From Pseudorhodobacter turbinis (GTDB lineage: Bacteria > Pseudomonadota > Alphaproteobacteria > Rhodobacterales > Rhodobacteraceae): a DNA stretch of 64,000 bases. Positions 1-64,000 of the stretch are shown piece by piece. Position numbers and translations under genes: made by a program. How positions within the stretch are numbered: the first letter of the stretch is position 1; the number at the start of each line of letters is the position of its first letter. The notes beneath the pieces are model-generated. The model saw nothing but the letters and a program-made list of their open reading frames with translations, ran no database searches and was not told the origin of the DNA. The DNA lies in NCBI RefSeq assembly GCF_005234135.1, contig NZ_CP039964.1, positions 186,001-250,000 on the forward strand, in the 5' to 3' direction.

Positions 1-777
1 CAAACCGCCCTCGGCCAGCCCCGTCAATCCAATCGGCCAGCCGATCCGGTAAACCTGCTGCATCGCTTGCCAATCGGGCCGCCAGAACCGTTGAAACAGG
101 TTGAAGCGTTTCAATTCCGGCACCCAATGCGCATAGAGGGCCAAGGCGACAAAGGTCACCGCCTGTGTAAAGACCGAGGCGATCGCCGCCCCTTTGACGC
201 CAAGTTCCGGCGCGCCCCAATTGCCGAAAATCAGCGCATAGTTCACGCCCGCATTCATCACCACAGCCGCCACCGTGACCCAAAGCACGACTTGGGTTTT
301 TTCAAGTGCTGCAAGATAGCTTTTCAGGCTCATCACCAGCAGGGTGGGGATCATGCCAAGGCCGGCAATGCGCAAGTATACCTGTGCAGTGGCCGCGACA
401 TCGGGTTCTTGCCCTAAGGCCAGCAAGAGCGACCCTGACCACCAGAAAACCGGATAGCAAAGCACCCCAAAGCCGATGGAAAGCCACAGCCCCATGCGGG
501 TATCGCGGCGGACCTGAACCTCATCGCCGCGCCCGAGGGCTTGGGCGACCATCGGCATGACCGCCTGACCAAAGCCTGCACCAAGAATAAAGATGATAAA
601 GAAAAGCGACGCGCCCAGCACGACAGAGGCCAGCTCTAGCACCCCGTACCATCCGAGCATGACAGTGTCGGTCACATGCAGCATCATCTGCGCCAGATGG
701 CTGCCGACAAGTGGTAGGCCCAGCGTTAGCAGGGCGCGGGCATGTTGTGGTTTGCTTATAATGGGTGCGCTGTTCAT
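1..777 (-). CDS. MATE family efflux transporter (N-terminal part, runs off window)
   Basis: The minus strand is open from an ATG at 777 to the window edge, giving the first 259 residues of a MATE (NorM-like) multidrug exporter, an inner-membrane protein that expels drugs or organic cations in exchange for Na+ or H+. The translation starts MNSAPIISKPQHARALLTLG and shows the usual first helices: PLVGSHLAQMMLHVTDTVMLG, an FFIIFILGAGFGQAVMPMVAQALGRG loop region, then helices near residues 95-120, 135-155 and 165-185. The family runs to about 440-460 residues, so roughly 190 residues lie outside the window. The upstream region to the polyphosphate kinase end is 87 bases. Substrate cannot be told from sequence. 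Confidence 0.85.
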   Translation of the reverse strand, partial: MNSAPIISKPQHARALLTLGLPLVGSHLAQMMLHVTDTVMLGWYGVLELASVVLGASLFFIIFILGAGFGQAVMPMVAQALGRGDEVQVRRDTRMGLWLSIGFGVLCYPVFWWSGSLLLALGQEPDVAATAQVYLRIAGLGMIPTLLVMSLKSYLAALEKTQVVLWVTVAAVVMNAGVNYALIFGNWGAPELGVKGAAIASVFTQAVTFVALALYAHWVPELKRFNLFQRFWRPDWQAMQQVYRIGWPIGLTGLAEGGL

Positions 778-864
778 CCATCAGCATTAGCCGCACAAAT
801 GCAGCCGGGCAAGAGCGCTTGCTCTCGCCCGGCTTAAAAGTGGAATCAATCCACCCGCATGTGG

Positions 865-1833
865 TCAGGCGTGCGCGTCTGCCCGACCATTGAGCTTTGC
901 GTTTGTGGGCCGGGAAATATCCAGCGGCACCGCGGAGGCCTCTTCCATATTGATAACCTGATCGGCCTTGCCGACGATCAACGGATCGGGCTGGCCGACC
1001 ACAGCGACATCCTTGCCGGGGTAATCGAGGCTTGCCAGAAAGTGCCGCATACAGTTTAGCCGCGCGCGCTTTTTCTGGTTGGACTTCACGACAGTCCAAG
1101 GCGCATCGGCGGTGTCGGTATAAAAGAACATCGCCTCCTTGGCTTCGGTATAATCATCCCAACGCCCCAAGGAGGCCTTGTCGATGGGCGACAGCTTCCA
1201 GCGTTTAAGCGGGTCTGTTTCGCGACTTTTGAAGCGGGCGCGCTGTTCCTCTTGGGTGACCGAGAACCAGTATTTATAAAGCCGGATACCGGAGCGGACG
1301 AGCATCTGTTCGACCTGTGGGGCCTGACGCATGAATTCCAGATATTCCGCAGGGTTACAAAAGCCCATCACCCGTTCCACACCGGCGCGGTTGTACCATG
1401 AACGGTCAAAGAAAACGATCTCGCCCTTGGTGGGCAGATGTTCCAGATAGCGTTGGAAAAACCACTGGCCCGTTTCACGCTCACCGGGTTTGGAAAGGGC
1501 CACCACGCGGGCATAGCGCGGGTTGAGATGCTCCATAAACCGTTTGATGGTTCCGCCCTTGCCGGCGGCATCGCGGCCCTCCATCAAGACCACGAACTTC
1601 TGTCCGGTTTCTTGCGCCCAAAGCTGCACCTTCAACAGTTCGGCCTGAAGCTGCGCTTTCTCGGCCTCATATGTTTTACGCTTCATCTTGCGTTTGTAGG
1701 GGTATTTGCCTTGCTCGAATGTCATGCGCAACGTCTCGGTGGTGACGGGAATTTGTTGCTCCACACCTACGGATTTACGTGCTTTTTTGACCTTTTGGGC
1801 CTTACCGGATTTCTTCGCCGTCTTCGCAGCCAT
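865..1833 (-). CDS. ppk2: Polyphosphate kinase 2 (PPK2 family)
   Basis: A 322-residue PPK2 enzyme, which moves phosphate between polyphosphate and nucleoside diphosphates in the cytoplasm. It has a Lys-rich N-terminal tail (residues 1-22), the Walker A loop GRDAAGKGG at about 86-94, and the lid/Walker B stretch FFDRSWYNRAG at about 141-151. The frame stays open to 1911, but the ATG at 1833 is chosen because GGAGG lies four bases before it and because the upstream 26 codons do not look like PPK2. Length fits single-domain class I PPK2 proteins (about 270-320). The gene is monocistronic, divergent from parE across 238 bases. Whether ADP or GDP is preferred cannot be decided from sequence alone. 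Confidence 0.93.
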   Translation of the reverse strand: MAAKTAKKSGKAQKVKKARKSVGVEQQIPVTTETLRMTFEQGKYPYKRKMKRKTYEAEKAQLQAELLKVQLWAQETGQKFVVLMEGRDAAGKGGTIKRFMEHLNPRYARVVALSKPGERETGQWFFQRYLEHLPTKGEIVFFDRSWYNRAGVERVMGFCNPAEYLEFMRQAPQVEQMLVRSGIRLYKYWFSVTQEEQRARFKSRETDPLKRWKLSPIDKASLGRWDDYTEAKEAMFFYTDTADAPWTVVKSNQKKRARLNCMRHFLASLDYPGKDVAVVGQPDPLIVGKADQVINMEEASAVPLDISRPTNAKLNGRADAHA

Positions 1834-2071
1834 GATGCCTCCATTCCAAAGATGTGATGCCCTGCAACTTTGCCCCAACTTGATGAACGCAAGGTAACAA
1901 GAATGAGGCATCTTAGCACATAGACAAAAAGCCGCGCCTTGATCGGGGTCAATCTTTGCTGGCTTTGTTGGTGGTTTCTTCGGGAACCGTAAAATCCCCC
2001 GAGCCTTGCGTGTGCGCGCCTCAGGTGGTCTAATCCGTCCTCAAACACGTTTAATAAGAATCGAGCAGCAC

Positions 2072-4027
2072 ATGGCCAATGATCTCCTCTCCGCCGTACC
2101 GGAAACCTATGATGCGAATGACATCGAGGTGCTGGAGGGGCTGGAGCCTGTGCGCAAGCGCCCGGGCATGTATATCGGCGGTACGGATGAACGCGCGCTG
2201 CACCATCTGGTGGCCGAGGTGCTTGATAACTCCATGGATGAGGCGGTGGCGGGACACGCCACGCGGATCGAGGTGGAACTGCATGCAGATTACTCCATCA
2301 CCATCCGCGATAACGGCCGCGGCATCCCGGTTGATCCGCACCCGAAGTTCCCCGGTAAATCCGCGCTTGAGGTTATCCTTTGCACCCTGCACGCAGGCGG
2401 CAAGTTTTCGGGCAAGGCCTATGAGACATCGGGCGGTTTGCACGGGGTGGGTGCGTCCGTCGTAAACGCGCTGTCCGATATCATGCGCGTCGAGGTGGCC
2501 CGCAACAAAGAGCTTTACGTGCAGGAGTTTTCGCGCGGCATCCCGCAAGGGCCGGTGGAAAAGGTGGGGGCTGCCCCCAACCGGCGCGGCACCTCTGTGA
2601 TGTTCCACCCAGATCCGCAGATCTTTGGATCGTTGCAATTCAAGCCTGCGCGTCTGATGAAGATGGTCCGCTCCAAGGCCTATCTGTTTTCGGGGGTGGA
2701 GATCCGCTGGAAAACCGCCGTTCCCGATGGCGATACGCCGATGGAGGCGGTATTCCACTTTCCCGGCGGGCTTGCCGATTATCTGGGCGAAAGCCTGACA
2801 GGCGCCACGACCTATGCCGAGCGTCCCTTTGCGGGCAAGGTCGGCTTTCAGGAAAAATTCGGCCAACCGGGTTCGGTGGAATGGGCGATTAACTGGACGC
2901 CTTCGCGGGATGGCTTCATCCAGTCCTATACCAATACCGTGCCCACCCCCGAGGGCGGCACCCATGAGGCAGGCTTCTGGACGGCGATCCTGAAGGGCAT
3001 TCGTGCCTACGGCGATTTGGTGAAAAACCGCAAAGCCGAGCTGATCACCCGCGATGATATGATGACAGGTGGCTGCGCGCTGATTTCGGTGTTCATCCGC
3101 GAGCCGCAGTTTGTCGGCCAAACCAAGGACCGTCTGGCGACAGAAGAGGCCGCAAAGCTGGTCGAGGGTTCGGTGCGCGACCATTTCGACAACTGGCTGG
3201 CCTCGGATACCAAATCAGCGGGGGCGATCCTCGACTTTCTGGTGCTGCGCGCCGAAGAGCGTCTGCGCCGTCGTCAGGAAAAAGAAACCGCCCGTAAATC
3301 GGCCACCAAAAGGCTGCGCCTTCCGGGAAAGCTGACCGATTGCACCGCGAAAAACCGCGCGGGCACGGAATTGTTTATCGTGGAGGGGGACTCGGCCGGT
3401 GGGTCGGCCAAGGGCGCGCGCAACCGGGTCAATCAGGCGCTTTTGCCGTTGAAGGGCAAGATCCTGAACGTGCTGGGGGCGGCCTCGAACAAGCTGCATG
3501 ACAACTCCGAGATCCGCGATATCTGTGAGGCCTTGGGCGTGCAGATGGGGCCGAAATTCAAGGTTGATGATCTGCGCTATGACAAGATCATCATCATGAC
3601 CGATGCGGATGTCGACGGCGCCCATATCGCGGCGCTGTTGATGACGTTTTTCTTTACGCAGATGCGCCCGTTGATTGACCAAGGGCACCTTTATCTGGCT
3701 TGCCCGCCGCTGTACCGGCTGACGCAAGGGGCCAAGCGGCTCTATGTTTCCGATGATGCGGAAAAGGATTACTGGCTGGAAAAAGGCCTTGGCGGCAAGG
3801 GCAAAATCGACGTGCAGCGCTTTAAGGGTCTGGGTGAGATGGATGCCAAAGACCTTAAAGAAACCACGATGCAGCCCGAAAGCCGCAAGTTGATCCGCGT
3901 TTCAATCGATGAGGATGAACCGGGTGAAACCAGCGATCTGGTCGAGCGGCTGATGGGAAAAAAACCCGAGCTTCGGTTTCAGTACATTCAGGAAAACGCG
4001 CAGTTTGTGGAGGAGCTGGACGTTTGA
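2072..4027 (+). CDS. parE: DNA topoisomerase IV subunit B
   Basis: A 651-residue type IIA topoisomerase ATPase/TOPRIM subunit, which works with ParC to decatenate daughter chromosomes. The GHKL ATPase motifs are visible: EVLDNSMDEA near residue 50, DNGRGIP near 80 and SGGLHGVGASVVNAL near 120. The TOPRIM domain follows with FIVEGDSAGGSAKGARNR near 435 and TDADVDGAHI near 510. The C-terminus RFQYIQENA is typical of ParE/GyrB. The ORF could start at 2006, but the ATG at 2072 begins the conserved protein. ParE is preferred over GyrB by length (GyrB is about 800 with an insert). The stop overlaps the TTG start of the next gene, suggesting translational coupling. Confidence 0.95.
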   Translation: MANDLLSAVPETYDANDIEVLEGLEPVRKRPGMYIGGTDERALHHLVAEVLDNSMDEAVAGHATRIEVELHADYSITIRDNGRGIPVDPHPKFPGKSALEVILCTLHAGGKFSGKAYETSGGLHGVGASVVNALSDIMRVEVARNKELYVQEFSRGIPQGPVEKVGAAPNRRGTSVMFHPDPQIFGSLQFKPARLMKMVRSKAYLFSGVEIRWKTAVPDGDTPMEAVFHFPGGLADYLGESLTGATTYAERPFAGKVGFQEKFGQPGSVEWAINWTPSRDGFIQSYTNTVPTPEGGTHEAGFWTAILKGIRAYGDLVKNRKAELITRDDMMTGGCALISVFIREPQFVGQTKDRLATEEAAKLVEGSVRDHFDNWLASDTKSAGAILDFLVLRAEERLRRRQEKETARKSATKRLRLPGKLTDCTAKNRAGTELFIVEGDSAGGSAKGARNRVNQALLPLKGKILNVLGAASNKLHDNSEIRDICEALGVQMGPKFKVDDLRYDKIIIMTDADVDGAHIAALLMTFFFTQMRPLIDQGHLYLACPPLYRLTQGAKRLYVSDDAEKDYWLEKGLGGKGKIDVQRFKGLGEMDAKDLKETTMQPESRKLIRVSIDEDEPGETSDLVERLMGKKPELRFQYIQENAQFVEELDV

Positions 4028-4521
4028 GCGCTAAATCTGCTGTGGAAGACCTCGCGGGGTTTTTCTCAATGCAATGGGTTGAGGTTTTCAGCGCATTACT
4101 GACGCCGACTCTTGCGTGTTTGGGGTTATATATCGCCTATCAGCAATGGTCGGTTAACAGGGCCAATTTGCGCGAAAAACTGTTTGAGCGGCGGTTTTCG
4201 ATCCTCAGGGAAACCGAAGCTTTTTTCAGTGAATTCATGCGGGACTTGAATGTATCCGAAGATGGCATTCGGAAGTTCTCGGATACTTGCCAAAGATCAA
4301 GATTTCTTTTTGGAAAAGAGATTCAAAACTATTTGCTTGAAGTTCGAGATCATGCAGTCAAACTGAAGATGAATTTTGCAGCACATAGTCAAATGGAGCC
4401 GGGCGAAGACAGAGTGCGTTTAGCGCTGAAGCGGCATGAAGAGATCACATGGCTGGCTGGCCAAATACCTAAATTATATGACCGGTTCGAACCCTATCTA
4501 GGCTTTGAAAAACATAGATAG
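4024..4521 (+). CDS. Hypothetical membrane-anchored protein
   Basis: A 165-residue protein of unknown function. It probably starts at the TTG at 4024, overlapping the parE stop (TTGA); an ATG at 4069 is the alternative. One hydrophobic segment, FSALLTPTLACLGLYIAYQQW, lies near residues 19-40. It is followed by a charged, probably helical cytoplasmic part (ANLREKLFERRFSILRETEAFF), which could form a coiled coil. The gene is visibly richer in A and T than parE and uses rarer codons, a sign of later acquisition. Its last codons overlap the hairpin that should terminate the convergent pyrG transcript. No catalytic motif is recognisable. Confidence 0.7.
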   Translation: MSAKSAVEDLAGFFSMQWVEVFSALLTPTLACLGLYIAYQQWSVNRANLREKLFERRFSILRETEAFFSEFMRDLNVSEDGIRKFSDTCQRSRFLFGKEIQNYLLEVRDHAVKLKMNFAAHSQMEPGEDRVRLALKRHEEITWLAGQIPKLYDRFEPYLGFEKHR

Positions 4522-4543
4522 CCGAAGCGGACCTCGGCTATCT
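4510..4543 (-). terminator. Probable intrinsic terminator of secG/pyrG
   Basis: AGATAGCCGA (4516-4525) pairs perfectly with TCGGCTATCT (4534-4543) around an 8-base loop. Read on the minus strand the hairpin is followed by TATGTTTTT, a U tract, so it fits termination of pyrG. It lies within the last codons of the convergent hypothetical gene. Confidence 0.65.
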
Positions 4544-4562
4544 GTGCAAATGGCGCTTTATT

Positions 4563-6206
4563 TTAAACCAGCCGTGACGCCTCTACTGCCGCACGAATAA
4601 AGTCGGCGAACAGCGGGTGGGGGGCGAAGGGTTTGGATTTCAGCTCGGGGTGGAATTGCACGCCGATGAACCACGGGTGGCCTTTGACCTCGACAATCTC
4701 GGGCAGGCGACCATCGGGCGAGATGCCGGAAAAGATTAAGCCTTTGGCCTCCAGCTTTTCACGGTAGGTCATGTCGACCTCATAGCGGTGGCGGTGGCGT
4801 TCCTCGATCTGGGTCGTGCCATAGATTTCTGCCACTTTTGATCCGGGCGTCAGCGTGGCGTTATAGGCCCCCAAGCGCATGGATCCGCCCTTGTCGTCGG
4901 TCACTTTGCGTTCCACCACATGGCTGCCCTGCACCCATTCTTTCAGGTGGTAAATCACGGGTGTGAACCGTTTTGCACCGGCCTCATGGTCGAATTCCTC
5001 GGAACCCGCATCCTTGAGGCCTGCGAGGTTGCGGGCGGCTTCGATTACCGCCATTTGCATGCCAAGACAAATACCCAGATAGGGCACGCCACGGGTGCGG
5101 GCAAATTCAACCGCCTTGATCTTGCCCTCGGTGCCGCGTTCGCCAAAGCCGCCGGGGACAAGGATCGCGTGGTAGGGTTGCAGATGCGGGGCAGGGTCTT
5201 CGCGCTCAAACAGCTCGCTGTCGACCCAATCGACGCGCACACGGGTGCGGTTGGCCATGCCACCATGGGTCAGCGCCTCGGCAATCGATTTATAGGCATC
5301 GCCAAGCTGGGTATATTTGCCAACAATGGCCACGCGCACTTCGCCTTCGGCGTTGGTCATGCGGTCCATCACATCTTCCCAACGGGTCAGGTTGGGGCGC
5401 GGTGCGGGCGAAATACCAAAAGCGTCCAGCACGGCTTGGTCTAACCCTTCGCGGTGATAGGCGAGGGGGGCCTCATAGATAGTTTTTAGGTCATAGGCGG
5501 CGATCACCGACTCTTTGCGGACGTTGCAGAACAGCGCGATCTTCTCACGCTCTTTTTCCGGGATAGGATGTTCGGAGCGCAGCAGCAGAACGTCCGGCGC
5601 AAGGCCGATGCTTTGCAGTTCCTTGACTGAGTGTTGGGTCGGTTTGGTTTTTAATTCACCGCTGGCGGCCAGATAGGGCAGCAACGTGAGGTGCAGCAAA
5701 ATGCACTCGCCGCGCGGGCGCTCATGGATAAACTGGCGGATCGCCTCAAAGAAGGGCAGGCCTTCGATATCGCCCACGGTGCCGCCGATTTCACACAGCA
5801 TGAAATCAACCTCATCCTCACCGATGTGGAGGTAGTCCTTGATCTCATTGGTCACATGGGGGACGACCTGAATGGTCTTGCCCAGATAATCGCCGCGACG
5901 TTCCTTTTCCAAAACGTTGGAATAGATCCGGCCAGAAGAGACGCTATCGGTTTTGCGCGCTGGCACGCCAGTAAAGCGTTCGTAATGGCCAAGATCAAGA
6001 TCGGTTTCCGCACCGTCATCGGTCACGAAAACCTCACCATGTTCAAAAGGCGACATCGTGCCGGGGTCAACGTTCAGGTAGGGGTCAAGCTTGCGCAGCC
6101 GCACCGAGTAGCCGCGCGCCTGTAAAAGCGCGCCCAAAGCTGCCGAGGCAAGACCCTTGCCAAGAGAGGAGACAACACCGCCGGTGATGAAGATATAACG
6201 TGCCAT
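4563..6206 (-). CDS. pyrG: CTP synthase (glutamine hydrolysing)
   Basis: A 547-residue enzyme that makes CTP from UTP, ATP and glutamine, the last step of de novo pyrimidine nucleotide synthesis. The N-terminal synthase domain starts [25 protein letters not shown] with its P-loop-like GVVSSLGKG, and contains [11 protein letters not shown] and the [10 protein letters not shown] region. The C-terminal class I glutamine amidotransferase domain has GICLGMQ (nucleophile Cys near 380) and the FHPEL catalytic histidine near the end. Length equals the family norm (about 545). It lies downstream of secG on the same strand (169 bases apart), the usual secG-pyrG arrangement in Alphaproteobacteria. Confidence 0.97.
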
Positions 6207-6375
6207 GTGGTGAACCCCCGTGAAGAATTGGCGTATGCGATTCGGCGCCTCAGAATCGCACCATCACGGGAGACGAGAGATAACCGAAAAGAGTGCGGAC
6301 CGCAACAAGCCCGCAATATGATGAGGTGAACAATCGGGAAGGCCCAAATTATAGGGGGCCAACCCGTAAACTGTT

Positions 6376-6756
6376 TTAATTACCGGTGGTGGTGCCGTCA
6401 TCCGCACGTGGCGGGGTCAGGGGCGCATCAGCAGGCGCTGGTGGCAACAAATCGGTGCCCAGCGGTGCCTCAGGGACTGCGGGCGCAGAGATTGTGCCGC
6501 CGAATTGGTCCACCACAGATGTACCCGACGCGCCTTTGGCAGCAATCAAGGTCAGCGAGATGGAGGTGATGATAAAGCCGAGCGCCAAAAGCCATGTCAG
6601 CTTGGTAAGCGCCGTCGCCGCCGCGCGGCCCGACATGGCACCACCGCCACCACCGCCGCCCATACCCAAGCCGCCCCCTTCGGAACGTTGGAGCAACACA
6701 ACGCCAATCAGGCAAAGTGCAAGGATCAGGTGGATGGTAAGAACGACGTTTTCCAT
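6376..6756 (-). CDS. secG: Preprotein translocase subunit SecG
   Basis: A 126-residue inner-membrane subunit of the SecYEG export channel. Two membrane segments are visible, VVLTIHLILALCLIGVVLLQ (4-23) and LTWLLALGFIITSISLTLIA (53-72), separated by the glycine-rich loop LGMGGGGGGGAMSGRAAA that is diagnostic for SecG. The C-terminal tail is long, proline- and alanine-rich and probably disordered, as in other Rhodobacterales. It starts at an ATG preceded by a purine-rich stretch. It is the promoter-proximal gene of a secG-pyrG unit, divergent from purA across 187 bases. Confidence 0.93.
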   Translation of the reverse strand: MENVVLTIHLILALCLIGVVLLQRSEGGGLGMGGGGGGGAMSGRAAATALTKLTWLLALGFIITSISLTLIAAKGASGTSVVDQFGGTISAPAVPEAPLGTDLLPPAPADAPLTPPRADDGTTTGN

Positions 6757-6943
6757 GGGACTTTCGGCTTCTCGCTGGGCTGACGCGTCTGTTTAGGCGG
6801 AACTCGGTCCGGGGGCAAGCCCTTCGCCGCAAAGCCATCCAATCTACGCATAGGCAAAATGATTTAATGGTTTCCACCTGCGCGTAAGGCGGCTATACCC
6901 CAAGCGGTTTCACTTGGACCAATGCGTGAAGGGATCATCGAAA

Positions 6944-8236
6944 ATGGCCAATGTTGTGGTAGTCGGCGCCCAATGGGGTGACGAAGGAAAAGGCAAGATT
7001 GTGGACTGGCTGTCGGAACGTGCCGATGTCATCGCGCGGTTTCAAGGCGGGCATAACGCGGGCCATACGCTGGTCATTGACGGCAAGGTATATAAGCTGT
7101 CGCTACTGCCCTCGGGCATTGTGCGCGGTGGCAAGTTGTCGGTTATCGGCAATGGCGTGGTTCTGGACCCTTGGCACCTGATCATGGAGATTGAGAAGCT
7201 CCGCGCGCAGGGCGTTGAGATTACGACCGAAAACCTGATGATCGCGGAAAACGCGCCATTGATTCTGCCTGTGCACGGAGAATTGGACCGCGCGCGTGAA
7301 GATCAGACTGCCGTTGCCAAAATCGGTACCACGGGCCGCGGCATTGGTCCGGCCTATGAGGATAAAGTCGGCCGTCGTGCGATTCGTGTCGCCGATCTGG
7401 CAGATGATGCGACGCTGGAGCTGCGCGTTGACCGTCTGTTGACCCACCACGATGCGCTGCGCCGCGGGCTTGGCCTTGAGCCGATTGACCGTGATGCGCT
7501 GCTGGCGCAACTGCGTGAGATCGCGCCGCAAGTGCTGCCCTATGCGCAGCCGGTCTGGAAAGTGCTGAACGAGGCGCGTCGTGCAGGTAAACGGATTTTG
7601 TTTGAAGGGGCGCAGGGCGCGCTTTTGGACATCGACTTCGGCACCTATCCGTTCGTGACCTCTTCCAATGTGATTGCAGGGCAGGCCGCGACGGGCACGG
7701 GCCTTGGGCCAGGCGCGATTGATTTCGTGCTGGGCATCGTAAAGGCCTATACCACCCGCGTCGGCGAAGGCCCGTTCCCGGCCGAGCTGGACGATGCCGA
7801 TGGCATCCGTCTAGGCGAACGCGGGCATGAGTTCGGCACAGTTACCGGGCGCAAACGTCGTTGCGGCTGGTTCGATGCGGTTCTGGTGCGCCAGACCTGT
7901 GCGACCAGTGGTGTGACCGGCATTGCGCTGACCAAGCTGGATGTGATGGACGGTTTCCCGATCATCAAGATCTGTGTCGGCTATGATCTGGATGGCAAGC
8001 GGTTGGATTATCTGCCCACGGCCGCTGATCAGCAGGCCCGCTGCACGCCGATCTATGAAGAGATGGAAGGCTGGACTGAAGACACTGCCGGCGCGCGCTC
8101 TTGGGCCGATCTTCCGGGGGCGGCGATCAAATATGTGCGCCGGATCGAAGAGTTGATCCAATGCCCCGTCGCATTGCTCTCCACCAGCCCGGAACGTGAT
8201 GATACGATTCTTGTCACAGACCCCTTTGCAGATTGA
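6944..8236 (+). CDS. purA: Adenylosuccinate synthase
   Basis: A 430-residue enzyme that joins IMP and aspartate using GTP, the first committed step to AMP. The N-terminus [20 protein letters not shown] carries the phosphate loop GDEGKGK and the catalytic Asp/His region ([10 protein letters not shown]). [30 protein letters not shown] and [12 protein letters not shown] are further family signatures. The length matches the family (about 430). The ORF opens at 6914, but the ATG at 6944 is the conserved start. It is followed 16 bases later by a DUF2842 gene, probably cotranscribed. PurB, which catalyses the next step, is encoded at 14.6-15.9 kb on the other strand. Confidence 0.97.
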
Positions 8237-8252
8237 TCGGGGCAGGCGCGCG

Positions 8253-8471
8253 ATGAAACTTTCATATAAAGCACGGCGGCGCTGGTCATTGGTTTTGCTG
8301 TTGGTGGGCTTGCCGCTTTATATCGCGGCGGCCTTGTTCGTGGTTTCCCTATTTGACCGGCCGCCGTTCTGGTTGGAACTTATCGTCTACGTCTTCTTGG
8401 GGTTCTTGTGGATACTGCCGTTCAAATTTGTCTTCCTCGGGGTGGGCAAGGCTAATCCGGACGCCGAGTAA
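8253..8471 (+). CDS. DUF2842 family small membrane protein
   Basis: A 72-residue protein that begins MKLSYKARRRWSLVLLLVGL. It has two membrane segments (about 11-31 and 41-61) joined by SLFDRPPFWLEL, and the C-terminal half contains VFLGFLWILPFKFVFLGVGK. These features match DUF2842, a small alphaproteobacterial family of unknown function often found directly after purA. The start at 8253 is 16 bases past the purA stop with GGGGCAGG upstream; an in-frame start within purA (8196) is less likely. A good terminator follows at 8512. Confidence 0.8.
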   Translation: MKLSYKARRRWSLVLLLVGLPLYIAAALFVVSLFDRPPFWLELIVYVFLGFLWILPFKFVFLGVGKANPDAE

Positions 8472-8511
8472 CGGATGTTTCGATATAAGACGGGATTGCA
8501 TATTCCGTAGC

Positions 8512-8547
8512 AAAAGCCTGTCGCGTTCTACGCGGCAGGTTTTTTTA
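8512..8547 (+). terminator. Intrinsic terminator of purA-DUF2842
   Basis: CCTGTCGCGT pairs with ACGCGGCAGG across a short TCT loop (one T:G pair) and is followed by seven T residues. It lies about 40 bases after the DUF2842 stop. Confidence 0.8.
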
Positions 8548-8609
8548 TGCCGTATCGAAGGCAAAAACACCTGAGGACAGACACTGTTTTTACAACAGCC
8601 CCCACCATA

Positions 8610-8642
8610 AGAAAACGCCCCGCCAGACAACTGGCGGGGCGT
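8610..8642 (-). terminator. Intrinsic terminator of acnA
   Basis: ACGCCCCGCCAG (8615-8626) and CTGGCGGGGCGT (8631-8642) form a perfect 12-base stem with an ACAA loop. On the minus strand it ends in GTTTTC. It lies 48 bases beyond the acnA stop, so it serves acnA. Confidence 0.8.
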
Positions 8643-8690
8643 AAGGCTTAGCCATAGGCTGGCCCGTGGTTTTCAAATGCCGTTAGGCGT

Positions 8691-11468
8691 TCAGGCAGTT
8701 TTGGCCAGATCGCGCAGCACATAGGGCAACACGCCGCCATGCTCGACATATTCCTTCTCAATCGCCGTATCGATCCGGCATTTGATCTGGATGGTTTTGG
8801 TTTTGCCGTCCGCATAGGTGATCTGGCAAGGAACGTTGGAAAGCGGCTTAAGATCGCCTTCCAGCCCTTCGATGTTGATCACCTCATCGCCGGTCAGGCC
8901 AAGGGATTTGCGCGTGTCGCCATTGGTGAACTCAAAGGGGATCACGCCCATACCAACGAGGTTGGACCGGTGAATACGCTCAAAGGATTCGGCAACCACG
9001 CCTTTGACGCCAAGCAGCGCCGTCCCTTTGGCCGCCCAGTCACGGCTGGAGCCTGCACCGTATTCCGCACCGCCAAAGATAACCAGCGGTGTGCCTGCCT
9101 CTTGATAGGCCATCGCCGCATCAAAGATAGAGGTTTGCGCCCCGTCCGGCCCTTTGGTGTAGCCACCCTCAACACCGTCCAGCATCTCGTTCTTGATGCG
9201 GATATTGGCGAATGTGCCGCGCATCATCACCTCGTGGTTGCCACGACGCGACCCGTAAGAGTTGAACTCTGCCGGGGAGATTTGACGTTCCACAAGATAT
9301 TTACCGGCAGGCGAGGTGTCCTTGAACGACCCCGCTGGCGAGATGTGGTCAGTGGTGATCATGTCGCCCAAAAGCGCCAGAACACGCGCGCCTTTGATAT
9401 CCGAAATCACGCCCGGATCTTTGGACATGTTCTGGAAATAGGGCGGGTTCTGGATGTAGGTCGAAGTCGGAGGCCAGTCGTAGGTCTCGGAATCCGGCGT
9501 TTGCACGCCCTGCCATTTCTCATCACCCTTGAACACATCGGCGTATTTCTTGAGGAAGGCCGCGCGGGTAACGGTGCTTTCGACCAATTCCGCGATCTCG
9601 GCATTCGAGGGCCAGATGTCCTTGAGGTAGACGGGGTTGCCGTCCTGATCATTGCCAAGGCTGGCTTTAGTGATGTCGACGTTCATGTCACCTATCAGCG
9701 AGTAGGCAACAACCAACGGTGGTGACGCAAGGTAGTTTGCGCGCACATCGGGGCTGATCCGGCCTTCGAAGTTGCGGTTGCCCGACAGAACGGACGTGGC
9801 GATCAGGTCGTAATCGTTAATCGCTTTGGAAATCGCTGGCTCCAACGGGCCGGAGTTGCCGATGCAAGTTGTACAGCCATAGCCGACAAGGTTGAAGCCG
9901 ATGGCATCCAAGTCTTTTTGCAGATCAGCCGCTTCCAGATATTCGGTCACAACTTGCGACCCGGGGGCCAGCGATGTTTTCACCCAAGGCTTGCGGTTCA
10001 GGCCTTTCTCGCGGGCTTTGCGCGCCACCAGCCCTGCTGCGATCATCACATAGGGATTGGAGGTGTTGGTGCAAGAGGTGATGGACGCAATGACGATAGA
10101 GCCGTCATGCAATTGGTAATGGCCATCGTCCGTCTGCACGTAACCACGGTTGTGGTGGCCGGTGTCGCCGGGAATGTCGACTGGCTCGGGCTGACCGCCT
10201 TCACCTTCCCAAAGGTTTTCTTGTTTTTTGGTGACGTCCTTGGTGCCGCGTTGACCGGCCACATATTCGCCAAATGTTGTTGCTGCCACATCCAGTGCCA
10301 CGAAATCCTGTGGCCGTTTTGGACCGGAAATCGCTGGCACGATGGTGCCCATATCCAGCTCCAGCGTGGAGGTGTAGATCGGGGCGTAATCGGCGTCGCG
10401 CCACATGCCGTTTGCTTTAGCATAGGCTTCGACCAGCGCGATCCGGGCCTCGTCGCGGCCTGTGTTGCGCAGGTAACGCAGGGTTTCATTGTCGATCGGG
10501 AAGAAGCCGCAAGTCGCGCCATATTCCGGTGCCATATTGGCGATAGTCGCACGGTCGGCCAATGGCAAACGATCCAGCCCGTCACCGTAAAATTCGACAA
10601 ATTTGCTAACCACACCATGCTGGCGCAGCATTTGCACAACTTTCAGCACGAGGTCGGTGGCGGTGGTGCCCTCAACCATCGTCCCTGTAAGCCTGAAGCC
10701 CACGACCTCGGGGATCAGCATCGATACGGGCTGGCCGAGCATTGCTGCCTCGGCCTCAATACCGCCAGCGCCCCAACCAAGAACGGCAAGGCCGTTGACC
10801 ATGGTGGTGTGGCTGTCGGTGCCGACCAATGTGTCGGGATAGGCGATTTCCACGCCGTTCTGGTCTTTGTCTGTCCAGACGGTTTGCGACAGATATTCAA
10901 GGTTGACCTGATGGCAAATACCAGTGCCGGGCGGCACAACGCGGAAGTTGTTAAATGCGTTCTGCCCCCATTTCAGGAAGGTATAGCGTTCCATATTGCG
11001 TTCGTATTCGCGATCCACGTTCATCTGGAACGCCCGCGGTGTGCCGAACTGATCGATCATGACCGAGTGGTCGATGACCAGATCAACAGGAGCCAAAGGG
11101 TTGATTTGCTGAGCGTTTCCGCCAAGGCCGATGATACCGTCACGCATGGCGGCAAGGTCCACCACGGCCGGAACACCGGTGAAATCCTGCATCAAGACGC
11201 GGGCAGGGCGGTAGGCGATTTCGCGCGGGTTTTTGCCGCCATTGGCACCCCATTCGCCAAAGGCCTTAATGTCATCGACCGAGACGGTCTTGCCGTCTTC
11301 AAAGCGCAACATGTTTTCCAGCACCACTTTCAAGCAGGCAGGCAGGCGAGAGAAATCGCCCAAACCGGCCTCTTGTGCGGCGGGGATGGAGTAATATGCG
11401 ATGGATGAGCCACCGCTGGTAAGGGTACGGCGGGCTTTGGTGCTGTCATGTCCGACGGTTACGGTCAT
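8691..11468 (-). CDS. acnA: Aconitate hydratase A
   Basis: A 925-residue [4Fe-4S] aconitase of the TCA cycle, converting citrate to isocitrate via cis-aconitate. Cluster ligands are visible in SCTNTSNP (Cys near 467) and GCTTCIGNSGPLEPA (two Cys near 530). Substrate motifs include GTDSHTTM and the swivel-domain signature YGAGSSRDWAAKG. The frame is open upstream to 11618, but the ATG at 11468 has AGGAGG eight bases before it and begins MTVTVGHDSTKARRTL, typical of alphaproteobacterial AcnA. The length is within the AcnA/IRP1 range (about 890-930). It stands alone, with a 247-base upstream region shared with the divergent DUF1223 gene. Confidence 0.97.
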   Translation of the reverse strand: MTVTVGHDSTKARRTLTSGGSSIAYYSIPAAQEAGLGDFSRLPACLKVVLENMLRFEDGKTVSVDDIKAFGEWGANGGKNPREIAYRPARVLMQDFTGVPAVVDLAAMRDGIIGLGGNAQQINPLAPVDLVIDHSVMIDQFGTPRAFQMNVDREYERNMERYTFLKWGQNAFNNFRVVPPGTGICHQVNLEYLSQTVWTDKDQNGVEIAYPDTLVGTDSHTTMVNGLAVLGWGAGGIEAEAAMLGQPVSMLIPEVVGFRLTGTMVEGTTATDLVLKVVQMLRQHGVVSKFVEFYGDGLDRLPLADRATIANMAPEYGATCGFFPIDNETLRYLRNTGRDEARIALVEAYAKANGMWRDADYAPIYTSTLELDMGTIVPAISGPKRPQDFVALDVAATTFGEYVAGQRGTKDVTKKQENLWEGEGGQPEPVDIPGDTGHHNRGYVQTDDGHYQLHDGSIVIASITSCTNTSNPYVMIAAGLVARKAREKGLNRKPWVKTSLAPGSQVVTEYLEAADLQKDLDAIGFNLVGYGCTTCIGNSGPLEPAISKAINDYDLIATSVLSGNRNFEGRISPDVRANYLASPPLVVAYSLIGDMNVDITKASLGNDQDGNPVYLKDIWPSNAEIAELVESTVTRAAFLKKYADVFKGDEKWQGVQTPDSETYDWPPTSTYIQNPPYFQNMSKDPGVISDIKGARVLALLGDMITTDHISPAGSFKDTSPAGKYLVERQISPAEFNSYGSRRGNHEVMMRGTFANIRIKNEMLDGVEGGYTKGPDGAQTSIFDAAMAYQEAGTPLVIFGGAEYGAGSSRDWAAKGTALLGVKGVVAESFERIHRSNLVGMGVIPFEFTNGDTRKSLGLTGDEVINIEGLEGDLKPLSNVPCQITYADGKTKTIQIKCRIDTAIEKEYVEHGGVLPYVLRDLAKTA

Positions 11469-11556
11469 GTCTAACCTCCTGGCTGGGGCGTGAATGTCGT
11501 GATCTTCCCTAGAGGTAATGCCGACAAACGGGTCGGAAAACAAGGGAGTCGTGTCG

Positions 11557-11574
11557 TTGTATGCAATTGTATGC
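11557..11574. promoter_or_regulatory. Tandem TTGTATGC direct repeat upstream of acnA
   Basis: TTGTATGC occurs at 11557-11564 and again at 11567-11574, ten bases apart centre to centre (one helical turn), about 90 bases upstream of the acnA start. The spacing suggests a tandem regulator site, but no known regulator is assigned and chance is possible. Confidence 0.3.
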
Positions 11575-11715
11575 CGAAAATCCAGCCCAAATATGACACA
11601 GATCAGGTCTAAGCGCACAACCTACACATTTGTAACGCCGCCTCTCAAAACCTTGATTGGCTCCTCGGGGGTTATGTGACTAGATATGGGGAGTACCTAT
11701 AGTGAGGCTTTGAGG

Positions 11716-12417
11716 ATGAGACACAGGTTCATACCCGCTTGCGCGGCATTTCTGGCATTTGCGGCGCCGGTCTTTGCGCAAAGTGAAGACGCGGTTGTGG
11801 TGGAGCTGTTTACGTCGCAAGGCTGCGTTTCCTGCCCTCCGGCAGATGCTATTTTGGGAAAGATTGATGCGACGGCAGGGGTGATCGCGCTGTCACTACA
11901 TGTGGATTACTGGGATTATCTAGGTTGGAAGGATAAGTTTGCCAGCCCCCAATTCACTGCCCGTCAAAAAGCTTATGCGCGCCATGCCCGTGAAAAGATG
12001 GTCTATACCCCGCAGGTCGTGGTGCAAGGGCAAGCCCGGCTGATCGGCAATCGCGGTCCCGAGGTGGAAGCTGCAGTGAATGCCCAGTTGAAAAAGGCCG
12101 GGCGCAACGGGCTGCAATTGGACCGTCAAGGTGATCGCGTGTTGATTACGGCTGCACCGGTTTTGGGCGCGACCGGACCAATACACGTACAACTGGTCCG
12201 GTTTTCCCCATCGGAGTCTGTCAAGATTGAACGCGGTGAGAATGCAGGCAAAACGATCACGTACCACAATGTGGTTAAATCCTGGCAGATTCTGACCGAT
12301 TGGAACGGCACCAGCCCTTTGTCTATTGAGGCGGCTGCACCGGGGGGCGCACCATTGGTGGTGATTTTACAAGCCACCGGCCCGGCCGAGATATTGAGCG
12401 CAGATGTTCTGCGCTAG
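11716..12417 (+). CDS. DUF1223 thioredoxin-fold exported protein
   Basis: A 233-residue protein of the DUF1223 family. A signal peptide covers about residues 1-22 (MRHRFIPACAAFLAFAAPVFA). The mature part starts with a thioredoxin-like strand and CVSC (Cys37/Cys40) in VELFTSQGCVSCPPAD, so a periplasmic thiol or redox role is plausible. The conserved SLHVDYWDYLGWKDKF stretch is typical of the family. The ATG at 11716 is preferred over 11686 because it directly begins the signal peptide. The gene converges on the acyltransferase, whose stop is 3 bases away. The biochemical function of the family is not established. Confidence 0.82.
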   Translation: MRHRFIPACAAFLAFAAPVFAQSEDAVVVELFTSQGCVSCPPADAILGKIDATAGVIALSLHVDYWDYLGWKDKFASPQFTARQKAYARHAREKMVYTPQVVVQGQARLIGNRGPEVEAAVNAQLKKAGRNGLQLDRQGDRVLITAAPVLGATGPIHVQLVRFSPSESVKIERGENAGKTITYHNVVKSWQILTDWNGTSPLSIEAAAPGGAPLVVILQATGPAEILSADVLR

Positions 12418-12420
12418 GTT

Positions 12421-13287
12421 TTATTTCCAGCGGCGGTGGATCCAGAACCATTGATCCATGTGCTGACGCACCAGCTTTTCCAGTGAATCGTTCAGGGCTT
12501 GTGTCATTTCGGTCGGCGTGCTGTGCGGGATCGGGGGTTCGATAATAATATCGAAATCGAGGCCACGGCGCACGGCATAGGTCGGCACCACCAGCGCATT
12601 ATACTTCAACGCCAGATCGGCCGCCGAAAGGGCTGTCATCGCGGGCTGTCCCATGAAGGAGAGCGGCTGCCCACTGCTGATTTTTTGATCCATCAGCAGG
12701 CCCAACATGCCGCCGCCCCGTAAAAACCGCACCATATCTGCCAATCCAGCACGGCCCCGCGGGAAAACCGGAGTGCCGATGCGCGAAATCGCCTTGACGT
12801 AATGGGCGTTGAAATCGGGGTCCCCCATCGGGCGGTAAAGCGCCCCGACATTATAGCCGCGCGCAATAAGCGCTGCACGGCTTGCGTCATAATTGCCGAA
12901 ATGGCCGGTCACGAGGATTACCGGACGACCAGCTGCATGGGCTTCGTCCAGGGCCGCCAGCCCCTCACCTTGCAGCGGTTCTGCGGTGGCGCGTGCGATA
13001 AATTCTTTGCCAGAGTAAATCTCGATCAAGGTGCGGCCCACATTGCGCGGCACCTCGCGCATCAGCCGCTTTACCTCTGCTTGCGGCAGGTCTGGCATCA
13101 CAAGCGCCAGATTGTCGCGCACACGTTTGTCATATCCAGCGATCGGGCCGATGATATAGGCCATGACCCAACCACACAGCGGCACGCGCCAACGGTAAGG
13201 CAGGGCTAAAAGCAGATTGATCAACCCGCGTATAAACAGGTTGCGCAACCGTTCTGCCCGGCTTTTTTTCACAGTGGTTTTGGTCAT
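12421..13287 (-). CDS. Lauroyl/myristoyl acyltransferase of lipid A synthesis (LpxL/HtrB family)
   Basis: A 288-residue membrane-bound acyltransferase that should add a secondary fatty acid to Kdo-lipid A. The catalytic HX4D motif is HFGNYD (His129-Asp134). RPMGDPDFNAHY, the DQKISSGQPLSFMGQPA segment (substrate pocket) and the end HMDQWFWIHRRWK are family features. A basic N-terminus precedes a hydrophobic stretch GLINLLLALPYRW (21-33) that anchors it in the inner membrane. The length is slightly under the E. coli enzymes (about 306), as is usual in Rhodobacterales. Which acyl chain it uses cannot be read from sequence. It is monocistronic and convergent with the DUF1223 gene. Confidence 0.9.
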   Translation of the reverse strand: MTKTTVKKSRAERLRNLFIRGLINLLLALPYRWRVPLCGWVMAYIIGPIAGYDKRVRDNLALVMPDLPQAEVKRLMREVPRNVGRTLIEIYSGKEFIARATAEPLQGEGLAALDEAHAAGRPVILVTGHFGNYDASRAALIARGYNVGALYRPMGDPDFNAHYVKAISRIGTPVFPRGRAGLADMVRFLRGGGMLGLLMDQKISSGQPLSFMGQPAMTALSAADLALKYNALVVPTYAVRRGLDFDIIIEPPIPHSTPTEMTQALNDSLEKLVRQHMDQWFWIHRRWK

Positions 13288-13442
13288 GGAGCCGTCCAGT
13301 TTATATGCCGATCCAAGCGGGATTTACGCAGCCTTACATAAGGCCCCGTCCCTACGATCACAAGCGCAGCAGATGGCACCACGCCCCGAAAGCGCGGCAA
13401 ATGCCTGTTTGTCGCAAAAGCAGGGGGATGGCTTTGTGCCGG

Positions 13443-14522
13443 CTACTCTTCCTCTTGAATAAAGGCCAGTTCGCCAGCGCTTTCCAACCCACGGATAGCA
13501 GCGATAACTGCGCCCTGTGCGGCTTCTCCATCTTTTTCGGTCACCTTGCCCCGTTCGTCCATCTCTTCACGAAGGGTTTGCGCCATGCGTTGTGACATAT
13601 TGTCCAGGATAAACTCTGCAGTGGGGGCCAGATCTTTTTTGGCGCTGGCATAGGTCAGAGCGGTGACCAGAACGGCCTGATCCAAAACGCGCGCGATTTT
13701 CGGAATGTCGCGGGTGTTGATACGGGCGGGGATATGGAAGAATGTAAAAATTGCCTTGCGCACCATCTTGGCAAATTCTTCATCATCTTGCTCGAGGCCA
13801 GCCAGAACATCGTCACGGACCAACTGTGGGGTGACGTTCAAAATGGCGCCAACGCGTTCGACCGCACCGGTCTCGAAGGCGCGCGGGGGTTGGTTTTCCA
13901 GCTGGGTGGCAAGAGAGAGGCCAATGCGTCGCACGGTTTCAGGGTCTACATTTACCGTCTGTGATACAGCATAGGCCACACGGCGCGCGCGCGCACCTTC
14001 CAGCCGTCCCAAAAGCTCTGCCGCTTTGGGAACAACGAGTTTGGACAGCATGACGGCTGCGACCTCGATGCTCTCTTCCTCGAGAACCGGAAGCAGGCGA
14101 TCAACCTCCATCGCCGAAATCCGGTCCCAAGGGTCCGCGCGCGAGGAGGCCCCCGCAAGGCGGCGCAACCTGTTGGCGGCAGTCGCGGAAATATGGCCAT
14201 CCATGATAGAAAGCGCCCCTTCGATCCCGCCGGGAAAGGCCAGGCCAACCTCTTCCAGTTCGGCCACGAATTCGGCCACAACCGCGTTCAAAGTGCCGCG
14301 GTCGACAAGCCGCATTTTGCCCATCTGTTCGGTCAGGGCGGCCTGAGTGTGTTCGGGCAAGGAGGACAATATGATGGGGGTATCTTGCGCCACCAACAGC
14401 CTAACGATAACCGCCGCCTTTTCACGGCTGGTCAGCGGCCGCCGTGCGGCCCGCCGTTCGCGGTTGGGCGCAAAAGCCTGTGTTGGCGTGATCTGCGCCA
14501 GTTCTGTTGACCCGTTTTCCAT
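13443..14522 (-). CDS. fliG: Flagellar motor switch protein FliG
   Basis: A 359-residue rotor protein of the flagellar switch that links FliF and the MotA stator contact. The N-terminal domain (REKAAVIVRLLVAQ near 32-46), the middle ARM-like domain (VAAVMLSKLVVPKAAELLGRL) and the C-terminal torque domain (MVRKAIFTFFHIPARINTRDIPKIARVLDQ, about 258-287) are all recognisable. A disordered, Gln/Pro/Arg-rich head of about 28 residues precedes them. No other flagellar structural gene is in the window, so this copy stands apart from the flagellar cluster; an orphan fliG beside purB is seen in related Rhodobacterales. Terminal EEE residues follow the last helix. Confidence 0.9.
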   Translation of the reverse strand: MENGSTELAQITPTQAFAPNRERRAARRPLTSREKAAVIVRLLVAQDTPIILSSLPEHTQAALTEQMGKMRLVDRGTLNAVVAEFVAELEEVGLAFPGGIEGALSIMDGHISATAANRLRRLAGASSRADPWDRISAMEVDRLLPVLEEESIEVAAVMLSKLVVPKAAELLGRLEGARARRVAYAVSQTVNVDPETVRRIGLSLATQLENQPPRAFETGAVERVGAILNVTPQLVRDDVLAGLEQDDEEFAKMVRKAIFTFFHIPARINTRDIPKIARVLDQAVLVTALTYASAKKDLAPTAEFILDNMSQRMAQTLREEMDERGKVTEKDGEAAQGAVIAAIRGLESAGELAFIQEEE

Positions 14523-14572
14523 TGTGCCCTCAATATACTAATCCATGAGGTCAGCTTGGCAGATCGAAGTTA

Positions 14573-14608
14573 ACACGGGCTTACACGCATCCAGTGCAAA
14601 GCCCGTGT
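14573..14608. terminator. Inverted repeat between fliG and purB
   Basis: ACACGGGCTT (14573-14582) and AAGCCCGTGT (14599-14608) form a 10-base stem with a 16-base loop. It lies between the purB stop and the fliG start, both on the minus strand, so it probably weakens read-through from purB into fliG. The U tract on the minus strand is poor (GTTAACTT). Confidence 0.45.
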
Positions 14609-14642
14609 CTTTCTTGCGTTTTCCGGCTTAAAGGATCAAGTT

Positions 14643-15944
14643 TTAGCCAAACACCCGGGCAAAGATCGTATCAACATGTTTGGTGTGATACCCAAGGTCG
14701 AATTTCTCTTCGATCTCGGCAGGGCTAAGGGCGGAAGTCACCTCAGTATCAGCCAGAAGTTCCGTTTTGAAATCAGCGCCTTGTTCCCAAACCTTCATGG
14801 CATTGCGCTGCACCAGGCGGTAGCTATCCTCACGCGATACACCTGCTTGCGTCAGGGCCAGCAGCACGCGCTGGCTCATCACAAGGCCGCGGAATTTATT
14901 CATGTTTGCCAGCATGTTATCGGGATAAATCACCAGCTTTTCAATCAGCCCCGCAAGACGGTGCAGCGCAAAGTCCAACGTGATCGTGGCGTCGGGGCCA
15001 ATTGCGCGCTCTACGCTGGAATGGCTGATGTCACGCTCATGCCAAAGCGCGACATTTTCCAGCGCCGGAATGACAGCCATCCGCACCAGCCGCGCCAGCC
15101 CGGTCAGGTTTTCCGACAGTACCGGATTGCGCTTGTGTGGCATCGCAGAGGAGCCTTTTTGACCGGGGGAGAAGAACTCTTCGGCCTCAAGAACTTCGGT
15201 CCGCTGCATGTGCCGAACCTCGATCGCGATGTTCTCGATCGACGACGCAATGACGCCAAGGGTTGCAAAGAACATTGCGTGGCGGTCGCGCGGGATAACC
15301 TGTGTGCTGATCGGCTCTGGCGTCAGGCCCATCATTTTGCAGACATGTTCCTCGACCGCGGGGTCGATATTGGCGAATGTGCCGACAGCGCCTGAAACGG
15401 CCCCCGTGGCGATTTCCGCACGGGCGAGGGCAAGGCGCGCCCGGCCACGGTCCATTTCGGCATAAAAGCGCGCGAAGGTCAGGCCCATGGTTGTCGGCTC
15501 GGCGTGAATGCCGTGGCTGCGCCCGATACGCACCGTGTCTTTATGCTCCAGCGCGCGGGATTTGAGCGCGGCCAGAACCCGATCCATCCCTGCCAAAAGC
15601 AGGTCAGTCGCACGCACCAGTTGCACATTCAGCGTTGTGTCCAGCACGTCAGATGAGGTCATGCCCTGATGCACAAAGCGCGCTTGATCGGAGCCGATGT
15701 GTTCGGCCAGATGGGTCAGGAAGGCGATGACGTCATGTTTGGTGACGGCTTCGATCTCGTCGATACGGGCCACATCAAATGTGACATCGCGGGCCTTCCA
15801 GACGGCCTCGGCATTCTCTTTCGGGATCACGCCAAGTTCTGCTTGGGCGTCGCAGGCGTGGGCTTCGATCTCATACCAGATTTTGAACTTGGTTTCCGGT
15901 GACCAGATGGCGACCATATCGGGGCGGGAATAACGCGGGATCAT
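14643..15944 (-). CDS. purB: Adenylosuccinate lyase
   Basis: A 433-residue fumarase/aspartase superfamily lyase that acts twice in purine synthesis, splitting SAICAR and adenylosuccinate to release fumarate. The superfamily signature GSSAMPHKRNP is present around residue 263, together with the HQGMTSSDVLDT catalytic-His region (near 93) and GRSHGIHAEPTTMGL (near 143). The start MIPRYSRPDMVAIWSPETKF is characteristic. The length fits the short-type enzyme (about 430). It lies 120 bases upstream of fliG on the same strand and catalyses the step after PurA. Confidence 0.96.
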   Translation of the reverse strand: MIPRYSRPDMVAIWSPETKFKIWYEIEAHACDAQAELGVIPKENAEAVWKARDVTFDVARIDEIEAVTKHDVIAFLTHLAEHIGSDQARFVHQGMTSSDVLDTTLNVQLVRATDLLLAGMDRVLAALKSRALEHKDTVRIGRSHGIHAEPTTMGLTFARFYAEMDRGRARLALARAEIATGAVSGAVGTFANIDPAVEEHVCKMMGLTPEPISTQVIPRDRHAMFFATLGVIASSIENIAIEVRHMQRTEVLEAEEFFSPGQKGSSAMPHKRNPVLSENLTGLARLVRMAVIPALENVALWHERDISHSSVERAIGPDATITLDFALHRLAGLIEKLVIYPDNMLANMNKFRGLVMSQRVLLALTQAGVSREDSYRLVQRNAMKVWEQGADFKTELLADTEVTSALSPAEIEEKFDLGYHTKHVDTIFARVFG

Positions 15945-16032
15945 GGGCAGGGCCTTTCTTGGGGCGGCAAGGGATGGGGCTTTGCTTAGGACGGTTGGGC
16001 TGCAAGGGCAAGACCGTCAGGATTTGCGGCCA

Positions 16033-17256
16033 TCAGGATTTGGCGGGGACCTCAAGGGTGATGATGCTTGCCTCGGCCTCTAGCGTGCGGTGAACGGGGC
16101 ATTTGTCGGCAATCGCGATCAGCTTTTCGCGCTGTGTGCTGTCAAGCGTGCCCGATAGGGTGATGTGGCGAGTGAAGGTATCAATTTTTCCAGAATTTTC
16201 ACATTTATCACAATCAGTTGCATGACGTTTCTCATGTGATACATCAACTGATACCCCCATCAGGTCCCAGCCTTTGCGGCGGGCATACATGCGGATGGTC
16301 ATGGCTGTGCAAGCCCCAAGACCGGCGGCAAGATATTGATAGGGCGATGGGCCAAGGTCGGTGCCACCGAAGGCCTCGGGCTCATCGGCTTTGAGGTGGT
16401 GGCGGCCCAGATGAACATCTTGCAAAAACCCGTTCGGGTCGGCCTCTATTATGCGTGTGATGCCTTCCGGGGCTTCGGTGTCGTCGGTTTGCGGCTTCAT
16501 ATCCAGATAGCGTTCGGTCCATGTGGCGATGGTATTGGCGGCATAATCGGCATCAGCCGCGCGGGTCAGCAGGTGGTCGGCCCCGTCCAGCGTCACAAAG
16601 CTTTTGGGATGCTGTGCTGCGATGAACAGCGAGGATGCATTTTCAATGCCGACTACGGCATCACGGGGGGCGTGCAAGATAAGCAGGGCGCGGCGCAGGT
16701 TGTGCAGATGCTCGGAAAGGGTGGCGCTGCGCAGATCGCGCAAGAAGCTGCGCGAGATGGTGAAATCACGCCCGCCGAGGGTTACGGGGGCCTCGCCATT
16801 GGTCTCGATGTCATCCTCGGCATGGGCAAAGTGATGGGTCACATGGGACGGGTCAGCGGGCGCGCCGATCACTGCCACCGCCTTGGAAGAGGGGATCTGT
16901 GAAGCGGCCGCAATCACCGCCGCGCCGCCCAAGCTGTGTCCGATCAGCAAGCCGGGGGGCAGCCCCGCATCCGAAAGCGCCTGCGCTGCGGCGACCAGAT
17001 CCTCGACATTGCCAGAGAAGCCGGAATTTGCGAACTCCCCGTCTGAATGGCCCAATCCGGTAAAATCAAAGCGTAGTACGGCGATGCCCATGGCGGACAA
17101 GCGGCGACTGATGCGGCGGGCGGCGAAGATGTCCTTGCCGCAGGTAAAGCAATGCGCGAACAATGCGGTGGCGCGAACAGGGCCGGTAGGGCGTTCCAAC
17201 CGGCCTACAAGGTTTTGTCCGTCTTTACCGGTGAATTCGAATGGCGTGCTGGTCAT
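16033..17256 (-). CDS. Alpha/beta hydrolase-OsmC fusion protein
   Basis: A 407-residue two-domain protein. Residues 1-255 are an alpha/beta hydrolase with the nucleophile elbow GHSLGG (Ser108) and the FAHCFTCGKD oxyanion region. Residues about 265-405 are an OsmC-type peroxiredoxin-like domain with the redox cysteines in LGACTAMTIRMYARRKGW and KCPVHRTL. An extra CDKCEN motif lies between them. OsmC proteins reduce organic hydroperoxides; the partner hydrolase may release fatty acids or peroxides, but the joint substrate is unknown. This fusion is a recognised architecture in Proteobacteria. It is monocistronic; the start ATG has a GGAGGTC upstream. Confidence 0.88.
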   Translation of the reverse strand: MTSTPFEFTGKDGQNLVGRLERPTGPVRATALFAHCFTCGKDIFAARRISRRLSAMGIAVLRFDFTGLGHSDGEFANSGFSGNVEDLVAAAQALSDAGLPPGLLIGHSLGGAAVIAAASQIPSSKAVAVIGAPADPSHVTHHFAHAEDDIETNGEAPVTLGGRDFTISRSFLRDLRSATLSEHLHNLRRALLILHAPRDAVVGIENASSLFIAAQHPKSFVTLDGADHLLTRAADADYAANTIATWTERYLDMKPQTDDTEAPEGITRIIEADPNGFLQDVHLGRHHLKADEPEAFGGTDLGPSPYQYLAAGLGACTAMTIRMYARRKGWDLMGVSVDVSHEKRHATDCDKCENSGKIDTFTRHITLSGTLDSTQREKLIAIADKCPVHRTLEAEASIITLEVPAKS

Positions 17257-17360
17257 GGCGACCTCCCGTTATTTTTCGGTAAGTATCTGCGGTTTTCCGG
17301 TAAAGATGAAGCCTTTTGCCACTTGCCTCGCGTGGAATTGCGCGATGAGGTGCCTTGTAC

Positions 17361-17386
17361 AAAAAAGGCCACCCCGAGGGGCGGCC
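17361..17386 (-). terminator. Intrinsic terminator of glnA
   Basis: On the minus strand AGGCCGCCCC-TCGG-GGTGGCCT forms a stem (one G:T pair) followed by TTTTTT. It lies just beyond the glnA stop. Confidence 0.85.
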
Positions 17387-17412
17387 TGATCATTTGTCGA
17401 GATGTCTGCGGC

Positions 17413-18822
17413 TTAGCAGGAATAATACATCACATATTCAATGGGGTGAGGGGTATGCTCATAGGCATAAACCTCTTCCCATTTCAGGGCCATGTAGCCA
17501 TCCAGCTGGTCTTTGGTGAACACGTCACCGGCCAACAGATAGTCATGATCCGCTTCCAACGATTCCAGCGCCTCGCGCAGGGACCCGCAAACGGTCGGGA
17601 TTGCGGCCAGCTCTTCGGGGGGCAGATCATAAAGGTCTTTGTCGGATGCAGGACCCGGATCGATCTTGTTTTTGATGCCGTCAAGCCCGGCCATCAGCAA
17701 GGCGGAAAACGCCAGATAGGGGTTCGCAGCCGGATCGGGGAAACGTGCCTCGACGCGTTTTGCCTTGGGGCTTTCGGTCCATGGAATACGCACAGCGCCA
17801 GAGCGGTTGCGGGCGGAATAGGCGCGCAGAACAGGAGCCTCAAAGCCGGGGATCAAGCGCTTGTAGCTGTTGGTCGACGGGTTGGTCAACGCGTTGAGCG
17901 ACTTGGCGTGCTTGAGGATACCACCGATAAACCACAGGGCCTCTTGCGAAAGATCTGCGTATTTGTCGCCTGCAAACAATGGTTTGCCATCTTTCCAGAT
18001 TGACATGTTCACGTGCATGCCCGAGCCGTTATCGCCCTTCATAGGCTTGGGCATAAAGGTCGCCGTTTTGCCATAGGCGTGGGCCACATTGTGGATCACG
18101 TATTTGTATTTCTGGATATTGTCGGCCTGTTCAACCAGCCCGCCAAAGATCATGCCCAGCTCGTGCTGGCAGGTCGCGACCTCATGGTGGTGCTTGTCGA
18201 CCTTGATGCCCATGCGCTTCATGGTGGACAGCATCTCGCTGCGGATATCTTGGGCTTCATCCACGGGGTTAACCGGGAAATAGCCGCCCTTATGCGGTGC
18301 GCGGTGGCCAAGGTTGCCGCCTTCGAATTCCGCGTCCGTGTTCCAGGAAGCCGCTTCGGCATCCAGTTGGAACGACACTTTTTGCGGAGTGACGGAGTAG
18401 CGAACATCGTCAAACAGGAAGAATTCGGCTTCTGGCCCGTAGTAAGACGTGTCGCCAATGCCGGAGGCTTTCAGGTAGGCTTCGGCTTTGGTCGCCGTGC
18501 CGCGCGGATCGCGGGAATAGGCTTCGCCTGTGTCTGGCTCCACCACGTTACAATGCACGCAGAGGGTTTTTTCGGCATAGAAGGGGTCAATATAGACCGA
18601 ATTCGGGTCAAGGATCAGCTTCATGTCAGATTGTTCAATCGACTTCCAACCCGCGATGGAGGAGCCGTCGAACATGAAGCCTTCTTCAAAGAAGTCCTCA
18701 TCAACGAGGTCGACATCCATTGTTACATGTTGCAACTTGCCCTTAGGGTCGGTGAAACGAACGTCGACATAGGCGACCTCTTCGTCCTTCATCAATTGCA
18801 TCACATCTGCGACCGTTTTCAT
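17413..18822 (-). CDS. glnA: Glutamine synthetase, type I
   Basis: A 469-residue dodecameric enzyme that makes glutamine from glutamate, ammonia and ATP. Visible motifs are FDGSSIAGWKSIEQSDM (N-terminal beta-grasp), PEAEFFLFD, NGSGMHVNMSIWKDGKP (glutamate/metal site), and NRSGAVRIPW. The adenylylation site Tyr near 397 is in DLYDLPPEE, so control by GlnE adenylylation is expected. The length equals the GSI-beta norm. It is 31 bases downstream of glnB, the classic alphaproteobacterial glnB-glnA nitrogen-control operon. Confidence 0.98.
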   Translation of the reverse strand: MKTVADVMQLMKDEEVAYVDVRFTDPKGKLQHVTMDVDLVDEDFFEEGFMFDGSSIAGWKSIEQSDMKLILDPNSVYIDPFYAEKTLCVHCNVVEPDTGEAYSRDPRGTATKAEAYLKASGIGDTSYYGPEAEFFLFDDVRYSVTPQKVSFQLDAEAASWNTDAEFEGGNLGHRAPHKGGYFPVNPVDEAQDIRSEMLSTMKRMGIKVDKHHHEVATCQHELGMIFGGLVEQADNIQKYKYVIHNVAHAYGKTATFMPKPMKGDNGSGMHVNMSIWKDGKPLFAGDKYADLSQEALWFIGGILKHAKSLNALTNPSTNSYKRLIPGFEAPVLRAYSARNRSGAVRIPWTESPKAKRVEARFPDPAANPYLAFSALLMAGLDGIKNKIDPGPASDKDLYDLPPEELAAIPTVCGSLREALESLEADHDYLLAGDVFTKDQLDGYMALKWEEVYAYEHTPHPIEYVMYYSC

Positions 18823-18853
18823 ATGGTCATTTCCTTATACTGTAACGTTGTTC

Positions 18854-19240
<387 letters not shown>

Positions 19241-19242
19241 CT

Positions 19243-19260
19243 ATTGTTCGTTGGAACAAT
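19243..19260. promoter_or_regulatory. Palindrome ATTGTTC-N4-GAACAAT upstream of glnB
   Basis: ATTGTTC (19243-19249) and GAACAAT (19254-19260) are a perfect inverted repeat with a four-base spacer, 51 bases upstream of the glnB start. Its symmetry suggests a dimeric regulator site in the glnB promoter. The binding protein is unknown; no canonical sigma-54 promoter was found nearby. Confidence 0.45.
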
Positions 19261-19303
19261 TGAGAGGGCCGCCAGACCGGGCCAAAAAGCCTTTCATTCA
19301 GGT

Positions 19304-19328
19304 GTATCGCCTAAATTTTGTGCGATAC
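19304..19328. promoter_or_regulatory. Inverted repeat GTATCGC-N11-GCGATAC
   Basis: GTATCGC (19304-19310) and GCGATAC (19322-19328) are exact inverted copies, centred 55 bases before the NAD(P)HX repair gene in the spacer it shares with glnB. It could be an operator or an RNA hairpin; no factor is assigned. Confidence 0.4.
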
Positions 19329-19370
19329 GCTTGGTTGGTGGGCAAATAATGAACCCAAAAAGGATAAAAC

Positions 19371-20963
19371 ATGACCGAATTGCTGACCGCCGCCCAAATG
19401 CGCGCCGTTGAACAGACCGCGATTGCCTCTGGTTCCGTGACCGGATTGGAGCTGATGGAGCGGTCTGGTCGCGCTGTGGTGCAGGCAATTGATGAAGAAT
19501 GGCCAGCGTTGTCCGCGCCTTCACCTGCGGTGGTGTTGTGCGGGCCCGGCAATAATGGCGGTGACGGTTTCGTCGTTGCGCGCCTGTTGCAAGAGGCGGG
19601 CTGGGCGGTGGAGGTCTACCTTTATGGCGATCCCGATAAGTTGCCTGCGGATGCGAGGGTGAACTTTGAGCGGTGGTCGGGGACGATTCTATCGGATGAC
19701 GGTCTTTCGGCGGCGCTTTTCAGGGACGATCTGGTTTTGGTTGTGGATGCGCTTTTCGGAACGGGCCTGACGCGGCAAGCCCCCCGTTTGGAGGCGTTCG
19801 AGGCGCTGTTGCAAAGAGGTGGCCCCGATAGATATCGTCGTGGCGGCGCTGTTCCGGGTCCACATATTGTCGCAATCGACATCCCTTCTGATCGGTGTAG
19901 CGATTCCGGCCTTGTACTTGCGGGCGATACAGCGCGCAGTGATACATATGCGGCAGATCTTACGGTGACATTCCATCGTGCAAAGCTTGGGCATTATTTA
20001 GGGGATACCCCTGCACATTGCGGACGGTTGAGGATTGTCGACATCGGGCTTTCAGATTGGGTTCCGGAGTCCGCGACCCGTTTTCTCGAATCGCCGCGGG
20101 ATGAGCCCGCAGTTTTTCAGCATCTGAGGAAGTCGGGGGGCGCTCACAAGTTTTCCCATGGTCACGCGCTGGTGCTGTCGGGTGGCATTGCCTCGGGTGG
20201 GGCCGCGCGATTGGCAGCGAGGGGAGCGCTGCGGATCGGGGCAGGGGTGGTGACCCTAGGCTGCCCGCCTTCTGCTTTGATTGTGAATGCGGCGCAGCTG
20301 AACGCGATTATGGTGAGGCCGTTTCCCGATTCTGCGGCATTGGAGGGCTTCTTGCATGATAAGCGCATCACTGCGCTGTGTCTTGGGCCGGGGATGGGCT
20401 GCGGGCCTACGCAGGCGGAGTTGCTTGCTGCGGCTTTGGTGTCGCAGGTCGAAGGGGGCCGACCTACGGTGTTGGATGCCGATGCGCTGACATTAGTCGC
20501 CGGGGATACCACCTTGTTTGGCTTGCTTCATTCGGCCTGCGTGTTGACGCCACATGCGGGGGAATTTGCACGGCTGTTTCCCGACATCGCGGCGCGTTTG
20601 GCGGCGCCGGCTACGAAAGGTCCCGCGTTTTCCAAGGTAGATGCCTGCCGAGAGGCGGCCAGGCGGGCTGGCTGTATTGTGCTTTTCAAGGGGACGGACA
20701 CGGTAATTGCGGCCCCTGATGGTCGCTGCGCTGTCAATGCAGCAGCTTATGGACGCGCGGCACCCTGGCTTGCGACCGCGGGATCAGGTGATGTTCTTGC
20801 GGGCTTTATCACTGGCTTGTTGGCGCGGGGCATTGCCCCTTTTGAGGCAGCCTGCACTGGCGCATGGTTGCATGTCGAATGCGCAATCACGTTTGGCCCC
20901 GGTCTGATAGCAGAGGACCTGCCAGAAGAACTGCCAAAGGTGTTTCGCGCCTTAAGGGTTTGA
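19371..20963 (+). CDS. nnr: Bifunctional NAD(P)H-hydrate epimerase / ADP-dependent dehydratase
   Basis: A 530-residue repair enzyme that restores damaged NADHX and NADPHX. The N-terminal YjeF_N epimerase domain (about 1-215) has CGPGNNGGDGFVVARLL near 56-72 and VVDALFGTGLTR. The C-terminal YjeF_C/ribokinase-like dehydratase domain (about 225-525) has GHALVLSGG, LGPGMGCG, VLDADALTL, LTPHAGEFARLF and the signature ATAGSGDVLAGFITGLLARG. This matches the fused E. coli Nnr (YjeF) architecture and length (about 515). It is monocistronic and divergent from glnB. Confidence 0.94.
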   Translation: MTELLTAAQMRAVEQTAIASGSVTGLELMERSGRAVVQAIDEEWPALSAPSPAVVLCGPGNNGGDGFVVARLLQEAGWAVEVYLYGDPDKLPADARVNFERWSGTILSDDGLSAALFRDDLVLVVDALFGTGLTRQAPRLEAFEALLQRGGPDRYRRGGAVPGPHIVAIDIPSDRCSDSGLVLAGDTARSDTYAADLTVTFHRAKLGHYLGDTPAHCGRLRIVDIGLSDWVPESATRFLESPRDEPAVFQHLRKSGGAHKFSHGHALVLSGGIASGGAARLAARGALRIGAGVVTLGCPPSALIVNAAQLNAIMVRPFPDSAALEGFLHDKRITALCLGPGMGCGPTQAELLAAALVSQVEGGRPTVLDADALTLVAGDTTLFGLLHSACVLTPHAGEFARLFPDIAARLAAPATKGPAFSKVDACREAARRAGCIVLFKGTDTVIAAPDGRCAVNAAAYGRAAPWLATAGSGDVLAGFITGLLARGIAPFEAACTGAWLHVECAITFGPGLIAEDLPEELPKVFRALRV

Positions 20964-21026
20964 GGCACCCCCGGATGTCGGGCAAAAACGTGCTGGGTGG
21001 ATTTTATCGATGCCGGAGAGAACGAA

Positions 21027-21497
21027 TCACGCCGTGACGGTGGTCGGGGTGCAGGCTAATTCCACGCCATTGGCGATGATGACTTCGGGATGATCGAATT
21101 CCAGCGTGAAGATTGAAACCGCGACATGGGTTTCCAACCGGATATATTCGCCATCGGCCAATTCGCACGCGGTGAAAACGGCCTGCTCGGCACCCTTGAG
21201 GGCTTTTGCGCGCCAGCCGCGGATAAGAATGCCCTGATTCGGTGTGACGCAGACGGTTTCTTCGGGCTGTTCCACGCCGAGGGCAGATGCCGAAATGCAC
21301 ACGAGTTTCAGCGTTGGATGCATGGTTTTATGCACTGCACGCAGGCTACGGGCGCCGGAACGGGTAATAATGCGGTCACCGGCCTTCAGGGACTCGACGC
21401 ATTTTTCACCCATCAAGGTCATCACGGTAGTGCCTGCCACAACACCTTCAGGAAGTTCGGCAGATGTGTGTCCGATCATAGCGGTTTGGTGTGTCAT
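21027..21497 (-). CDS. Standalone Hint-domain protein
   Basis: A 156-residue protein resembling the Hint (Hedgehog/intein) fold common in Rhodobacterales: VVAGTTVMTLMGEKCVESLKAGDRIITRSGARSL at about 19-52 corresponds to the Hint start, followed by a core including VCVTPNQGILIRGWRAKALKG and an AVFTACELADGEYIRL segment. The usual nucleophilic Cys or Ser before the TxxT-like turn is not obvious (it reads LPEGVVAGTT), so autoprocessing is doubtful. There is no signal peptide and no exported partner domain. Function in these bacteria is unknown. It is monocistronic, convergent with the preceding gene. Confidence 0.7.
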   Translation of the reverse strand: MTHQTAMIGHTSAELPEGVVAGTTVMTLMGEKCVESLKAGDRIITRSGARSLRAVHKTMHPTLKLVCISASALGVEQPEETVCVTPNQGILIRGWRAKALKGAEQAVFTACELADGEYIRLETHVAVSIFTLEFDHPEVIIANGVELACTPTTVTA

Positions 21498-21693
21498 GCA
21501 ATCTTCTCCTCAGCTTCCTGCCCTACCTGAACCCGAATTGTGGCACCAAAGGGTTAAGGAAATGTCAAACCCCGGGTTTGAATCTTACCAATTCAAGGCA
21601 GCTTTTCCTCTCGCTTCCTGCGCAGACCTTTGTTAGAAGGACGCGGAAATCATTGTACGTGTCGGTCATACGGGCTGCCGGGTACATTGAGAT

Positions 21694-21778
21694 GCGGGTA
21701 TGGCGAAATTGGCAGACGCACCAGATTTAGGTTCTGGCGCCGCAAGGCGTGGGGGTTCAAGTCCCTCTACCCGCACCA
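21694..21778 (+). tRNA. tRNA-Leu (UAG anticodon)
   Basis: An 85-base class II tRNA with acceptor stem GCGGGTA/TACCCGC, a long variable arm (GGCGCCGCAAGGCGT region), T-loop GTTCAAGTC and encoded CCA. The anticodon stem CCAGA/TCTGG encloses TTTAGGT, giving anticodon TAG. Confidence 0.95.
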
Positions 21779-21803
21779 GATATGTTGAGAAGGATGGATA
21801 TAT

Positions 21804-23138
21804 ATGCAGGTCACTGAGACCCTGAACGAAGGCCTCAAGCGCGGCTACACCATCACGGTGACCGCGGCGGAGCTTGATGCGAAAGTGCAAGAGAAGTTGA
21901 TCGAGGCGCAGCCCGAGGTCGAAATGAAGGGCTTTCGTAAGGGAAAAGTGCCAATGGCGATGCTGCGCAAGCAGTTTGGCGAGCGTATCATGGGTGAAGC
22001 CATGCAAGATGCCGTTGATGGCGCCATGAAAGAGCACTTTGAAGCCTCCGGTGACCGGCCTGCGATGCAGCCTGACGTCAAAATGAAAGACGGCGAAGAG
22101 TGGAAAGAAGGTCAGGACGTCGTGGTCGAAATGACCTACGAAGCCCTGCCTGAGATCCCTGATGTTGACGCAAGCAAGGTCACGCTGGAGCGTTTGATCG
22201 TGAAAGCCGAAGACGCAGCCGTCGAAGAGGCGCTCGCCAATCTGGCCGAATCAGCACAAAACTTTGCCGACCGCAGAAAAGGCAGCAAAGCCAAAGACGG
22301 CGACCAAGTCGTGATCGATTTCAAAGGCTCCGTTGACGGTGACTACTTTGAAGGCGGCACCGGCGAGGATTACCCGCTGGTTCTGGGTTCCAACTCCTTC
22401 ATTCCCGGCTTTGAAGAGCAGCTTGTCGGCACAAAAGCCGGTGAAGAGGTGAAGGTCGACGTTTCCTTCCCCGCGGAATATGGCGCGGAGCATCTTGCTG
22501 GCAAAGCGGCTGTGTTTGAATGCACCGTGAAAGCGGTCAAAGAGCCTAAGCCTGCCGAAGTGAATGACGAGCTGGCCACGAAATACGGTGCCGAATCGCT
22601 TGAAGCGCTGAAGGGCCAGATCGCTGAGCGTCTGGAAGCTGAATATCAAGGCGCTGCCCGCGCTGTGATCAAGCGTTCGCTGCTCGACCAGCTGGACACT
22701 TTGGTGAAATTCGAGCTGCCACCTTCCTTGGTCGAAGCCGAGGCAGGCCAGATCGCGCATCAGCTGTGGCACGAAGAAAATCCTGACGTTCAGAACCATG
22801 AGCACCCAGAGATCGAAACAACTGACGAGCATAAGACATTGGCCGAGCGCCGCGTGCGTTTGGGCTTGTTGTTGGCCGAAGTGGGCCGCAAAGCCGAGAT
22901 CACTGTGACCGACCAGGAGATGACCCAAGCGGTTATGAACCAAGCGCGTCAGTATCCCGGTCAGGAGCGCCAATTCTTTGAATTCGTTCAGAAGAACCCA
23001 CAGATGCAACAGCAGCTGCGCGCTCCGATCTTTGAAGATAAAGTTGTCGACCACATCGTTTCCGGGGCAAATGTCTCCGACAAGGAAGTCGACAAGGATG
23101 GCCTGCAAAAGGCTGTTGAAGCATTGGACGAAATGTAA
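21804..23138 (+). CDS. tig: Trigger factor
   Basis: A 444-residue ribosome-associated chaperone with peptidyl-prolyl isomerase activity. The ribosome-binding signature GFRKGKVP is at about 43-50. The central FKBP domain spans roughly 165-250 ([37 protein letters not shown]). The C-terminal helical arms are Gln/Glu-rich and end in KAVEALDEM. The length fits the family (about 430-450). It begins 25 bases after tRNA-Leu, with AGAAGGA before the ATG. Confidence 0.97.
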
Positions 23139-23167
23139 GCTTCGGCTTTCATGCGTTGAAAAATCGG

Positions 23168-23195
23168 GGGCCGTGCCATTGTGCGCGGCCCTTTT
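23168..23195 (+). terminator. Intrinsic terminator of tig
   Basis: GGGCCG (23168-23173) pairs with CGGCCC (23186-23191), extended by inner G:C pairs, and is followed by TTTT. It lies 30 bases after the tig stop and 28 bases before the next gene. Confidence 0.7.
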
Positions 23196-23222
23196 CCTAT
23201 TTGACCTTGTAAAGGTGACACT

Positions 23223-23966
23223 ATGCCCGATTTCCTTCCCGATCTGCCCGTTGACCAGATTCTTGTAGCCCTACGTGCGGCGCCGGGGAACCGGTTGAAA
23301 ACCGGGAAATTCGACAGCCCTGAATCCTCCTCTGCCTTGGCAGTCAATGCATTTGGCTGGTTTCTGGAGCGTGCAGCGGAATTTCCCGTACTGCCCGGCG
23401 GAATGGGCAAGGCCAAAGAGGTGATGATTGAGGCCCAGATGCGCTTTCCTTGGGCGGGTGGCAAGCCCGTCTGTCTGGATGCGGCGATTGTGACGGACCG
23501 TTATCTGATCGGCATTGAATGCAAGCGCTATGAACCCTTCCGCCCGGCCAAGAAAAGCGACTTTGGCGAAAATTTTGACCGCAAGGTCTGGGGAGAGAAT
23601 ATGGAGGGCTATACCCGTTTACGCCGCACCCATGCCAATGGCGCGCGCCGGTTCTCAACCTTGGATGATGTGGAGCTGGTCAAGAACGCTTACGGCCTGC
23701 GGACCGAGGCGCAGCGGCGCAACTTGCGGCCCGTGTTGCTTTACCTCTATGCCGAGCCTGCGACATGGGCAAATGGCAAGGCGGTTGATCCGGCGCTGAT
23801 TGAGGCGCATCGCGCGGATATGAAGCTGTTTTCCGAAAGTGTTGAGGGCGATGAGGTCGGTTTTGCAGAAATGACGTGGGATGAGATGCTGACACTTTGG
23901 GGGCGGGGCAAGATGGCGCTGGCCGAACATGCCAGCCGTCTTCGCGATCAGTTTGCGCCGCTGTAA
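23223..23966 (+). CDS. Uncharacterised protein with PD-(D/E)XK nuclease-like core
   Basis: A 247-residue cytoplasmic protein with no recognised name. The stretch LDAAIVTDRYLIGIECKRYE (about 85-104) presents Asp86 and, after a strand-sized gap, Glu99-Cys-Lys101, the D-Xn-E-X-K arrangement of PD-(D/E)XK nucleases. An upstream helix containing Glu70 (EVMIEAQMRFPW) fits the fold's order. The second half (RPVLLYLYAEP, FAEMTWDEML) resembles the alpha/beta end of such domains. No DNA-binding or helicase domain is attached. It starts at an ATG shortly after the tig terminator. A role in nucleic acid processing is inference from the motif only. Confidence 0.65.
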   Translation: MPDFLPDLPVDQILVALRAAPGNRLKTGKFDSPESSSALAVNAFGWFLERAAEFPVLPGGMGKAKEVMIEAQMRFPWAGGKPVCLDAAIVTDRYLIGIECKRYEPFRPAKKSDFGENFDRKVWGENMEGYTRLRRTHANGARRFSTLDDVELVKNAYGLRTEAQRRNLRPVLLYLYAEPATWANGKAVDPALIEAHRADMKLFSESVEGDEVGFAEMTWDEMLTLWGRGKMALAEHASRLRDQFAPL

Positions 23967-23977
23967 CGCGGCACATA

Positions 23978-24019
23978 AAAAAACCGCGCAAGGGCCGCCC
24001 CTCGCGCGGTTTTAAATTT
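23978..24019. terminator. Bidirectional intrinsic terminator
   Basis: AAAACCGCGC (23980-23989) pairs with GCGCGGTTTT (24004-24013). A-runs on the left and T-runs on the right mean it can end both the plus-strand nuclease-like gene and the minus-strand ribosomal operon. Confidence 0.85.
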
Positions 24020-24035
24020 TTCGGAAGAGGGGGCC

Positions 24036-24623
24036 TTAGTCGCGGCCCATGTCCTCACCGTCTTCATTAGCAGCGCCCATTTCGTCGAACAATTCGGCGA
24101 TTTCGAACTCTGCTTCGGCCTCTGCTTCGGCTGCCAGTTCCTGAATGGACTTACCAGCGGCTTGCAGTTCGGCTTCCTCGGTGGAGCGGGCAACGTTGAT
24201 AACGATGCTTGCTGTCACTTCGGGGTGCATCACGACGGAAACCGTGTGCAGGCCAAGATCTTTGATCGGCTTGTGCAAGACAACCTGACCACGATCCACG
24301 GTAAAGCCTTCGGCGGTTGCGACATCGGCTGCGTCACGGGTGGTGACGGAACCGTAAAGCGCACCTGCGTCGGAAGCCGAGCGGATGATGACGAAGCTCT
24401 GGCCATCAAGCTTTTCGAAGAGGGCTTCTGCTTCTGCCTTCGTCTCGAGGTTTTGGGCCTCAAGCTGGGCCTTGCGGCCTTCAAAGGATTTGATGTTGCT
24501 TTCATTTGCACGCAGGGCTTTACCCTGTGGCAAAAGGAAGTTGCGTGCATAGCCTTGCTTGACGGACACAACGTCGCCCATCTGGCCCAGCTTTGCCACG
24601 CGCTGAAGAAGGATCACTTGCAT
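24036..24623 (-). CDS. rplI: 50S ribosomal protein L9
   Basis: A 195-residue L9. The N-terminal rRNA-binding domain [36 protein letters not shown] is canonical, followed by the long connecting helix and the C-terminal domain (ITLV-like strand region near 115-148). It is longer than E. coli L9 (149) by a Glu/Ala-rich acidic tail (about residues 150-195, [20 protein letters not shown]), typical of Rhodobacterales. It is last in the rpsF-rpsR-rplI unit. Confidence 0.96.
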
Positions 24624-24635
24624 GTTGGTGTCTCC

Positions 24636-24863
24636 TTATTTCACAGCGTAGGGCAGCAGGGCGAGGAAGCGGGCGCGTTTGATCGCACGGGCAAGTTCAC
24701 GCTGCTTTTTCGCCGAAACGGCGGTGATACGGGATGGCACGATCTTGCCACGCTCAGAGATGTAGCGCTGCAACAGACGTGTGTCTTTGTAGTCGATCGC
24801 CGGTGCATTGTCGCCCGAGAAGGGGCAGACCTTGCGGCGACGGAAGAATGGTTTATTCGCCAT
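24636..24863 (-). CDS. rpsR: 30S ribosomal protein S18
   Basis: A 75-residue small-subunit protein that pairs with S6. [47 protein letters not shown] and [19 protein letters not shown] are the standard S18 segments. It sits 12 bases before rplI and 27 bases after rpsF. Confidence 0.97.
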
Positions 24864-24890
24864 TTGAATGGTCCTTTCCTAAGCCTGTGA

Positions 24891-25247
24891 TCAACGACGC
24901 GGGCGTTCGCCGCGTTCGCGGTCGTCGCGTTTTTGCATCTGCACCGAAGGACCTTCTTCGTGGGCGTCGACCTTGATGGTCAGCACACGCATCACGTCAT
25001 CGTGCAAGCGCATCAGGCGTTCCATTTCCTGCACGGCAGCGGCTGGCGCGTCCGAACGCAGAAAGGCGAAGTGGCCCTTGCGGTTTTTGTTGATCTTATA
25101 GGCCATCGTTTTGACGCCCCAGTACTCATGCTCAACGACTTTGCCGCCGTTGTCGCTGAGGACTGTGGAGAAGTGTTCGATAAGCCCTTCGGCTTGCGTG
25201 CTGGAAAGATCCTGACGCGCGATCATGACATGCTCGTAAAGCGGCAT
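24891..25247 (-). CDS. rpsF: 30S ribosomal protein S6
   Basis: A 118-residue S6 that starts MPLYEHVMIARQDLSSTQ. GGKVVEHEYWGVKTMAYKINKNRKGHFAFLRSDAPA is the core. A basic/acidic tail (QMQKRDDRERGERPRR) follows. The frame is open to 25391, but the ATG at 25247 is conserved. It is the first gene of rpsF-rpsR-rplI; its leader shares the 242-base spacer with fabD on the other strand. Confidence 0.96.
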   Translation of the reverse strand: MPLYEHVMIARQDLSSTQAEGLIEHFSTVLSDNGGKVVEHEYWGVKTMAYKINKNRKGHFAFLRSDAPAAAVQEMERLMRLHDDVMRVLTIKVDAHEEGPSVQMQKRDDRERGERPRR

Positions 25248-25489
25248 GCTGTCTCCGTTCATTATTCTAAGGTGCATTTCATAGGTCAGGGTCATCACCT
25301 TGCCGCGTCCCGACCACGAGAGGCTGCACCGGATCAAAAGAAAGATGCGGCAAGATTGGGCGCGTATAGCGGGCGAAGGGCCGCGAGGCAAGCTATTATG
25401 CGCCCCCGTCGCTGGGTGGCTTTGCAGGAAAGATTGCGATGGGCAGGGGGCTGCGCTATTGCAATAGCATCAAGAAATTGGAGAGCAGT

Positions 25490-26419
25490 ATGAGCAGAGC
25501 ATTCGTTTTTCCGGGGCAGGGGTCGCAAGCGATCGGCATGGGACGTGCATTGGCAGAGGCCTATCCGGCCGCGCGCGCGGTATTTGAGGCGGTCGATGAC
25601 GCCTTGGACGAAAAGCTGTCGGCGCTGATCTGGGACGGCGCGATAGAAGATCTGACGCTGACACAAAACGCCCAGCCTGCGATTATGGCAACCTCGATGG
25701 CGGCCCTTGCCGCGCTGGAGGCCGAGGGCTTGGGCATGGAGCATGTTGATTTTGTCGCAGGCCACAGCCTTGGCGAATATTCCGCACTTTGTGCGGCCGG
25801 GTCGATGGATCTTGGCGACGTGGCGCGTTTGCTGCGGATTCGCGGCGCCGCGATGCAAGAAGCGGTGCATGTTGGCGTGGGGGCTATGGCGGCGATTTTG
25901 GGCCTCGATTACGATACGGTGACCAGTGTCGCGGCTGAGGCTGCGGATGATGAGGTTTGTCAGGTTGCCAATGATAACGACCCCGCGCAGGTGGTAATTT
26001 CGGGCCATAAGGCCGCGGTAGAGCGGGCCTGTGTGATCGCCAAGGAAAAAGGTGCCAAGCGCGCCTTGATGTTGCCTGTCAGCGCCCCGTTCCATTGCGC
26101 CTTGATGGAGCCTGCCGCGGCCGTGATGGGAGAGGCGCTGGCCGCCGTTGTGGTGCGTGATCCAAGCGTGCCGGTGATCGTGAACGTACGCGCCGAGGCG
26201 GTGACAGAGGCCGACCGCGTGCGCGCGCTTTTGGTCGCACAGGTTACGGGCGAAGTGCGTTGGCGTGAATCAGTGCAATGGCTGACGGGGGCCGGTGTGA
26301 CCGAATTTTGGGAAATCGGCGCAGGCAAGGCGCTTTCGGGCATGATCAAGCGGATCGATCGCGACACCGTGCAGCGCAACATCGGCACGCCTGAGGATAT
26401 TGTCGCACTGAAGGCCTGA
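25490..26419 (+). CDS. fabD: Malonyl-CoA:ACP transacylase
   Basis: A 309-residue enzyme that loads malonate from CoA onto acyl carrier protein. The start MSRAFVFPGQGSQAIGMG, the nucleophile GHSLGEYSALCAAG (Ser near 92), the LRIRGAAMQEAV arginine region and the catalytic His in LPVSAPFHCALM (near 200) are intact. The ATG at 25490 has GGAGAGCAG upstream. It heads fabD-fabG, 45 bases apart. Confidence 0.97.
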   Translation: MSRAFVFPGQGSQAIGMGRALAEAYPAARAVFEAVDDALDEKLSALIWDGAIEDLTLTQNAQPAIMATSMAALAALEAEGLGMEHVDFVAGHSLGEYSALCAAGSMDLGDVARLLRIRGAAMQEAVHVGVGAMAAILGLDYDTVTSVAAEAADDEVCQVANDNDPAQVVISGHKAAVERACVIAKEKGAKRALMLPVSAPFHCALMEPAAAVMGEALAAVVVRDPSVPVIVNVRAEAVTEADRVRALLVAQVTGEVRWRESVQWLTGAGVTEFWEIGAGKALSGMIKRIDRDTVQRNIGTPEDIVALKA

Positions 26420-26464
26420 AGGGGCAGCGCACTAACAAGAATTATTTGGAAAAAGGAATTTGGT

Positions 26465-27202
26465 ATGTTTGACCTAACAGGCAAAAATGCGCTTGTGACC
26501 GGCGCCTCTGGCGGAATCGGCGGCGAGATCGCGCGCAAGCTGCATGCGGCAGGCGCAACGGTCGCGCTTTCGGGTACGCGTGAGGCCCCGCTGGAGGCGT
26601 TGGCAGCAGAGTTGGGCAGCCGGGCACATGTGTTGACCTGTAACCTCTCTGATGCGCAAAGCGTCGAGGCGCTGCCCAAAGCGGCAGCGGCGGCGATGGG
26701 GTCTGTGGATGTGCTGGTGAATAACGCGGGCATTACCCGTGACAACCTGTTCATGCGCATGTCCGACGACGAATGGGCAAGCGTGCTGGAGGTCAACCTG
26801 ACCTCTACCTTCCGTTTGTGCCGTGGCGTGTTACGCGGGATGATGAAGGCGCGCTGGGGCCGGATTGTGAATATCTCAAGCGTTGTGGGGACAACCGGCA
26901 ATCCAGGGCAGGCGAATTATGCGGCCTCTAAGGCGGGGATGATCGGCATGTCGAAAAGTCTGGCCTATGAGGTGGCGAGCCGTGGAATCACCGTAAACTG
27001 CGTGGCGCCGGGATTTATCACCACAGCCATGACCGAAAAGCTGACAGACGATCAGAAAACCAAGATTCTGACGCAGGTTCCCGCCGGTCGTATGGGGGAT
27101 GCGAATGAAATTGCAGCCGCCTGTCTGTATCTGGCCAGCCCCGAGGCGGGCTATGTCACAGGGACTACGCTGCATGTAAACGGCGGAATGGCGATGATTT
27201 AA
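26465..27202 (+). CDS. fabG: 3-oxoacyl-ACP reductase
   Basis: A 245-residue short-chain dehydrogenase that reduces beta-ketoacyl-ACP with NADPH. It has the dinucleotide loop VTGASGGIGGEIA (12-24), NNAGITRDN (near 87), the catalytic Ser in VNISSVVG (near 139) and YAASKAG (Tyr/Lys near 152/156). The C-terminus YVTGTTLHVNGGMAMI is diagnostic for FabG. It has AAGGAATTTGGT before the ATG. It lies between fabD and acpP, the usual order. Confidence 0.97.
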   Translation: MFDLTGKNALVTGASGGIGGEIARKLHAAGATVALSGTREAPLEALAAELGSRAHVLTCNLSDAQSVEALPKAAAAAMGSVDVLVNNAGITRDNLFMRMSDDEWASVLEVNLTSTFRLCRGVLRGMMKARWGRIVNISSVVGTTGNPGQANYAASKAGMIGMSKSLAYEVASRGITVNCVAPGFITTAMTEKLTDDQKTKILTQVPAGRMGDANEIAAACLYLASPEAGYVTGTTLHVNGGMAMI

Positions 27203-27477
27203 GACCGGGTTTTGGGCCATTTGCAGCGATTGTCGCCAGATTCTGACGAGGAAATGCGTGTGAAAGCATCGCGGCCTCTTGATCTGTGACAGCAAATGGC
27301 CCTACACCCTGACAACCGAAAGCGTTTGCCATGGCACCGGAACGTGTTATAGGCGGCGTTAATAAGGCCAGAGCGTGTAACGCGTTTTGGCTTCCCGATG
27401 GTTTCGGGATGAGCCGCTCGCATAGAGCACGAGATTAAGATCGGGCGATGATGCCCGTAACTGCATGAGGAATTGAC

Positions 27478-27711
27478 ATGAGCGACATCGCTGACCGCGT
27501 TAAGAAGATCGTCGTCGAGCATCTGGGCGTCGAAGAAGACAAGGTCGTTGAAAACGCCTCGTTTATTGACGATCTGGGCGCGGACAGCCTTGATACCGTA
27601 GAGCTGGTTATGGCGTTTGAAGAAGAGTTCGGAATCGAAATTCCGGATGACGCTGCAGAAACCATCCAAACCTTTGGCGATGCGGTAAAGTTCATCTCAA
27701 GCGCGTCTTGA
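27478..27711 (+). CDS. acpP: Acyl carrier protein
   Basis: A 77-residue acidic carrier protein. Ser37 in [18 protein letters not shown] is the 4'-phosphopantetheine site. The four-helix layout and length match. It is preceded by AGGAATTGAC and a 275-base gap after fabG, long enough to hold its own promoter; no gene is visible in that gap. A strong terminator follows. Confidence 0.98.
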
Positions 27712-27774
27712 GATCGATAGATCCTTACGATTTGCAAGGCGGTAACCTTCGGGCCAACCCTTTGCTGTAAATAT

Positions 27775-27808
27775 AAAAGCCCGCAGTTTAACGCTGCGGG
27801 CTTTTTCT
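27775..27808 (+). terminator. Intrinsic terminator of acpP
   Basis: AAAGCCCGCAG pairs with CTGCGGGCTTT around a short TTTAACG loop, followed by a T-rich run. It lies about 65 bases after acpP. Confidence 0.85.
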
Positions 27809-27939
27809 TTGGTGTTCCAGCCCATCTTGCGGGGGCATAGCCGCTGATTGCGGCTGAAACATTAGCTTGAAGCCTTGCGATGACATGCGCCTTGGCAACC
27901 TAAACCGGTTGGCCGAATTTTATCCGGTAGTACCGGCTA

Positions 27940-28523
27940 TGTTGCACAAATCCAGAAGGGGTTCATGTCGTGAATCCAGTGTGGTAGCTTCCCTGCATAA
28001 GCAAACCGACATCACCTACCTATAAGACGACGAACTGGGCTGATTATAACGCGGCGTTAAAGCGCCGCGGATCACTGACGATCCGTTGGCCGGTACGACA
28101 CGCGCCGATGTCATAACGGCATCGCCGAGCGCGGTGCGGCTGCGGTGATACCGCCACGCAAAATGCCCGGCCATGGAAGCCAACCACTGCCGGGGCCATG
28201 GCCAGGAACGACGCACTCTGCGCATCAAGATATCTGGGTCGGGCACTCTGGCGAAACTGGAGCGGATACCTCCGCCGGAGCCGCGTCGAGACAAACCCTT
28301 TCGGGCTCATGCTTCGCATAACCCTGCCGGGCAGCGGATGCATTGCATGAAACTGCTGGGCCAGAGCCGATGGCGCGCGACTTTGACCGCCAGGTCGCCG
28401 AGGTTCAAGTGCGCGTTGCGATCCTGAACGGCTACACCGCCCATGGCATCCCTGTCACGGAAGCCGTGGGGTAAATCCGTCTGGGGAAAGGCGCGAACCG
28501 TCCGTCAGCTGATTTGCGCAACA
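27940..28523. mobile_element. Internally deleted IS5-family element
   Basis: Near-matching inverted ends are visible: TGTTGCACAAATC at 27940-27952 and GATTTGCGCAACA at 28511-28523. Plus-strand frames between them read an IS5-type transposase start (WADYNAALKRRGSLTIRWPV, about 28035) joined to its end (IPPRKNARPWKP at about 28150, then RRSRVET, MHCMKLLGQS and FDRQVAEVQVRVAILNGYTA across several frames). The middle with the first catalytic Asp is missing and the frame is broken, so the element cannot move by itself. Its right end lies inside the efflux adaptor gene and marks where that gene is cut. About 584 bases remain of roughly 1 kb. Confidence 0.75.
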
Positions 28524-29462
28524 GAGTCACTGTCACCTCCACGCGAAAGGTGCGCGTCAGCGGATCGGCAGAGCGGCTTAGAAATGTCACCCGCCCAACG
28601 GCCTCGCGCCCCGAGGCCAGCCGCGCCTGCGCCATCGCGCCCACGCTGACCTTATCGACATCGGTCTCGGCCAGAAAACCGACCATTTTGATCGGATCAA
28701 GCTGGATCACAGTTGCACAAGAGGACCCGGGCTGGAGCAGCGCGCCCAGCTCGGCGGTATCGGTTTCCAGAAGGCCGTCGAAGGGGGCAGAGAGGGTCAG
28801 CCGCGAAATCTCACGGCGGGCGATGTCGACGGCGGCTCGGCGGCGCGGATGCCCGAAGTGGCTGATGTCACCCCCGATTGGGCCGCGTTGATGCCCGCCC
28901 GTGCGCTTTCAACCGCAGCCGTTGTTGCAGCCACGCGGGCCTCGGAGGCAAAGCCGCCCTCGCTCAATTTACTTGCAGCGCGAGCGTTAATCTCGGCTTC
29001 GGTCAGCAATGCGCGGGCCTCGATCAATCGGGCTTGCGCCTCGGGCAGGCGGCTTTCCGCTTCCAGCTTGCGCGCCTCTGCCTCCATCAGCTGTGCCTCG
29101 CCGGGGCCGGTATCAAGCACACAAAGCGCCTGACCTTGGCGAACATAGGCGCCGCGGCGCATGGGCTCGGATACGATCAGGCCAGAGGTTTCGGATTTCG
29201 CAATCACCTGACGCGCGGCCTCTGTCTGGCCCCGGGCCAAAATCATGCTGTCCACCGGTTGCGCGGTGCGGCGCTGCACCAAAACGGACTGGTGCGCATC
29301 GCCAAGGGATTCGGGAGGGGCATCCACCGGCGCATCGGGGCGGGTTTCGGTTTGGGGGGCATCCGTTCCGGAAACAAAGGCAGGCAGATTTTCGCGTTGA
29401 AACACCAATAAAAACAAGGTAATAGAAACCAGAATAGCGGTGATGAACGGAAAGATGCGCAT
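28524..29462 (-). pseudogene. RND efflux periplasmic adaptor, frameshifted and truncated by IS5
   Basis: The minus strand from the ATG at 29462 encodes an HlyD/AcrA-type adaptor: an N-terminal membrane anchor (MRIFPFITAILVSITLFLLV), a biotinyl-lipoyl half (SGLIVSEPMRRGAYVRQGQAL near 92-112) and a helical hairpin rich in Ala/Glu (EAEARKLEAESRLPEAQARL). Near 28836 one base appears lost (GAGCCGCC where GAGGCCGCC would keep frame). Homology then continues in the next frame (RREISRLTLSAPFDGLL, GFLAETDVDKVSVGAMAQARL, TRTFRVEVTVTL). It stops at 28523, exactly at the IS5 end. The adaptor C-terminus and the RND pump gene expected beyond are absent, so the efflux system is dead. Confidence 0.8.
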
Positions 29463-29759
29463 AGTCTACCTTATCTTCGGGCCCATAGAAGGGGGCGTCA
29501 ACAGCCTGACCGGGGAACGGCTCTTTGCGGGGCTATACTCTGAAAGGTTCAGCCCAGAGTAAGCATTTTTTCTGGCCCCGCAAGTTTCGTTCGCGGGCGT
29601 TGCAGGATCTGTCTTAAGGTGGGATTTACGCTGGATGGCGCAAGATTTACCGAAAAAAACAAGCTTAACGGCTGCGGTCCGGACGGGCAGTCGGCGGGCC
29701 GGGGCTTGGCAAGCCCTTGGCCTTGCGTGTAAGACGGTTTCAAAGAATTGGAGACAGGC

Positions 29760-30419
29760 GTGAGTAACCCAGAAAGCTTCATTGAAGAGGTCACCGAAGA
29801 GGTCCGCCGCGACCGGCTTTTTGCGATGTTTCGCAAATATGGCTGGATCGGGGCTGTATTGGTGATCCTGATCGTGGGCGGGGCGGCCTATACCGAATGG
29901 CAAAAGGCAAGCCGCGCGACCGAATCCCAAGCTTTTGGGGATACATTGCTGGCCGCGCTGGACCAAGACACGCCAGAGGCACGCCGCAGTGCCCTTATCG
30001 CCGCCGATCTTGCCGCAGGGGATGCCCCTGACAAGCTGGCCCTGCAAAAGCTGCTGGTTGCCTCGGACACCACTGGCGATAAGGCAAGCATATTGGCCGC
30101 GCTGGATGCTGTGATCGCCGATACGCGGCTTGCCCCGACCTACCGCGATCTGGCAACCTTGCGCCGTGTTATCCTTGCAGGGACGGACATGGAGGTTTCG
30201 GCCCGTCGTGCAGCCCTTGATCCGCTGGCGATTCCCGGCCGCCCGTTCCGCACCTTGGCGCTGGAGCAACTGGCCTATCTGATGGTGGAAACCGGCGATG
30301 TCGAGGGGGCGATTTCCCAGCTTCAGGCGCTTTCGCAAGATCAAGAGGCGCCGACGGGTCTGCGTCAACGTGCAGCCCAGATGATCGCGGCCTTGGGTGG
30401 CGAGACGGCAGAAGGTTAA
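29760..30419 (+). CDS. YfgM-like TPR-type membrane protein
   Basis: A 219-residue inner-membrane protein with one membrane helix (YGWIGAVLVILIVGGAAYTEW, about 24-44) after a short charged cytoplasmic head (MSNPESFIEEVTEEVRRDRL). The periplasmic part is alpha-helical with TPR-like repeats, ending with YLMVETGDVEGAISQLQALSQD. This layout and the position directly before bamB and der match E. coli YfgM, a partner of the SecYEG-PpiD export site. The GTG at 29760 is chosen since GGAGAC lies just upstream; a TTG at 29748 overlaps that ribosome site. Confidence 0.8.
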   Translation: MSNPESFIEEVTEEVRRDRLFAMFRKYGWIGAVLVILIVGGAAYTEWQKASRATESQAFGDTLLAALDQDTPEARRSALIAADLAAGDAPDKLALQKLLVASDTTGDKASILAALDAVIADTRLAPTYRDLATLRRVILAGTDMEVSARRAALDPLAIPGRPFRTLALEQLAYLMVETGDVEGAISQLQALSQDQEAPTGLRQRAAQMIAALGGETAEG

Positions 30420-30500
30420 TGCGGGCATTCGCTTGCATTTGACGTGCAGGCGATGGAACATATCGCGCAAACAGGCGCCAAGACAAAGGGTAGATAGAAG

Positions 30501-31865
30501 ATGACTTCTTTCTTTGATACGCGGATTAAGGCAGGCAGAACCCTGTGCCTGATGGCCGGGCTGGCGTTGATCGCCGGCTGCGAAAAGGAACTTATCCTTG
30601 AAGGGGAGCGGTTTAATCCCCGCACACCGCTATCTGATTCGATCCGCGTCGAGGGGGAGGCACAGCCGACCGACAGCTTTGGCGTGATCGAAAACCGCTC
30701 TGTTTCGATCAACCTGCCGGCTGCGCGTGCCAATGCCGATTGGACGCATCGCGCTGGCAATGCTGCGCATTTGATGCCCCATGTCGCGCTGTCATCAGCG
30801 CCTGCGCGCATTTGGTCGGTGAATATCGGCAGCGGCAACAGTCGGAAATACCGGATTTCTGCGGCCCCTGTTGTTGCGGGTGGCCGGGTATTCACCATGG
30901 ATGCAAAGACGGGCGTTTCGGCCGTGTCGACCTCTGGCGCGGTGCTGTGGACGGCGAGCGTGAAACCTGAGGGTGCGCGCGGCGATATCTCCGGTGGCGG
31001 GCTTGCCTATGATGCAGGGCGGTTGTTTGCGGCCACAGCCTATGCCGAGGTGGTTGCGATTGACCCGGCATCTGGTGGCGTGATTTGGCGACAGGACATT
31101 GGCTCCCCTGCGGCGGGCACACCGACGGTTGCGGATGGTGTGGTCTATGTGGTCGGGCGGAACAATACGGCTTGGGCGATCAACGCCAAAACCGGTAAGG
31201 TGCAATGGCAATTGACGGGCGTTCCATCGCCCTCGGGGATGATCGCTTCGGCTGCGCCGGCGGTGACGGCGCGTACGGTGCTGATTCCCTCGGGCAGCGG
31301 GACGGTGACTGCCGCGTTGAAAACGGGCGGTATCCGGCTTTGGACGGCAAATGTGGTGGGTCAGCGGCTTGGTCGCGGCTATACCGGCGTGACGGATATC
31401 ACCGGTGATCCGGTGGTTGACGGCAAAACGACCTATATGGGCAACCAAAGCGGGCGCTTGATGGCGGTGGAAACCGCGTCAGGAACCGAGAAATGGTCAG
31501 CACGTGAAGCGGCTTACGGGCCAGTTCTGCCTGTTGGCGGTTCTGTCTTTCTGATCTCGGATGAGGCAAAGCTGGTCAGGCTGGACGCCGAGACCGGCGC
31601 GCCGGTCTGGTCGGTGGAAATGCCTTATTTTGAGGCCACTAAGGCCAAGAAACTGTCGACGATCACAGCGCATTACGGGCCGGTTTTGGCGGGCGGACGG
31701 CTGGTCGTTGCCTCGGCTGACGGGCTGGTGCGTATGTTCAATCCGGTTGATGGCGCGCTTGTTGGTACGGTGGAATTGCCCGGTGGGGCTGCCGCAGCAC
31801 CGGCATTTGCAGGCGGCGTGATGTACATCGTTTCGCAAAATGGTCAACTTCACGCTTTCCGTTAA
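30501..31865 (+). CDS. bamB: Outer membrane assembly lipoprotein BamB
   Basis: A 454-residue PQQ-like beta-propeller lipoprotein of the BAM complex, which folds beta-barrels into the outer membrane. The signal peptide ends in the lipobox LIAGC (Cys27). Repeats with the blade pattern GxVxAxDxxTGxxxW recur (RVFTMDAKTGVSAV, VVAIDPASGGVIWR, WAINAKTGKVQWQL, LMAVETASGTEKWS, LVRLDAETGAPVW). The length is longer than E. coli BamB (392) by an N-terminal linker. It lies 81 bases after the YfgM-like gene and 60 bases before der, the conserved yfgM-bamB-der order. Confidence 0.92.
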   Translation: MTSFFDTRIKAGRTLCLMAGLALIAGCEKELILEGERFNPRTPLSDSIRVEGEAQPTDSFGVIENRSVSINLPAARANADWTHRAGNAAHLMPHVALSSAPARIWSVNIGSGNSRKYRISAAPVVAGGRVFTMDAKTGVSAVSTSGAVLWTASVKPEGARGDISGGGLAYDAGRLFAATAYAEVVAIDPASGGVIWRQDIGSPAAGTPTVADGVVYVVGRNNTAWAINAKTGKVQWQLTGVPSPSGMIASAAPAVTARTVLIPSGSGTVTAALKTGGIRLWTANVVGQRLGRGYTGVTDITGDPVVDGKTTYMGNQSGRLMAVETASGTEKWSAREAAYGPVLPVGGSVFLISDEAKLVRLDAETGAPVWSVEMPYFEATKAKKLSTITAHYGPVLAGGRLVVASADGLVRMFNPVDGALVGTVELPGGAAAAPAFAGGVMYIVSQNGQLHAFR

Positions 31866-31925
31866 GGCCCAAGCGGTGTATGGCCAAGCATTGATGACCT
31901 GACCCAAGCCCCCGGAGGGGCCAAG

Positions 31926-33404
31926 ATGAGCTTTACCCTTGCCATAGTTGGCCGCCCCAATGTGGGCAAATCTACCCTGTTCAACCGCCTCGTTGGCCGC
32001 AGGCTGGCGTTGGTCGATGACCAACCCGGTGTTACGCGTGATTTGCGTGAAGGCGATGCCAAGATCTTTGACATGCGCTTTACCGTGATTGACACGGCCG
32101 GCCTTGAGGATGTGACAGATGACAGCCTTCAGGGCCGTATGCGGCGCCTGACAGAGCGTGCCGTTGATATGGCCGATGTCTGCCTGTTCCTGATCGACGG
32201 GCGCGCAGGCGTGACCTCGACCGATCTCGTGTTTGCGGATATTCTGCGCAAACGGGGGGCGCGCGTGATTCTTGGCGTCAACAAGGCCGAAGGCAAGGCC
32301 GGCGATGTCGGCGCGATTGACGCTTGGTCGCTTGGCCTTGGAGAGCCGTTGCGCATTTCAGCGGAACATGGCGAAGGCATTGATGACCTTTACCACGTGC
32401 TGCGCCCCATCAACTCAGAGTTTGAGGCCCGTGCCGAGGCGGATGCGCCCATTGTCGATGTGGACATCCCCGAGGAAGAGGCCGATCTTGAGGCCGATCC
32501 CGATTGGCATAAGCCATCCGAGGACAAACCGCTGCAAATTGCGGTTATCGGTCGCCCGAATGCCGGTAAATCCACGCTGATCAACAAGATCATCGGGCAT
32601 GAGCGGTTGCTGACGGGGCCAGAGGCGGGGATCACTCGCGATGCGATTTCGGTCAGAAGTGACTGGTTCGGCACGCCGACCCGGATCTTTGATACGGCCG
32701 GGATGCGTAAAAAGGCGCGGATCAACGACAAGCTGGAAAAGATGTCGGTCTCTGACGGGTTGCGCGCTGTGCGCTTTGCCGAGGTGATCGTGGTTCTGCT
32801 GGATGTTGAGATTCCGTTTGAACAGCAAGACCTGCGCATCGCCGATTATGCCGAAACCGAGGGCCGCGCCGTTGTGGTCGCGGTCAACAAGTGGGATCTT
32901 GAGGACGACAAGCAAGATAAGCTCGCCGAATTGCGCGAAAGCTTTGAGCGGCTTTTGCCACAGCTTCGCGGTGCACCGCTTGTGACGGTTTCGGCCAAAA
33001 CGGGGCGCGGGTTGGACCGTTTGCACGGCGCTATCTTGCGCGCGCATGACATCTGGAACCGGCGTATCCCGACGAACCGCTTGAATACTTGGCTCCAAGC
33101 CATGACCGAGGCCCACCCGCCACCGGCTCCGGGCGGCAGGCGCATCAAGTTGCGCTATATGACCCAGGTGAAAACCCGGCCGCCGGGATTCGTTGTGATG
33201 TGTTCGCATCCTGATTTGATGCAGGAAAGCTACAAACGCTATCTGGTCAACGGGCTGCGCGATCATTTTGATATGCCGGGAACGCCGATTCGTATCACGC
33301 TGCGCGGGCAGGGGGATCGGAACCCCTTCAAGGATAAAAAATACCATACGCCAAGCCGTTTGCGCAAGCACAAGGCATCCAAAGACCCGGATAAACGGTT
33401 TTGA
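31926..33404 (+). CDS. der: Ribosome biogenesis GTPase Der
   Basis: A 492-residue double GTPase for 50S subunit assembly. G1 motifs occur twice, GRPNVGKS (8-15) and GRPNAGKS (near 209-216). Switch DTAG and NKAE/NKWD motifs appear in both domains. The C-terminal KH-like domain ends [20 protein letters not shown] with a basic tail. An acidic linker ([16 protein letters not shown]) joins the G domains. GGAGGGGCCAAG precedes the ATG. Confidence 0.97.
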
Positions 33405-33410
33405 ACGAGA

Positions 33411-33440
33411 ACAGGGGGCTAGATGGCCCCCTGTTTGCTA
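33411..33440 (+). terminator. Intrinsic terminator after der
   Basis: ACAGGGGGC (33411-33419) pairs with GCCCCCTGT (33426-33434) around a six-base loop, followed by TTTGC. It separates der from the convergent binding-protein gene. Confidence 0.7.
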
Positions 33441-33456
33441 TCGCGTCTTGTTTTAA

Positions 33457-35100
33457 TCAGACCTCAATCCACCATTTGTAATGGTGGTGTTCAAAGGTCG
33501 GGTGCATTTCGGCACCTTTCACCTTTGGATCGAAGTGACGATAGAGCCTGCGCCAGTAGGGCTGGATCATAACGGCTTGCTCTTGCAGAATTTCCTCCAG
33601 ACGTTTCACCACCACGCGGCGCTCATGAGCGTCGGCGATGGCATTGGCCTGCACCAAGAGCGTGTCGAACTCTGCGTTGGAAAATGCCGTCTCATTCCAT
33701 GCGCCCCCTGTACGATAAGCAAGCGACAAAATCTGTACGCCAAGGGGCCGCATATTCCATTCGGTCGCTGAGAACGGGAACTCTTTCCAGTCGGTCCAAA
33801 AGATCGCACCGGGAAGCATCGTCCGTTTTACCTTGATACCGGCGTCGCGCAACTGCGCGGCCACCGCATCACTTGTCGTGCCCTGCCATGCGTCATCAAG
33901 CGATTGCAGCTCAAATTCAAACTCGGCCATTCCAGCCTCGGTCAAAAGCGCCAAGGCTGCTTGCGGATCTGCCTTCAGGGGCGGAAGCTCGGCATACTCG
34001 GGGTGGATTTCACAAACATGATGGTTCTGTGCAACCGTTCCAAGGCTGTTATAGCCAAGCTCCAGAATGATTTCGTTGTCGACGGCCATAGAAAGGGCGC
34101 GGCGGACGCGCAGGTCTTTGTATTCCTCGGCATTCTGGTTGAAGCGCAGGGTGATCGTGGCTGCCGTGTCGACGTCCGATTTCTGCCAGCCCAGTTCGTC
34201 CAGAAGCTCGATGAAATCGCCGATGGATTGATATGTCGCATCAATCTGGCCAGCGCGGGCGGCGGCGATTGCGGCGCCCGGGTCCGTGCCAAGGTCAAGA
34301 TATTCGATCCTGTCTAGATATGGCCCGCCGTAAACTTCTGTCCCCCACCATTCATGACCGGCATTGCGCACCAGGATCTGGTGTACACCAACGTCATTGG
34401 TTTCGGGCAGATAGGGGCCGGTGCCGATCGGGTTCACGGCAGGGTCGCCATTATCATAAGAGGGATGCACAACAGCCGCCGGATAGTCGGACATATTGAC
34501 CAGCATCGCGATGTCTGGCACGCTTAGCTTTAGCTTGACGGTGTGGCGGTCGATGACGGTGATCGCGCCCGTCGCGGCGGTATTGGTCTGCGGGTCCACT
34601 AGCGCATTCATACGCGCGGCCATAGAGTTGCCCTCGACCGTCCCGTCGCACCAACGGGTGATGTTATGGGCAACATCTTCGGCGGTGAAAGTGTCGCCAT
34701 TGCTCCACGCCACCCCTTTGCGGAGGTTCAACCTGTATTCGGTCGCGTCTTCGTTTGCTTCCCAGCTTTCCAGCAGCATCCCGCGCAAAGAGCCATCTGC
34801 GTTATATTCCACCAGATATTCCAGCCAGCCCCGCGTGAAATTGCCAATCTGTGACCAGTCGGCCGTGCGCGGATCCTTGAGGCTTCTGGTTTCCATCTCC
34901 ATCCGCAAAGTACCGCCCGCAACGGGTGTTGCTGCATTGGCTTTGGGGGCGGCAAGGCCCAACAGGCCATAAGCGGCGGGGGCAGTGACACCCAAAGCGC
35001 AGGCGCGTGTCAGGAATTCGCGGCGATCAAGCGTGCCTGCACCAACTTCGGCGGCATAGGCTGCGGCTGCCGGATGTAGGTTTCGCGTGGTCTTTGTCAC
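33457..35100 (-). CDS. ABC transporter substrate-binding protein, peptide/nickel type (Tat-exported)
   Basis: A 547-residue SBP_bac_5 (DppA/OppA-like) periplasmic binding protein. The N-terminus carries a twin-arginine motif DRREFL (about 26-31) and a hydrophobic stretch ending ANA, so Tat export is expected. Family features include [31 protein letters not shown] (near 110-140), [11 protein letters not shown] and [13 protein letters not shown]. No permease or ATPase gene is adjacent, so it is an orphan receptor whose transporter lies elsewhere. The ligand is not inferable. A divergent AraC-type regulator starts 1 kb upstream on the same strand, with only a spacer of about 250 bases between the two genes. 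Confidence 0.88.
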
Positions 35101-35349
35101 AGCATTCTCCCTGAACTTTAGGCACCGGTCTTAGGTTTTGGGCCGCGGCGGATCGCATTTTTTACGGGGTGGACGATGATGACTGAAGGCCATGGCAGAC
35201 CTATACTCTGCGCGGATTTGCCCGGCAGTCAATCTGTTGCGGTGCCCTTATCGATCGCAAAACGATATTGGGAGTCATCAGTAGGGCTGACAAATTGTCA
35301 AAAAATGACATACACCAATATTAGCCCCAGTTCCCTCGTGGTGCAACCG

Positions 35350-36147
35350 TCAGGCCTCTTTTCGGAAGGCCGAAGGGGATTTCCCGGTTTTATGCTGGAA
35401 GGCGCGGGTGAAATAGGCGGGGGAGGCAAAGCCAAGTTCGGACGCGATCTTGCCAACCGGTGTCTTGGTGTCGGACAAAAGCGTGCGGGCCTCAAAGATC
35501 AAACGGTCATGCAGCAGGTTCGACGCAGGCTTGCCGCAGGTTTGTTTGCAACAGCGGGTCAAATGCGTCGAGGTTACGCCCAAAGCCTCGGCAAATTCGG
35601 CAACCCCCATGCCAGAGCGGAAGTTGCGCTCCAGCAGATTGGCATAGCGCGCGACGAGCCGACCTGCGGCATCGGAATCTTTCACCTCTCCGCCTGCTTT
35701 ATGGACCTGACGTTCCAGCCAGACGCTTAGCAATCCCAGATGGTGATGCGCCGCGCGGTCGTGTGCCGGGATGTCGCTGCCCAACTCGCGTTGGATTGCA
35801 TCAAGTGTCATGTTCAGCTCTTGCTGGGCGAAGGTTTCGCGGATGCGCAGATGTTGCGGCACCTTTGGCAGGGGCAGGGTGCAATCGCGGCCAAAGTAAA
35901 CCGCCGTGCCAAAAACCTGCGGGCCCACTTCGAACCCGTGCATGACGCCCGGCGGAATGAAGACGGCATTATGGGCGGTATAGCCCCGCGTCGATCCGGC
36001 GATAGTGATCCGGCCTTGTCCCTTGGTGAACCAAAGCAGCATCGGTTCGGAGAGGGAGCGCATTGCCTCCACGCGCCAGCGCCCATGGGCGGCAAGGCGG
36101 GGGATTGCGACAAAGCGCAATTGTGACAGGGCGGAAAGGTCATTCAT
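35350..36147 (-). CDS. AraC family transcriptional regulator
   Basis: A 265-residue regulator. Residues about 20-150 form a cupin-like AraC-binding domain (GRITIAGSTRGYTAHNAVFIPPGVMHGFEVG). The C-terminal pair of helix-turn-helices includes GVAEFAEALGVTSTHLTRCCKQTCGKPASNLL and KIASELGFASPAYFTRAFQHKTGKSPSAFR. The frame opens at 36219, but Met at 36147 starts the recognisable protein. It is upstream of the orphan binding-protein gene on the same strand and may control it, but no operator was identified. Confidence 0.88.
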   Translation of the reverse strand: MNDLSALSQLRFVAIPRLAAHGRWRVEAMRSLSEPMLLWFTKGQGRITIAGSTRGYTAHNAVFIPPGVMHGFEVGPQVFGTAVYFGRDCTLPLPKVPQHLRIRETFAQQELNMTLDAIQRELGSDIPAHDRAAHHHLGLLSVWLERQVHKAGGEVKDSDAAGRLVARYANLLERNFRSGMGVAEFAEALGVTSTHLTRCCKQTCGKPASNLLHDRLIFEARTLLSDTKTPVGKIASELGFASPAYFTRAFQHKTGKSPSAFRKEA

Positions 36148-36227
36148 GTCGGGGCTGTCCCTTGCTTGATGGCGCAAGTTAAGCAGCGGTGGGGGCATGT
36201 CCCAAGCTAAAAATAGCAAAATTCGAA

Positions 36228-36250
36228 CACATCCACAGATTTATCCACAG
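36228..36250. promoter_or_regulatory. Pair of DnaA-box-like sites
   Basis: TTATCCACAG at 36241-36250 matches the consensus DnaA box (TTATCCACA), and ACATCCACAG lies 12 bases before it in the same orientation (36229-36238). They sit in the spacer between the araC-type gene and the miaA stop. No origin features (AT-rich unwinding region, dnaA, gidA) accompany them, so titration or local regulation is more likely than replication start. Confidence 0.35.
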
Positions 36251-36271
36251 GTATGGCACGCAAGCGACGGT

Positions 36272-37162
36272 TTATGCCGCAGGATCCAACGGTATCCAGC
36301 TTTTCATTCGGTTGCGAAACCATGTCCGTTGCCGTTTGGCATATTGGCGTGAGGCAAGCTTGGCCGCCGCAACAGCCTCATCCAGCGTCATTTCGGCGCG
36401 CAGATAGGCCACTAGGTCCGGCGCGCCGATGGCACGGGCCGAAGGGCGCAGCGGATCCCATGTTGGCAATTCGGCGCGCACCTCATCCAATGCGCCACCG
36501 GCCATCATCGCATCAAACCGTTGATCGATACGGGCGTTGAGCCAATTCACATCGGGGCGCAGCACAATCGGTTCCACATCCCCAAGGGGCATCAACGGCG
36601 GCGCTGTATCGGCCTGCCAGTCGGCCAATCCACGGCCTGTGGCGTGCAGCACCTCCCAAGCGCGCTGCACCCTTGCGGGGTTACGCTGGTCGATGCGCGC
36701 GCGGGTGGGGGCGTCAAGCTCCTCCAGCATCCCGGCAATCCCCTCATGGATCCGACGGGCATCGGCAAGGTCGCGGGTCGCGGGCGGGATGGGCGGAATT
36801 TCTGCCAGCCCTTCGGTCAGGGCGCTGAAATAAAGCCCGGTGCCGCCCACGATCACGGGGCGCGCACCCTCGGCGATCACTTGGCCCACCTCGCGCAGCC
36901 AATGGCCAACGGAATAGGGGGCCTCACGCCCGATGTGGCCATAAAGCCGGTGCGGCAGGGCGGCTTCCTCGGCCAGGCTTGGGCGGGCGGTCAGCAGCCG
37001 CCAGCACCCGTAGACCTGCAACGCATCGGCATTGACCACCACCCCGCCCGAGCGTTCAACGATAGCGGCTGCCAGCGCCGATTTGCCGCTTGCCGTCGGA
37101 CCGGCAATCAAGACCGGACGCTCAGTTGATAGGGTTTCGATCACGCTCGGGCTCGCTTTCAT
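36272..37162 (-). CDS. miaA: tRNA dimethylallyltransferase
   Basis: A 296-residue enzyme that puts a dimethylallyl group on A37 of tRNAs reading UNN codons. The P-loop [13 protein letters not shown] (near 19-31) and the substrate motif [11 protein letters not shown] follow. [31 protein letters not shown] and the [14 protein letters not shown] motif near the C-terminus are family hallmarks. The open frame runs far upstream to 38131 across the opposite pyrH gene, but the real start is the ATG at 37162. It is divergent from pyrH. Confidence 0.95.
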
Positions 37163-37336
37163 CTGGGTTAAAGCACCCACGCGCGGGCTTTCAGCCGTGG
37201 GCGGGTTTTGGACTGTTGAACCTGCCGCCGTTTTGCGACATTTTACGCGGCAGATAAACCCCGTCTGGATTCCCTCATTGCACAGCCTTGGCTGCGCCTC
37301 GCGGTGAACCGGCGCCAGCCAGTCAGGAACACTGCA

Positions 37337-38074
37337 ATGCCCGTAAATCTCTCCGAACTGCCCGTCACCACCCATGGCCGTGTCATGCTCAAAATCTCGG
37401 GTGAGGCGCTGATGGGGGATCAGGGTTACGGCTTGCACCCGCCAACCGTCGCGCGCATCGCTCAAGAGGTAAAGACGGTGCATGATCTGGGCGTCGAGAT
37501 TTGCATGGTCATTGGCGGCGGCAATATCTTTCGCGGGCTGCAAGGCTCTGCACAGGGGATGGAGCGTACGACAGCCGATTACATGGGGATGCTGGCCACG
37601 GTGATGAACGCGCTGGCTATGCAGGCCGCATTGGAGGCGCTGAAGATCCACACCCGCGTGATTTCCGCCATTCCGATGGATCAGGTTTGCGAACCCTATA
37701 TCCGCCGCCGCGCCGTGCGCCACCTTGAGAAAAAGCGCGTTTGTATCTTTGCAGCGGGCACCGGCAACCCTTATTTCACCACCGATACGGCGGCCACGCT
37801 GCGCGCCAACGAGATGGCCTGTGAGGCGATCTTCAAGGGCACCAAGGTTGACGGGGTTTATGATAAAGACCCCAATAAATTCGCCGATGCCAAGCGCTAT
37901 GACACCGTGACCTACGATGAGGTTTTGCAAAAGCATCTGGGGGTTATGGACGCCTCGGCCATCGCATTGGCGCGCGATAACAACCTGCCGATCATCGTGT
38001 TCTCTTTGGATGAACCGGGTGGTTTTTGCGGAATTCTGGCGGGTCGGGGCACCTATACAAAGGTGCATGGCTAG
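37337..38074 (+). CDS. pyrH: Uridylate kinase
   Basis: A 245-residue UMP kinase of the amino-acid-kinase family. [17 protein letters not shown] (near 16-32), [43 protein letters not shown] and [10 protein letters not shown] are diagnostic. Met at 37337 is chosen over 37304 since AGGAACACTGCA precedes it and homologues start there. It provides UDP, which feeds the UTP used by PyrG. In this window it is not followed by frr, unlike many bacteria. Confidence 0.96.
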
Positions 38075-38206
38075 GGCTTGCGGCAACCATAAAGCCCGGG
38101 CTTTTGGAGTGTTTCGAAAGCCCAACCCCAAGGCTGCCAGAGGAATGTTGCGAAATACTCAAGGGTTTTGTAACATCACGAAATACGAGTCTTGGTCGGG
38201 GTATCA

Positions 38207-39166
38207 ATGCAGCGCAAGACCTCCCATGCGGGCAAAGTCTTTGAGGTGACGGTTTCTGCCTCGGCGGCCGCACGATCGCAAATCGCGGCAAGCTGGCACC
38301 GCTCGGTTCTGAAATACGGTTTGGACCCTGACGACCACCGCCCGCCAGAAGTGATCGAGCAAGCTGCCCTATCCGAGCGTCTTGAAGCGAATGAGACCTT
38401 CATGATGATCGCCGCACCGCGGCTGGATACGCTTTATTCGCTGGTCGGGCAGTCGGGCTGCGCCGTTTTGCTGTCGGATGCGGATGGTGTCGTGCTGGAC
38501 CAACGGATATCCGCCGCCGATAAGCCCGTCTTTGATCGCTGGGGCCTGCGCAGGGGCGCCGATTGGAGCGAGCAACGCGAGGGCACCAACGGCATCGGCA
38601 CCTGCCTGACCGAGAGCAGGCGGGTTATCATCCATCAAGACGAACATTTCTATGCCCGCAATACCGGTATGAGCTGCATTGACGCGCCGATCTTTGGTGC
38701 GCAGGGGCAGATTATGGCCGCACTTGATGTGTCCTCGGCGCGGGTAGACCAGACCGAGGCCTTTAACCGGCTGATCGCGGCGCAGGTTGCCCAAACCGCC
38801 CGCGCGATTGAGGAGGCCAATTTTCGGGCGGCCTTTGGTACTGCGCGGATCGTGGTGGCCGATTGCGATGATACCGGTTCGGCAACGCTTTTGGCGATTG
38901 ATGACCACGACCTGATTATTGGTGCCACCCGTGAGGCGCGTCGTGCCTTTGGTTTGGCCGCGACCGGCCCGCTTACGCCGCGACCGGCACGTGATATGCT
39001 TGGGCGTGAGGATGGCCCGACAGGGTTTGAGCGCGCCGAAAAGGCCGCCGTGGTGCGGGCCTTGGCACGGGCGGATGGCAACGTCTCACAGGCGGCGCGC
39101 CAGCTTGGGGTGGGGCGCGCCACGCTTTACCGCCGGATGAAGCGGCTTGGCTTGCACGAAAGCTGA
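38207..39166 (+). CDS. GAF-Fis transcriptional regulator (AcoR-like, lacking AAA+ domain)
   Basis: A 319-residue regulator with an AcoR-type sensory half: RSQIAASWHRSVLKYGLDP (N-terminal), GCAVLLSDADGVVLDQ and EQREGTNGIGTCLTESRRVIIHQDEHF in a GAF domain (about 65-190). The C-terminus is a Fis-type HTH (GNVSQAARQLGVGRATLYRRMKRLGL, about 290-315). The central AAA+/sigma-54-contact domain (GAFTGA, Walker A) present in full AcoR is missing, so it should act without sigma-54 ATPase activity. It sits 127 bases before an aldehyde dehydrogenase on the same strand and probably controls it. ATG at 38207 is preferred over the TTG at 38192. Confidence 0.88.
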   Translation: MQRKTSHAGKVFEVTVSASAAARSQIAASWHRSVLKYGLDPDDHRPPEVIEQAALSERLEANETFMMIAAPRLDTLYSLVGQSGCAVLLSDADGVVLDQRISAADKPVFDRWGLRRGADWSEQREGTNGIGTCLTESRRVIIHQDEHFYARNTGMSCIDAPIFGAQGQIMAALDVSSARVDQTEAFNRLIAAQVAQTARAIEEANFRAAFGTARIVVADCDDTGSATLLAIDDHDLIIGATREARRAFGLAATGPLTPRPARDMLGREDGPTGFERAEKAAVVRALARADGNVSQAARQLGVGRATLYRRMKRLGLHES

Positions 39167-39292
39167 CGGACTGTCTCACCGCTGATACACATCCGCCGGG
39201 GTTTCGGTTTTGCCGTGGTGACGCGGGCCGCAGGACGGGTCATGATCTCCATATTCCCAGGTGGAGGACTTGGGACGTTTGGAGGAACAATC

Positions 39293-40816
39293 ATGAAAGA
39301 TATCGCGCACACCGAGGCGGGCACATATACGTCGCCCTTCAAAACACGGTATGACAACTTTATCGGCGGCAAGTTCGTCGCCCCCGTTAATGGCCGTTAT
39401 TTTGAGAATGTAACGCCGATTACGGGCGAAAAGATCAATGACGTCGCACGCTCGGACGCGGCTGATGTGGAGCTGGCGCTGGATGCCGCCCATGCTGCCA
39501 AAGCCGCTTGGGGCAGTAAATCGGCCACCGAACGTGCGAATGTGCTGCTCAAGATTGCCGATGCGATCGAGGCAAACCTAGAGCTGATCGCCCGCGCCGA
39601 GACATGGGACAACGGCAAGCCGATCCGCGAGACGATGGCCGCCGATATCCCGCTGGCTGCTGATCACTTCCGCTATTTCGCAAGCGTTTTGCGTGGTCAA
39701 GAAGGCTCCATGAGCGAGATTGACGCCGATACGGTGGCCTATCATTATCACGAACCGCTTGGCGTTGTGGGCCAGATCATCCCGTGGAATTTCTCGATCC
39801 TGATGGCGGCGTGGAAACTTGCGCCTGCGCTGGCGGCGGGCAACTGTGTTGTCCTTAAACCGGCCGAGCAAACCCCGGCGGCGATCATGGTGGTGGCGGA
39901 GATCATCAACGACCTGCTGCCTGCCGGTGTCTTGAATATCGTCAATGGTTACGGCGCTGAGGTTGGCGCGGCCTTGGCCTCCTCCAAACGGATCGCCAAG
40001 ATCGCCTTTACCGGCTCTACTGTTACCGGTCGCAAGATCATGCAGGCGGCGACAGAAAACTTGATCCCGGTTACCTTGGAGTTGGGCGGCAAAAGCCCCA
40101 ATGTATTCTTCTCGGACATCATGCGCGAAGATGATGCCTTTCTGGACAAGGCGGTTGAGGGCTTTGTGCTTTTCGCCTTTAACCAAGGTGAGGTTTGCAC
40201 CTGCCCGTCGCGCGCGCTGGTGCAAGAAGATATCTATGACGCCTTCATGGAGCGGGTTATCGCGCGGGTCAAAGCCATCAAACACGGCGACCCACGCGAT
40301 CCTGAAACCATGGTCGGCGCGCAGGCCAGCAAGGCCCAGCAGGAAAAGATCCTGTCCTATTTCACCATCGGGCGCGAAGAGGGGGCCGAGGTTTTGATCG
40401 GTGGCAAGGCCGCGCAATTCAAGGGTGAACTGGCAGGGGGCAATTACATCGAGCCGACAATCCTCAAGGGTCACAACAAGATGCGTGTGTTCCAAGAGGA
40501 AATCTTTGGCCCCGTCGTTTCCGTCACCACCTTCAAGGATGAAGCCGAGGCTTTGGCGATTGCCAATGATACGATGTACGGACTTGGCGCGGGGGTTTGG
40601 TCACGCGATATGAACACCTGTTACCGCATGGGCCGCGCTATTCAGGCGGGTCGTGTGTGGGTGAACAACTATCACGCCTATCCGGCCCATGCGGCCTTTG
40701 GCGGTTACAAGCAATCGGGTATCGGGCGGGAAAACCACAAGATGATGCTGGACCACTACCAGCAGACCAAAAACATGCTGGTCAGCTATAATCCGAGCAA
40801 ACTGGGGTTCTTCTGA
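39293..40816 (+). CDS. Aldehyde dehydrogenase (AcoD/ExaC type)
   Basis: A 507-residue NAD-dependent aldehyde dehydrogenase. Catalytic Glu is in [12 protein letters not shown] (near 268) and the nucleophile Cys in [14 protein letters not shown] (near 302). [34 protein letters not shown] and [13 protein letters not shown] are standard. The length and the EVCTCPSR form match the acetaldehyde/propanal-type enzymes (AcoD, ExaC). GGAGGAACAATC precedes the ATG at 39293; the frame extends upstream without support. Together with the preceding regulator it resembles the acoR-acoD pair and probably handles short aliphatic aldehydes from alcohol or acetoin breakdown. Confidence 0.93.
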
Positions 40817-41802
40817 TCTTCATTGGCCCCCGTATGGTGTCATGGGGGCCAGACCTTTCAGGGTGGGGGGCGTTGCGGCGCCATTCCGATGGCGTGGCCG
40901 CGAATTGGGCCTTGAACAGCCGTGAAAACTGCGCCTGATCGGAAAAGCCGAAACAATAGGCAATTTCCGCCATGGCCAACGAGTGATTGGTTGTAATCGC
41001 ATCGCGTGCCGCAAGAAGACGCTTCTCCCGGATGAATTGGGACACCGTTTTATTCGTGTCGCTGAACAGCTCATGGAGGTAGCGCTTGGAGATGCCGCAG
41101 GCATCGGCCACAAAATCAGGCGACAGGTTTTGATTGGCGAGGTTCTGGCGGATGATATGCTCGGCCCGTCGCAGATGGCCTGCGCGCACGGCGGTTCGGG
41201 TGCAGGCTTCCTCGGTTGCGGTATCGTCCAACGCCAAGGCCAGCACTTCGATAACCTGCCGCCCCAGAACCGATGCTGCATGGCCCTCGGTATCGGAGAG
41301 TTGCTGAAGCTGTTGCATCATAGAGGTGAACAAGGCCGATAGCCCGCTCTTTGCATCGATGATCCGCGCGCAAAAAACGGTCGGGGTCGCGGATCTTTTC
41401 TGCCAATGCCTTTTTTGGGATTTTCAGGACCATCAGCTCATTCGCGGCGGCGTAGGAAAAGCGGTAAGGCTCATCTCCGCGCTCCAGAATGAAACCGCCG
41501 GGATCGCACCTCACGGCCCAGTTGCTTGAAGTCGATCGGGTTGAGGCGGGGAACTGAGATCAGATACTCTTCTTCGGCTGCATTGGAAATGTGGTTGGGC
41601 CTGCGTTCGTATTGTAGGGGTTCAGTGGCCAGCCGTGACAATGAAACCTGCCCCATTTGGCGACGTTCCAACATCCCGGAAAATGTGGACGGGTCGCGAA
41701 ATGTGAGCTGTAGCGGGAAATAGGCCTCGCAATTACGCGATCCCAATGGGCCGACCGCAGGGCTGGCGCAATCTGATCTGTACTATGTGCAGCGACTTTC
41801 AT
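40782..41802 (-). pseudogene. AraC family regulator with three frameshifts
   Basis: Reading the minus strand in successive frames restores one AraC-type protein. It starts at the ATG at 41802 (GGAGGAGG upstream; MKVAAHSTDQIAPALRSAHW). It switches frame near 41735 (CEAYFPLQLTFRDPSTFSGM, VPRLNPIDFKQLGREV), again near 41512 (RCDPGGFILERGDEPYRFSY, LMVLKIPKKALAEKIRDPDRF) and again near 41365 (IIDAKSGLSALFTSMM), then runs to the stop at 40782 with an intact double HTH (FSDQAQFSRLFKAQF). The regulator is therefore not made full length, though the last fragment could be a free DNA-binding domain. Its end overlaps the convergent aldehyde dehydrogenase by 35 bases. Confidence 0.82.
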
Positions 41803-42110
41803 CCGCCTCCTCCAAATGGGCCGATTACGAATCGTTAACGAGGAAGGGGTCACGACTCAAGAAAAATCAGGTGGCAGGCTTTGCATTGCGCGGATCGACA
41901 AAAGTTTATGCGCGCATGGCAAAATTTAGGGCGAACCGTGCACTGATATGCAAAAACTTCCGCTCCCCTGATCAAGACGCCCCCGGAATTTCGCGTCACT
42001 CTGAGTGCATGAAGAGAAGCCGGAAAACGGCTCGGTGAGGTTCGCAGGGGAAAGGGTTTGACAGCTTTTTCTCGGCCGGGCTTCGTTTTCCCATCAGGAG
42101 AGGCCAGACA
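41803..42110. other. Spacer of 308 bases between the araC pseudogene and hyuB
   Basis: No gene was recognised here. It presumably held the divergent promoters of the regulator and the hyu/liv unit. A perfect ATGCGCGCAT palindrome lies at 41908-41917. GGAGAGG at the right end is the ribosome site of the next gene. Confidence 0.4.
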
Positions 42111-42836
42111 ATGACAAAACGAAATATCGACCCGATCACGCTTTCTGTGGTGCGGGGCGTGCTGGAAACGACCCAGCGCGAAATGACGCTAACGCTTGAA
42201 CAAACCGCGCGCAGTTCGGTGTTCAATCTGGCGCATGACTATTCAACAGCGCTTTTTAATCACACCCCCGAGATGATCTTGCAGGGTCAAGACATCCCGA
42301 TCCATCTTGGCAGTTTGATCCCCGCGATGAAATCGGTTGCGAATTTCTTTGAGGGCGAGATCAACGAGGGTGATCTGATTTTGCACAATGACCCTGCTTA
42401 CGGCGGCAGCCATATCATTGATACCTGCATGTATATGCCGGTGTTTTATGAAGGGGAGCTGGTGTTCTGGACGGTTTGCAAAGGCCATCTGACCGATATC
42501 GGCGGCCCGGTTCCGGCAGGCTATAACCCCAATGCCACCGAGATTTACGCCGAGGGTTTGCGCATTCCCCCCGTCAAGCTGTGGGACAAGGGCAAACCAC
42601 GCCATGATGTGATGAACCTGCTTTTGACCAATATGCGGGCGCGCCGCGACCAAGAGGGCGATTTCAACGCTTTGATCGGTGCCTGTCAGGTGGGGGCGCG
42701 TAACCTCAAGGGGTTGATGGATAAATACGGCAAGGAGATGGTGCAAGATTGCATCGCCGAGCTTTTGGATATGGCCGAGACGCATATGCGCAAGCTGATT
42801 TCCGAAGTGCCCGACGGCACCTTTACCGGCACCGCG
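42111..42836 (+). pseudogene. Hydantoinase B/oxoprolinase subunit, N-terminal part fused to LivG tail
   Basis: Residues 1-242 are the start of a hydantoinase B (HyuB, N-methylhydantoinase B/5-oxoprolinase) subunit, an ATP-linked or ATP-free amidohydrolase subunit of hydantoin-type ring opening. Signatures include DPITLSVVRGVLETTQREM, ALFNHTPEMILQGQDIPIHLGS, GDLILHNDPAYGGSHIIDTCM and CKGHLTDIGG. Full-length HyuB is about 550-600 residues. Here it stops at VPDGTFTGTA and continues, without a stop, into the end of an ABC ATPase. The active product is therefore not a hydantoinase; the partner HyuA gene is absent. Confidence 0.85.
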
Positions 42837-43112
42837 ATGGGGGCGCCGAAATATCTGTTGCTCGATGAACCGGCGGCAGGGATGTCAGAGGTCGAAGCCG
42901 CCGATCTTGCCGATCTGATCCGCAAGATCGCGACGGAAATGGGCGTTGGCTGTTTGCTGATCGAACATAATGTCGGGCTTGTTCTGTCGGTCTGTGCCGA
43001 TGTCATCGTGCTGGATGGCGGGCAGGTGATCGCGCAGGGCGACAGGCAGGCCATCCTTGGTTCCACTGCGGTGCGCGAAGCTTATCTTGGCGTCAATGTG
43101 GAGGCGGCGTGA
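42837..43112 (+). pseudogene. LivG-type ABC ATPase, C-terminal fragment (same ORF as hyuB)
   Basis: From residue 243 of the fused 333-residue ORF the sequence is the end of a branched-chain amino-acid-type ABC ATPase: MGAPKYLLLDEPAAGMSEVE (Walker B and D loop), LLIEHNVGLVLSVCADVIVLDGGQVI (switch His) and the C-terminal EAYLG. The Walker A and signature (LSGGQ) parts are missing, so it cannot hydrolyse ATP alone. It ends TGATG, overlapping the livF start as in intact livG-livF pairs, which shows that this end of the operon is original. Confidence 0.85.
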
Positions 43113-43363
43113 TGGCAAAGATCGCAGTTTTCGACCTTGCTGTGCGCTACGGCAAGCTGACCGCAATCGCCGATCTGGCCTTTACCGTGGCCGAGGGGGA
43201 GCGGGTGTTTATCTCTGGCCCCAATGGTGCGGGGAAATCCTCTTTGTTGGCCGCGATTGCGGGGGATGACCGCAGGCAACACAATATACACAGCGGTCTC
43301 AGCATGCTCGGCCGCGTCTACGACCGTCTCAGCCGTTACGCGCACCTTCAGCCGAACCCCTGA
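43112..43363 (+). pseudogene. LivF-type ABC ATPase, truncated after Walker A
   Basis: An 83-codon ORF that starts as a typical LivF (MAKIAVFDLAVRYGKLTAI, then the Walker A stretch FISGPNGAGKSSLLAAIAG). Homology ends at about 43266. From there (DDRRQHNIHSGLS onward) the sequence is unrelated to ABC ATPases and reaches a stop at 43361. Native LivF is about 235 residues. The break coincides with the left edge of the exported-protein module. Confidence 0.85.
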
Positions 43364-43882
43364 CAAAGCCGTCGCCCCGACCGTCGGCATACTTTCCCCA
43401 TAGGTCTATCCAAGACCCCCGCGGCTTCCTCCTTGGGAGGTTTTCCAACGCGGGTCGTGGTCGCGCCAGTCCCCAACGTTCCGCCGCGACCCGCATCAGA
43501 AAACCTTCACCATCGAAGAACCAAACGCTGCCGTTCGGCACCTGACGCAGCAAATTTGACAGCCCAAGGTCGTCTGTGCGGACAAAGCTGCCATCTACAG
43601 CTTTTCTGTAAATGACCGCGATCCAACTCAGAGCCGCCGCTGGCGTTCGTTAACCCCAACATAATCTTGTTGCAGGGCGATGTGGAGCATGATCACTGGC
43701 GGAATTAGAAACGCTGAACAACGCCATTCGCCAAGATTGAGACGTATCGGCTGCTCTGAACGCTATTCTCATTAGAAGGCAATCTGGCGAAACTTCGCCT
43801 GTCATAGAAAACAATAATATTTGGTGGGACGGAACGTCGTGCAAATACCGTAAAAGGAAAGCAGGGTAAAAAGGGACGTCAT
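43364..43882. other. Junction region of 519 bases with an unassigned reading-frame remnant
   Basis: No intact gene is seen. On the minus strand an open frame of about 104 codons (roughly 43640-43329) has protein-like composition (IAVIYRKAVDGSFVRTDDLG, VPNGSVWFFDGEGFLMRVAA, WGKYADGRGDGF) but no start codon of note and no family I recognise. The right part is AT-rich and supplies the promoter of the YHYH gene. Confidence 0.4.
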
Positions 43883-44869
43883 ATGAAGTTTTGCAAATTC
43901 AGCAGCTGCGGACTGGCGGGCATATCTGTCGCGATGGTTCTCGGGGTGCAAGCGCATGCGCAAATCACCGTTAAGGAACTACAGACATTCTTCGCCCCCG
44001 CGCAGATTGTGTCCGGACCAGACATTGTTGACTGCACTCTTTCGGGCGGAAGCGAGACCACCTGTTTCTCGATTACGGTAATTGCAGAGCCGTCCAGCTA
44101 TACCCCCGGTCCGTGGTGTCCAACCAATATATCGGACGGCCCTGGCAAAAGCGGCATCTGGCTGGAAGGTGGGGAGGCGTATTCAGCGGACGGCGCGTTC
44201 ATGCAAAACATGTCGACCTTTTATGAGGATGACAAATGGCAGCTGTTTGACCAATCAACAGGCAAGATCAATGTCACTGACAGCTTAGAGGCCTGCCTTG
44301 CCGCAGCGCGCCCTGACGTGGATCCGGCCTATCAAAACCATTGTGTGCAATGCCTGATGGAATACATGCCCGACGGGGCCACGCAGACCTATGTGATCCC
44401 TGTTGAGCCTCAACCCCTTATGCGGGGCCGCTCCTTGAGCTTTGCGGGGGCTGGCATTGCGTCAAATGGCGTGTCGCTTGCTGCCGCCGCACCGACCGAT
44501 GCTATTTTGGGTGCCTATACCATTGCCCCCTTCGATACCTGTGGCGGGCATGTGAACGTGCATGCAGGTTATCATTATCATGCAGTCACAGATTGCCTGA
44601 CAGAGCTGTCATCCGCATCGCAACATGGTGTGCAAATCGGCATCGCCATGGACGGCTACAGGATTTTTGCGCACAACCTAACAGACGGATCATTGCCGAC
44701 CAAACTTGACCGTTGTAACGGCCACGAGGCGGAAGGTCTGAACTATCACTATCATGCTGGTGCAGTCGGATCGAATGCGATCCTGGGCTGCATGAGCGCG
44801 GAATACGGCTGTGCCTCAAATGATCCAACTGCGGTCTGCGACGCCTCAGCCCGACCTCCACGACCCTGA
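43883..44869 (+). CDS. YHYH-domain exported protein
   Basis: A 328-residue exported protein with a signal peptide (about 1-26, ending AHA). The YHYH family motif occurs in GGHVNVHAGYHYHAVTDCL (near 224-242) and again in CNGHEAEGLNYHYHAGAVGS (near 280-299), with paired cysteines (DTCGGH, DRCNGH, NHCVQC). The His/Cys pattern suggests metal binding, inferred from composition; the family has no established function. AAGGGACGTC precedes the ATG. It is followed 23 bases later by a lectin-like gene, probably cotranscribed. A related YHYH protein is encoded at 46.7-47.9 kb on the other strand, so the module holds two diverged paralogues. Confidence 0.85.
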   Translation: MKFCKFSSCGLAGISVAMVLGVQAHAQITVKELQTFFAPAQIVSGPDIVDCTLSGGSETTCFSITVIAEPSSYTPGPWCPTNISDGPGKSGIWLEGGEAYSADGAFMQNMSTFYEDDKWQLFDQSTGKINVTDSLEACLAAARPDVDPAYQNHCVQCLMEYMPDGATQTYVIPVEPQPLMRGRSLSFAGAGIASNGVSLAAAAPTDAILGAYTIAPFDTCGGHVNVHAGYHYHAVTDCLTELSSASQHGVQIGIAMDGYRIFAHNLTDGSLPTKLDRCNGHEAEGLNYHYHAGAVGSNAILGCMSAEYGCASNDPTAVCDASARPPRP

Positions 44870-44892
44870 ACCAACCTCAAAGGAATGATCAT

Positions 44893-45507
44893 ATGATCAC
44901 CAGAATAATTCTCGCCACCGCCTTGTCCCTGACAGGTGCCACTTTCGCTGCGGCACAAGACGCCGACATGAGCTTTTTCATCACCAGCGTGAACCCCGGC
45001 AACGGTGCCGATCTGGGCGGGCTGGAAGGCGCGGATGCCTATTGTGGCACGCTTGCCGAAGCGGCAGGTGTGAGCGGTAAAACATGGGCGGCCTATCTGT
45101 CATCGAGCGCCGAGAACGCGCGTGACCGGATTGGCACCGGCCCGTGGATGAACGCAAACGGTGTCGTCGTGGCGCAGAGCGTGGATGACCTGCACAGCGA
45201 TGCAAATAACCTGACCAAAGAGACCGCAGTCTCTGAGACAGGTGCCGTGATCAGCGGCCGTGGCGATACGCCAAACCGCCATGACATTCTGACCGGCTCC
45301 GATCTGATGGGCAATCTGGTTGGCAACTCCTGTGAAGACTGGTCCACCAGCGGTGAAGGCTCTGCCATGGTCGGGCACCACGACCGCACCGGCGGCGGCG
45401 ACAATCCAACGGCATGGAACTCGGCCCACGGCTCACGCGGATGTGGCATGGAAGCGTTGCAAGGCACCGGCGGCGACGGCCTGTTCTATTGCTTCGCAAC
45501 CAACTGA
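44893..45507 (+). CDS. Lectin-like exported protein
   Basis: A 204-residue secreted protein. A signal peptide spans about 1-21 (ending AAAQ). The mature part resembles bacterial proteins annotated as lectins with an endostatin/C-type-lectin-like fold: FFITSVNPGNGADLGGLEGA, TWAAYLSSS, NARDRIGTGPW, RGDTPNRHDILTGSD, NSCEDWSTSG and HGSRGCGMEAL, ending LFYCFATN. Four cysteines could form two disulfides. Sugar binding is not shown by sequence. It is cotranscribed with the YHYH gene (23-base gap) and ends at a hairpin shared with the convergent patatin gene. Confidence 0.75.
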   Translation: MITRIILATALSLTGATFAAAQDADMSFFITSVNPGNGADLGGLEGADAYCGTLAEAAGVSGKTWAAYLSSSAENARDRIGTGPWMNANGVVVAQSVDDLHSDANNLTKETAVSETGAVISGRGDTPNRHDILTGSDLMGNLVGNSCEDWSTSGEGSAMVGHHDRTGGGDNPTAWNSAHGSRGCGMEALQGTGGDGLFYCFATN

Positions 45508-45515
45508 TCTCAATA

Positions 45516-45543
45516 TCACGGGCAGGCTCAGGTCTGCCCGTGA
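45516..45543. terminator. Hairpin between lectin and patatin genes
   Basis: TCACGGGCAG (45516-45525) and CTGCCCGTGA (45534-45543) form a perfect 10-base stem with an 8-base loop between two convergent genes. U tracts are weak on both sides, but the position suits a shared terminator. Confidence 0.55.
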
Positions 45544-45547
45544 CCTC

Positions 45548-46672
45548 TCAACTATGCGACCAGAGAGTCTGGCTCTGCGCGCGGGCGAGTCCGTGCTGAT
45601 ACAGTGCATTCATATAGGTTGAGGAAAACCGATCTGACGGGTCATAGACAACCCCTGATGTCGGGCTGATAGATGCCACCGAAAACTTGAGCCCTTGCTC
45701 GCGTGCAAAAAGTTGCGTTGCGTTCACCTGAAGCGAGGCACTTGCCCGCCCCGTTGTGGTGAGCGCCTGTTGCGAGATGCTCAACGCTGACCGCGCAACG
45801 GTTGATGGCGCAGGATTGAGCGTGTTGTTGATCAGCACATAAATATGTCCGCCTGCCAGCTTCTGATCGGGGGTCGTGAAGGCAAAGCTCGGGACTGCCA
45901 AAAACTGCATGTGAACGCCGCCGTCGATATGGGTTTCCGTATAGGTTTTGCCGTCCGCGACATAGCTCAGGCTCACGGGCGGAAAGAGGCCCGGCAAGGC
46001 GGCGGAGGCGCGCATGATACCGCGGAACAGATCGTAGTGTCCTGCTTGCGCAATGGCACCCATATCCCAGACCGATGCCCGTGCGCTATCCAGCTCGGAG
46101 GTCACAACCAGAAGCCGGTTCCCAGCCGCATGCCGCGCGGCAACGGCTCGAAGAAAAGAAGGCGGTGTGTTTTCAGCAATCAACGCCGCAAGAGGGGCGG
46201 TGTCATAAAGGGCGTTGCTGAAGACTGCTTGAAAAGGCCGCATCCGCATGATGTCGTCTGCATCAGTTTGTGTAAATACACGGGTCAAGGCCTCGTCATG
46301 CTCCTGCCCCATAAACGCAAAAGGCGCGATCAGGGCACCTGTGGAAATGCCGGTGACCAGATCAAAATCAGGCCTGTCGCTGCGCTGTGACCAGCCGACA
46401 AGCGCGCCATCCTCGCCCCCGCCTGATAGGGCCAGAACATTGGGGCCCGCAGGTAAGGATGAGGATTGCGACGTATCCATATGTTTCAGCCAAACGTCAG
46501 GCCCATCGTCGGCAAACAAGCGAAACTGCGACAACGGATCAGTACCGGTTGGAACAGGACGCGCTAAAGGTGCTTGTGAGCCGCCCCCGCAAGCCGACAA
46601 AGCTGTCGCTGCGAAGCCCGTCAAAAATGCGCGACGCCCCATGGTGCCGGTGGCACGATAAATTCGGTTCAT
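45548..46672 (-). CDS. Patatin-like phospholipase lipoprotein (Tat type)
   Basis: A 374-residue lipoprotein with a twin-arginine start (MGRRAFLTGF at 11-20) and the lipobox LSAC (Cys28). The patatin domain has the oxyanion loop LALSGGGEDGA (80-90), the nucleophile GISTGAL (Ser110) and the catalytic Asp in HIDGG (near 250), a Ser/Asp dyad for lipid acyl hydrolysis. It is anchored in the cell envelope rather than cytoplasmic, so a role on membrane lipids or surface substrates is likely. It lies downstream of the second YHYH gene on the same strand, with a weak hairpin between. Confidence 0.87.
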   Translation of the reverse strand: MNRIYRATGTMGRRAFLTGFAATALSACGGGSQAPLARPVPTGTDPLSQFRLFADDGPDVWLKHMDTSQSSSLPAGPNVLALSGGGEDGALVGWSQRSDRPDFDLVTGISTGALIAPFAFMGQEHDEALTRVFTQTDADDIMRMRPFQAVFSNALYDTAPLAALIAENTPPSFLRAVAARHAAGNRLLVVTSELDSARASVWDMGAIAQAGHYDLFRGIMRASAALPGLFPPVSLSYVADGKTYTETHIDGGVHMQFLAVPSFAFTTPDQKLAGGHIYVLINNTLNPAPSTVARSALSISQQALTTTGRASASLQVNATQLFAREQGLKFSVASISPTSGVVYDPSDRFSSTYMNALYQHGLARAQSQTLWSHS

Positions 46673-46692
46673 TTCTTATTCCTGTGGAAAGA

Positions 46693-46714
46693 CCGAGCAA
46701 ACAGGCTTGCTCGG
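46693..46714 (-). terminator. Weak hairpin after the second YHYH gene
   Basis: CCGAGCAA (46693-46700) pairs with TTGCTCGG (46707-46714) around a 6-base loop, followed on the minus strand by TCTTTCC. It may attenuate transcription into the patatin gene. Confidence 0.45.
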
Positions 46715-46737
46715 CAAGTTGTTTACAGTCTGAGGGC

Positions 46738-47910
46738 TCAGCGGTTCGGCGGTGGCGGGAGGGCCGCACGCAATGCGTCTTCGGTGATACCCAACTTTTC
46801 GGCTGCAACCGCCATATCTGGCGGGCCGGCTTGTGGGTCACCCAACGCTTGCATCAGCGCATCAGGTGTCACACCAAGCGCCTCAGCCGCTACTTCAAAA
46901 CCGGGGGGCATTTGCCCCGATGCGCCGCCACCCGGCCGTGGTGGTTCATTACGCCCACCCAGACCTGCCCGTGTCGCACCCACGCCAGCCGTTGCTGTGG
47001 TTGAGAAGTTGTGCATGGCCTGCACACCAACCAGACAGGCGGGCAAGTTCGGAAAGTCATCGGTCGCGTGATAGTGGTAGGTCTCGCCCGCAGGTGTCGC
47101 CCCGATATGACCGTTGCATGTATCAAGGCCGGTCACAGCTGCGCCATCCGCTTCACGGCTGCCAAACATCGCAAACCCGTCGAAAGCATAGCCGAACAGG
47201 GCCGCACTATTCTGTTCCAAAGCGCAATCTGCATCGACGCCTTCTTTCTCATAGACCGTCTCAATGTCTGTTGACGTGGCGTGCCAATGATACCAGCCAC
47301 CGGGATCGATATGGCCACCGCAGGTATCAAGTGCTGGCATATGTCCGGTCGCTTGAACGCTGGGCGCATCGGAAAAGATCGGCACACCGTCAAGCGCCAC
47401 ACCAACTTTGGACACAGTGCCCAGCCTCGTGGGACTGTCCGCCATCATCGGGGTGGCAGGCAGCAGCATGGTAATCTCTACGCTTTCATCGGGCGAGACG
47501 TTGATGCAGGCGTGGTCGACTGCCGGTTGTTCCGTCGCTATGTCAACAATATGAATTGTCCCGTCGTCGTCAAAGAAGCGGTAGCCCAAATCATCAAGCA
47601 TCTTGAGGAACGCGCCGTCCACACGGTAGAGCTTGGCGTTCTCTCCAGTCCATTCCCAAACACCCCCTGCACCCTCCATAGTTGCGGGGCAAAACGGCCC
47701 GATCTCCAGACCTTCAGGAAGATAATTGACCGTGATCTTGTAGCAGGTCGATGCTGTGCCGTTCTCCAGCGTGCAATCCACTGTTACGGGCTGTTCAGCA
47801 AAAGCTGTATCGGAAAACTCTTCGATATCGGGATGAGCAAGTGCCATTTGCGCAAAGCCGAGCGCCCCGAGCATTACCACGCTCGGCCAGACGAGGGTTG
47901 AACGTTTCAT
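46738..47910 (-). CDS. YHYH-domain exported protein, larger paralogue
   Basis: A 390-residue exported protein with a signal peptide (about 1-25, ending ALA). It has YHYH-type motifs in GGHIDPGGWYHWHATSTD (near 199-216) and GETYHYHATDDF (near 273-284), plus DTCGGH and DTCNGH cysteine pairs like its paralogue at 43.9 kb. The C-terminal third is unlike the paralogue: a Gly/Pro-rich linker (GLGGRNEPPRPGGGASGQMPP) and two short repeats LGVTPDALMQALGDPQ / LGITEDALRAALPPP. These repeats may be a docking region. Function is unknown; the shared gene neighbourhood with a lectin, patatin and two-component system argues for one extracytoplasmic process. Confidence 0.83.
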   Translation of the reverse strand: MKRSTLVWPSVVMLGALGFAQMALAHPDIEEFSDTAFAEQPVTVDCTLENGTASTCYKITVNYLPEGLEIGPFCPATMEGAGGVWEWTGENAKLYRVDGAFLKMLDDLGYRFFDDDGTIHIVDIATEQPAVDHACINVSPDESVEITMLLPATPMMADSPTRLGTVSKVGVALDGVPIFSDAPSVQATGHMPALDTCGGHIDPGGWYHWHATSTDIETVYEKEGVDADCALEQNSAALFGYAFDGFAMFGSREADGAAVTGLDTCNGHIGATPAGETYHYHATDDFPNLPACLVGVQAMHNFSTTATAGVGATRAGLGGRNEPPRPGGGASGQMPPGFEVAAEALGVTPDALMQALGDPQAGPPDMAVAAEKLGITEDALRAALPPPPNR

Positions 47911-48143
47911 TAGAAGTATCCTTTTCGGAAGAAAATAAATGGAAATTCGGCGAGCTTTACTGTGTAGAGATGTGGTTGCTGTGGGCCTCGTGGAACACGA
48001 GTCGCCCGGCCACCCTGAAAGCTAAGGCCATAGAAAATGCGCCTCCAGGAGTTTTGGGTGCTCTATGTTTCATACATCACTCGGACCGTTGTCGCCCGAC
48101 AGACCCGCGACAGCTGGCCCGCCGCCTTCAAGCGCATTATCCC

Positions 48144-48353
48144 TCAACGCGCCCGAGAGCTTGGCCCGAGATTGTTACGCCGGACTACCCCGCCTGCATT
48201 GTTCTCAGCCCCATCTAAGGGAGTAGCCTGAGCATGCGCTTCGGTCGGGAACGGCGTCGCGTTAAGGGCAGAAGGGAATGTGTCTTTCCGGCCATCTGAA
48301 AGCGAGACAGCCGAGGCGAACAGAAATACGGGCAGCTTCAGGAGATAATCCAT
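48144..48353 (-). CDS. Small predicted exported protein, 69 residues
   Basis: A short ORF starting at the ATG at 48353, with GAAAGGAAAG as ribosome site. It begins MDYLLKLPVFLFASAVSLS, a possible signal peptide, then a polar part with TPFPTEAHAQATPLDGAENN and a basic end. No homologue is recognised and the coding evidence is modest. It follows the 131-residue exported protein by 49 bases on the same strand. Confidence 0.4.
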   Translation of the reverse strand: MDYLLKLPVFLFASAVSLSDGRKDTFPSALNATPFPTEAHAQATPLDGAENNAGGVVRRNNLGPSSRAR

Positions 48354-48402
48354 ATGCTTTCCTTTCGAGGTGTTTTCAACAAGTTGGATTTGGCGGCGCA
48401 GA

Positions 48403-48798
48403 TCAGCCTTTTTTCGGCGGATTTGCAGGAACACAGGCGAGAGGAACATTGGCTTCGGGCGACATACATTTGCCCTGAACTGCTTCACCGTTGCGACCCG
48501 AGAATTCACATGCTGACTGCGGGTTCACATTTGCACAGGCCTCAAGGGCTTCACGTGGCGGGCGCTTGCTTTGACCCGAGGGCGCAGATTGTGCAATCGT
48601 GAAGCCCTTATCCGTTACGTCAAGATTTTCAGCGTGGACCGAGGAAATGGCCAAAGCACTAATGACCACGACAGAAAGGATCAGCGATAGTTGATAAAAC
48701 TTTTTGCCTTCGGTTTTTGGGACGCTCGATCTGTAAATCGGGATTTTGCGATTTGCCGCGGATTTTGCACGGATCGCTTTGAATTTTTCGAGTAGCAT
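48403..48798 (-). CDS. Small exported cysteine-containing protein, 131 residues
   Basis: A protein with a basic head, a hydrophobic stretch (LSLILSVVVISALAISSVHA, about 38-57) and a polar mature part. The end has four cysteines (ACANVNPQSACEFSG, KCMSPEANVPLACVP), consistent with two disulfides in the periplasm or outside. AGGAGAACCAAA lies before the ATG. It is separated from the two-component genes upstream by about 150 bases on the same strand, so it could be a target of that system. It is not a recognised family. The long head before the hydrophobic segment is unusual for a cleaved signal, so a membrane anchor is possible. Confidence 0.6.
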   Translation of the reverse strand: MLLEKFKAIRAKSAANRKIPIYRSSVPKTEGKKFYQLSLILSVVVISALAISSVHAENLDVTDKGFTIAQSAPSGQSKRPPREALEACANVNPQSACEFSGRNGEAVQGKCMSPEANVPLACVPANPPKKG

Positions 48799-48952
48799 TT
48801 TGGTTCTCCTGTTTGGGCGTTGATTCGCCTCTTACAGGTTCGTTTTGCGCCTTCTTTGAGGAGCGAATTTGCAGCAATTATGCAGTGAAAATGCAGAGCG
48901 TAAAAAAACGCACGCTGTCCCATTTTTGGCTCAATTAGAATTGTGTTAAAGC

Positions 48953-49633
48953 CTATCCGTCGTAGGCATACCCCACACCATAAACCGAGCGAATGGGGTC
49001 CCATGCGCTAACCAGTGCAATTTTACGGCGCATGTTGCGGATATGGCTGTCGACTGTGCGGTCAAAAACCTCTGTGTCATCAGGAAAAGCCAGCGACAGA
49101 AGCTGATCCCGCGAGAAGACGCGTCCCGGCCGCGCAGCCAGCGATTGCAGTAACGTAAATTCCCGCCGCGTCAGATCAAGCGGGGTGCCATCAAGCGTGG
49201 CTTGCCAGCTATCCCCGTCAATCACGAGGCGGGTATCCGTGACGGGCGTTTGCGACTGCTCCCCCGTGGGCCGTCGTCGCAGGACCGCTCTGACCCGCGC
49301 GACCAACTCACGCGGCGAATAAGGTTTGCACATGTAGTCGTCGGCCCCCATCTCCAGCCCCAGCAAGCGGTCGATTTCTTCAACTTTGGCTGTGGTCATG
49401 ATGATCGGCACATCGGAGGTCTTTCGCACTTCGCGGCAGATGGTCAGGCCATCCACACCGGGCAGCATCAGATCAAGGATTATAAGGTCGTAGTTTCCGG
49501 CATGGGCCATCTCCACGGCACCTGTTCCCTCACCCAGCATCTCGATGCTCATGCCCTCGGCCAGCAGGTAGTCCCGCACAACTTCGGCAAGCGTGATTTC
49601 ATCCTCTACAATTAATATGCGTGGCGTCGTCAT
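48953..49633 (-). CDS. OmpR-family response regulator (BaeR-like)
   Basis: A 226-residue regulator. The receiver domain has acidic residues in VEDE (10-12) and the phosphoacceptor Asp54 in IILDLMLPG, with conserved TTAK and the switch Lys in YMCKPYSPREL. The C-terminal winged helix (TRREFTLLQSLAARPGRVFSRDQLL, DRTVDSHIRNMRRKI, SVYGVGYAYDG) is canonical. It overlaps the sensor kinase start by four bases (ATGA), so the kinase gene precedes it in one operon. It likely controls the exported-protein genes around it, though no shared operator was found. Confidence 0.93.
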   Translation of the reverse strand: MTTPRILIVEDEITLAEVVRDYLLAEGMSIEMLGEGTGAVEMAHAGNYDLIILDLMLPGVDGLTICREVRKTSDVPIIMTTAKVEEIDRLLGLEMGADDYMCKPYSPRELVARVRAVLRRRPTGEQSQTPVTDTRLVIDGDSWQATLDGTPLDLTRREFTLLQSLAARPGRVFSRDQLLSLAFPDDTEVFDRTVDSHIRNMRRKIALVSAWDPIRSVYGVGYAYDG

Positions 49634-51087
49634 GCAGTCCCTTTCGGCAGGTGTATGGCGATTTGAAGCCCGCCCATATCAGAGTGTCCGGCGGAAATCG
49701 TGCCGCCATGAGCCTCAACGATGGCCTTACAGACCGAAAGCCCCAATCCGGACCCTCCATAGGCGCGCGACCTTGATCCTTCCACACGGAAAAAGCGATC
49801 GAAAAACCTGTGCAAATCGCTCGCAGGGGCAGCGGGTGGCGTATCATCGACGGTGAGGAGCGCTCCGCCTTCATCCTCGTGCAAACTTACGCGCACGCGG
49901 CCCGGACCATCCGTATAACGGGCCGCGTTTTCAAGCAGATTGTCGATGACCTGACCGATCTGCCCGCGATCACAAGGCACCATCAGCTTTGACGGCAAGT
50001 CGAGGTCCAACTCGATCCTTTTGGCAGTCAACTTCGGTCGTGCCATCTCCGCAGCTTCGCGTGCCATCTGCGACAGATTTTCCTGAATAAGATACGTCGT
50101 CTGCTCTGCTTCACGCGCATAGGACAGGGTTTTTATATCCTGCACCAAACGCGAAAGCCGCATCAGCGCGGCATGCATTTCAGTCAGTGTCTTCTCATCC
50201 GGCTGGCGTATCCCGTCCTGCAGCGCTTCGATCTGCGCGCGCAGCACCGCGAGGGGGGTCTGCAACTCGTGACTTGTGTTTGAAATCCACTCCCGCTCGG
50301 TTTTAGCCGTCTGCTCCAGCGTCGCGGCCAAGGTGTTGTAGTGGCCAATCAGCTGCCCCAACTCGTCGGTGCGATCCTGTCTGATCCTCGCAGCATAATT
50401 CCCCGAAGCCATCGTTTTCGCACCGGTTTCCAGCCGCCTGATCGGCCCCAGCAGCTGACGCGCAATAATGTAGGCGGCAATAGCGGAAATCGCGATTGCG
50501 ATCAAAGCGGACAGCGCGAGAGAAAGATACTGGCCGCGCAAGAAGAAGGCATCGCTCTCGTTTCCCTGCGCAACCGGTGCGTTCAAACCGATGTAACCGA
50601 GAAGCCCTGTCCCAGTGCAATCATTCTGCGCACAAACAGGACGGCGTTCGTACCGCGCCGAGCGATTGATGTCGCCTAAAATCAGCATGCCACCTGATTC
50701 CAGAAGCACAAGCCGCTTTTCCAGCATCCCGTATTCACCCCCCGCGCCAAAGGGCGGCGGAGGCGTGGGCCTCGGTCCCGGAGTAGAACCAGGCGGTGGC
50801 GCAGGTCGGCCGCCCATCTCCGGACCCGGGCGCGGAACATGGGCGCGCACAAAATCATTCCAGTGTTGTGGGTCATTCGCAAATTCCGGCCACCCACTCG
50901 GATGTGCGTCAGCGAGCGCATCCACTAATTCATCGAACCGCGCCAGTTCCCCCTTGAGCAGATAGGTCGCAAATCCATCACGCATCCAGACCGCAACCGT
51001 CAGCGCCATTACTATGACGACCAGAACAGCGGTTGCTGCGATTGCAGTGAAGATTTTCGCGAACAACGACTTACGGATTTGTTTCAT
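49630..51087 (-). CDS. Sensor histidine kinase (BaeS-like) with proline-rich periplasmic loop
   Basis: A 485-residue membrane kinase. Membrane helices lie at about 14-34 and 187-212, enclosing a periplasmic sensor of about 150 residues. That sensor holds a Pro/Gly-rich stretch (84-113) and a CAQNDC cysteine pair (152/157), possible redox or metal sensing (inference). A HAMP segment follows, then the phospho-accepting His273 in NTSHELQTPLAVL, the N box QVIDNLLENAARYTDG and the G2 box YGGSGLGLSVC. The G1 motif reads DDTPP rather than DTGPG. The gene is first in the kinase-regulator operon. Confidence 0.92.
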   Translation of the reverse strand: MKQIRKSLFAKIFTAIAATAVLVVIVMALTVAVWMRDGFATYLLKGELARFDELVDALADAHPSGWPEFANDPQHWNDFVRAHVPRPGPEMGGRPAPPPGSTPGPRPTPPPPFGAGGEYGMLEKRLVLLESGGMLILGDINRSARYERRPVCAQNDCTGTGLLGYIGLNAPVAQGNESDAFFLRGQYLSLALSALIAIAISAIAAYIIARQLLGPIRRLETGAKTMASGNYAARIRQDRTDELGQLIGHYNTLAATLEQTAKTEREWISNTSHELQTPLAVLRAQIEALQDGIRQPDEKTLTEMHAALMRLSRLVQDIKTLSYAREAEQTTYLIQENLSQMAREAAEMARPKLTAKRIELDLDLPSKLMVPCDRGQIGQVIDNLLENAARYTDGPGRVRVSLHEDEGGALLTVDDTPPAAPASDLHRFFDRFFRVEGSRSRAYGGSGLGLSVCKAIVEAHGGTISAGHSDMGGLQIAIHLPKGTA

Positions 51088-51850
51088 TTCGCAGATATGG
51101 CACGGAATTGTGCAGATAGGGTGCAGAATTATACAAATTTGATCAGTTTGAGCCAGAGAGCGATTGCTACAGTAGCAAACTGTTATTCATCTCGTGGTAT
51201 CAATAGATATTTCTGGTCGATGAGACATTCGTCATGCGCAGGGCGATAGATGGCTCTGTAAAGCTTGAGTATCGGCCATTGATGCCTCAAAAATGCATCA
51301 CACAACCTCAACCATGCCAAGCGAACTTCTTATACATTGCTGCCATTCAGACAGATTCACAGCATAAGGTAGAATGGGCTCCAAGCGGACTTGCGGCAAT
51401 GCCGCGCGTGTTTTTTGCGCCAAATGCCCTGCCACCGGCCTGTACGATCACACCGGATAACTGCTATCTGCGCATAGCTGACCTTGATGGTTGGTGCAGG
51501 ATGGTTGGTTAGGCTTTCGCGGTCTTGAATGACCGCTTTCACCAATCTGCAGTAAGATGTGAGCAGGTGCAGCGAAGGTCCGCAACCTGATCATTGTCTT
51601 CCCCGATAACAATACCGACGGCGTTCGGAACGCACCTCCTCGAGACATTTGACGATGCTACGACAGCGACCGGCGATTGTTTTGCGGTTGGCGGCGTCCA
51701 TAGGCCAACACCAGAAGCAATCGGAGCAGGGCACGGGAAATTTCCAAGGTCAGTGGAACACTACTGGGCCGAGTATAGCCCTGAATTGTCAAATTCAGAC
51801 CGACACCCCAAAACGCTCGTTGGCTACGTTCATAATGCACAGAAAATGAT
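51088..51850. other. Low-coding region of 763 bases
   Basis: I see no supported gene here. The left end is AT-rich and likely holds the promoter of the two-component operon. The rest has short, broken frames on both strands with no recognisable family and probably represents mobile-element debris next to the Mu-type transposase fragment. Confidence 0.4.
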
Positions 51851-52680
51851 ATGTGCCTCCAAAGACACTGCTGGCGGAATTGCTCATCTCACAACAGGGC
51901 TTCAGCGACTTACGCGACAAATCGGGCATGGGCGGATGCGTCGGGCGCGCTCACCCCGTGGTCGATGGCTGTGAAGCCCGAACTAATGGTCACTGACAAC
52001 GGCCCGGCCTTTAAGTCAGAGGCGTTCACCAATTGCTGTCTCGATCTGCGTGTCGCAACATTACGAACACATGCAGGTGTTCCCGGCATGCGCGGGACGG
52101 GTGAACGTATTTTTGGCACATTGAGCACAGATTTAATGCCGCGACTGGTGGGGCGCACCTTCTCGAATTCTATTGAGCGAGGGGATTATAAGTCCGAGGA
52201 CAGAGCTTGTCTGGATGCAGAAGACGTTGCTTTCGTCTTGGTGCGTTGGGTTGTTGATATATATCACAACTCGCCGCACGAGGGTCTTGGTGGTCGCACC
52301 CCGCTGGAACAATGGGACGCTGATATTGAAGACGGGAACTACCCTCTGAGCGGGCTGCCAGATGTTGCCTCTAAGCGCCTTGCGTTCGGTAAGCGCCTCA
52401 AGTGTAAAGTCTCGCAGGAAGGCATCGTCGTAATGGGGGTCCAGTATCAGAGCCCGGAGCTCGGAATGTACTTTATGGGGATGGACACGAAGATCGTCGA
52501 AGTCCGCTGGGATCCTGAGAACCTTGGCGTAATCAGCGTCTATCTGGAGGGAATATGGCAGGTAGTGCCGTCCGTGTATGACCGTTTTGTCGGAATGCAT
52601 TTCCATGACTGGACGAAAGTGCGCCGGGCGCTTCGTGCAAAGTCAGCCTCCCGTACCCGCACCCAGCGCGCCGATAGCGC
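51851..52680 (+). pseudogene. Mu-type transposase, N-terminally truncated (fused to binding-protein fragment)
   Basis: The first 275 or so codons of a 589-codon ORF are the catalytic core and Mu C-terminal domain of an integrase-core transposase. ELMVTDNGPAFKSEAF carries the second catalytic Asp and GTGERIFGTLSTDLM the catalytic Glu. IYHNSPHEGLGGRTPLEQW and YQSPELGMYFMG (Mu-type beta barrel) follow. The N-terminal DNA-binding part and first Asp are missing, so it is inactive. At about 52680 the frame runs straight into an ABC binding protein. Confidence 0.78.
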
Positions 52681-53620
52681 CACCGCGGGGCTTGATGTGC
52701 TTGATCAAGGGGCTGAAATGATCGTGGTTTCTTGTGACTATGATTTTGGCGCACCGGCCGCGCTGGCGGCAGAGGGCGAAGGCATGATCAGCTTTTTCCT
52801 GTGTGCCGAGGATGTGAAGGCGGGGATTCAAGGCGTTGGCCCGAACAGTTTTTCGTCATCGGTGCTGGCGCCGGTTCAGGGGGCGACCATGGCCGAATGG
52901 GCCTATACCAAACGTGATGCCCGCCGCGCATTCGTGTTGGAGGATACCTATATCGAATATAACAAGGGCATTTGCACCGGTTTTGACTGGATGTTCCTGC
53001 AGCTTGAGGGTGCGCAAATCGTCGGCACCGATACGTTTAAAAACGATGATGCCTCCATCGCCAGCCAGATCACACGGATCAAATCCTTGGAGGAGGAACC
53101 CGATGTCATCATGCTGTGTTCGGTCATGCCGGGTGCCGCAGCCGCGGTGCGCCAGATCCGTGCCTCTGGCATCAACTCATTGATCTTGAATGGTTCTGCG
53201 GTAGATGGCTCTTACTGGCTGGATGCCATGCCAGGCCTTTCGGGGTTTGTCGTGCCGGTGCAGGGCTCGATCTATGGCGATGATCCGCGCCCCGAGGTAG
53301 AGGCGTTCAACGCGGCATATGAGTCCAAAACCGGCGCGCGGCCTGCCAGCCAATATGCCTATCCGGGTTATATTCTGATCGACCTTTGGGCCAAGGCGGT
53401 GGAGCGTGCGCAGACGGTTGACGGGGCCACAGTGACCGCCGAGCTGGAAAAGATGCGCGATGAGACGACCATCTTTGGTCCGCGCAGCTTTACCGCGTCC
53501 CTGCATCATCAAGATACGGCATTGATGCAGATCATCGAGATCACTGATGGCACGCCTGCACGGGTTGATGAATGGACCATCTCAAAGCCGGTTCCGCTTG
53601 ATGTCTTGATGGGGCGGTAA
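52681..53620 (+). pseudogene. Branched-chain-type ABC substrate-binding protein, N-terminal third missing
   Basis: From about residue 277 of the fused ORF the sequence is a Peripla_BP_6/LivJ-type binding protein: VLDQGAEMIVVSCDYDFGAPA, FFLCAEDVKAGIQGVGPNSF, FVLEDTYIEYNKGICTGF, PDVIMLCSVMPGAAAAVRQIRASG and SQYAYPGYILIDLWAKAVE. The signal peptide and about 100 N-terminal residues are replaced by transposase, so it cannot be exported. It belongs with the hyuB, livG and livF fragments at 42.1-43.3 kb. It lies next to the regulator and gabT genes, which are intact. Confidence 0.85.
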
Positions 53621-53651
53621 AATACTGGGGCGTGCGGAATCCGCGCGCCCT

Positions 53652-54230
53652 TCACAAATAGGGCGGTGTGCAGGCCGATACGACAATCGCCTCACAGTCG
53701 CCGATATTGCGAAAGCGGTGCGGTGCGGTGGATTCAAACAAAAAACTGTCGCCCGCTTTCAAAATCGCAGTTTCTTCCCCAACGGTTACCTCGATTTCCC
53801 CGGCAATAACCACGCCCCCCTCATGTGAGACATGCTCCAGCATCTGCTCGCCGGTATCGGCGCCGGGTTCATAGCGTTCATAGAGGATCTGCAAGTTATG
53901 CGCCTTTGCATCCCCGATTTGCTGCAAGGTAATTTTGCCGCGCGGGTCGTCCAATGTAGAGTAAAGCCGGGTTGTCAAATCGCGCAGGTCTTGGGGTTTG
54001 AAAAACACGGATTGGGTGTCCGGCGCATCGGGTTCAAAAAACTCTGACATGCTGACATTCAGGCCGCCCAATATCTTGCGCAAGGATGACACCGAGGGGC
54101 TGGAGCGATTGGTTTCGATCATCGATATCTGCCCATGCGGCACGCCCGATGCCTCGGCAAGCTGGCGTTGAGAGAGGGATGCATCCTGCCGCATCTCCCT
54201 AAGTCTTTGACCTACATCAAAATTTTGCAT
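53652..54230 (-). CDS. XRE-cupin transcriptional regulator (PuuR-like)
   Basis: A 192-residue regulator with an N-terminal helix-turn-helix (LREMRQDASLSQRQLAEASGVPHGQISMIETNRSSPS, about 11-47) and a C-terminal cupin domain (GVVIAGEIEVTVGEETAILKAGDSFLFESTAPHRF, about 133-168). This architecture and its place divergent from gabT match PuuR, the repressor of putrescine/GABA catabolism in E. coli. A perfect inverted repeat in the divergent spacer is its likely operator. It is convergent with the truncated binding-protein fragment. Confidence 0.9.
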   Translation of the reverse strand: MQNFDVGQRLREMRQDASLSQRQLAEASGVPHGQISMIETNRSSPSVSSLRKILGGLNVSMSEFFEPDAPDTQSVFFKPQDLRDLTTRLYSTLDDPRGKITLQQIGDAKAHNLQILYERYEPGADTGEQMLEHVSHEGGVVIAGEIEVTVGEETAILKAGDSFLFESTAPHRFRNIGDCEAIVVSACTPPYL

Positions 54231-54315
54231 GGTGTCCCTGCATTTTTCTTTCTTTTAGCTCTTGGCACGCCTGCGCACAATCCTTGGTGGTTTTGTGCGA
54301 GCTGTTACGAAAAGC

Positions 54316-54335
54316 TTGCGCAGTATATTGCGCAA
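54316..54335. promoter_or_regulatory. Probable operator TTGCGCA-N6-TGCGCAA
   Basis: A perfect 7-base inverted repeat (54316-54322 and 54329-54335) with a 6-base AT-rich spacer, in the 141-base gap between the XRE-cupin gene and gabT. A half-site TGCGCA lies further left near 54274. Position and symmetry suit a dimeric HTH repressor controlling both genes. Confidence 0.6.
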
Positions 54336-54371
54336 TGTTAGAGAAATATAGGTTTAATTCCGGAGGCTACC

Positions 54372-55667
54372 ATGACTGAATCTGCCCGCCTTTCTGCCCG
54401 TAAATCCGAAGCTGTTGCGCGCGGCGTTGCGACGCGTGGTATCTATGCCACTCGTGCCGAAAACGCCGAGCTGTGGGATGCCGAGGGTCGTCGCTTTATC
54501 GACTTTGCATCAGGCATTGCGGTGAACAACACCGGCCACCGCCACCCCAAAGTCATGGCCGCCGTGGCCGCGCAGGCAGAGGCTTTTACCCACACCTGCT
54601 TCCACGTCGCCCCGTATGAGGGCTATATTGCCCTCGCCGAGCGGTTGAATGCTGCGACGCCCGGTGATTTTGCCAAGAAGACCATGTTGGTAACGACCGG
54701 TGCCGAAGCGGTTGAGAATGCGGTCAAGATGGCGCGGGCCTTTACTGGCCGTTCTGGCATTGTTGCATTCTCGGGCGCGTTTCATGGCCGTACGTTGTTG
54801 GGTATGGCCCTGACCGGTAAGGTCGCACCCTACAAGAAAGGCTTTGGCGCGATGCCACCCGAAGTCGTTCATGCGCCTTTCCCGAACCCGATGCACGGCG
54901 TGTCAGTGGACGAAGCCATCAGTCATTTGAAGCGGCTGTTCGCCTCCTCGGTAGATCCAGAGCGGGTCGCGGCGATCATTATCGAGCCTGTGCAGGGCGA
55001 GGGTGGCTTTACCATCGCGCCGTTCGATTTCCTGCGCGAGCTGCGTACGATTTGTGATGAGCATGGTATTGTTCTTATCGCGGATGAGGTTCAGGCTGGT
55101 ATGGCCCGCACGGGGCGGATGTTCGGATTTGACCATTCGGGCGTGGCACCCGATCTGGTAACAATGGCCAAAGGGCTTGCGGGTGGTTTCCCGCTTTCGG
55201 CGGTGACGGGTCGCGCCGATATCGTCGATGCGCCAAACCCCGGCGGTATGGGCGGGACCTATGCGGGCAACCCCTTGGCCGTTGCCGCGGCCCATGCGGT
55301 GCTGGATGTGATCAAGGAAGAAGACCTTTGCGCGCGTGCCGATGAAATCGGCGAAGTGATCCGCGCCCGCCTGACCCAGATTGCCGCACGGCAGGGGATG
55401 GAATGCATTGGTGATGTACGTGGTTTGGGCGCTATGAACGCGTTTGAGCTGGTGACGGATCGCGACTCAAACGCTCCGGACGCCGCATTGACGGCTGCAA
55501 TCGTGGCCGAGGCCGAGGCGCGCGGGTTGATCTTGTTATCCTGTGGCACGCGCTACAATGTCATTCGCCTGCTGCCACCACTGACCATTCCGATGGATCA
55601 TCTGCAAGAGGCGCTGGATATTATCGAGGCGTCGATTGAAGCCGCTGTTATGACCCAAGCAGGCTGA
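54372..55667 (+). CDS. gabT: 4-aminobutyrate aminotransferase
   Basis: A 431-residue class III PLP-dependent aminotransferase that converts GABA and 2-oxoglutarate to succinate semialdehyde and glutamate. TTGAEAVENAVKMAR (PLP phosphate contact), GAFHGRTLLGMALTGK, IIEPVQGEGGF, LIADEVQAGMARTGRMFG and the PLP Lys near 267 in TMAKGLAGGFPLSAVTG are intact. GGAGGCTACC precedes the ATG. It is divergent from the PuuR-like regulator and followed by a GC-rich terminator. It is the only intact enzyme of the catabolic locus left here; the semialdehyde dehydrogenase gene is not in the window. Confidence 0.94.
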   Translation: MTESARLSARKSEAVARGVATRGIYATRAENAELWDAEGRRFIDFASGIAVNNTGHRHPKVMAAVAAQAEAFTHTCFHVAPYEGYIALAERLNAATPGDFAKKTMLVTTGAEAVENAVKMARAFTGRSGIVAFSGAFHGRTLLGMALTGKVAPYKKGFGAMPPEVVHAPFPNPMHGVSVDEAISHLKRLFASSVDPERVAAIIIEPVQGEGGFTIAPFDFLRELRTICDEHGIVLIADEVQAGMARTGRMFGFDHSGVAPDLVTMAKGLAGGFPLSAVTGRADIVDAPNPGGMGGTYAGNPLAVAAAHAVLDVIKEEDLCARADEIGEVIRARLTQIAARQGMECIGDVRGLGAMNAFELVTDRDSNAPDAALTAAIVAEAEARGLILLSCGTRYNVIRLLPPLTIPMDHLQEALDIIEASIEAAVMTQAG

Positions 55668-55683
55668 CTCTTCTTATCTCTAT

Positions 55684-55719
55684 CGCCCCCCCTTTGCCGA
55701 ATGGGCGGGGGGGGGGTCT
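55684..55719 (+). terminator. GC-rich terminator of gabT
   Basis: A run of seven C (55686-55692) faces a run of ten G (55707-55716), separated by about 14 bases and followed by TCTT. It lies 17 bases after the gabT stop. Confidence 0.55.
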
Positions 55720-56740
55720 TGTGGAGCTTGGTCCCTGAACGTGCCTGTTTGCGAGTGGCGCGATTGGTGTTTTCGTCCTGCTATGGCTGCCATTGTACCT
55801 GATTTCTTGGGATTCCATATCAGGGCGCTCTGCTACCCGATGTTGGATCGCCGGAAGCTGGATTTTTTTCGGCTGTTTCCCGATGATGGGCTGGTGATTC
55901 CATCGGGACAATGTATTGCGATCGGGACGTTGTATCCGATCTCACTGTGGGGTCTGTCTTTGTTGTCGTGCATACGCCAATCTTCTAGGTTTGCAGGACG
56001 TCCGCAAGACTTATGAACGAATGGGCGTTCAGCCCCCGGTTCGGCGCTTCGAATTGAACGCTTCAATAGGGCCTTTTTCGATTCGTATCGTGTTTGGGTT
56101 GCCGATCAGCCCAAAAACCCGTTCAAGCGTTTGCAGAAAACTTCACCGCGACAACTGAAGCGCGGGACAAAGGCGGGAGTGCGTATCGACAATGGCCTGC
56201 CTGCTCAATGTGAGCTGGTCGTGGGCAAAGTCCATCGAGCCCGTCGCCCGGCGGCACATGCCCTCTCCCGGGCAGAAAAGCTGAGCAAAGAACGCCGACA
56301 TTAGGCGATCCAGTTTTTAGGGCGCCGAGCAACAAAAGGACGGGCACACGGGGGCTCGGTTCATGGGCGAACAGATTATTTGATTATTAAAGAGCAGGGT
56401 TTGAGTGCCAGATAAATGATCCGGGGGATCGTTTGCGGCGAGCAACAGCGAGAAGACGGCAGATGTATGTCGGCGGCACGCAATCCATTGGCCGGAAGGT
56501 GAATGCGCAGCAGCCACCGATAATTGCACCTGTCGCGGTTTGATACAGCTTTGTTAATTGCCTTTTCTGTGTCTGGCGTCAGTTTTTTCGGCAGCACAGG
56601 CGGCGCAAGCCAGGCTAAGGCCCCACTAGTTTTGAGTCAGCTCGGAATTTACGGCTCCGAAAAAGCAGCAGTGGCATGTATGATCCCTGCTGGCGGACCG
56701 TGGTACAGATAACGTCGTTGGGCCTTGTTTCCCGAAGTCC
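55720..56740. other. Decayed region with an IS3 transposase tail
   Basis: No intact gene. On the minus strand around 55915-56015 the frame reads LEDWRMHDNKDRPHSEIGYNVPIAI, matching the C-terminal end of IS3-family OrfB (the usual W-Y-N-RPH-IGY pattern), but the rest of the transposase is missing. The stretch from 56020 to 56740 has only short scattered frames without recognisable families. Confidence 0.5.
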
Positions 56741-57330
56741 CGCAGCATGCCTCGTATCTATAGCGGCGCAATATCCGTCAGTCACAATGGCGTGCGGTGG
56801 TGTGGGGCGGTGAAAGAAGGTGGCCGTACAAAAGGCCATGCATTCGTTGGAAGCTGTAGGGCGATAAGGGAATTTTGCGAAGATGATGGCCGACCTGGCT
56901 GCTCGGTACGGCGAGGAAAAGGCAGTGATGATCAATGCGAGTTACCTGTAGATTGGCCCCGCCGCGCTCAGTACAGGCGAAAAAACAGACGTTGTCGCCT
57001 GATCCCCGCATCAAGGGCGGCATGAATGATAAGCTGAAGGTGGTCTGCGGGAGCAAGGGGCGCTCGTTCGATCTGTTCGTCTCTGCCGGGGCAGGCGGAC
57101 TGCTCTGCAGCTTGCGGGATCTCGATTGGCGGCTTGATCGGGGCTGGACACCGATTGCTTCCGAGAAGCGTTGTAAGACAGGAGATACGCGGCAGGCCCC
57201 TAGCCGGAAGCAGCTAAGAACACCGGCGAAATATGGTAGGCGCCGCAACCGCATCGAGAGAAAGTTTGGAAGGCTCAAGGGCTGGCCGCGTGTCGCAAGT
57301 AGATACGACCGGGGTTGTCTTCTCCGTTAT
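56740..57330 (+). pseudogene. IS5-family (IS427-like) transposase, degenerate
   Basis: Plus-strand frames give scattered pieces of one IS5-type DDE transposase: NGVRW (near 56790), LAARYGEEKAVMINASYL (near 56893-56947, then a stop), GGMNDKLKVVCGSKGRSFDLFVSAG (57015-57090), DLDWRLDRGW (57118-57150), and RKQLRTPAKYGRRRNRIERKFGRLKGW ending near 57300 (RVASRYDRG). Stops and frameshifts interrupt it and the IS ends are not clear. It is a dead insertion sequence. Confidence 0.7.
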
Positions 57331-57821
57331 AGTACTCGCCAAAATTATTATATATTGGTTATGAGATGTCGTAACAGGACCTGCGTTGCACACTGCCGGT
57401 TGGTCCGCTGTCCGGCAGGGTATTGCGCAGCAATGCCCGAGAGGGGGAATGCACCTGAACTTTGGTCTTTGGTTTGCGGCGCCAGACGGCCATGAGCAGG
57501 GCTTGTAACGGCAGGTCCGTGTAGGTGCGGCCTTGCATAGACCACGGGACGCGGTTCCGGTGATGCCGTGCTCAGGACTGATTCCGATCGTATCGAGCAC
57601 GCCAATGAGATGGGCACATCGGAATTGCATTTGGGCCAACATCATGTTGGCAGCCATCGCGCTGATCACGGACCGACGCATGCACCCAGGTCGATCTCAG
57701 GAGAAGGCTACCGATCAGGAGAGCGGATCAATTGTTCAAAGGATGAGACCGCAGCCTAGCGGCGCTTTCGGCATGCGCAAAACCGCTTGACAGGAACGAC
57801 CCCGTTACCGAAGTCCTGACC
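57331..57821. other. Low-coding spacer between IS5 remnant and cheD-like gene
   Basis: About 490 bases with only short overlapping frames on both strands and no family I recognise. It may contain additional decayed transposon sequence. Confidence 0.35.
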
Positions 57822-58319
57822 CTAGGCGCCGGGGGATGGTAGATTCACATCGTTTTCGAAGACCGTAGCTTCACTTGTGGTCGGATGAAAACGAACACGC
57901 CGTACCACGTTTCGACCGATATCTTGAGCTACAATCTCTACATTGAGGTCTCGCAGTAATTGTTCTGCACTGATTGCGTTGTCTTTGCCTATGTCGCGCC
58001 GCCCTTCATGCAGCTTTGCGCCGCCATACAGCCTAGCCTTCAACCGAGAAATATCGCCACCTTTGTCCAATACCTGTTGTAGTAGGGCCTGTATTGCGAC
58101 ACCGCTAAATCGTGTATCGTCACCGCCTTGAGCAAACATGCAATGCGCCATTCCGCCCAGTTCCAGCCGCGGATCTGACAGGCAGATGACTAAGCCCACT
58201 CCGACAAGGGCAGTGTAAGTTACATTAGGGTCGTCTGTTACGCCAATCTGACCTTGCACAATATGCAGAACCTGAATCGGCGCTCTGTGCATCTGCCGGT
58301 CACTGATCACTGCGTCCAT
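57822..58319 (-). CDS. CheD-like chemoreceptor deamidase lacking the catalytic Cys
   Basis: A 165-residue protein of the CheD fold, which normally deamidates glutamines on chemoreceptors and stimulates CheC. Recognisable segments are LELGGMAHCMFAQG (conserved GGM-H), DTRFSGVAIQALLQQVLDKGGDISRLKARLYGGAKLHEG, DIGKDNA and QDIGRNVVRRVRFHPTTSEATV. In active CheD the nucleophile lies in LGSCV-like sequence; here the aligned stretch is LVGVGLVICL, so the Cys position seems to be Gly. It starts MDAVISDRQMHRAP at 58319 with GGAAAG upstream; an earlier ATG at 58346 is possible. It has no chemotaxis neighbours and lies between dead insertion sequences. Confidence 0.75.
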   Translation of the reverse strand: MDAVISDRQMHRAPIQVLHIVQGQIGVTDDPNVTYTALVGVGLVICLSDPRLELGGMAHCMFAQGGDDTRFSGVAIQALLQQVLDKGGDISRLKARLYGGAKLHEGRRDIGKDNAISAEQLLRDLNVEIVAQDIGRNVVRRVRFHPTTSEATVFENDVNLPSPGA

Positions 58320-58387
58320 TGGAACTTTCCTTTTCCCGTTCTGCAAGATTTTGCCTCTACAACCTTAATTTCAGGTAAATTATCTGA

Positions 58388-59120
58388 GGTGGTCCCTGAA
58401 ACTGGACAATGGCGTAAGGTCTAATTTCCTGCCTGCTGATCTTCACGACGAAGGAGATCGAAGATGTCGAAACGAAAGCAACATACCCCTGAGCTAAAGA
58501 CGAAAGTAACGATGATCAGCCAATGGAAACGTGCATTGTTGGATGGCGCGTCCGGTGTTTTTGAACGGGGTAGCCGCAAAGCGCCGGTGATAATGATAGA
58601 TGAAGATCAGGTCCGGGATTCGCACGCCGAAACCGTGGGGTAAGCCCGCGAATGCCATGCGTTCGAGAGAGCGGGCGCACGCGGTGGCCAACTCTTTTTT
58701 GGAAAGAAAGCTCAAGCCCTGGGGCGGGAAGTGATGCGCGGTATGATCGAACGCGACCATCCGGACCTGTCCGTCGGCCAGCAGTGTGCTCTGCTATCGA
58801 TTCCGCAATCGTCGTTCTACTACGCTCCGCACGGTGAGACGGAGCAGAACTTCGCGCTGATGCGGATAATTGATGCGCAGTTGGCGGGACCGTGGCCCCG
58901 ATGAGACCGCGTAAGCCCGGAAACGACCATGCGGTGAACCGACGGACCGCGCCGGTGTCCGCAACTGGATGGAGTTCTATAATAACCGCTGCCCGCACAA
59001 GGCACTTCGCGGCCGACTACCAGCAGTGGTCTACTCACCGCAAATCGAGGTCACTAAACCGATCTGCAGGAGCAAAGAAGAGCCTGAAAAGCGCGCGGTC
59101 CTGTCCAGAAAATGGGGAGT
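58388..59120 (+). pseudogene. IS3-family element, orfA/orfB decayed
   Basis: It starts with an IS3-like end (GGTCCCTGAAACTGGACAA at about 58390). OrfA begins at 58464 (MSKRKQHTPELKTKV) but its middle is deleted, jumping to ISQWKRALLDGASGVFERGS. OrfB pieces follow: LGREVMRGMIERDHPDLSVG and CALLSIPQSSFYY at 58720-58830, and the tail WMEFYNNRCPHKALRGRLPA near 58965-59025. The catalytic core between them is gone. It ends within about 70 bases of the tRNA-Ser gene. Confidence 0.75.
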
Positions 59121-59184
59121 AGCTCAATATTTGTTCCGCTTCAGCCTTGAAATCCCTTATAAGCGTGATATGTCGCGAGCTCTA

Positions 59185-59274
59185 GGATGGGTGGCCGAGT
59201 GGTTTAAGGCTCTAGTCTTGAAAACTAGCGTGCGGGGAACCGTACCGTGGGTTCGAATCCCACCCCATCCGCCA
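59185..59274 (+). tRNA. tRNA-Ser (UGA anticodon)
   Basis: A 90-base class II tRNA with acceptor stem GGATGGG/CCCATCC, anticodon stem CTAGT/ACTAG around CTTGAAA (anticodon TGA), a long variable arm, GTTCGAATC T-loop and encoded GCCA end. A tyrosine integrase pseudogene starts 155 bases downstream, so its 3' end is a likely attachment site of an integrated element. Confidence 0.96.
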
Positions 59275-59428
59275 TAAATTTTTACGTAATAATTTATTTT
59301 ACCTAATGTAAACAGAGACCTACTGCTGTTTGCGGCTCTCTTCGGCCTCCGGGGCGCTTGAAGTGCTACACGTTTCGCTACACATATTGCTACGCGACAT
59401 TGATGTGGGAGAGACGATTTTGACACTT

Positions 59429-60307
59429 ATGCGCAGGGGAAAGATGTTGTGGCTCCGCAAACGGGTTCCTGTCCGATATTCCTGTGTTGAAGGCAGAAAA
59501 GAGGTTTGGTTAAGCCTGCATACAGATTCCGAGACTATTGCCATGTAAAAAGCTAGTTTAATATGGGATGAGCAGATTGAAGCTTGGGAGGCCCGCTTGG
59601 CTGGCGATACGGTGCTGGCATCCCAAAGATTTGACGCGGCTCAAAAGCTTGCTCAAATCCGCGGCTATCGGTATTTGACCGCGGAGCATGTTGCTAAGCT
59701 GCCGCGCGAAGACCTTCTTTCAAGAATTGAAACCGTAGAGGCGCAGCGCTCGGAGCCTCAAGAGGCTGCCGCCTTGCTTGGAGGCGTGACACCGCCTGCG
59801 ATCACAGTTGAGGGTGCGCTAGAGCTGTACTGGGGCTTTTCTCGCGACAAGATACAGGGCAAAAGCAAGGATCAAATTCGGCGCTGGAGAAACCCGATCA
59901 AAAAGGCTGTCAGTAATTTTATCGGTGTTGTTGGCGACAAGCCAATCGCTGAGATCACTGGCGATGATATGCTGGATTTTCGCGAATGGTGGATGGACAA
60001 GATCGAAAACGAGGAGTTGACGCCGAACAGTGCGAACAAAGACCTAATCCATTTAGGAAGCGTGCTGAAAAGCGTGAACAAGCTGAAGCGACTTGGCCTC
60101 GTTTTGCCACTGTCAGATCTGAGCATCAAAGAAAAGGTCGCAGCGCCCAGGCCGCCGTTTTCAAGAGATTGGATCATGGAAAAGCTCTTGGCTCCGGGGG
60201 CACTTGACGGGCTGAACGATCAAGCGAGAGCTATCTTCTTGGTGATGGTCAACACTGGCGCAAGGCCGAGTGAACTTGCGGCGTTAGCACACCATCCTGG
60301 CAGCTAA
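59429..60307 (+). pseudogene. Tyrosine recombinase/phage integrase with in-frame stop, truncated
   Basis: Starting at the ATG at 59429 (MRRGKMLWLRKRVPVRYS) the frame matches integrases that insert at tRNA genes, including an N-terminal arm-binding region, a core-binding domain (AVSNFIGVVGDKPIAEITGDDMLDFREWW, near 59905-59995) and the start of the catalytic domain with box I NTGARPSELAALA (catalytic Arg, near 60255). One in-frame TAA at 59546 breaks it; the reading frame is otherwise continuous across it, so a single base change (for instance CAA to TAA) is enough to explain the stop. Sequence ends after box I, losing the rest of the catalytic residues (HxxR, Tyr). It is inactive. Confidence 0.82.
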
Positions 60308-60472
60308 TTCTTTCACCGGAAATTTTTGACCAATAAAATTATGGTCTCTGAATTTGCGTATCCATTTTTTCGTCTCCACCACCAAGGAGATGAACAATGG
60401 ATGGTTCGCACTTTGAGACACGTTACCCTCGGGGCGCTTCTGCAGCGTTTCATTGCCCGGCGATGAGTTTAG

Positions 60473-62800
60473 TTAAAAGCGAGCGAAGCTTTTACCGCGT
60501 TGCCAGAGCCCCTCCAACCTGCCCTTGGTGCCGTCAAGAGGCCCTGGTTTATGCGAAAGAGTGTTTTGGAGCTGACGTCGTGCCCGTAACACATCTGGGC
60601 TTGCGGGGTTTGCTCGAGCGGCTAAGATATCAAGGCACATTGCCTCAATGACTGTTTTCACGTGTGAATCGAAATTAATAAGATCTTCTGATGCCGCGAC
60701 CGCATCATCGGCTGCGCGCTGATCCAACCATGTGGTAAGGTCATCTGGCAGCCTGCGGCTGGGCCTAAAGACGCTGTCGCGTCGATGAACGAGTAGTGCT
60801 ATCCGCGCCTTTAAATCGCGCTGTGTGACATCCCTCAACGCCTCTGATGCCGCGAACATCTCGTCATACCACGCCTTATTGATCTTGCCGTCGATCATGG
60901 CCTTTGCGCCATCCAGCCCGAACAAGGTCGACGCACCCATGATCGGCCCTAAAATCAAAGCCCCCGCTGGTCCGATCGTCACAAGCCCCAAAATGGCTCC
61001 AGCCTTACTGCCGACCGTCACAAGAGTGCCCCGCAAGGCGGTATCGACAACAAGCCAGGCTGGCAAAGCACCGGCCGGTATCTCGCCTTTCAAAACGGCA
61101 ACGGCACCACGGATTGCTCCTGCTCCGATTGCAGTGGCCATCGCATCGATAGATGCCAGCTCAATCCCCGCTGCAACAGAACTAGCCGTTATGTCCTCAA
61201 CGATGCCAAGCTCAAACCCTTCGAGTGCTGTCACCAGTTCCGCCCAAGGCTGGTCCGAGATCAGCCCCACAAGCTCCGCATTCGCAATGACAGGGATGTC
61301 AGGGTATTTTTCAAAATGTTCGCTTAGTAAGGAAAGCCCTTCGCCGCACTTCACTTGAACCTCTTGCCCATCCACAATCAGATCAAATCCGGGGTTGGCG
61401 CTGCTGTCTGGCAAGGTGACGTGATGGCCTTTGGCGAGGAGGTTCCCAAGCACCATCTGTTCGGCCGTGAACCCTCTTAGCGCGATATCAGCGCCGTGAA
61501 CCGCAAACTCTGTCGCATGTGTTGCAAATTCAATTTGATTGGAAAGATCAGCTGTCCGCCAAAAATCTGCCGCAGCGAGCACTCTCGGGTCGATGGACAT
61601 TGCATGATACAGCATCTCTGCCGCGGTCAGGCCGACAATGGCCTCGGTCTCGCCTGAAGACGTGTTGTGAATCGAAATTTCTGGCGCCGTGCCCCAGTTC
61701 TCCGGTTCACGTCCTGGTGCATCGGGCATTCTGCGCCCGATTTCCGCTTCCACGCGTGCCGTCAGGGATTTCATCGCAGTCCACTCGGGCATCTTCAAAT
61801 GCTCGGGCTTGCGTTGGCCCGCTGCACTCAAATGCCGGAAGGCAGTGCTGGAGCGCCCCAGCCCAGCACTGGGATCGGCAAGCCCGCGCATCGCGAGGAG
61901 AACCACAATGCTCGCTGAGATCTGGGCTTTGATTGTTTTATTTAGGTGATTTCCGCCAAATCCACCCAAGGCAACCAAGCCAGCCACAATCGTGACAGGA
62001 TTCACCAACACGGCCAGCAATGAGACAACTGCGGGGCCACCCATGAATGGGATGAAGGCTGAAGCCTGCGCGGCAAGAATATACGGGGCAAACCCAGCAC
62101 CGTTTACAGCCGCCGCCAACCCGACCCAACCGCCGGCAGCGGCAATGCCGGCCCAGGCCTGCTGTCCGCCTTTTTGCATGGCCCGCGCGATGTCGGGATC
62201 AAACTCGCCTTGATTTTCGCCCACGTCAATCGTGTCGAGCATAGAAGCCAACTGCCGGGCAACGATCTCAGGAAAAGAAAGAGGCGGGGATGACTGCCAA
62301 ACAGACTTGGGGTCGTTATATATTGCGCGCATCTTATCTTCGATACGTCCGCGGTAATTGTCGCGTCCGGCATCTTTCCTGCGCTGTAGCTCATCCGTTG
62401 CGCGCATGTTTGGTGACAAGACCTGCGACGCCATCACCCCGAAAGCGGCCGCAGCTTGGGATAATCTTCGCTCCGAAAGTGGTAAAGGGCTGCGTGCGCC
62501 TAGGCCATTTGCAAGGCCATGCCAAAGCCTGTGTCGCAAGACATCGTCGGGGATATCCGAATTTTGGATTTTCGCAGCAGCAGACTGAACTCGCGCCGCA
62601 GCGCTTTCAATTTCAGCCCCAATCCGTTGAAGTAAGTCAGCACCTACGCCGACTGCCACGCCTGCTAGACTCACCGTTTCAAGTAAAGCGCATAACCCAG
62701 CCAGCTCCTCCCTTGAGGCAAGGCCTAGCCCTGACGCGATTAAGTGAGGATGCATTGAAGACGACGACGGGGAAGAGGGAGGTAATGCTTTCATAAGCAT
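60473..62800 (-). CDS. Uncharacterised 775-residue membrane protein with PD-(D/E)XK-like core
   Basis: A large single-gene ORF with no recognised family name. Gly/Ala-rich hydrophobic stretches lie at about 216-280 (GIAAAGGWVGLAAA, VVSLLAVLVNPVTIVAGLVALGGFGG), 296-308 and 553-628 (LGLVTIGPAGALILGPIMGA), suggesting membrane insertion or glycine-zipper helices. Between them, AEQMVLGNLLAKGHHVTL (446-463) and PGFDLIVDGQEVQVKCGEG (470-488) form the helix-D-X-QVK layout of PD-(D/E)XK nucleases (Asp473, Gln482, Lys484). The N-terminus is uncertain: the frame is open to a TAG near 62838 with protein-like sequence (ALSEAQDAYG) before the first Met, and no good ribosome site, so the gene may be N-terminally truncated. 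It sits in a tRNA-associated island between mobile-element remnants, a setting typical of defence genes. Confidence 0.65.
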   Translation of the reverse strand: MLMKALPPSSPSSSSMHPHLIASGLGLASREELAGLCALLETVSLAGVAVGVGADLLQRIGAEIESAAARVQSAAAKIQNSDIPDDVLRHRLWHGLANGLGARSPLPLSERRLSQAAAAFGVMASQVLSPNMRATDELQRRKDAGRDNYRGRIEDKMRAIYNDPKSVWQSSPPLSFPEIVARQLASMLDTIDVGENQGEFDPDIARAMQKGGQQAWAGIAAAGGWVGLAAAVNGAGFAPYILAAQASAFIPFMGGPAVVSLLAVLVNPVTIVAGLVALGGFGGNHLNKTIKAQISASIVVLLAMRGLADPSAGLGRSSTAFRHLSAAGQRKPEHLKMPEWTAMKSLTARVEAEIGRRMPDAPGREPENWGTAPEISIHNTSSGETEAIVGLTAAEMLYHAMSIDPRVLAAADFWRTADLSNQIEFATHATEFAVHGADIALRGFTAEQMVLGNLLAKGHHVTLPDSSANPGFDLIVDGQEVQVKCGEGLSLLSEHFEKYPDIPVIANAELVGLISDQPWAELVTALEGFELGIVEDITASSVAAGIELASIDAMATAIGAGAIRGAVAVLKGEIPAGALPAWLVVDTALRGTLVTVGSKAGAILGLVTIGPAGALILGPIMGASTLFGLDGAKAMIDGKINKAWYDEMFAASEALRDVTQRDLKARIALLVHRRDSVFRPSRRLPDDLTTWLDQRAADDAVAASEDLINFDSHVKTVIEAMCLDILAARANPASPDVLRARRQLQNTLSHKPGPLDGTKGRLEGLWQRGKSFARF

Positions 62801-63063
62801 ACCATAGGCATCTTGCGCTTCACTTAAAGCACAATCGATCTAAGCGCCCATCCGATTGTTGTCGTTCATAATTGCTCGGTGTTTTGGCTTAATTGTAACC
62901 AAAGGTTGCGCGAAGGATGAAAAGCAGGATAATATTGTTATGTAGATAAACGAATTAGAAAAGTGCCGATAGGGACATGTAAGAGTATGCTTTTAGATTC
63001 AAAAAAAACTGCGCTCCAGCTGAGTAGAGACGCAGAACAAATGTCCGTTGTTTTACGCACGAT

Positions 63064-63480
63064 TCAATCCTTTCCTCGCGGCCGAACCACTGAAGAGTTG
63101 CATGCTCTGTTAGCTTCCGTTTCCTGTGGCGTCTCGACCTGTGCCGACGGGGCCGTATTCTGGCTCGATTGTGATTCCTGAGATGTCGAGGAAGGCGTTT
63201 GCTCTGATACAGCAGGCTTTGGTGACCCCAGTAGCCACGAGGCCAAAGAATTTATCAGCATAAGGAAGTTCCATTCGTAAAGGCGCCCACCCTTGAGGTG
63301 ACATTCTATACGCCATCGAGGCGGCGCGCCTTCACTTTTCAGAAAGATTAGTAAAGGCTCGTTATCCATCTTTGTTGCAAAGCGCAGCTGCGGCCCCACA
63401 AGCAGGGGCGCCCTGACAGCCTGTTCAGACGTCCGTTTACCCTGCATATGGCCAACCCAGCCTACACATAGCGGGGCATC
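63064..63480 (-). other. Open frame of unclear coding status
   Basis: The minus-strand frame continuing from the transposase remnant reads LRFATKMDNEPLLIFLKSEG and WRIECHLKGGRLYEWNFLML then a Ser/Thr/Gln-rich end (SSTSQESQSSQNTAPSAQVE). A plus-strand frame (62963-63181) overlaps it. Neither has a recognised family; the first may be the tail of a secreted or membrane protein fused by rearrangement. Confidence 0.3.
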
Positions 63481-63499
63481 TCGATTTTTGACTCGTTTC

Positions 63500-63990
63500 G
63501 CGACCGTAGAGCGGCAAGTTTCACCTGAAGCGCGCAACAGTCGGTCAGCTGACGGGCTACTGCGTAGGAGCGGATTATACACGGCGCATTTCAGGGGGTA
63601 TGTCATGCGGCACAGCATGACTTGCATCTTTGTCCGGCCTTTTTTCATGCGTAACTGGCCGAACCGGCGCATGTTGTAGGCGAGGTTCTTCTTCCCGATC
63701 TTGGCCTTGGCCTGCAGCGAGGTCCGGCTGCTGATTGCCTGTCTCGCATATGAGATCATGTACATCGCACGCCGTGCCATGGCAACGCGGACGGGCTCGA
63801 GCCTGCGCCGGCTGCGCGAGCGGGTGCTGCGCGCCGGCGCACGCCTGGTGATCTCGGTGCGCAGGATGGTGCTGGCACTCTCCTCGGCGGTCTTCCGGAT
63901 CGGGTATCCGACTGACGTCATGCGACGCAGAGGAAGCCTGAACAGAACCTTGATCGACAGATATAATTGTATGGCCGCATCGGAAAACAC
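63500..63990 (-). pseudogene. Composite transposase remnant (IS5/IS1182-like pieces)
   Basis: At the window end the minus strand reads FSDAAIQLYLSIKVLFRLPLR, which matches the early part of IS5-type transposases (YSDAAIQ-x-CLTMKVLF). It then changes to an Arg-rich segment and SLQAKAKIGKKNLAYNMRRFGQL, which resembles the C-terminal LAYNxRR region of IS1182-type transposases. The two pieces come from different transposase regions, so it is a rearranged fragment. It may extend beyond the window. Confidence 0.5.
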
Positions 63991-64000
63991 CGCTGACCGT

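Follow-up and report, generated by a model that had tools for sequence, protein, structure and literature searches.

Introduction

CpxP is a precedent for an accessory protein that acts on its kinase. In published reports on two other systems, DbfQ binds the sensor domain of its kinase, with positive autoregulation of dbfQRS being inferred by the authors, and the operator of BqsR is given as TTAAG-N6-TTAAG (PMC12714742, PMC12666569, PMC4682146). The YHYH family has been placed in bacteria, diatoms and phage tails, and in the papers that our searches found it has no established function; one report predicts a Zn-hydrolase (PMC7824862). Here we analysed a window of 64,000 nucleotides from Pseudorhodobacter turbinis (contig NZ_CP039964.1, positions 186,001 to 250,000) that harbors two YHYH genes beside a two-component system, a gene set for which our search, mainly of freely available literature, found no published description. 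This marine bacterium carries a mobile set in which the sensor-regulator pair probably switches on exported YHYH proteins and a small, cysteine-rich periplasmic protein that we name cysPP.

Results

A sequence-only reading of this stretch had described seven or eight genes, with almost exclusively exported products, lying between broken genes. All eight were present at the coordinates given below and most of their products are exported; each flank, outside the system proper, is a fusion of two gene fragments, the left one (42111..43112, plus strand) joining the N-terminal part of a hydantoinase-B gene to the C-terminal part of LivG, and the right one (51851..53620, plus strand) joining a transposase fragment to that of a periplasmic binding protein. 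Promoter-like sites numbered 9 vs. 4.3 in shuffles, terminators were no commoner than chance, and a DNA-level search for the whole stretch as a plasmid copy elsewhere gave no match.

The sensor histidine kinase (49630..51087, minus strand; HATPase_c, HAMP and HisKA domains) scored best among named families against NCBIfam BaeS_SmeS (334.6 bits, below the equivalog cut-off of 500), and its partner, an OmpR-family response regulator (48953..49633, minus strand; Response_reg and Trans_reg_C), against PRK10710 BaeR (274.4 bits, below the cut-off of 380), in keeping with the BaeS/BaeR-like pair that had been proposed. The proline-rich periplasmic loop and cysteine pair claimed for the sensor are likewise there, the latter as C-x4-C (Cys152, Cys157), and this pair was found in 8 of 9 alphaproteobacterial and 0 of 8 gammaproteobacterial kinases examined. 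No RND pump gene adjoins the two-component system among the window genes scanned; among ten kinase loci viewed, an RND-pump-like gene, by sequence look, adjoins the kinase in locus L226.

Located 154 bp from the regulator gene, cysPP (48403..48798, minus strand) encodes a small exported or membrane-anchored protein of 131 residues with a four-cysteine core (RPPREALEAC...C...GKC...LAC). Counting itself, it has 23 close matches and 108 by profile, mostly unnamed or labelled hypothetical, one bearing the automatic label "Hemolysin"; no Pfam family was found up to E 0.1, nor up to E 0.01 for the cysPP of L149. It adjoins all seven kinases related to that of L149 at E <= 1e-95 (L149 counted), these being the closest gammaproteobacterial ones, and it lies next door in 8 of 21 kinase loci examined and is present in 10 of 76 YHYH neighbourhoods. 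We consider cysPP most likely a periplasmic accessory of the kinase, on which it may act. The second small exported protein of the sequence-only reading, an exported-looking 69-residue product (48144..48353, minus strand), also has relatives, in L009 (81%) and in L011 (47%, E=1.9e-9, likewise directly after the cysteine protein), the one in L010 being split across two frames. Its gene sits in the 492 bp separating cysPP from YHYH2, 49 bp from the former and 233 bp from the latter; L023 and L015 have 23 and 69 bp, respectively, between cysPP and YHYH2. This spacing fits a single transcript, which we infer to continue through the patatin gene, and the case for one operon is slightly stronger because the 69-residue gene also occurs in L009 and L011.

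Upstream of cysPP we found a predicted regulator box (48859..48896, minus strand) of three exact CTGCA pentamers in 11-bp steps plus a fourth imperfect one, a score that 0 of 400 shuffles reached; an exact CTGCA-N6-CTGCA (51111..51126, minus strand) lies 39 bp ahead of the kinase start. These tandem boxes, in the layout used by OmpR-family regulators, are to be regarded as predicted operators that are new here. Among 17 cysPP genes, 14, in two classes, carry such direct repeats in 11-bp steps upstream with scores of at least 9/10 (shuffle P <= 0.018 each), and the remaining three (L147, L221 and L043) score just 8/10; the plasmid copy L250 also has a triple there, at 10/10. All 9 alphaproteobacterial kinase loci scored had their best site between -38 and -42, with scores from 8/10 to 10/10, the three at 8/10 (L012, L023 and L145; P 0.11-0.14 vs. 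shuffles) being singly insignificant, while a 9/10 site precedes 1 of 7 gammaproteobacterial kinases (L221). In gammaproteobacterial L149 and L218, exact boxes stand ahead of cysPP and also immediately ahead of YHYH.

The boxes conserved upstream of cysPP and of the kinase operon thus support, for these two, the claim that the kinase and regulator form the control unit of the set. None of YHYH1, YHYH2, patatin and lectin-like genes has a box of its own in the window, so control of YHYH2 and patatin would depend on read-through from cysPP within one operon, and for YHYH1 and the lectin-like gene the claim finds no support. A search of the 4.25-Mb genome gave a single exact triple box and, with up to two mismatches allowed, 5 sites vs. 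3 for the reversed control; because of these counts a wider regulon is not claimed. The double box (11 in the genome vs. 4 for the reversed control) is too short for use alone, and with one mismatch it was found 10 times vs. 6.9 expected in the window alone. A genome-level count over 295 genomes of the family gave 10 with the exact triple, the window genome counted; in one genome that also has a YHYH gene (G349), the triple sites lie on a different contig or some 35 kb off.

The sequence-only reading made its proposal depend on co-occurrence in other genomes; this was examined, and conserved co-occurrence exists. The order kinase-regulator-cysPP-YHYH2, on one strand, is shared by the window, Sulfitobacter (L009, L010 and L011), Antarctobacter (L012), Paracoccus JM45 (L015) and Celeribacter (L023), and the annotation of plasmid copy L250 reads ATP-binding protein (the kinase), response regulator, hypothetical, di-haem, YHYH and patatin. 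A single conserved module of seven or eight genes is rejected, given that 5 of 76 YHYH loci have patatin nearby and 4 have the lectin-like gene. Within 5 kb no similar kinase was found in 62 of the 76 YHYH loci (some contigs end sooner), and a MarR-type gene is present in 17. Conversely, the close alphaproteobacterial kinases of L145, L146 and L147 have no adjoining YHYH gene, and L146 has no cysPP, L145 having a degenerate cysPP only, together with patatin. The gene set is a core, the BaeSR-like pair plus cysPP, with interchangeable outputs, viz. YHYH, patatin lipoprotein, di-haem oxidoreductase and lectin-fold proteins, and it is mobile, as exemplified by plasmid L250 and the conjugation genes around L009. 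That same mobile context, with the broken flanks and the rarity of lectin-like gene and patatin as partners, could also mean that the genes came together by chance on a mobile island and that the kinase regulates genes elsewhere; as the core order is constant across genera, the cysPP-promoter boxes recur in two classes and the genome has no second exact triple box, we deem this very unlikely.

As had been proposed, the window has two diverged YHYH proteins, both exceeding the curated PF14240 cut-off of 25 bits: YHYH1 (43883..44869, plus strand; 49 bits) and YHYH2 (46738..47910, minus strand; 66.8 bits), both exported, the latter ending in two pairs of helices (residues 338-383) and having a predicted model of pLDDT 86.8. 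At least two YHYH genes stand side by side in at least 21 of 62 loci, so this arrangement is recurrent. The core domain of YHYH2 (residues 27-311; 46978..47832, minus strand) was modelled with pLDDT 94.9 and pTM 0.91, and all 58 aligned sequences, those of the two window genes among them, keep D195, H200, H208, H210, D244 and D263. This invariant histidine/aspartate set agrees with the Zn-site predicted in PMC7824862, and YHYH proteins may bind metal and be catalytic.

It is possible, if doubtful, that YHYH proteins are metal-dependent hydrolases whose targets are polymers of the envelope or the surface, patatin and lectin-fold proteins being their partners in surface or lipid remodelling. Besides the three invariant histidines and aspartate, a PEBP domain fused to YHYH in L151 and PEBP genes adjoining it in L007, L017 and L023 speak for this, as do the lectin-fold partners; on the other hand, the core found no PDB relative by Foldseek at E <= 0.001, and the window patatin lacks five residues directly after SGGGEDGA that are kept in 6 of 6 relatives. 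That patatin-like lipoprotein (45548..46672, minus strand) otherwise bears out the earlier description, passing PF01734 (59.2 bits, cut-off 27.7), with the phospholipase motifs G-x-S-x-G and D-G-[GA] present (GISTG, IDGGV) and, at its N-terminus, GRRAFL, which we take to be a Tat-like signal, and LSAC, presumably a lipobox. Its sequence gave no match to PDB sequences at E <= 0.01. An assignment as a CBASS lipase was rejected (NCBIfam 19.1 bits vs. a cut-off of 200). The exported lectin-like protein (44893..45507, plus strand) is present, with a weak assignment: Endostatin (PF06482; E=0.0048, 17 bits, cut-off 29.4) and DUF1554 (PF07588; E=0.0085, 16.4 bits, cut-off 27.5) both fall under the Pfam cut-off, and a sequence comparison with PDB matches it to endostatin chains at E=2.1e-4. 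Endostatin and DUF1554 have the C-type-lectin fold, which this protein may share.

We regard as rather unlikely the reading that the set serves metal or redox homeostasis, with YHYH as a binder of copper, iron or zinc, the kinase as a metal sensor and haem or cytochrome partners for the redox work. It draws on a di-haem oxidoreductase in L011, L012 and L250, an animal-type haem peroxidase adjoining YHYH in L020, a Met/His-rich exported protein encoded no more than 330 bp from YHYH in 5 of 76 loci, and a Paracoccus plasmid on which a YHYH pair adjoins cytochrome b and a heavy-metal ATPase; by sequence look, the Met/His-rich gene of L158 is followed by CopC/CopD-like genes, and a ferric-reductase-like gene is divergent from the orthologous kinase in L146. 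However, the sensor has no demonstrated metal-site motif, heavy-metal ATPase genes lie within 8 kb in just 3 of 91 loci (1.39 Mb), by rough reckoning the number to be expected from a few copies in each genome, and CopC/CopD genes in 1, the query's own locus; against this rough background neither count gives a clear excess, so the metal handling of the sequence-only reading stays a guess.

Discussion

Gene neighbourhoods, conserved boxes and invariant YHYH residues, all of them sequence evidence, favor a mobile envelope-sensing regulon in which the BaeSR-like pair drives its own operon and that of cysPP, the 69-residue protein, YHYH2 and patatin via CTGCA boxes, a reading to which we assign a probability of about 0.6. 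We surmise that a periplasmic cue would be answered by kinase and regulator, and that the regulator, once phosphorylated, would bind the tandem CTGCA-N6-CTGCA boxes, thereby raising its own operon and the one running from cysPP through the 69-residue protein and YHYH2 to the patatin lipoprotein, which in some relatives would also include a di-haem oxidoreductase. As kinase accessory, cysPP may provide feedback or carry a signal, much as DbfQ or CpxP on their kinases, and the effectors would be variable exported proteins, above all YHYH, as metal-site enzymes or binders; YHYH1 and the lectin-like gene would travel with the set. A remote cysPP relative encoded beside YHYH, cysVRN (...GTCQ...LMCVRNQPI), leads us to the speculative and unlikely idea that the two belong to a single undescribed superfamily of periplasmic adaptors knit by disulfides, with cysPP tuning the kinase and cysVRN partnering the YHYH enzyme; if true, this would be a new periplasmic enzyme system whose sensing and effector sides are linked by one small fold without a solved relative.

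The recurrence of control unit and DNA box in distant bacteria renders the function of the YHYH family testable, with regulator, box and constant small partner offering a route to the conditions under which YHYH is made and to the proteins made with it. In addition, cysPP is a candidate member, outside PepSY, of a recently described class of small periplasmic proteins that modulate two-component systems. As in DbfQRS of Vibrio cholerae and BqsRS/CarRS of Pseudomonas aeruginosa, a gene for a small exported protein adjoins the two-component system, and the BqsR operator has the same pentamer-N6-pentamer geometry, with TTAAG there and CTGCA here. In contrast, DbfQ is a PepSY protein whereas cysPP has a four-cysteine core and no Pfam match, and the outputs here differ, being YHYH, patatin and lectin-fold proteins. 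BaeSR, an envelope stress system, is the best-scoring named family for both window proteins, which nevertheless score under its equivalog cut-offs. Exported proteins of C-type-lectin fold (Lcl_C, PF07603) are encoded next to related kinases in L146, L147 and L219, while the window protein instead weakly resembles endostatin/DUF1554. Both window YHYH genes belong to PF14240 by cut-off and invariant His/Asp set; what distinguishes them is that a two-component system adjoins and probably controls them, and the C-terminal helical extension that YHYH2 adds.

Results

The gene content that the sequence-only reading had assigned to positions 43883-51087 of the window (G000:C1:186001-250000, in a genome of 4.25 Mb) was borne out, with the genes as it described them. 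Both YHYH genes (YHYH1, 43883-44869, + strand; YHYH2, 46738-47910, - strand) pass PF14240, the patatin lipoprotein gene (45548-46672, -) passes PF01734, and the kinase (49630-51087, -) and regulator (48953-49633, -) of the two-component system carry the expected domains, being BaeSR-like yet under both equivalog cut-offs. The lectin-like gene (44893-45507, +) is present, but its family assignment is weak, with Endostatin and DUF1554 sub-threshold and PDB endostatin chains matching at E=2.1e-4. The second small exported protein, besides the 131-residue Cys protein cysPP (48403-48798, -), corresponds to an exported-looking 69-residue gene (48144-48353, -) with relatives in the compared loci L009 (81%) and L011 (47%) and a two-frame split in L010. 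Broken flanking genes were also found as claimed, hydantoinase-B/LivG on the left and transposase/periplasmic-binding-protein on the right. The long chimaeric ORFs 42111-43112 and 51851-53620 each comprise two unrelated broken genes, and an annotation pipeline may report them as intact proteins.

Scanning genome contigs with YHYH2 yielded 60 loci. The order kinase-regulator-cysPP-YHYH2 is common to the window, Sulfitobacter L009, L010 and L011, Antarctobacter L012, Paracoccus L015 and Celeribacter L023, with YHYH2 of L009 94% identical to that of the window. Patatin is added to this set in the window and L009-L012. The window, L009 and L011 also have the lectin-like gene; in Limimaricola L066 this gene adjoins YHYH1, with no kinase nearby. 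A di-haem oxidoreductase sits between cysPP and YHYH2 in L011 (PF06537, Pfam) and L012 (by similarity). Plasmid pSMS3-1 (Antarctobacter, diatom culture) is annotated in the order ATP-binding protein (the kinase), response regulator, hypothetical, di-haem, YHYH and patatin, and the L009 set is flanked by conjugation genes (TrbI, type II/IV secretion ATPase, TrbL/VirB6, conjugative coupling protein); the gene set is therefore mobile. YHYH2 of L012 (8214-9356) has one in-frame stop, and the plasmid copy is intact.

Neighbours within 5 kb were counted by tblastn at 76 YHYH loci (six duplicates removed), giving lower bounds because some contigs end sooner: MarR-type genes in 17, the kinase in 14, cysPP in 10, a 213-residue exported protein in 8, an exported protein rich in Met/His in 5, patatin in 5, a lectin-like gene in 4 and a PEBP-like gene in 4. 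The co-occurrence expected from the sequence-only reading holds across genera for the kinase-regulator-cysPP-YHYH2 order, with patatin (5/76) and the lectin-like gene (4/76) as rare partners. Clusters of two or more YHYH genes were counted in no fewer than 21 of 62 loci. With MarR-type genes at 17 and the kinase at 14 of the 76 loci, YHYH thus has several regulators, the kinase type being one among them, and the MarR-type regulator looks like an alternative control; it mostly adjoins YHYH2 directly and also occurs on two plasmids. In L151 (8326-10497), a single 724-residue protein combines PEBP at residues 46-176, YHYH starting at 273 and, at 526-720, the domain known from the 213-residue protein. 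The window's genome has a second YHYH cluster (L007, G000:C1:655001-675000; 8553-14661), with a truncated YHYH2-like gene beside a transposase-like gene, a Met/His-rich protein, two further YHYH, MarR and a PEBP-like fragment. On L020, a contig binned as Acidobacteriota, YHYH, cysVRN (a second small Cys protein, remotely related to cysPP), regulator and kinase are consecutive; the remaining YHYH genes of this contig share 61-66% identity with those of the window, which could reflect transfer or misbinning. An animal-type haem peroxidase (PF03098, 3976-5859) lies between YHYH genes there. The gene set may have a metal or redox role, as suggestive partner genes occur near YHYH, though there was no clear excess of metal transporters.

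For the reading we prefer, a regulon under a shared predicted operator, evidence comes from CTGCA repeats at 11-bp steps seen upstream of cysPP and the kinase. The predicted box, CTGCA-N6-CTGCA, was scored in the 220 bp preceding each gene, read in the gene's orientation, and compared with 400 dinucleotide shuffles per gene. For cysPP, 14/17 genes reached at least 9/10 (P <= 0.018 each), with lower scores in L147, L221 and L043; for the kinase, 7/16 did so. All nine alphaproteobacterial kinase loci have their best site at -38 to -42 (8/10 to 10/10), those of L012, L023 and L145 (8/10) individually not exceeding shuffles, and one of seven gammaproteobacterial kinases (L221) has a 9/10 box. Among the YHYH genes scored, those in kinase loci have the box in 2 of 10, with exact matches in L149 and L218, and those away from the kinase in 1 of 14 (L238), whose genome, G712, carries the kinase elsewhere (L223); upstream of patatin and lectin-like genes it was found in 0/3 scored. 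These counts are not all independent, as L010, L011 and the window are closely related; more weight rests on L012, L015, L023 and the gammaproteobacterial loci. In its exact form, the triple box (three CTGCA at 11-bp steps) occurs once in the 4.25-Mb genome; allowing up to two mismatches gave five sites, two overlapping at the cysPP promoter, vs. three for the reversed control. Plasmid pSMS3-1 has the exact triple box 97 bp before cysPP.

cysPP is separated from YHYH2 by 23 bp in L023 and by 69 bp in L015. Between them in the window lies the 69-residue gene, 49 bp from cysPP and 233 bp from YHYH2, and patatin starts 65 bp past YHYH2. This spacing makes it likely that a single transcript runs from the predicted cysPP box through patatin.

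Kinase orthologues (E <= 1e-90) are rare, in 4/295 genomes of the family including the window's. L145 has kinase, regulator, box, degenerate cysPP and patatin, with no YHYH alongside; at L146 the kinase neighbours are an Lcl_C protein and, judged by sequence inspection, a ferric-reductase-like gene, and cysPP was sought there and not found; at L147 they are cysPP and an Lcl_C piece. In the gammaproteobacterial order of genome G288, 43/197 genomes have the kinase at E <= 1e-60. Among the 21 gammaproteobacterial loci examined (L149 and 20 of 48 other matches), cysPP adjoins all seven closest kinases (E <= 1e-95, L149 included) and 8/21 overall. Fourteen of the proteins recovered by the cysPP profile had gone into building it, six of them from these 21 loci; L222 and L237 are new finds of the profile. 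Lcl_C proteins adjoin this kinase type in L146, L147 and L219 and, on sequence inspection only, in L221 and L224. Recurrence of lectin-fold proteins suggests that they are an output of this kinase type.

In L149 and L218, kinase, regulator, YHYH and cysVRN share one strand, with cysPP on the opposite strand. The cysPP profile detects cysVRN at 11 loci (E 4e-6 to 0.016), always adjoining YHYH, an adjacency that is partly sample choice since most searched loci had been fetched around YHYH; the pair recurs in 7/12 further YHYH loci of G288's order (12 of 19 matches fetched). Among 137 unique cysPP domains, 125 have four Cys, five only the first and third, one has three and six have gaps. That the second and fourth Cys are lost together suggests disulfides C1-C3 and C2-C4.

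The YHYH core has the motif D-x-C-[GN]-G-H...Y-H-x-H in two copies. D195, H200, Y207, H208, H210, D244, D263, Y278 and Y280 are invariant in 58/58 sequences, and H268 is kept in 47, H279 in 55 and H281 in 56; C197 and C265 are jointly absent in the only two sequences lacking either, which suggests a disulfide linking the motif copies. YHYH2 models reached pLDDT 86.8 at full length and 94.9 (pTM 0.91) for the core; neither had a Foldseek match in the PDB at E <= 0.001, and the core's highest VIA Z was 2.5. Residues 338-383 form two C-terminal helix pairs (AAxxLGVxxxxLxxAL), HTH-like in fold searches and also seen in another YHYH subtype (L007, 11021-12022). The window patatin retains GISTG and DGG; five residues after SGGGEDGA, retained in 6/6 relatives, are absent, so this copy may be impaired.

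Discussion

Our comparative data indicate that the gene set is a real, mobile and mosaic regulon with a conserved predicted operator, and that cysPP is an undescribed small-protein partner in it. The putative effectors of the regulon are exported proteins. On our preferred interpretation, the kinase would sense a periplasmic state, with the regulator driving its own operon as well as cysPP and the genes behind it. Feedback on the kinase would come from cysPP, with YHYH and variable partners acting outside. Counting against this mechanism, YHYH2 and patatin of the window have no box of their own in the upstream scoring, and kinases without adjoining YHYH exist.

As to known systems, phage YHYH is predicted to be a Zn-binding tail hydrolase (PMC7824862). 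The small periplasmic protein DbfQ of Vibrio cholerae can set the kinase/phosphatase balance of a kinase (PMC12714742); DbfQ is a PepSY protein whereas cysPP has no PepSY match, and therefore cysPP would at most work in a like manner. The BqsR operator, TTAAG-N6-TTAAG (PMC4682146), differs from CTGCA-N6-CTGCA in its pentamer and is equal to it in geometry.
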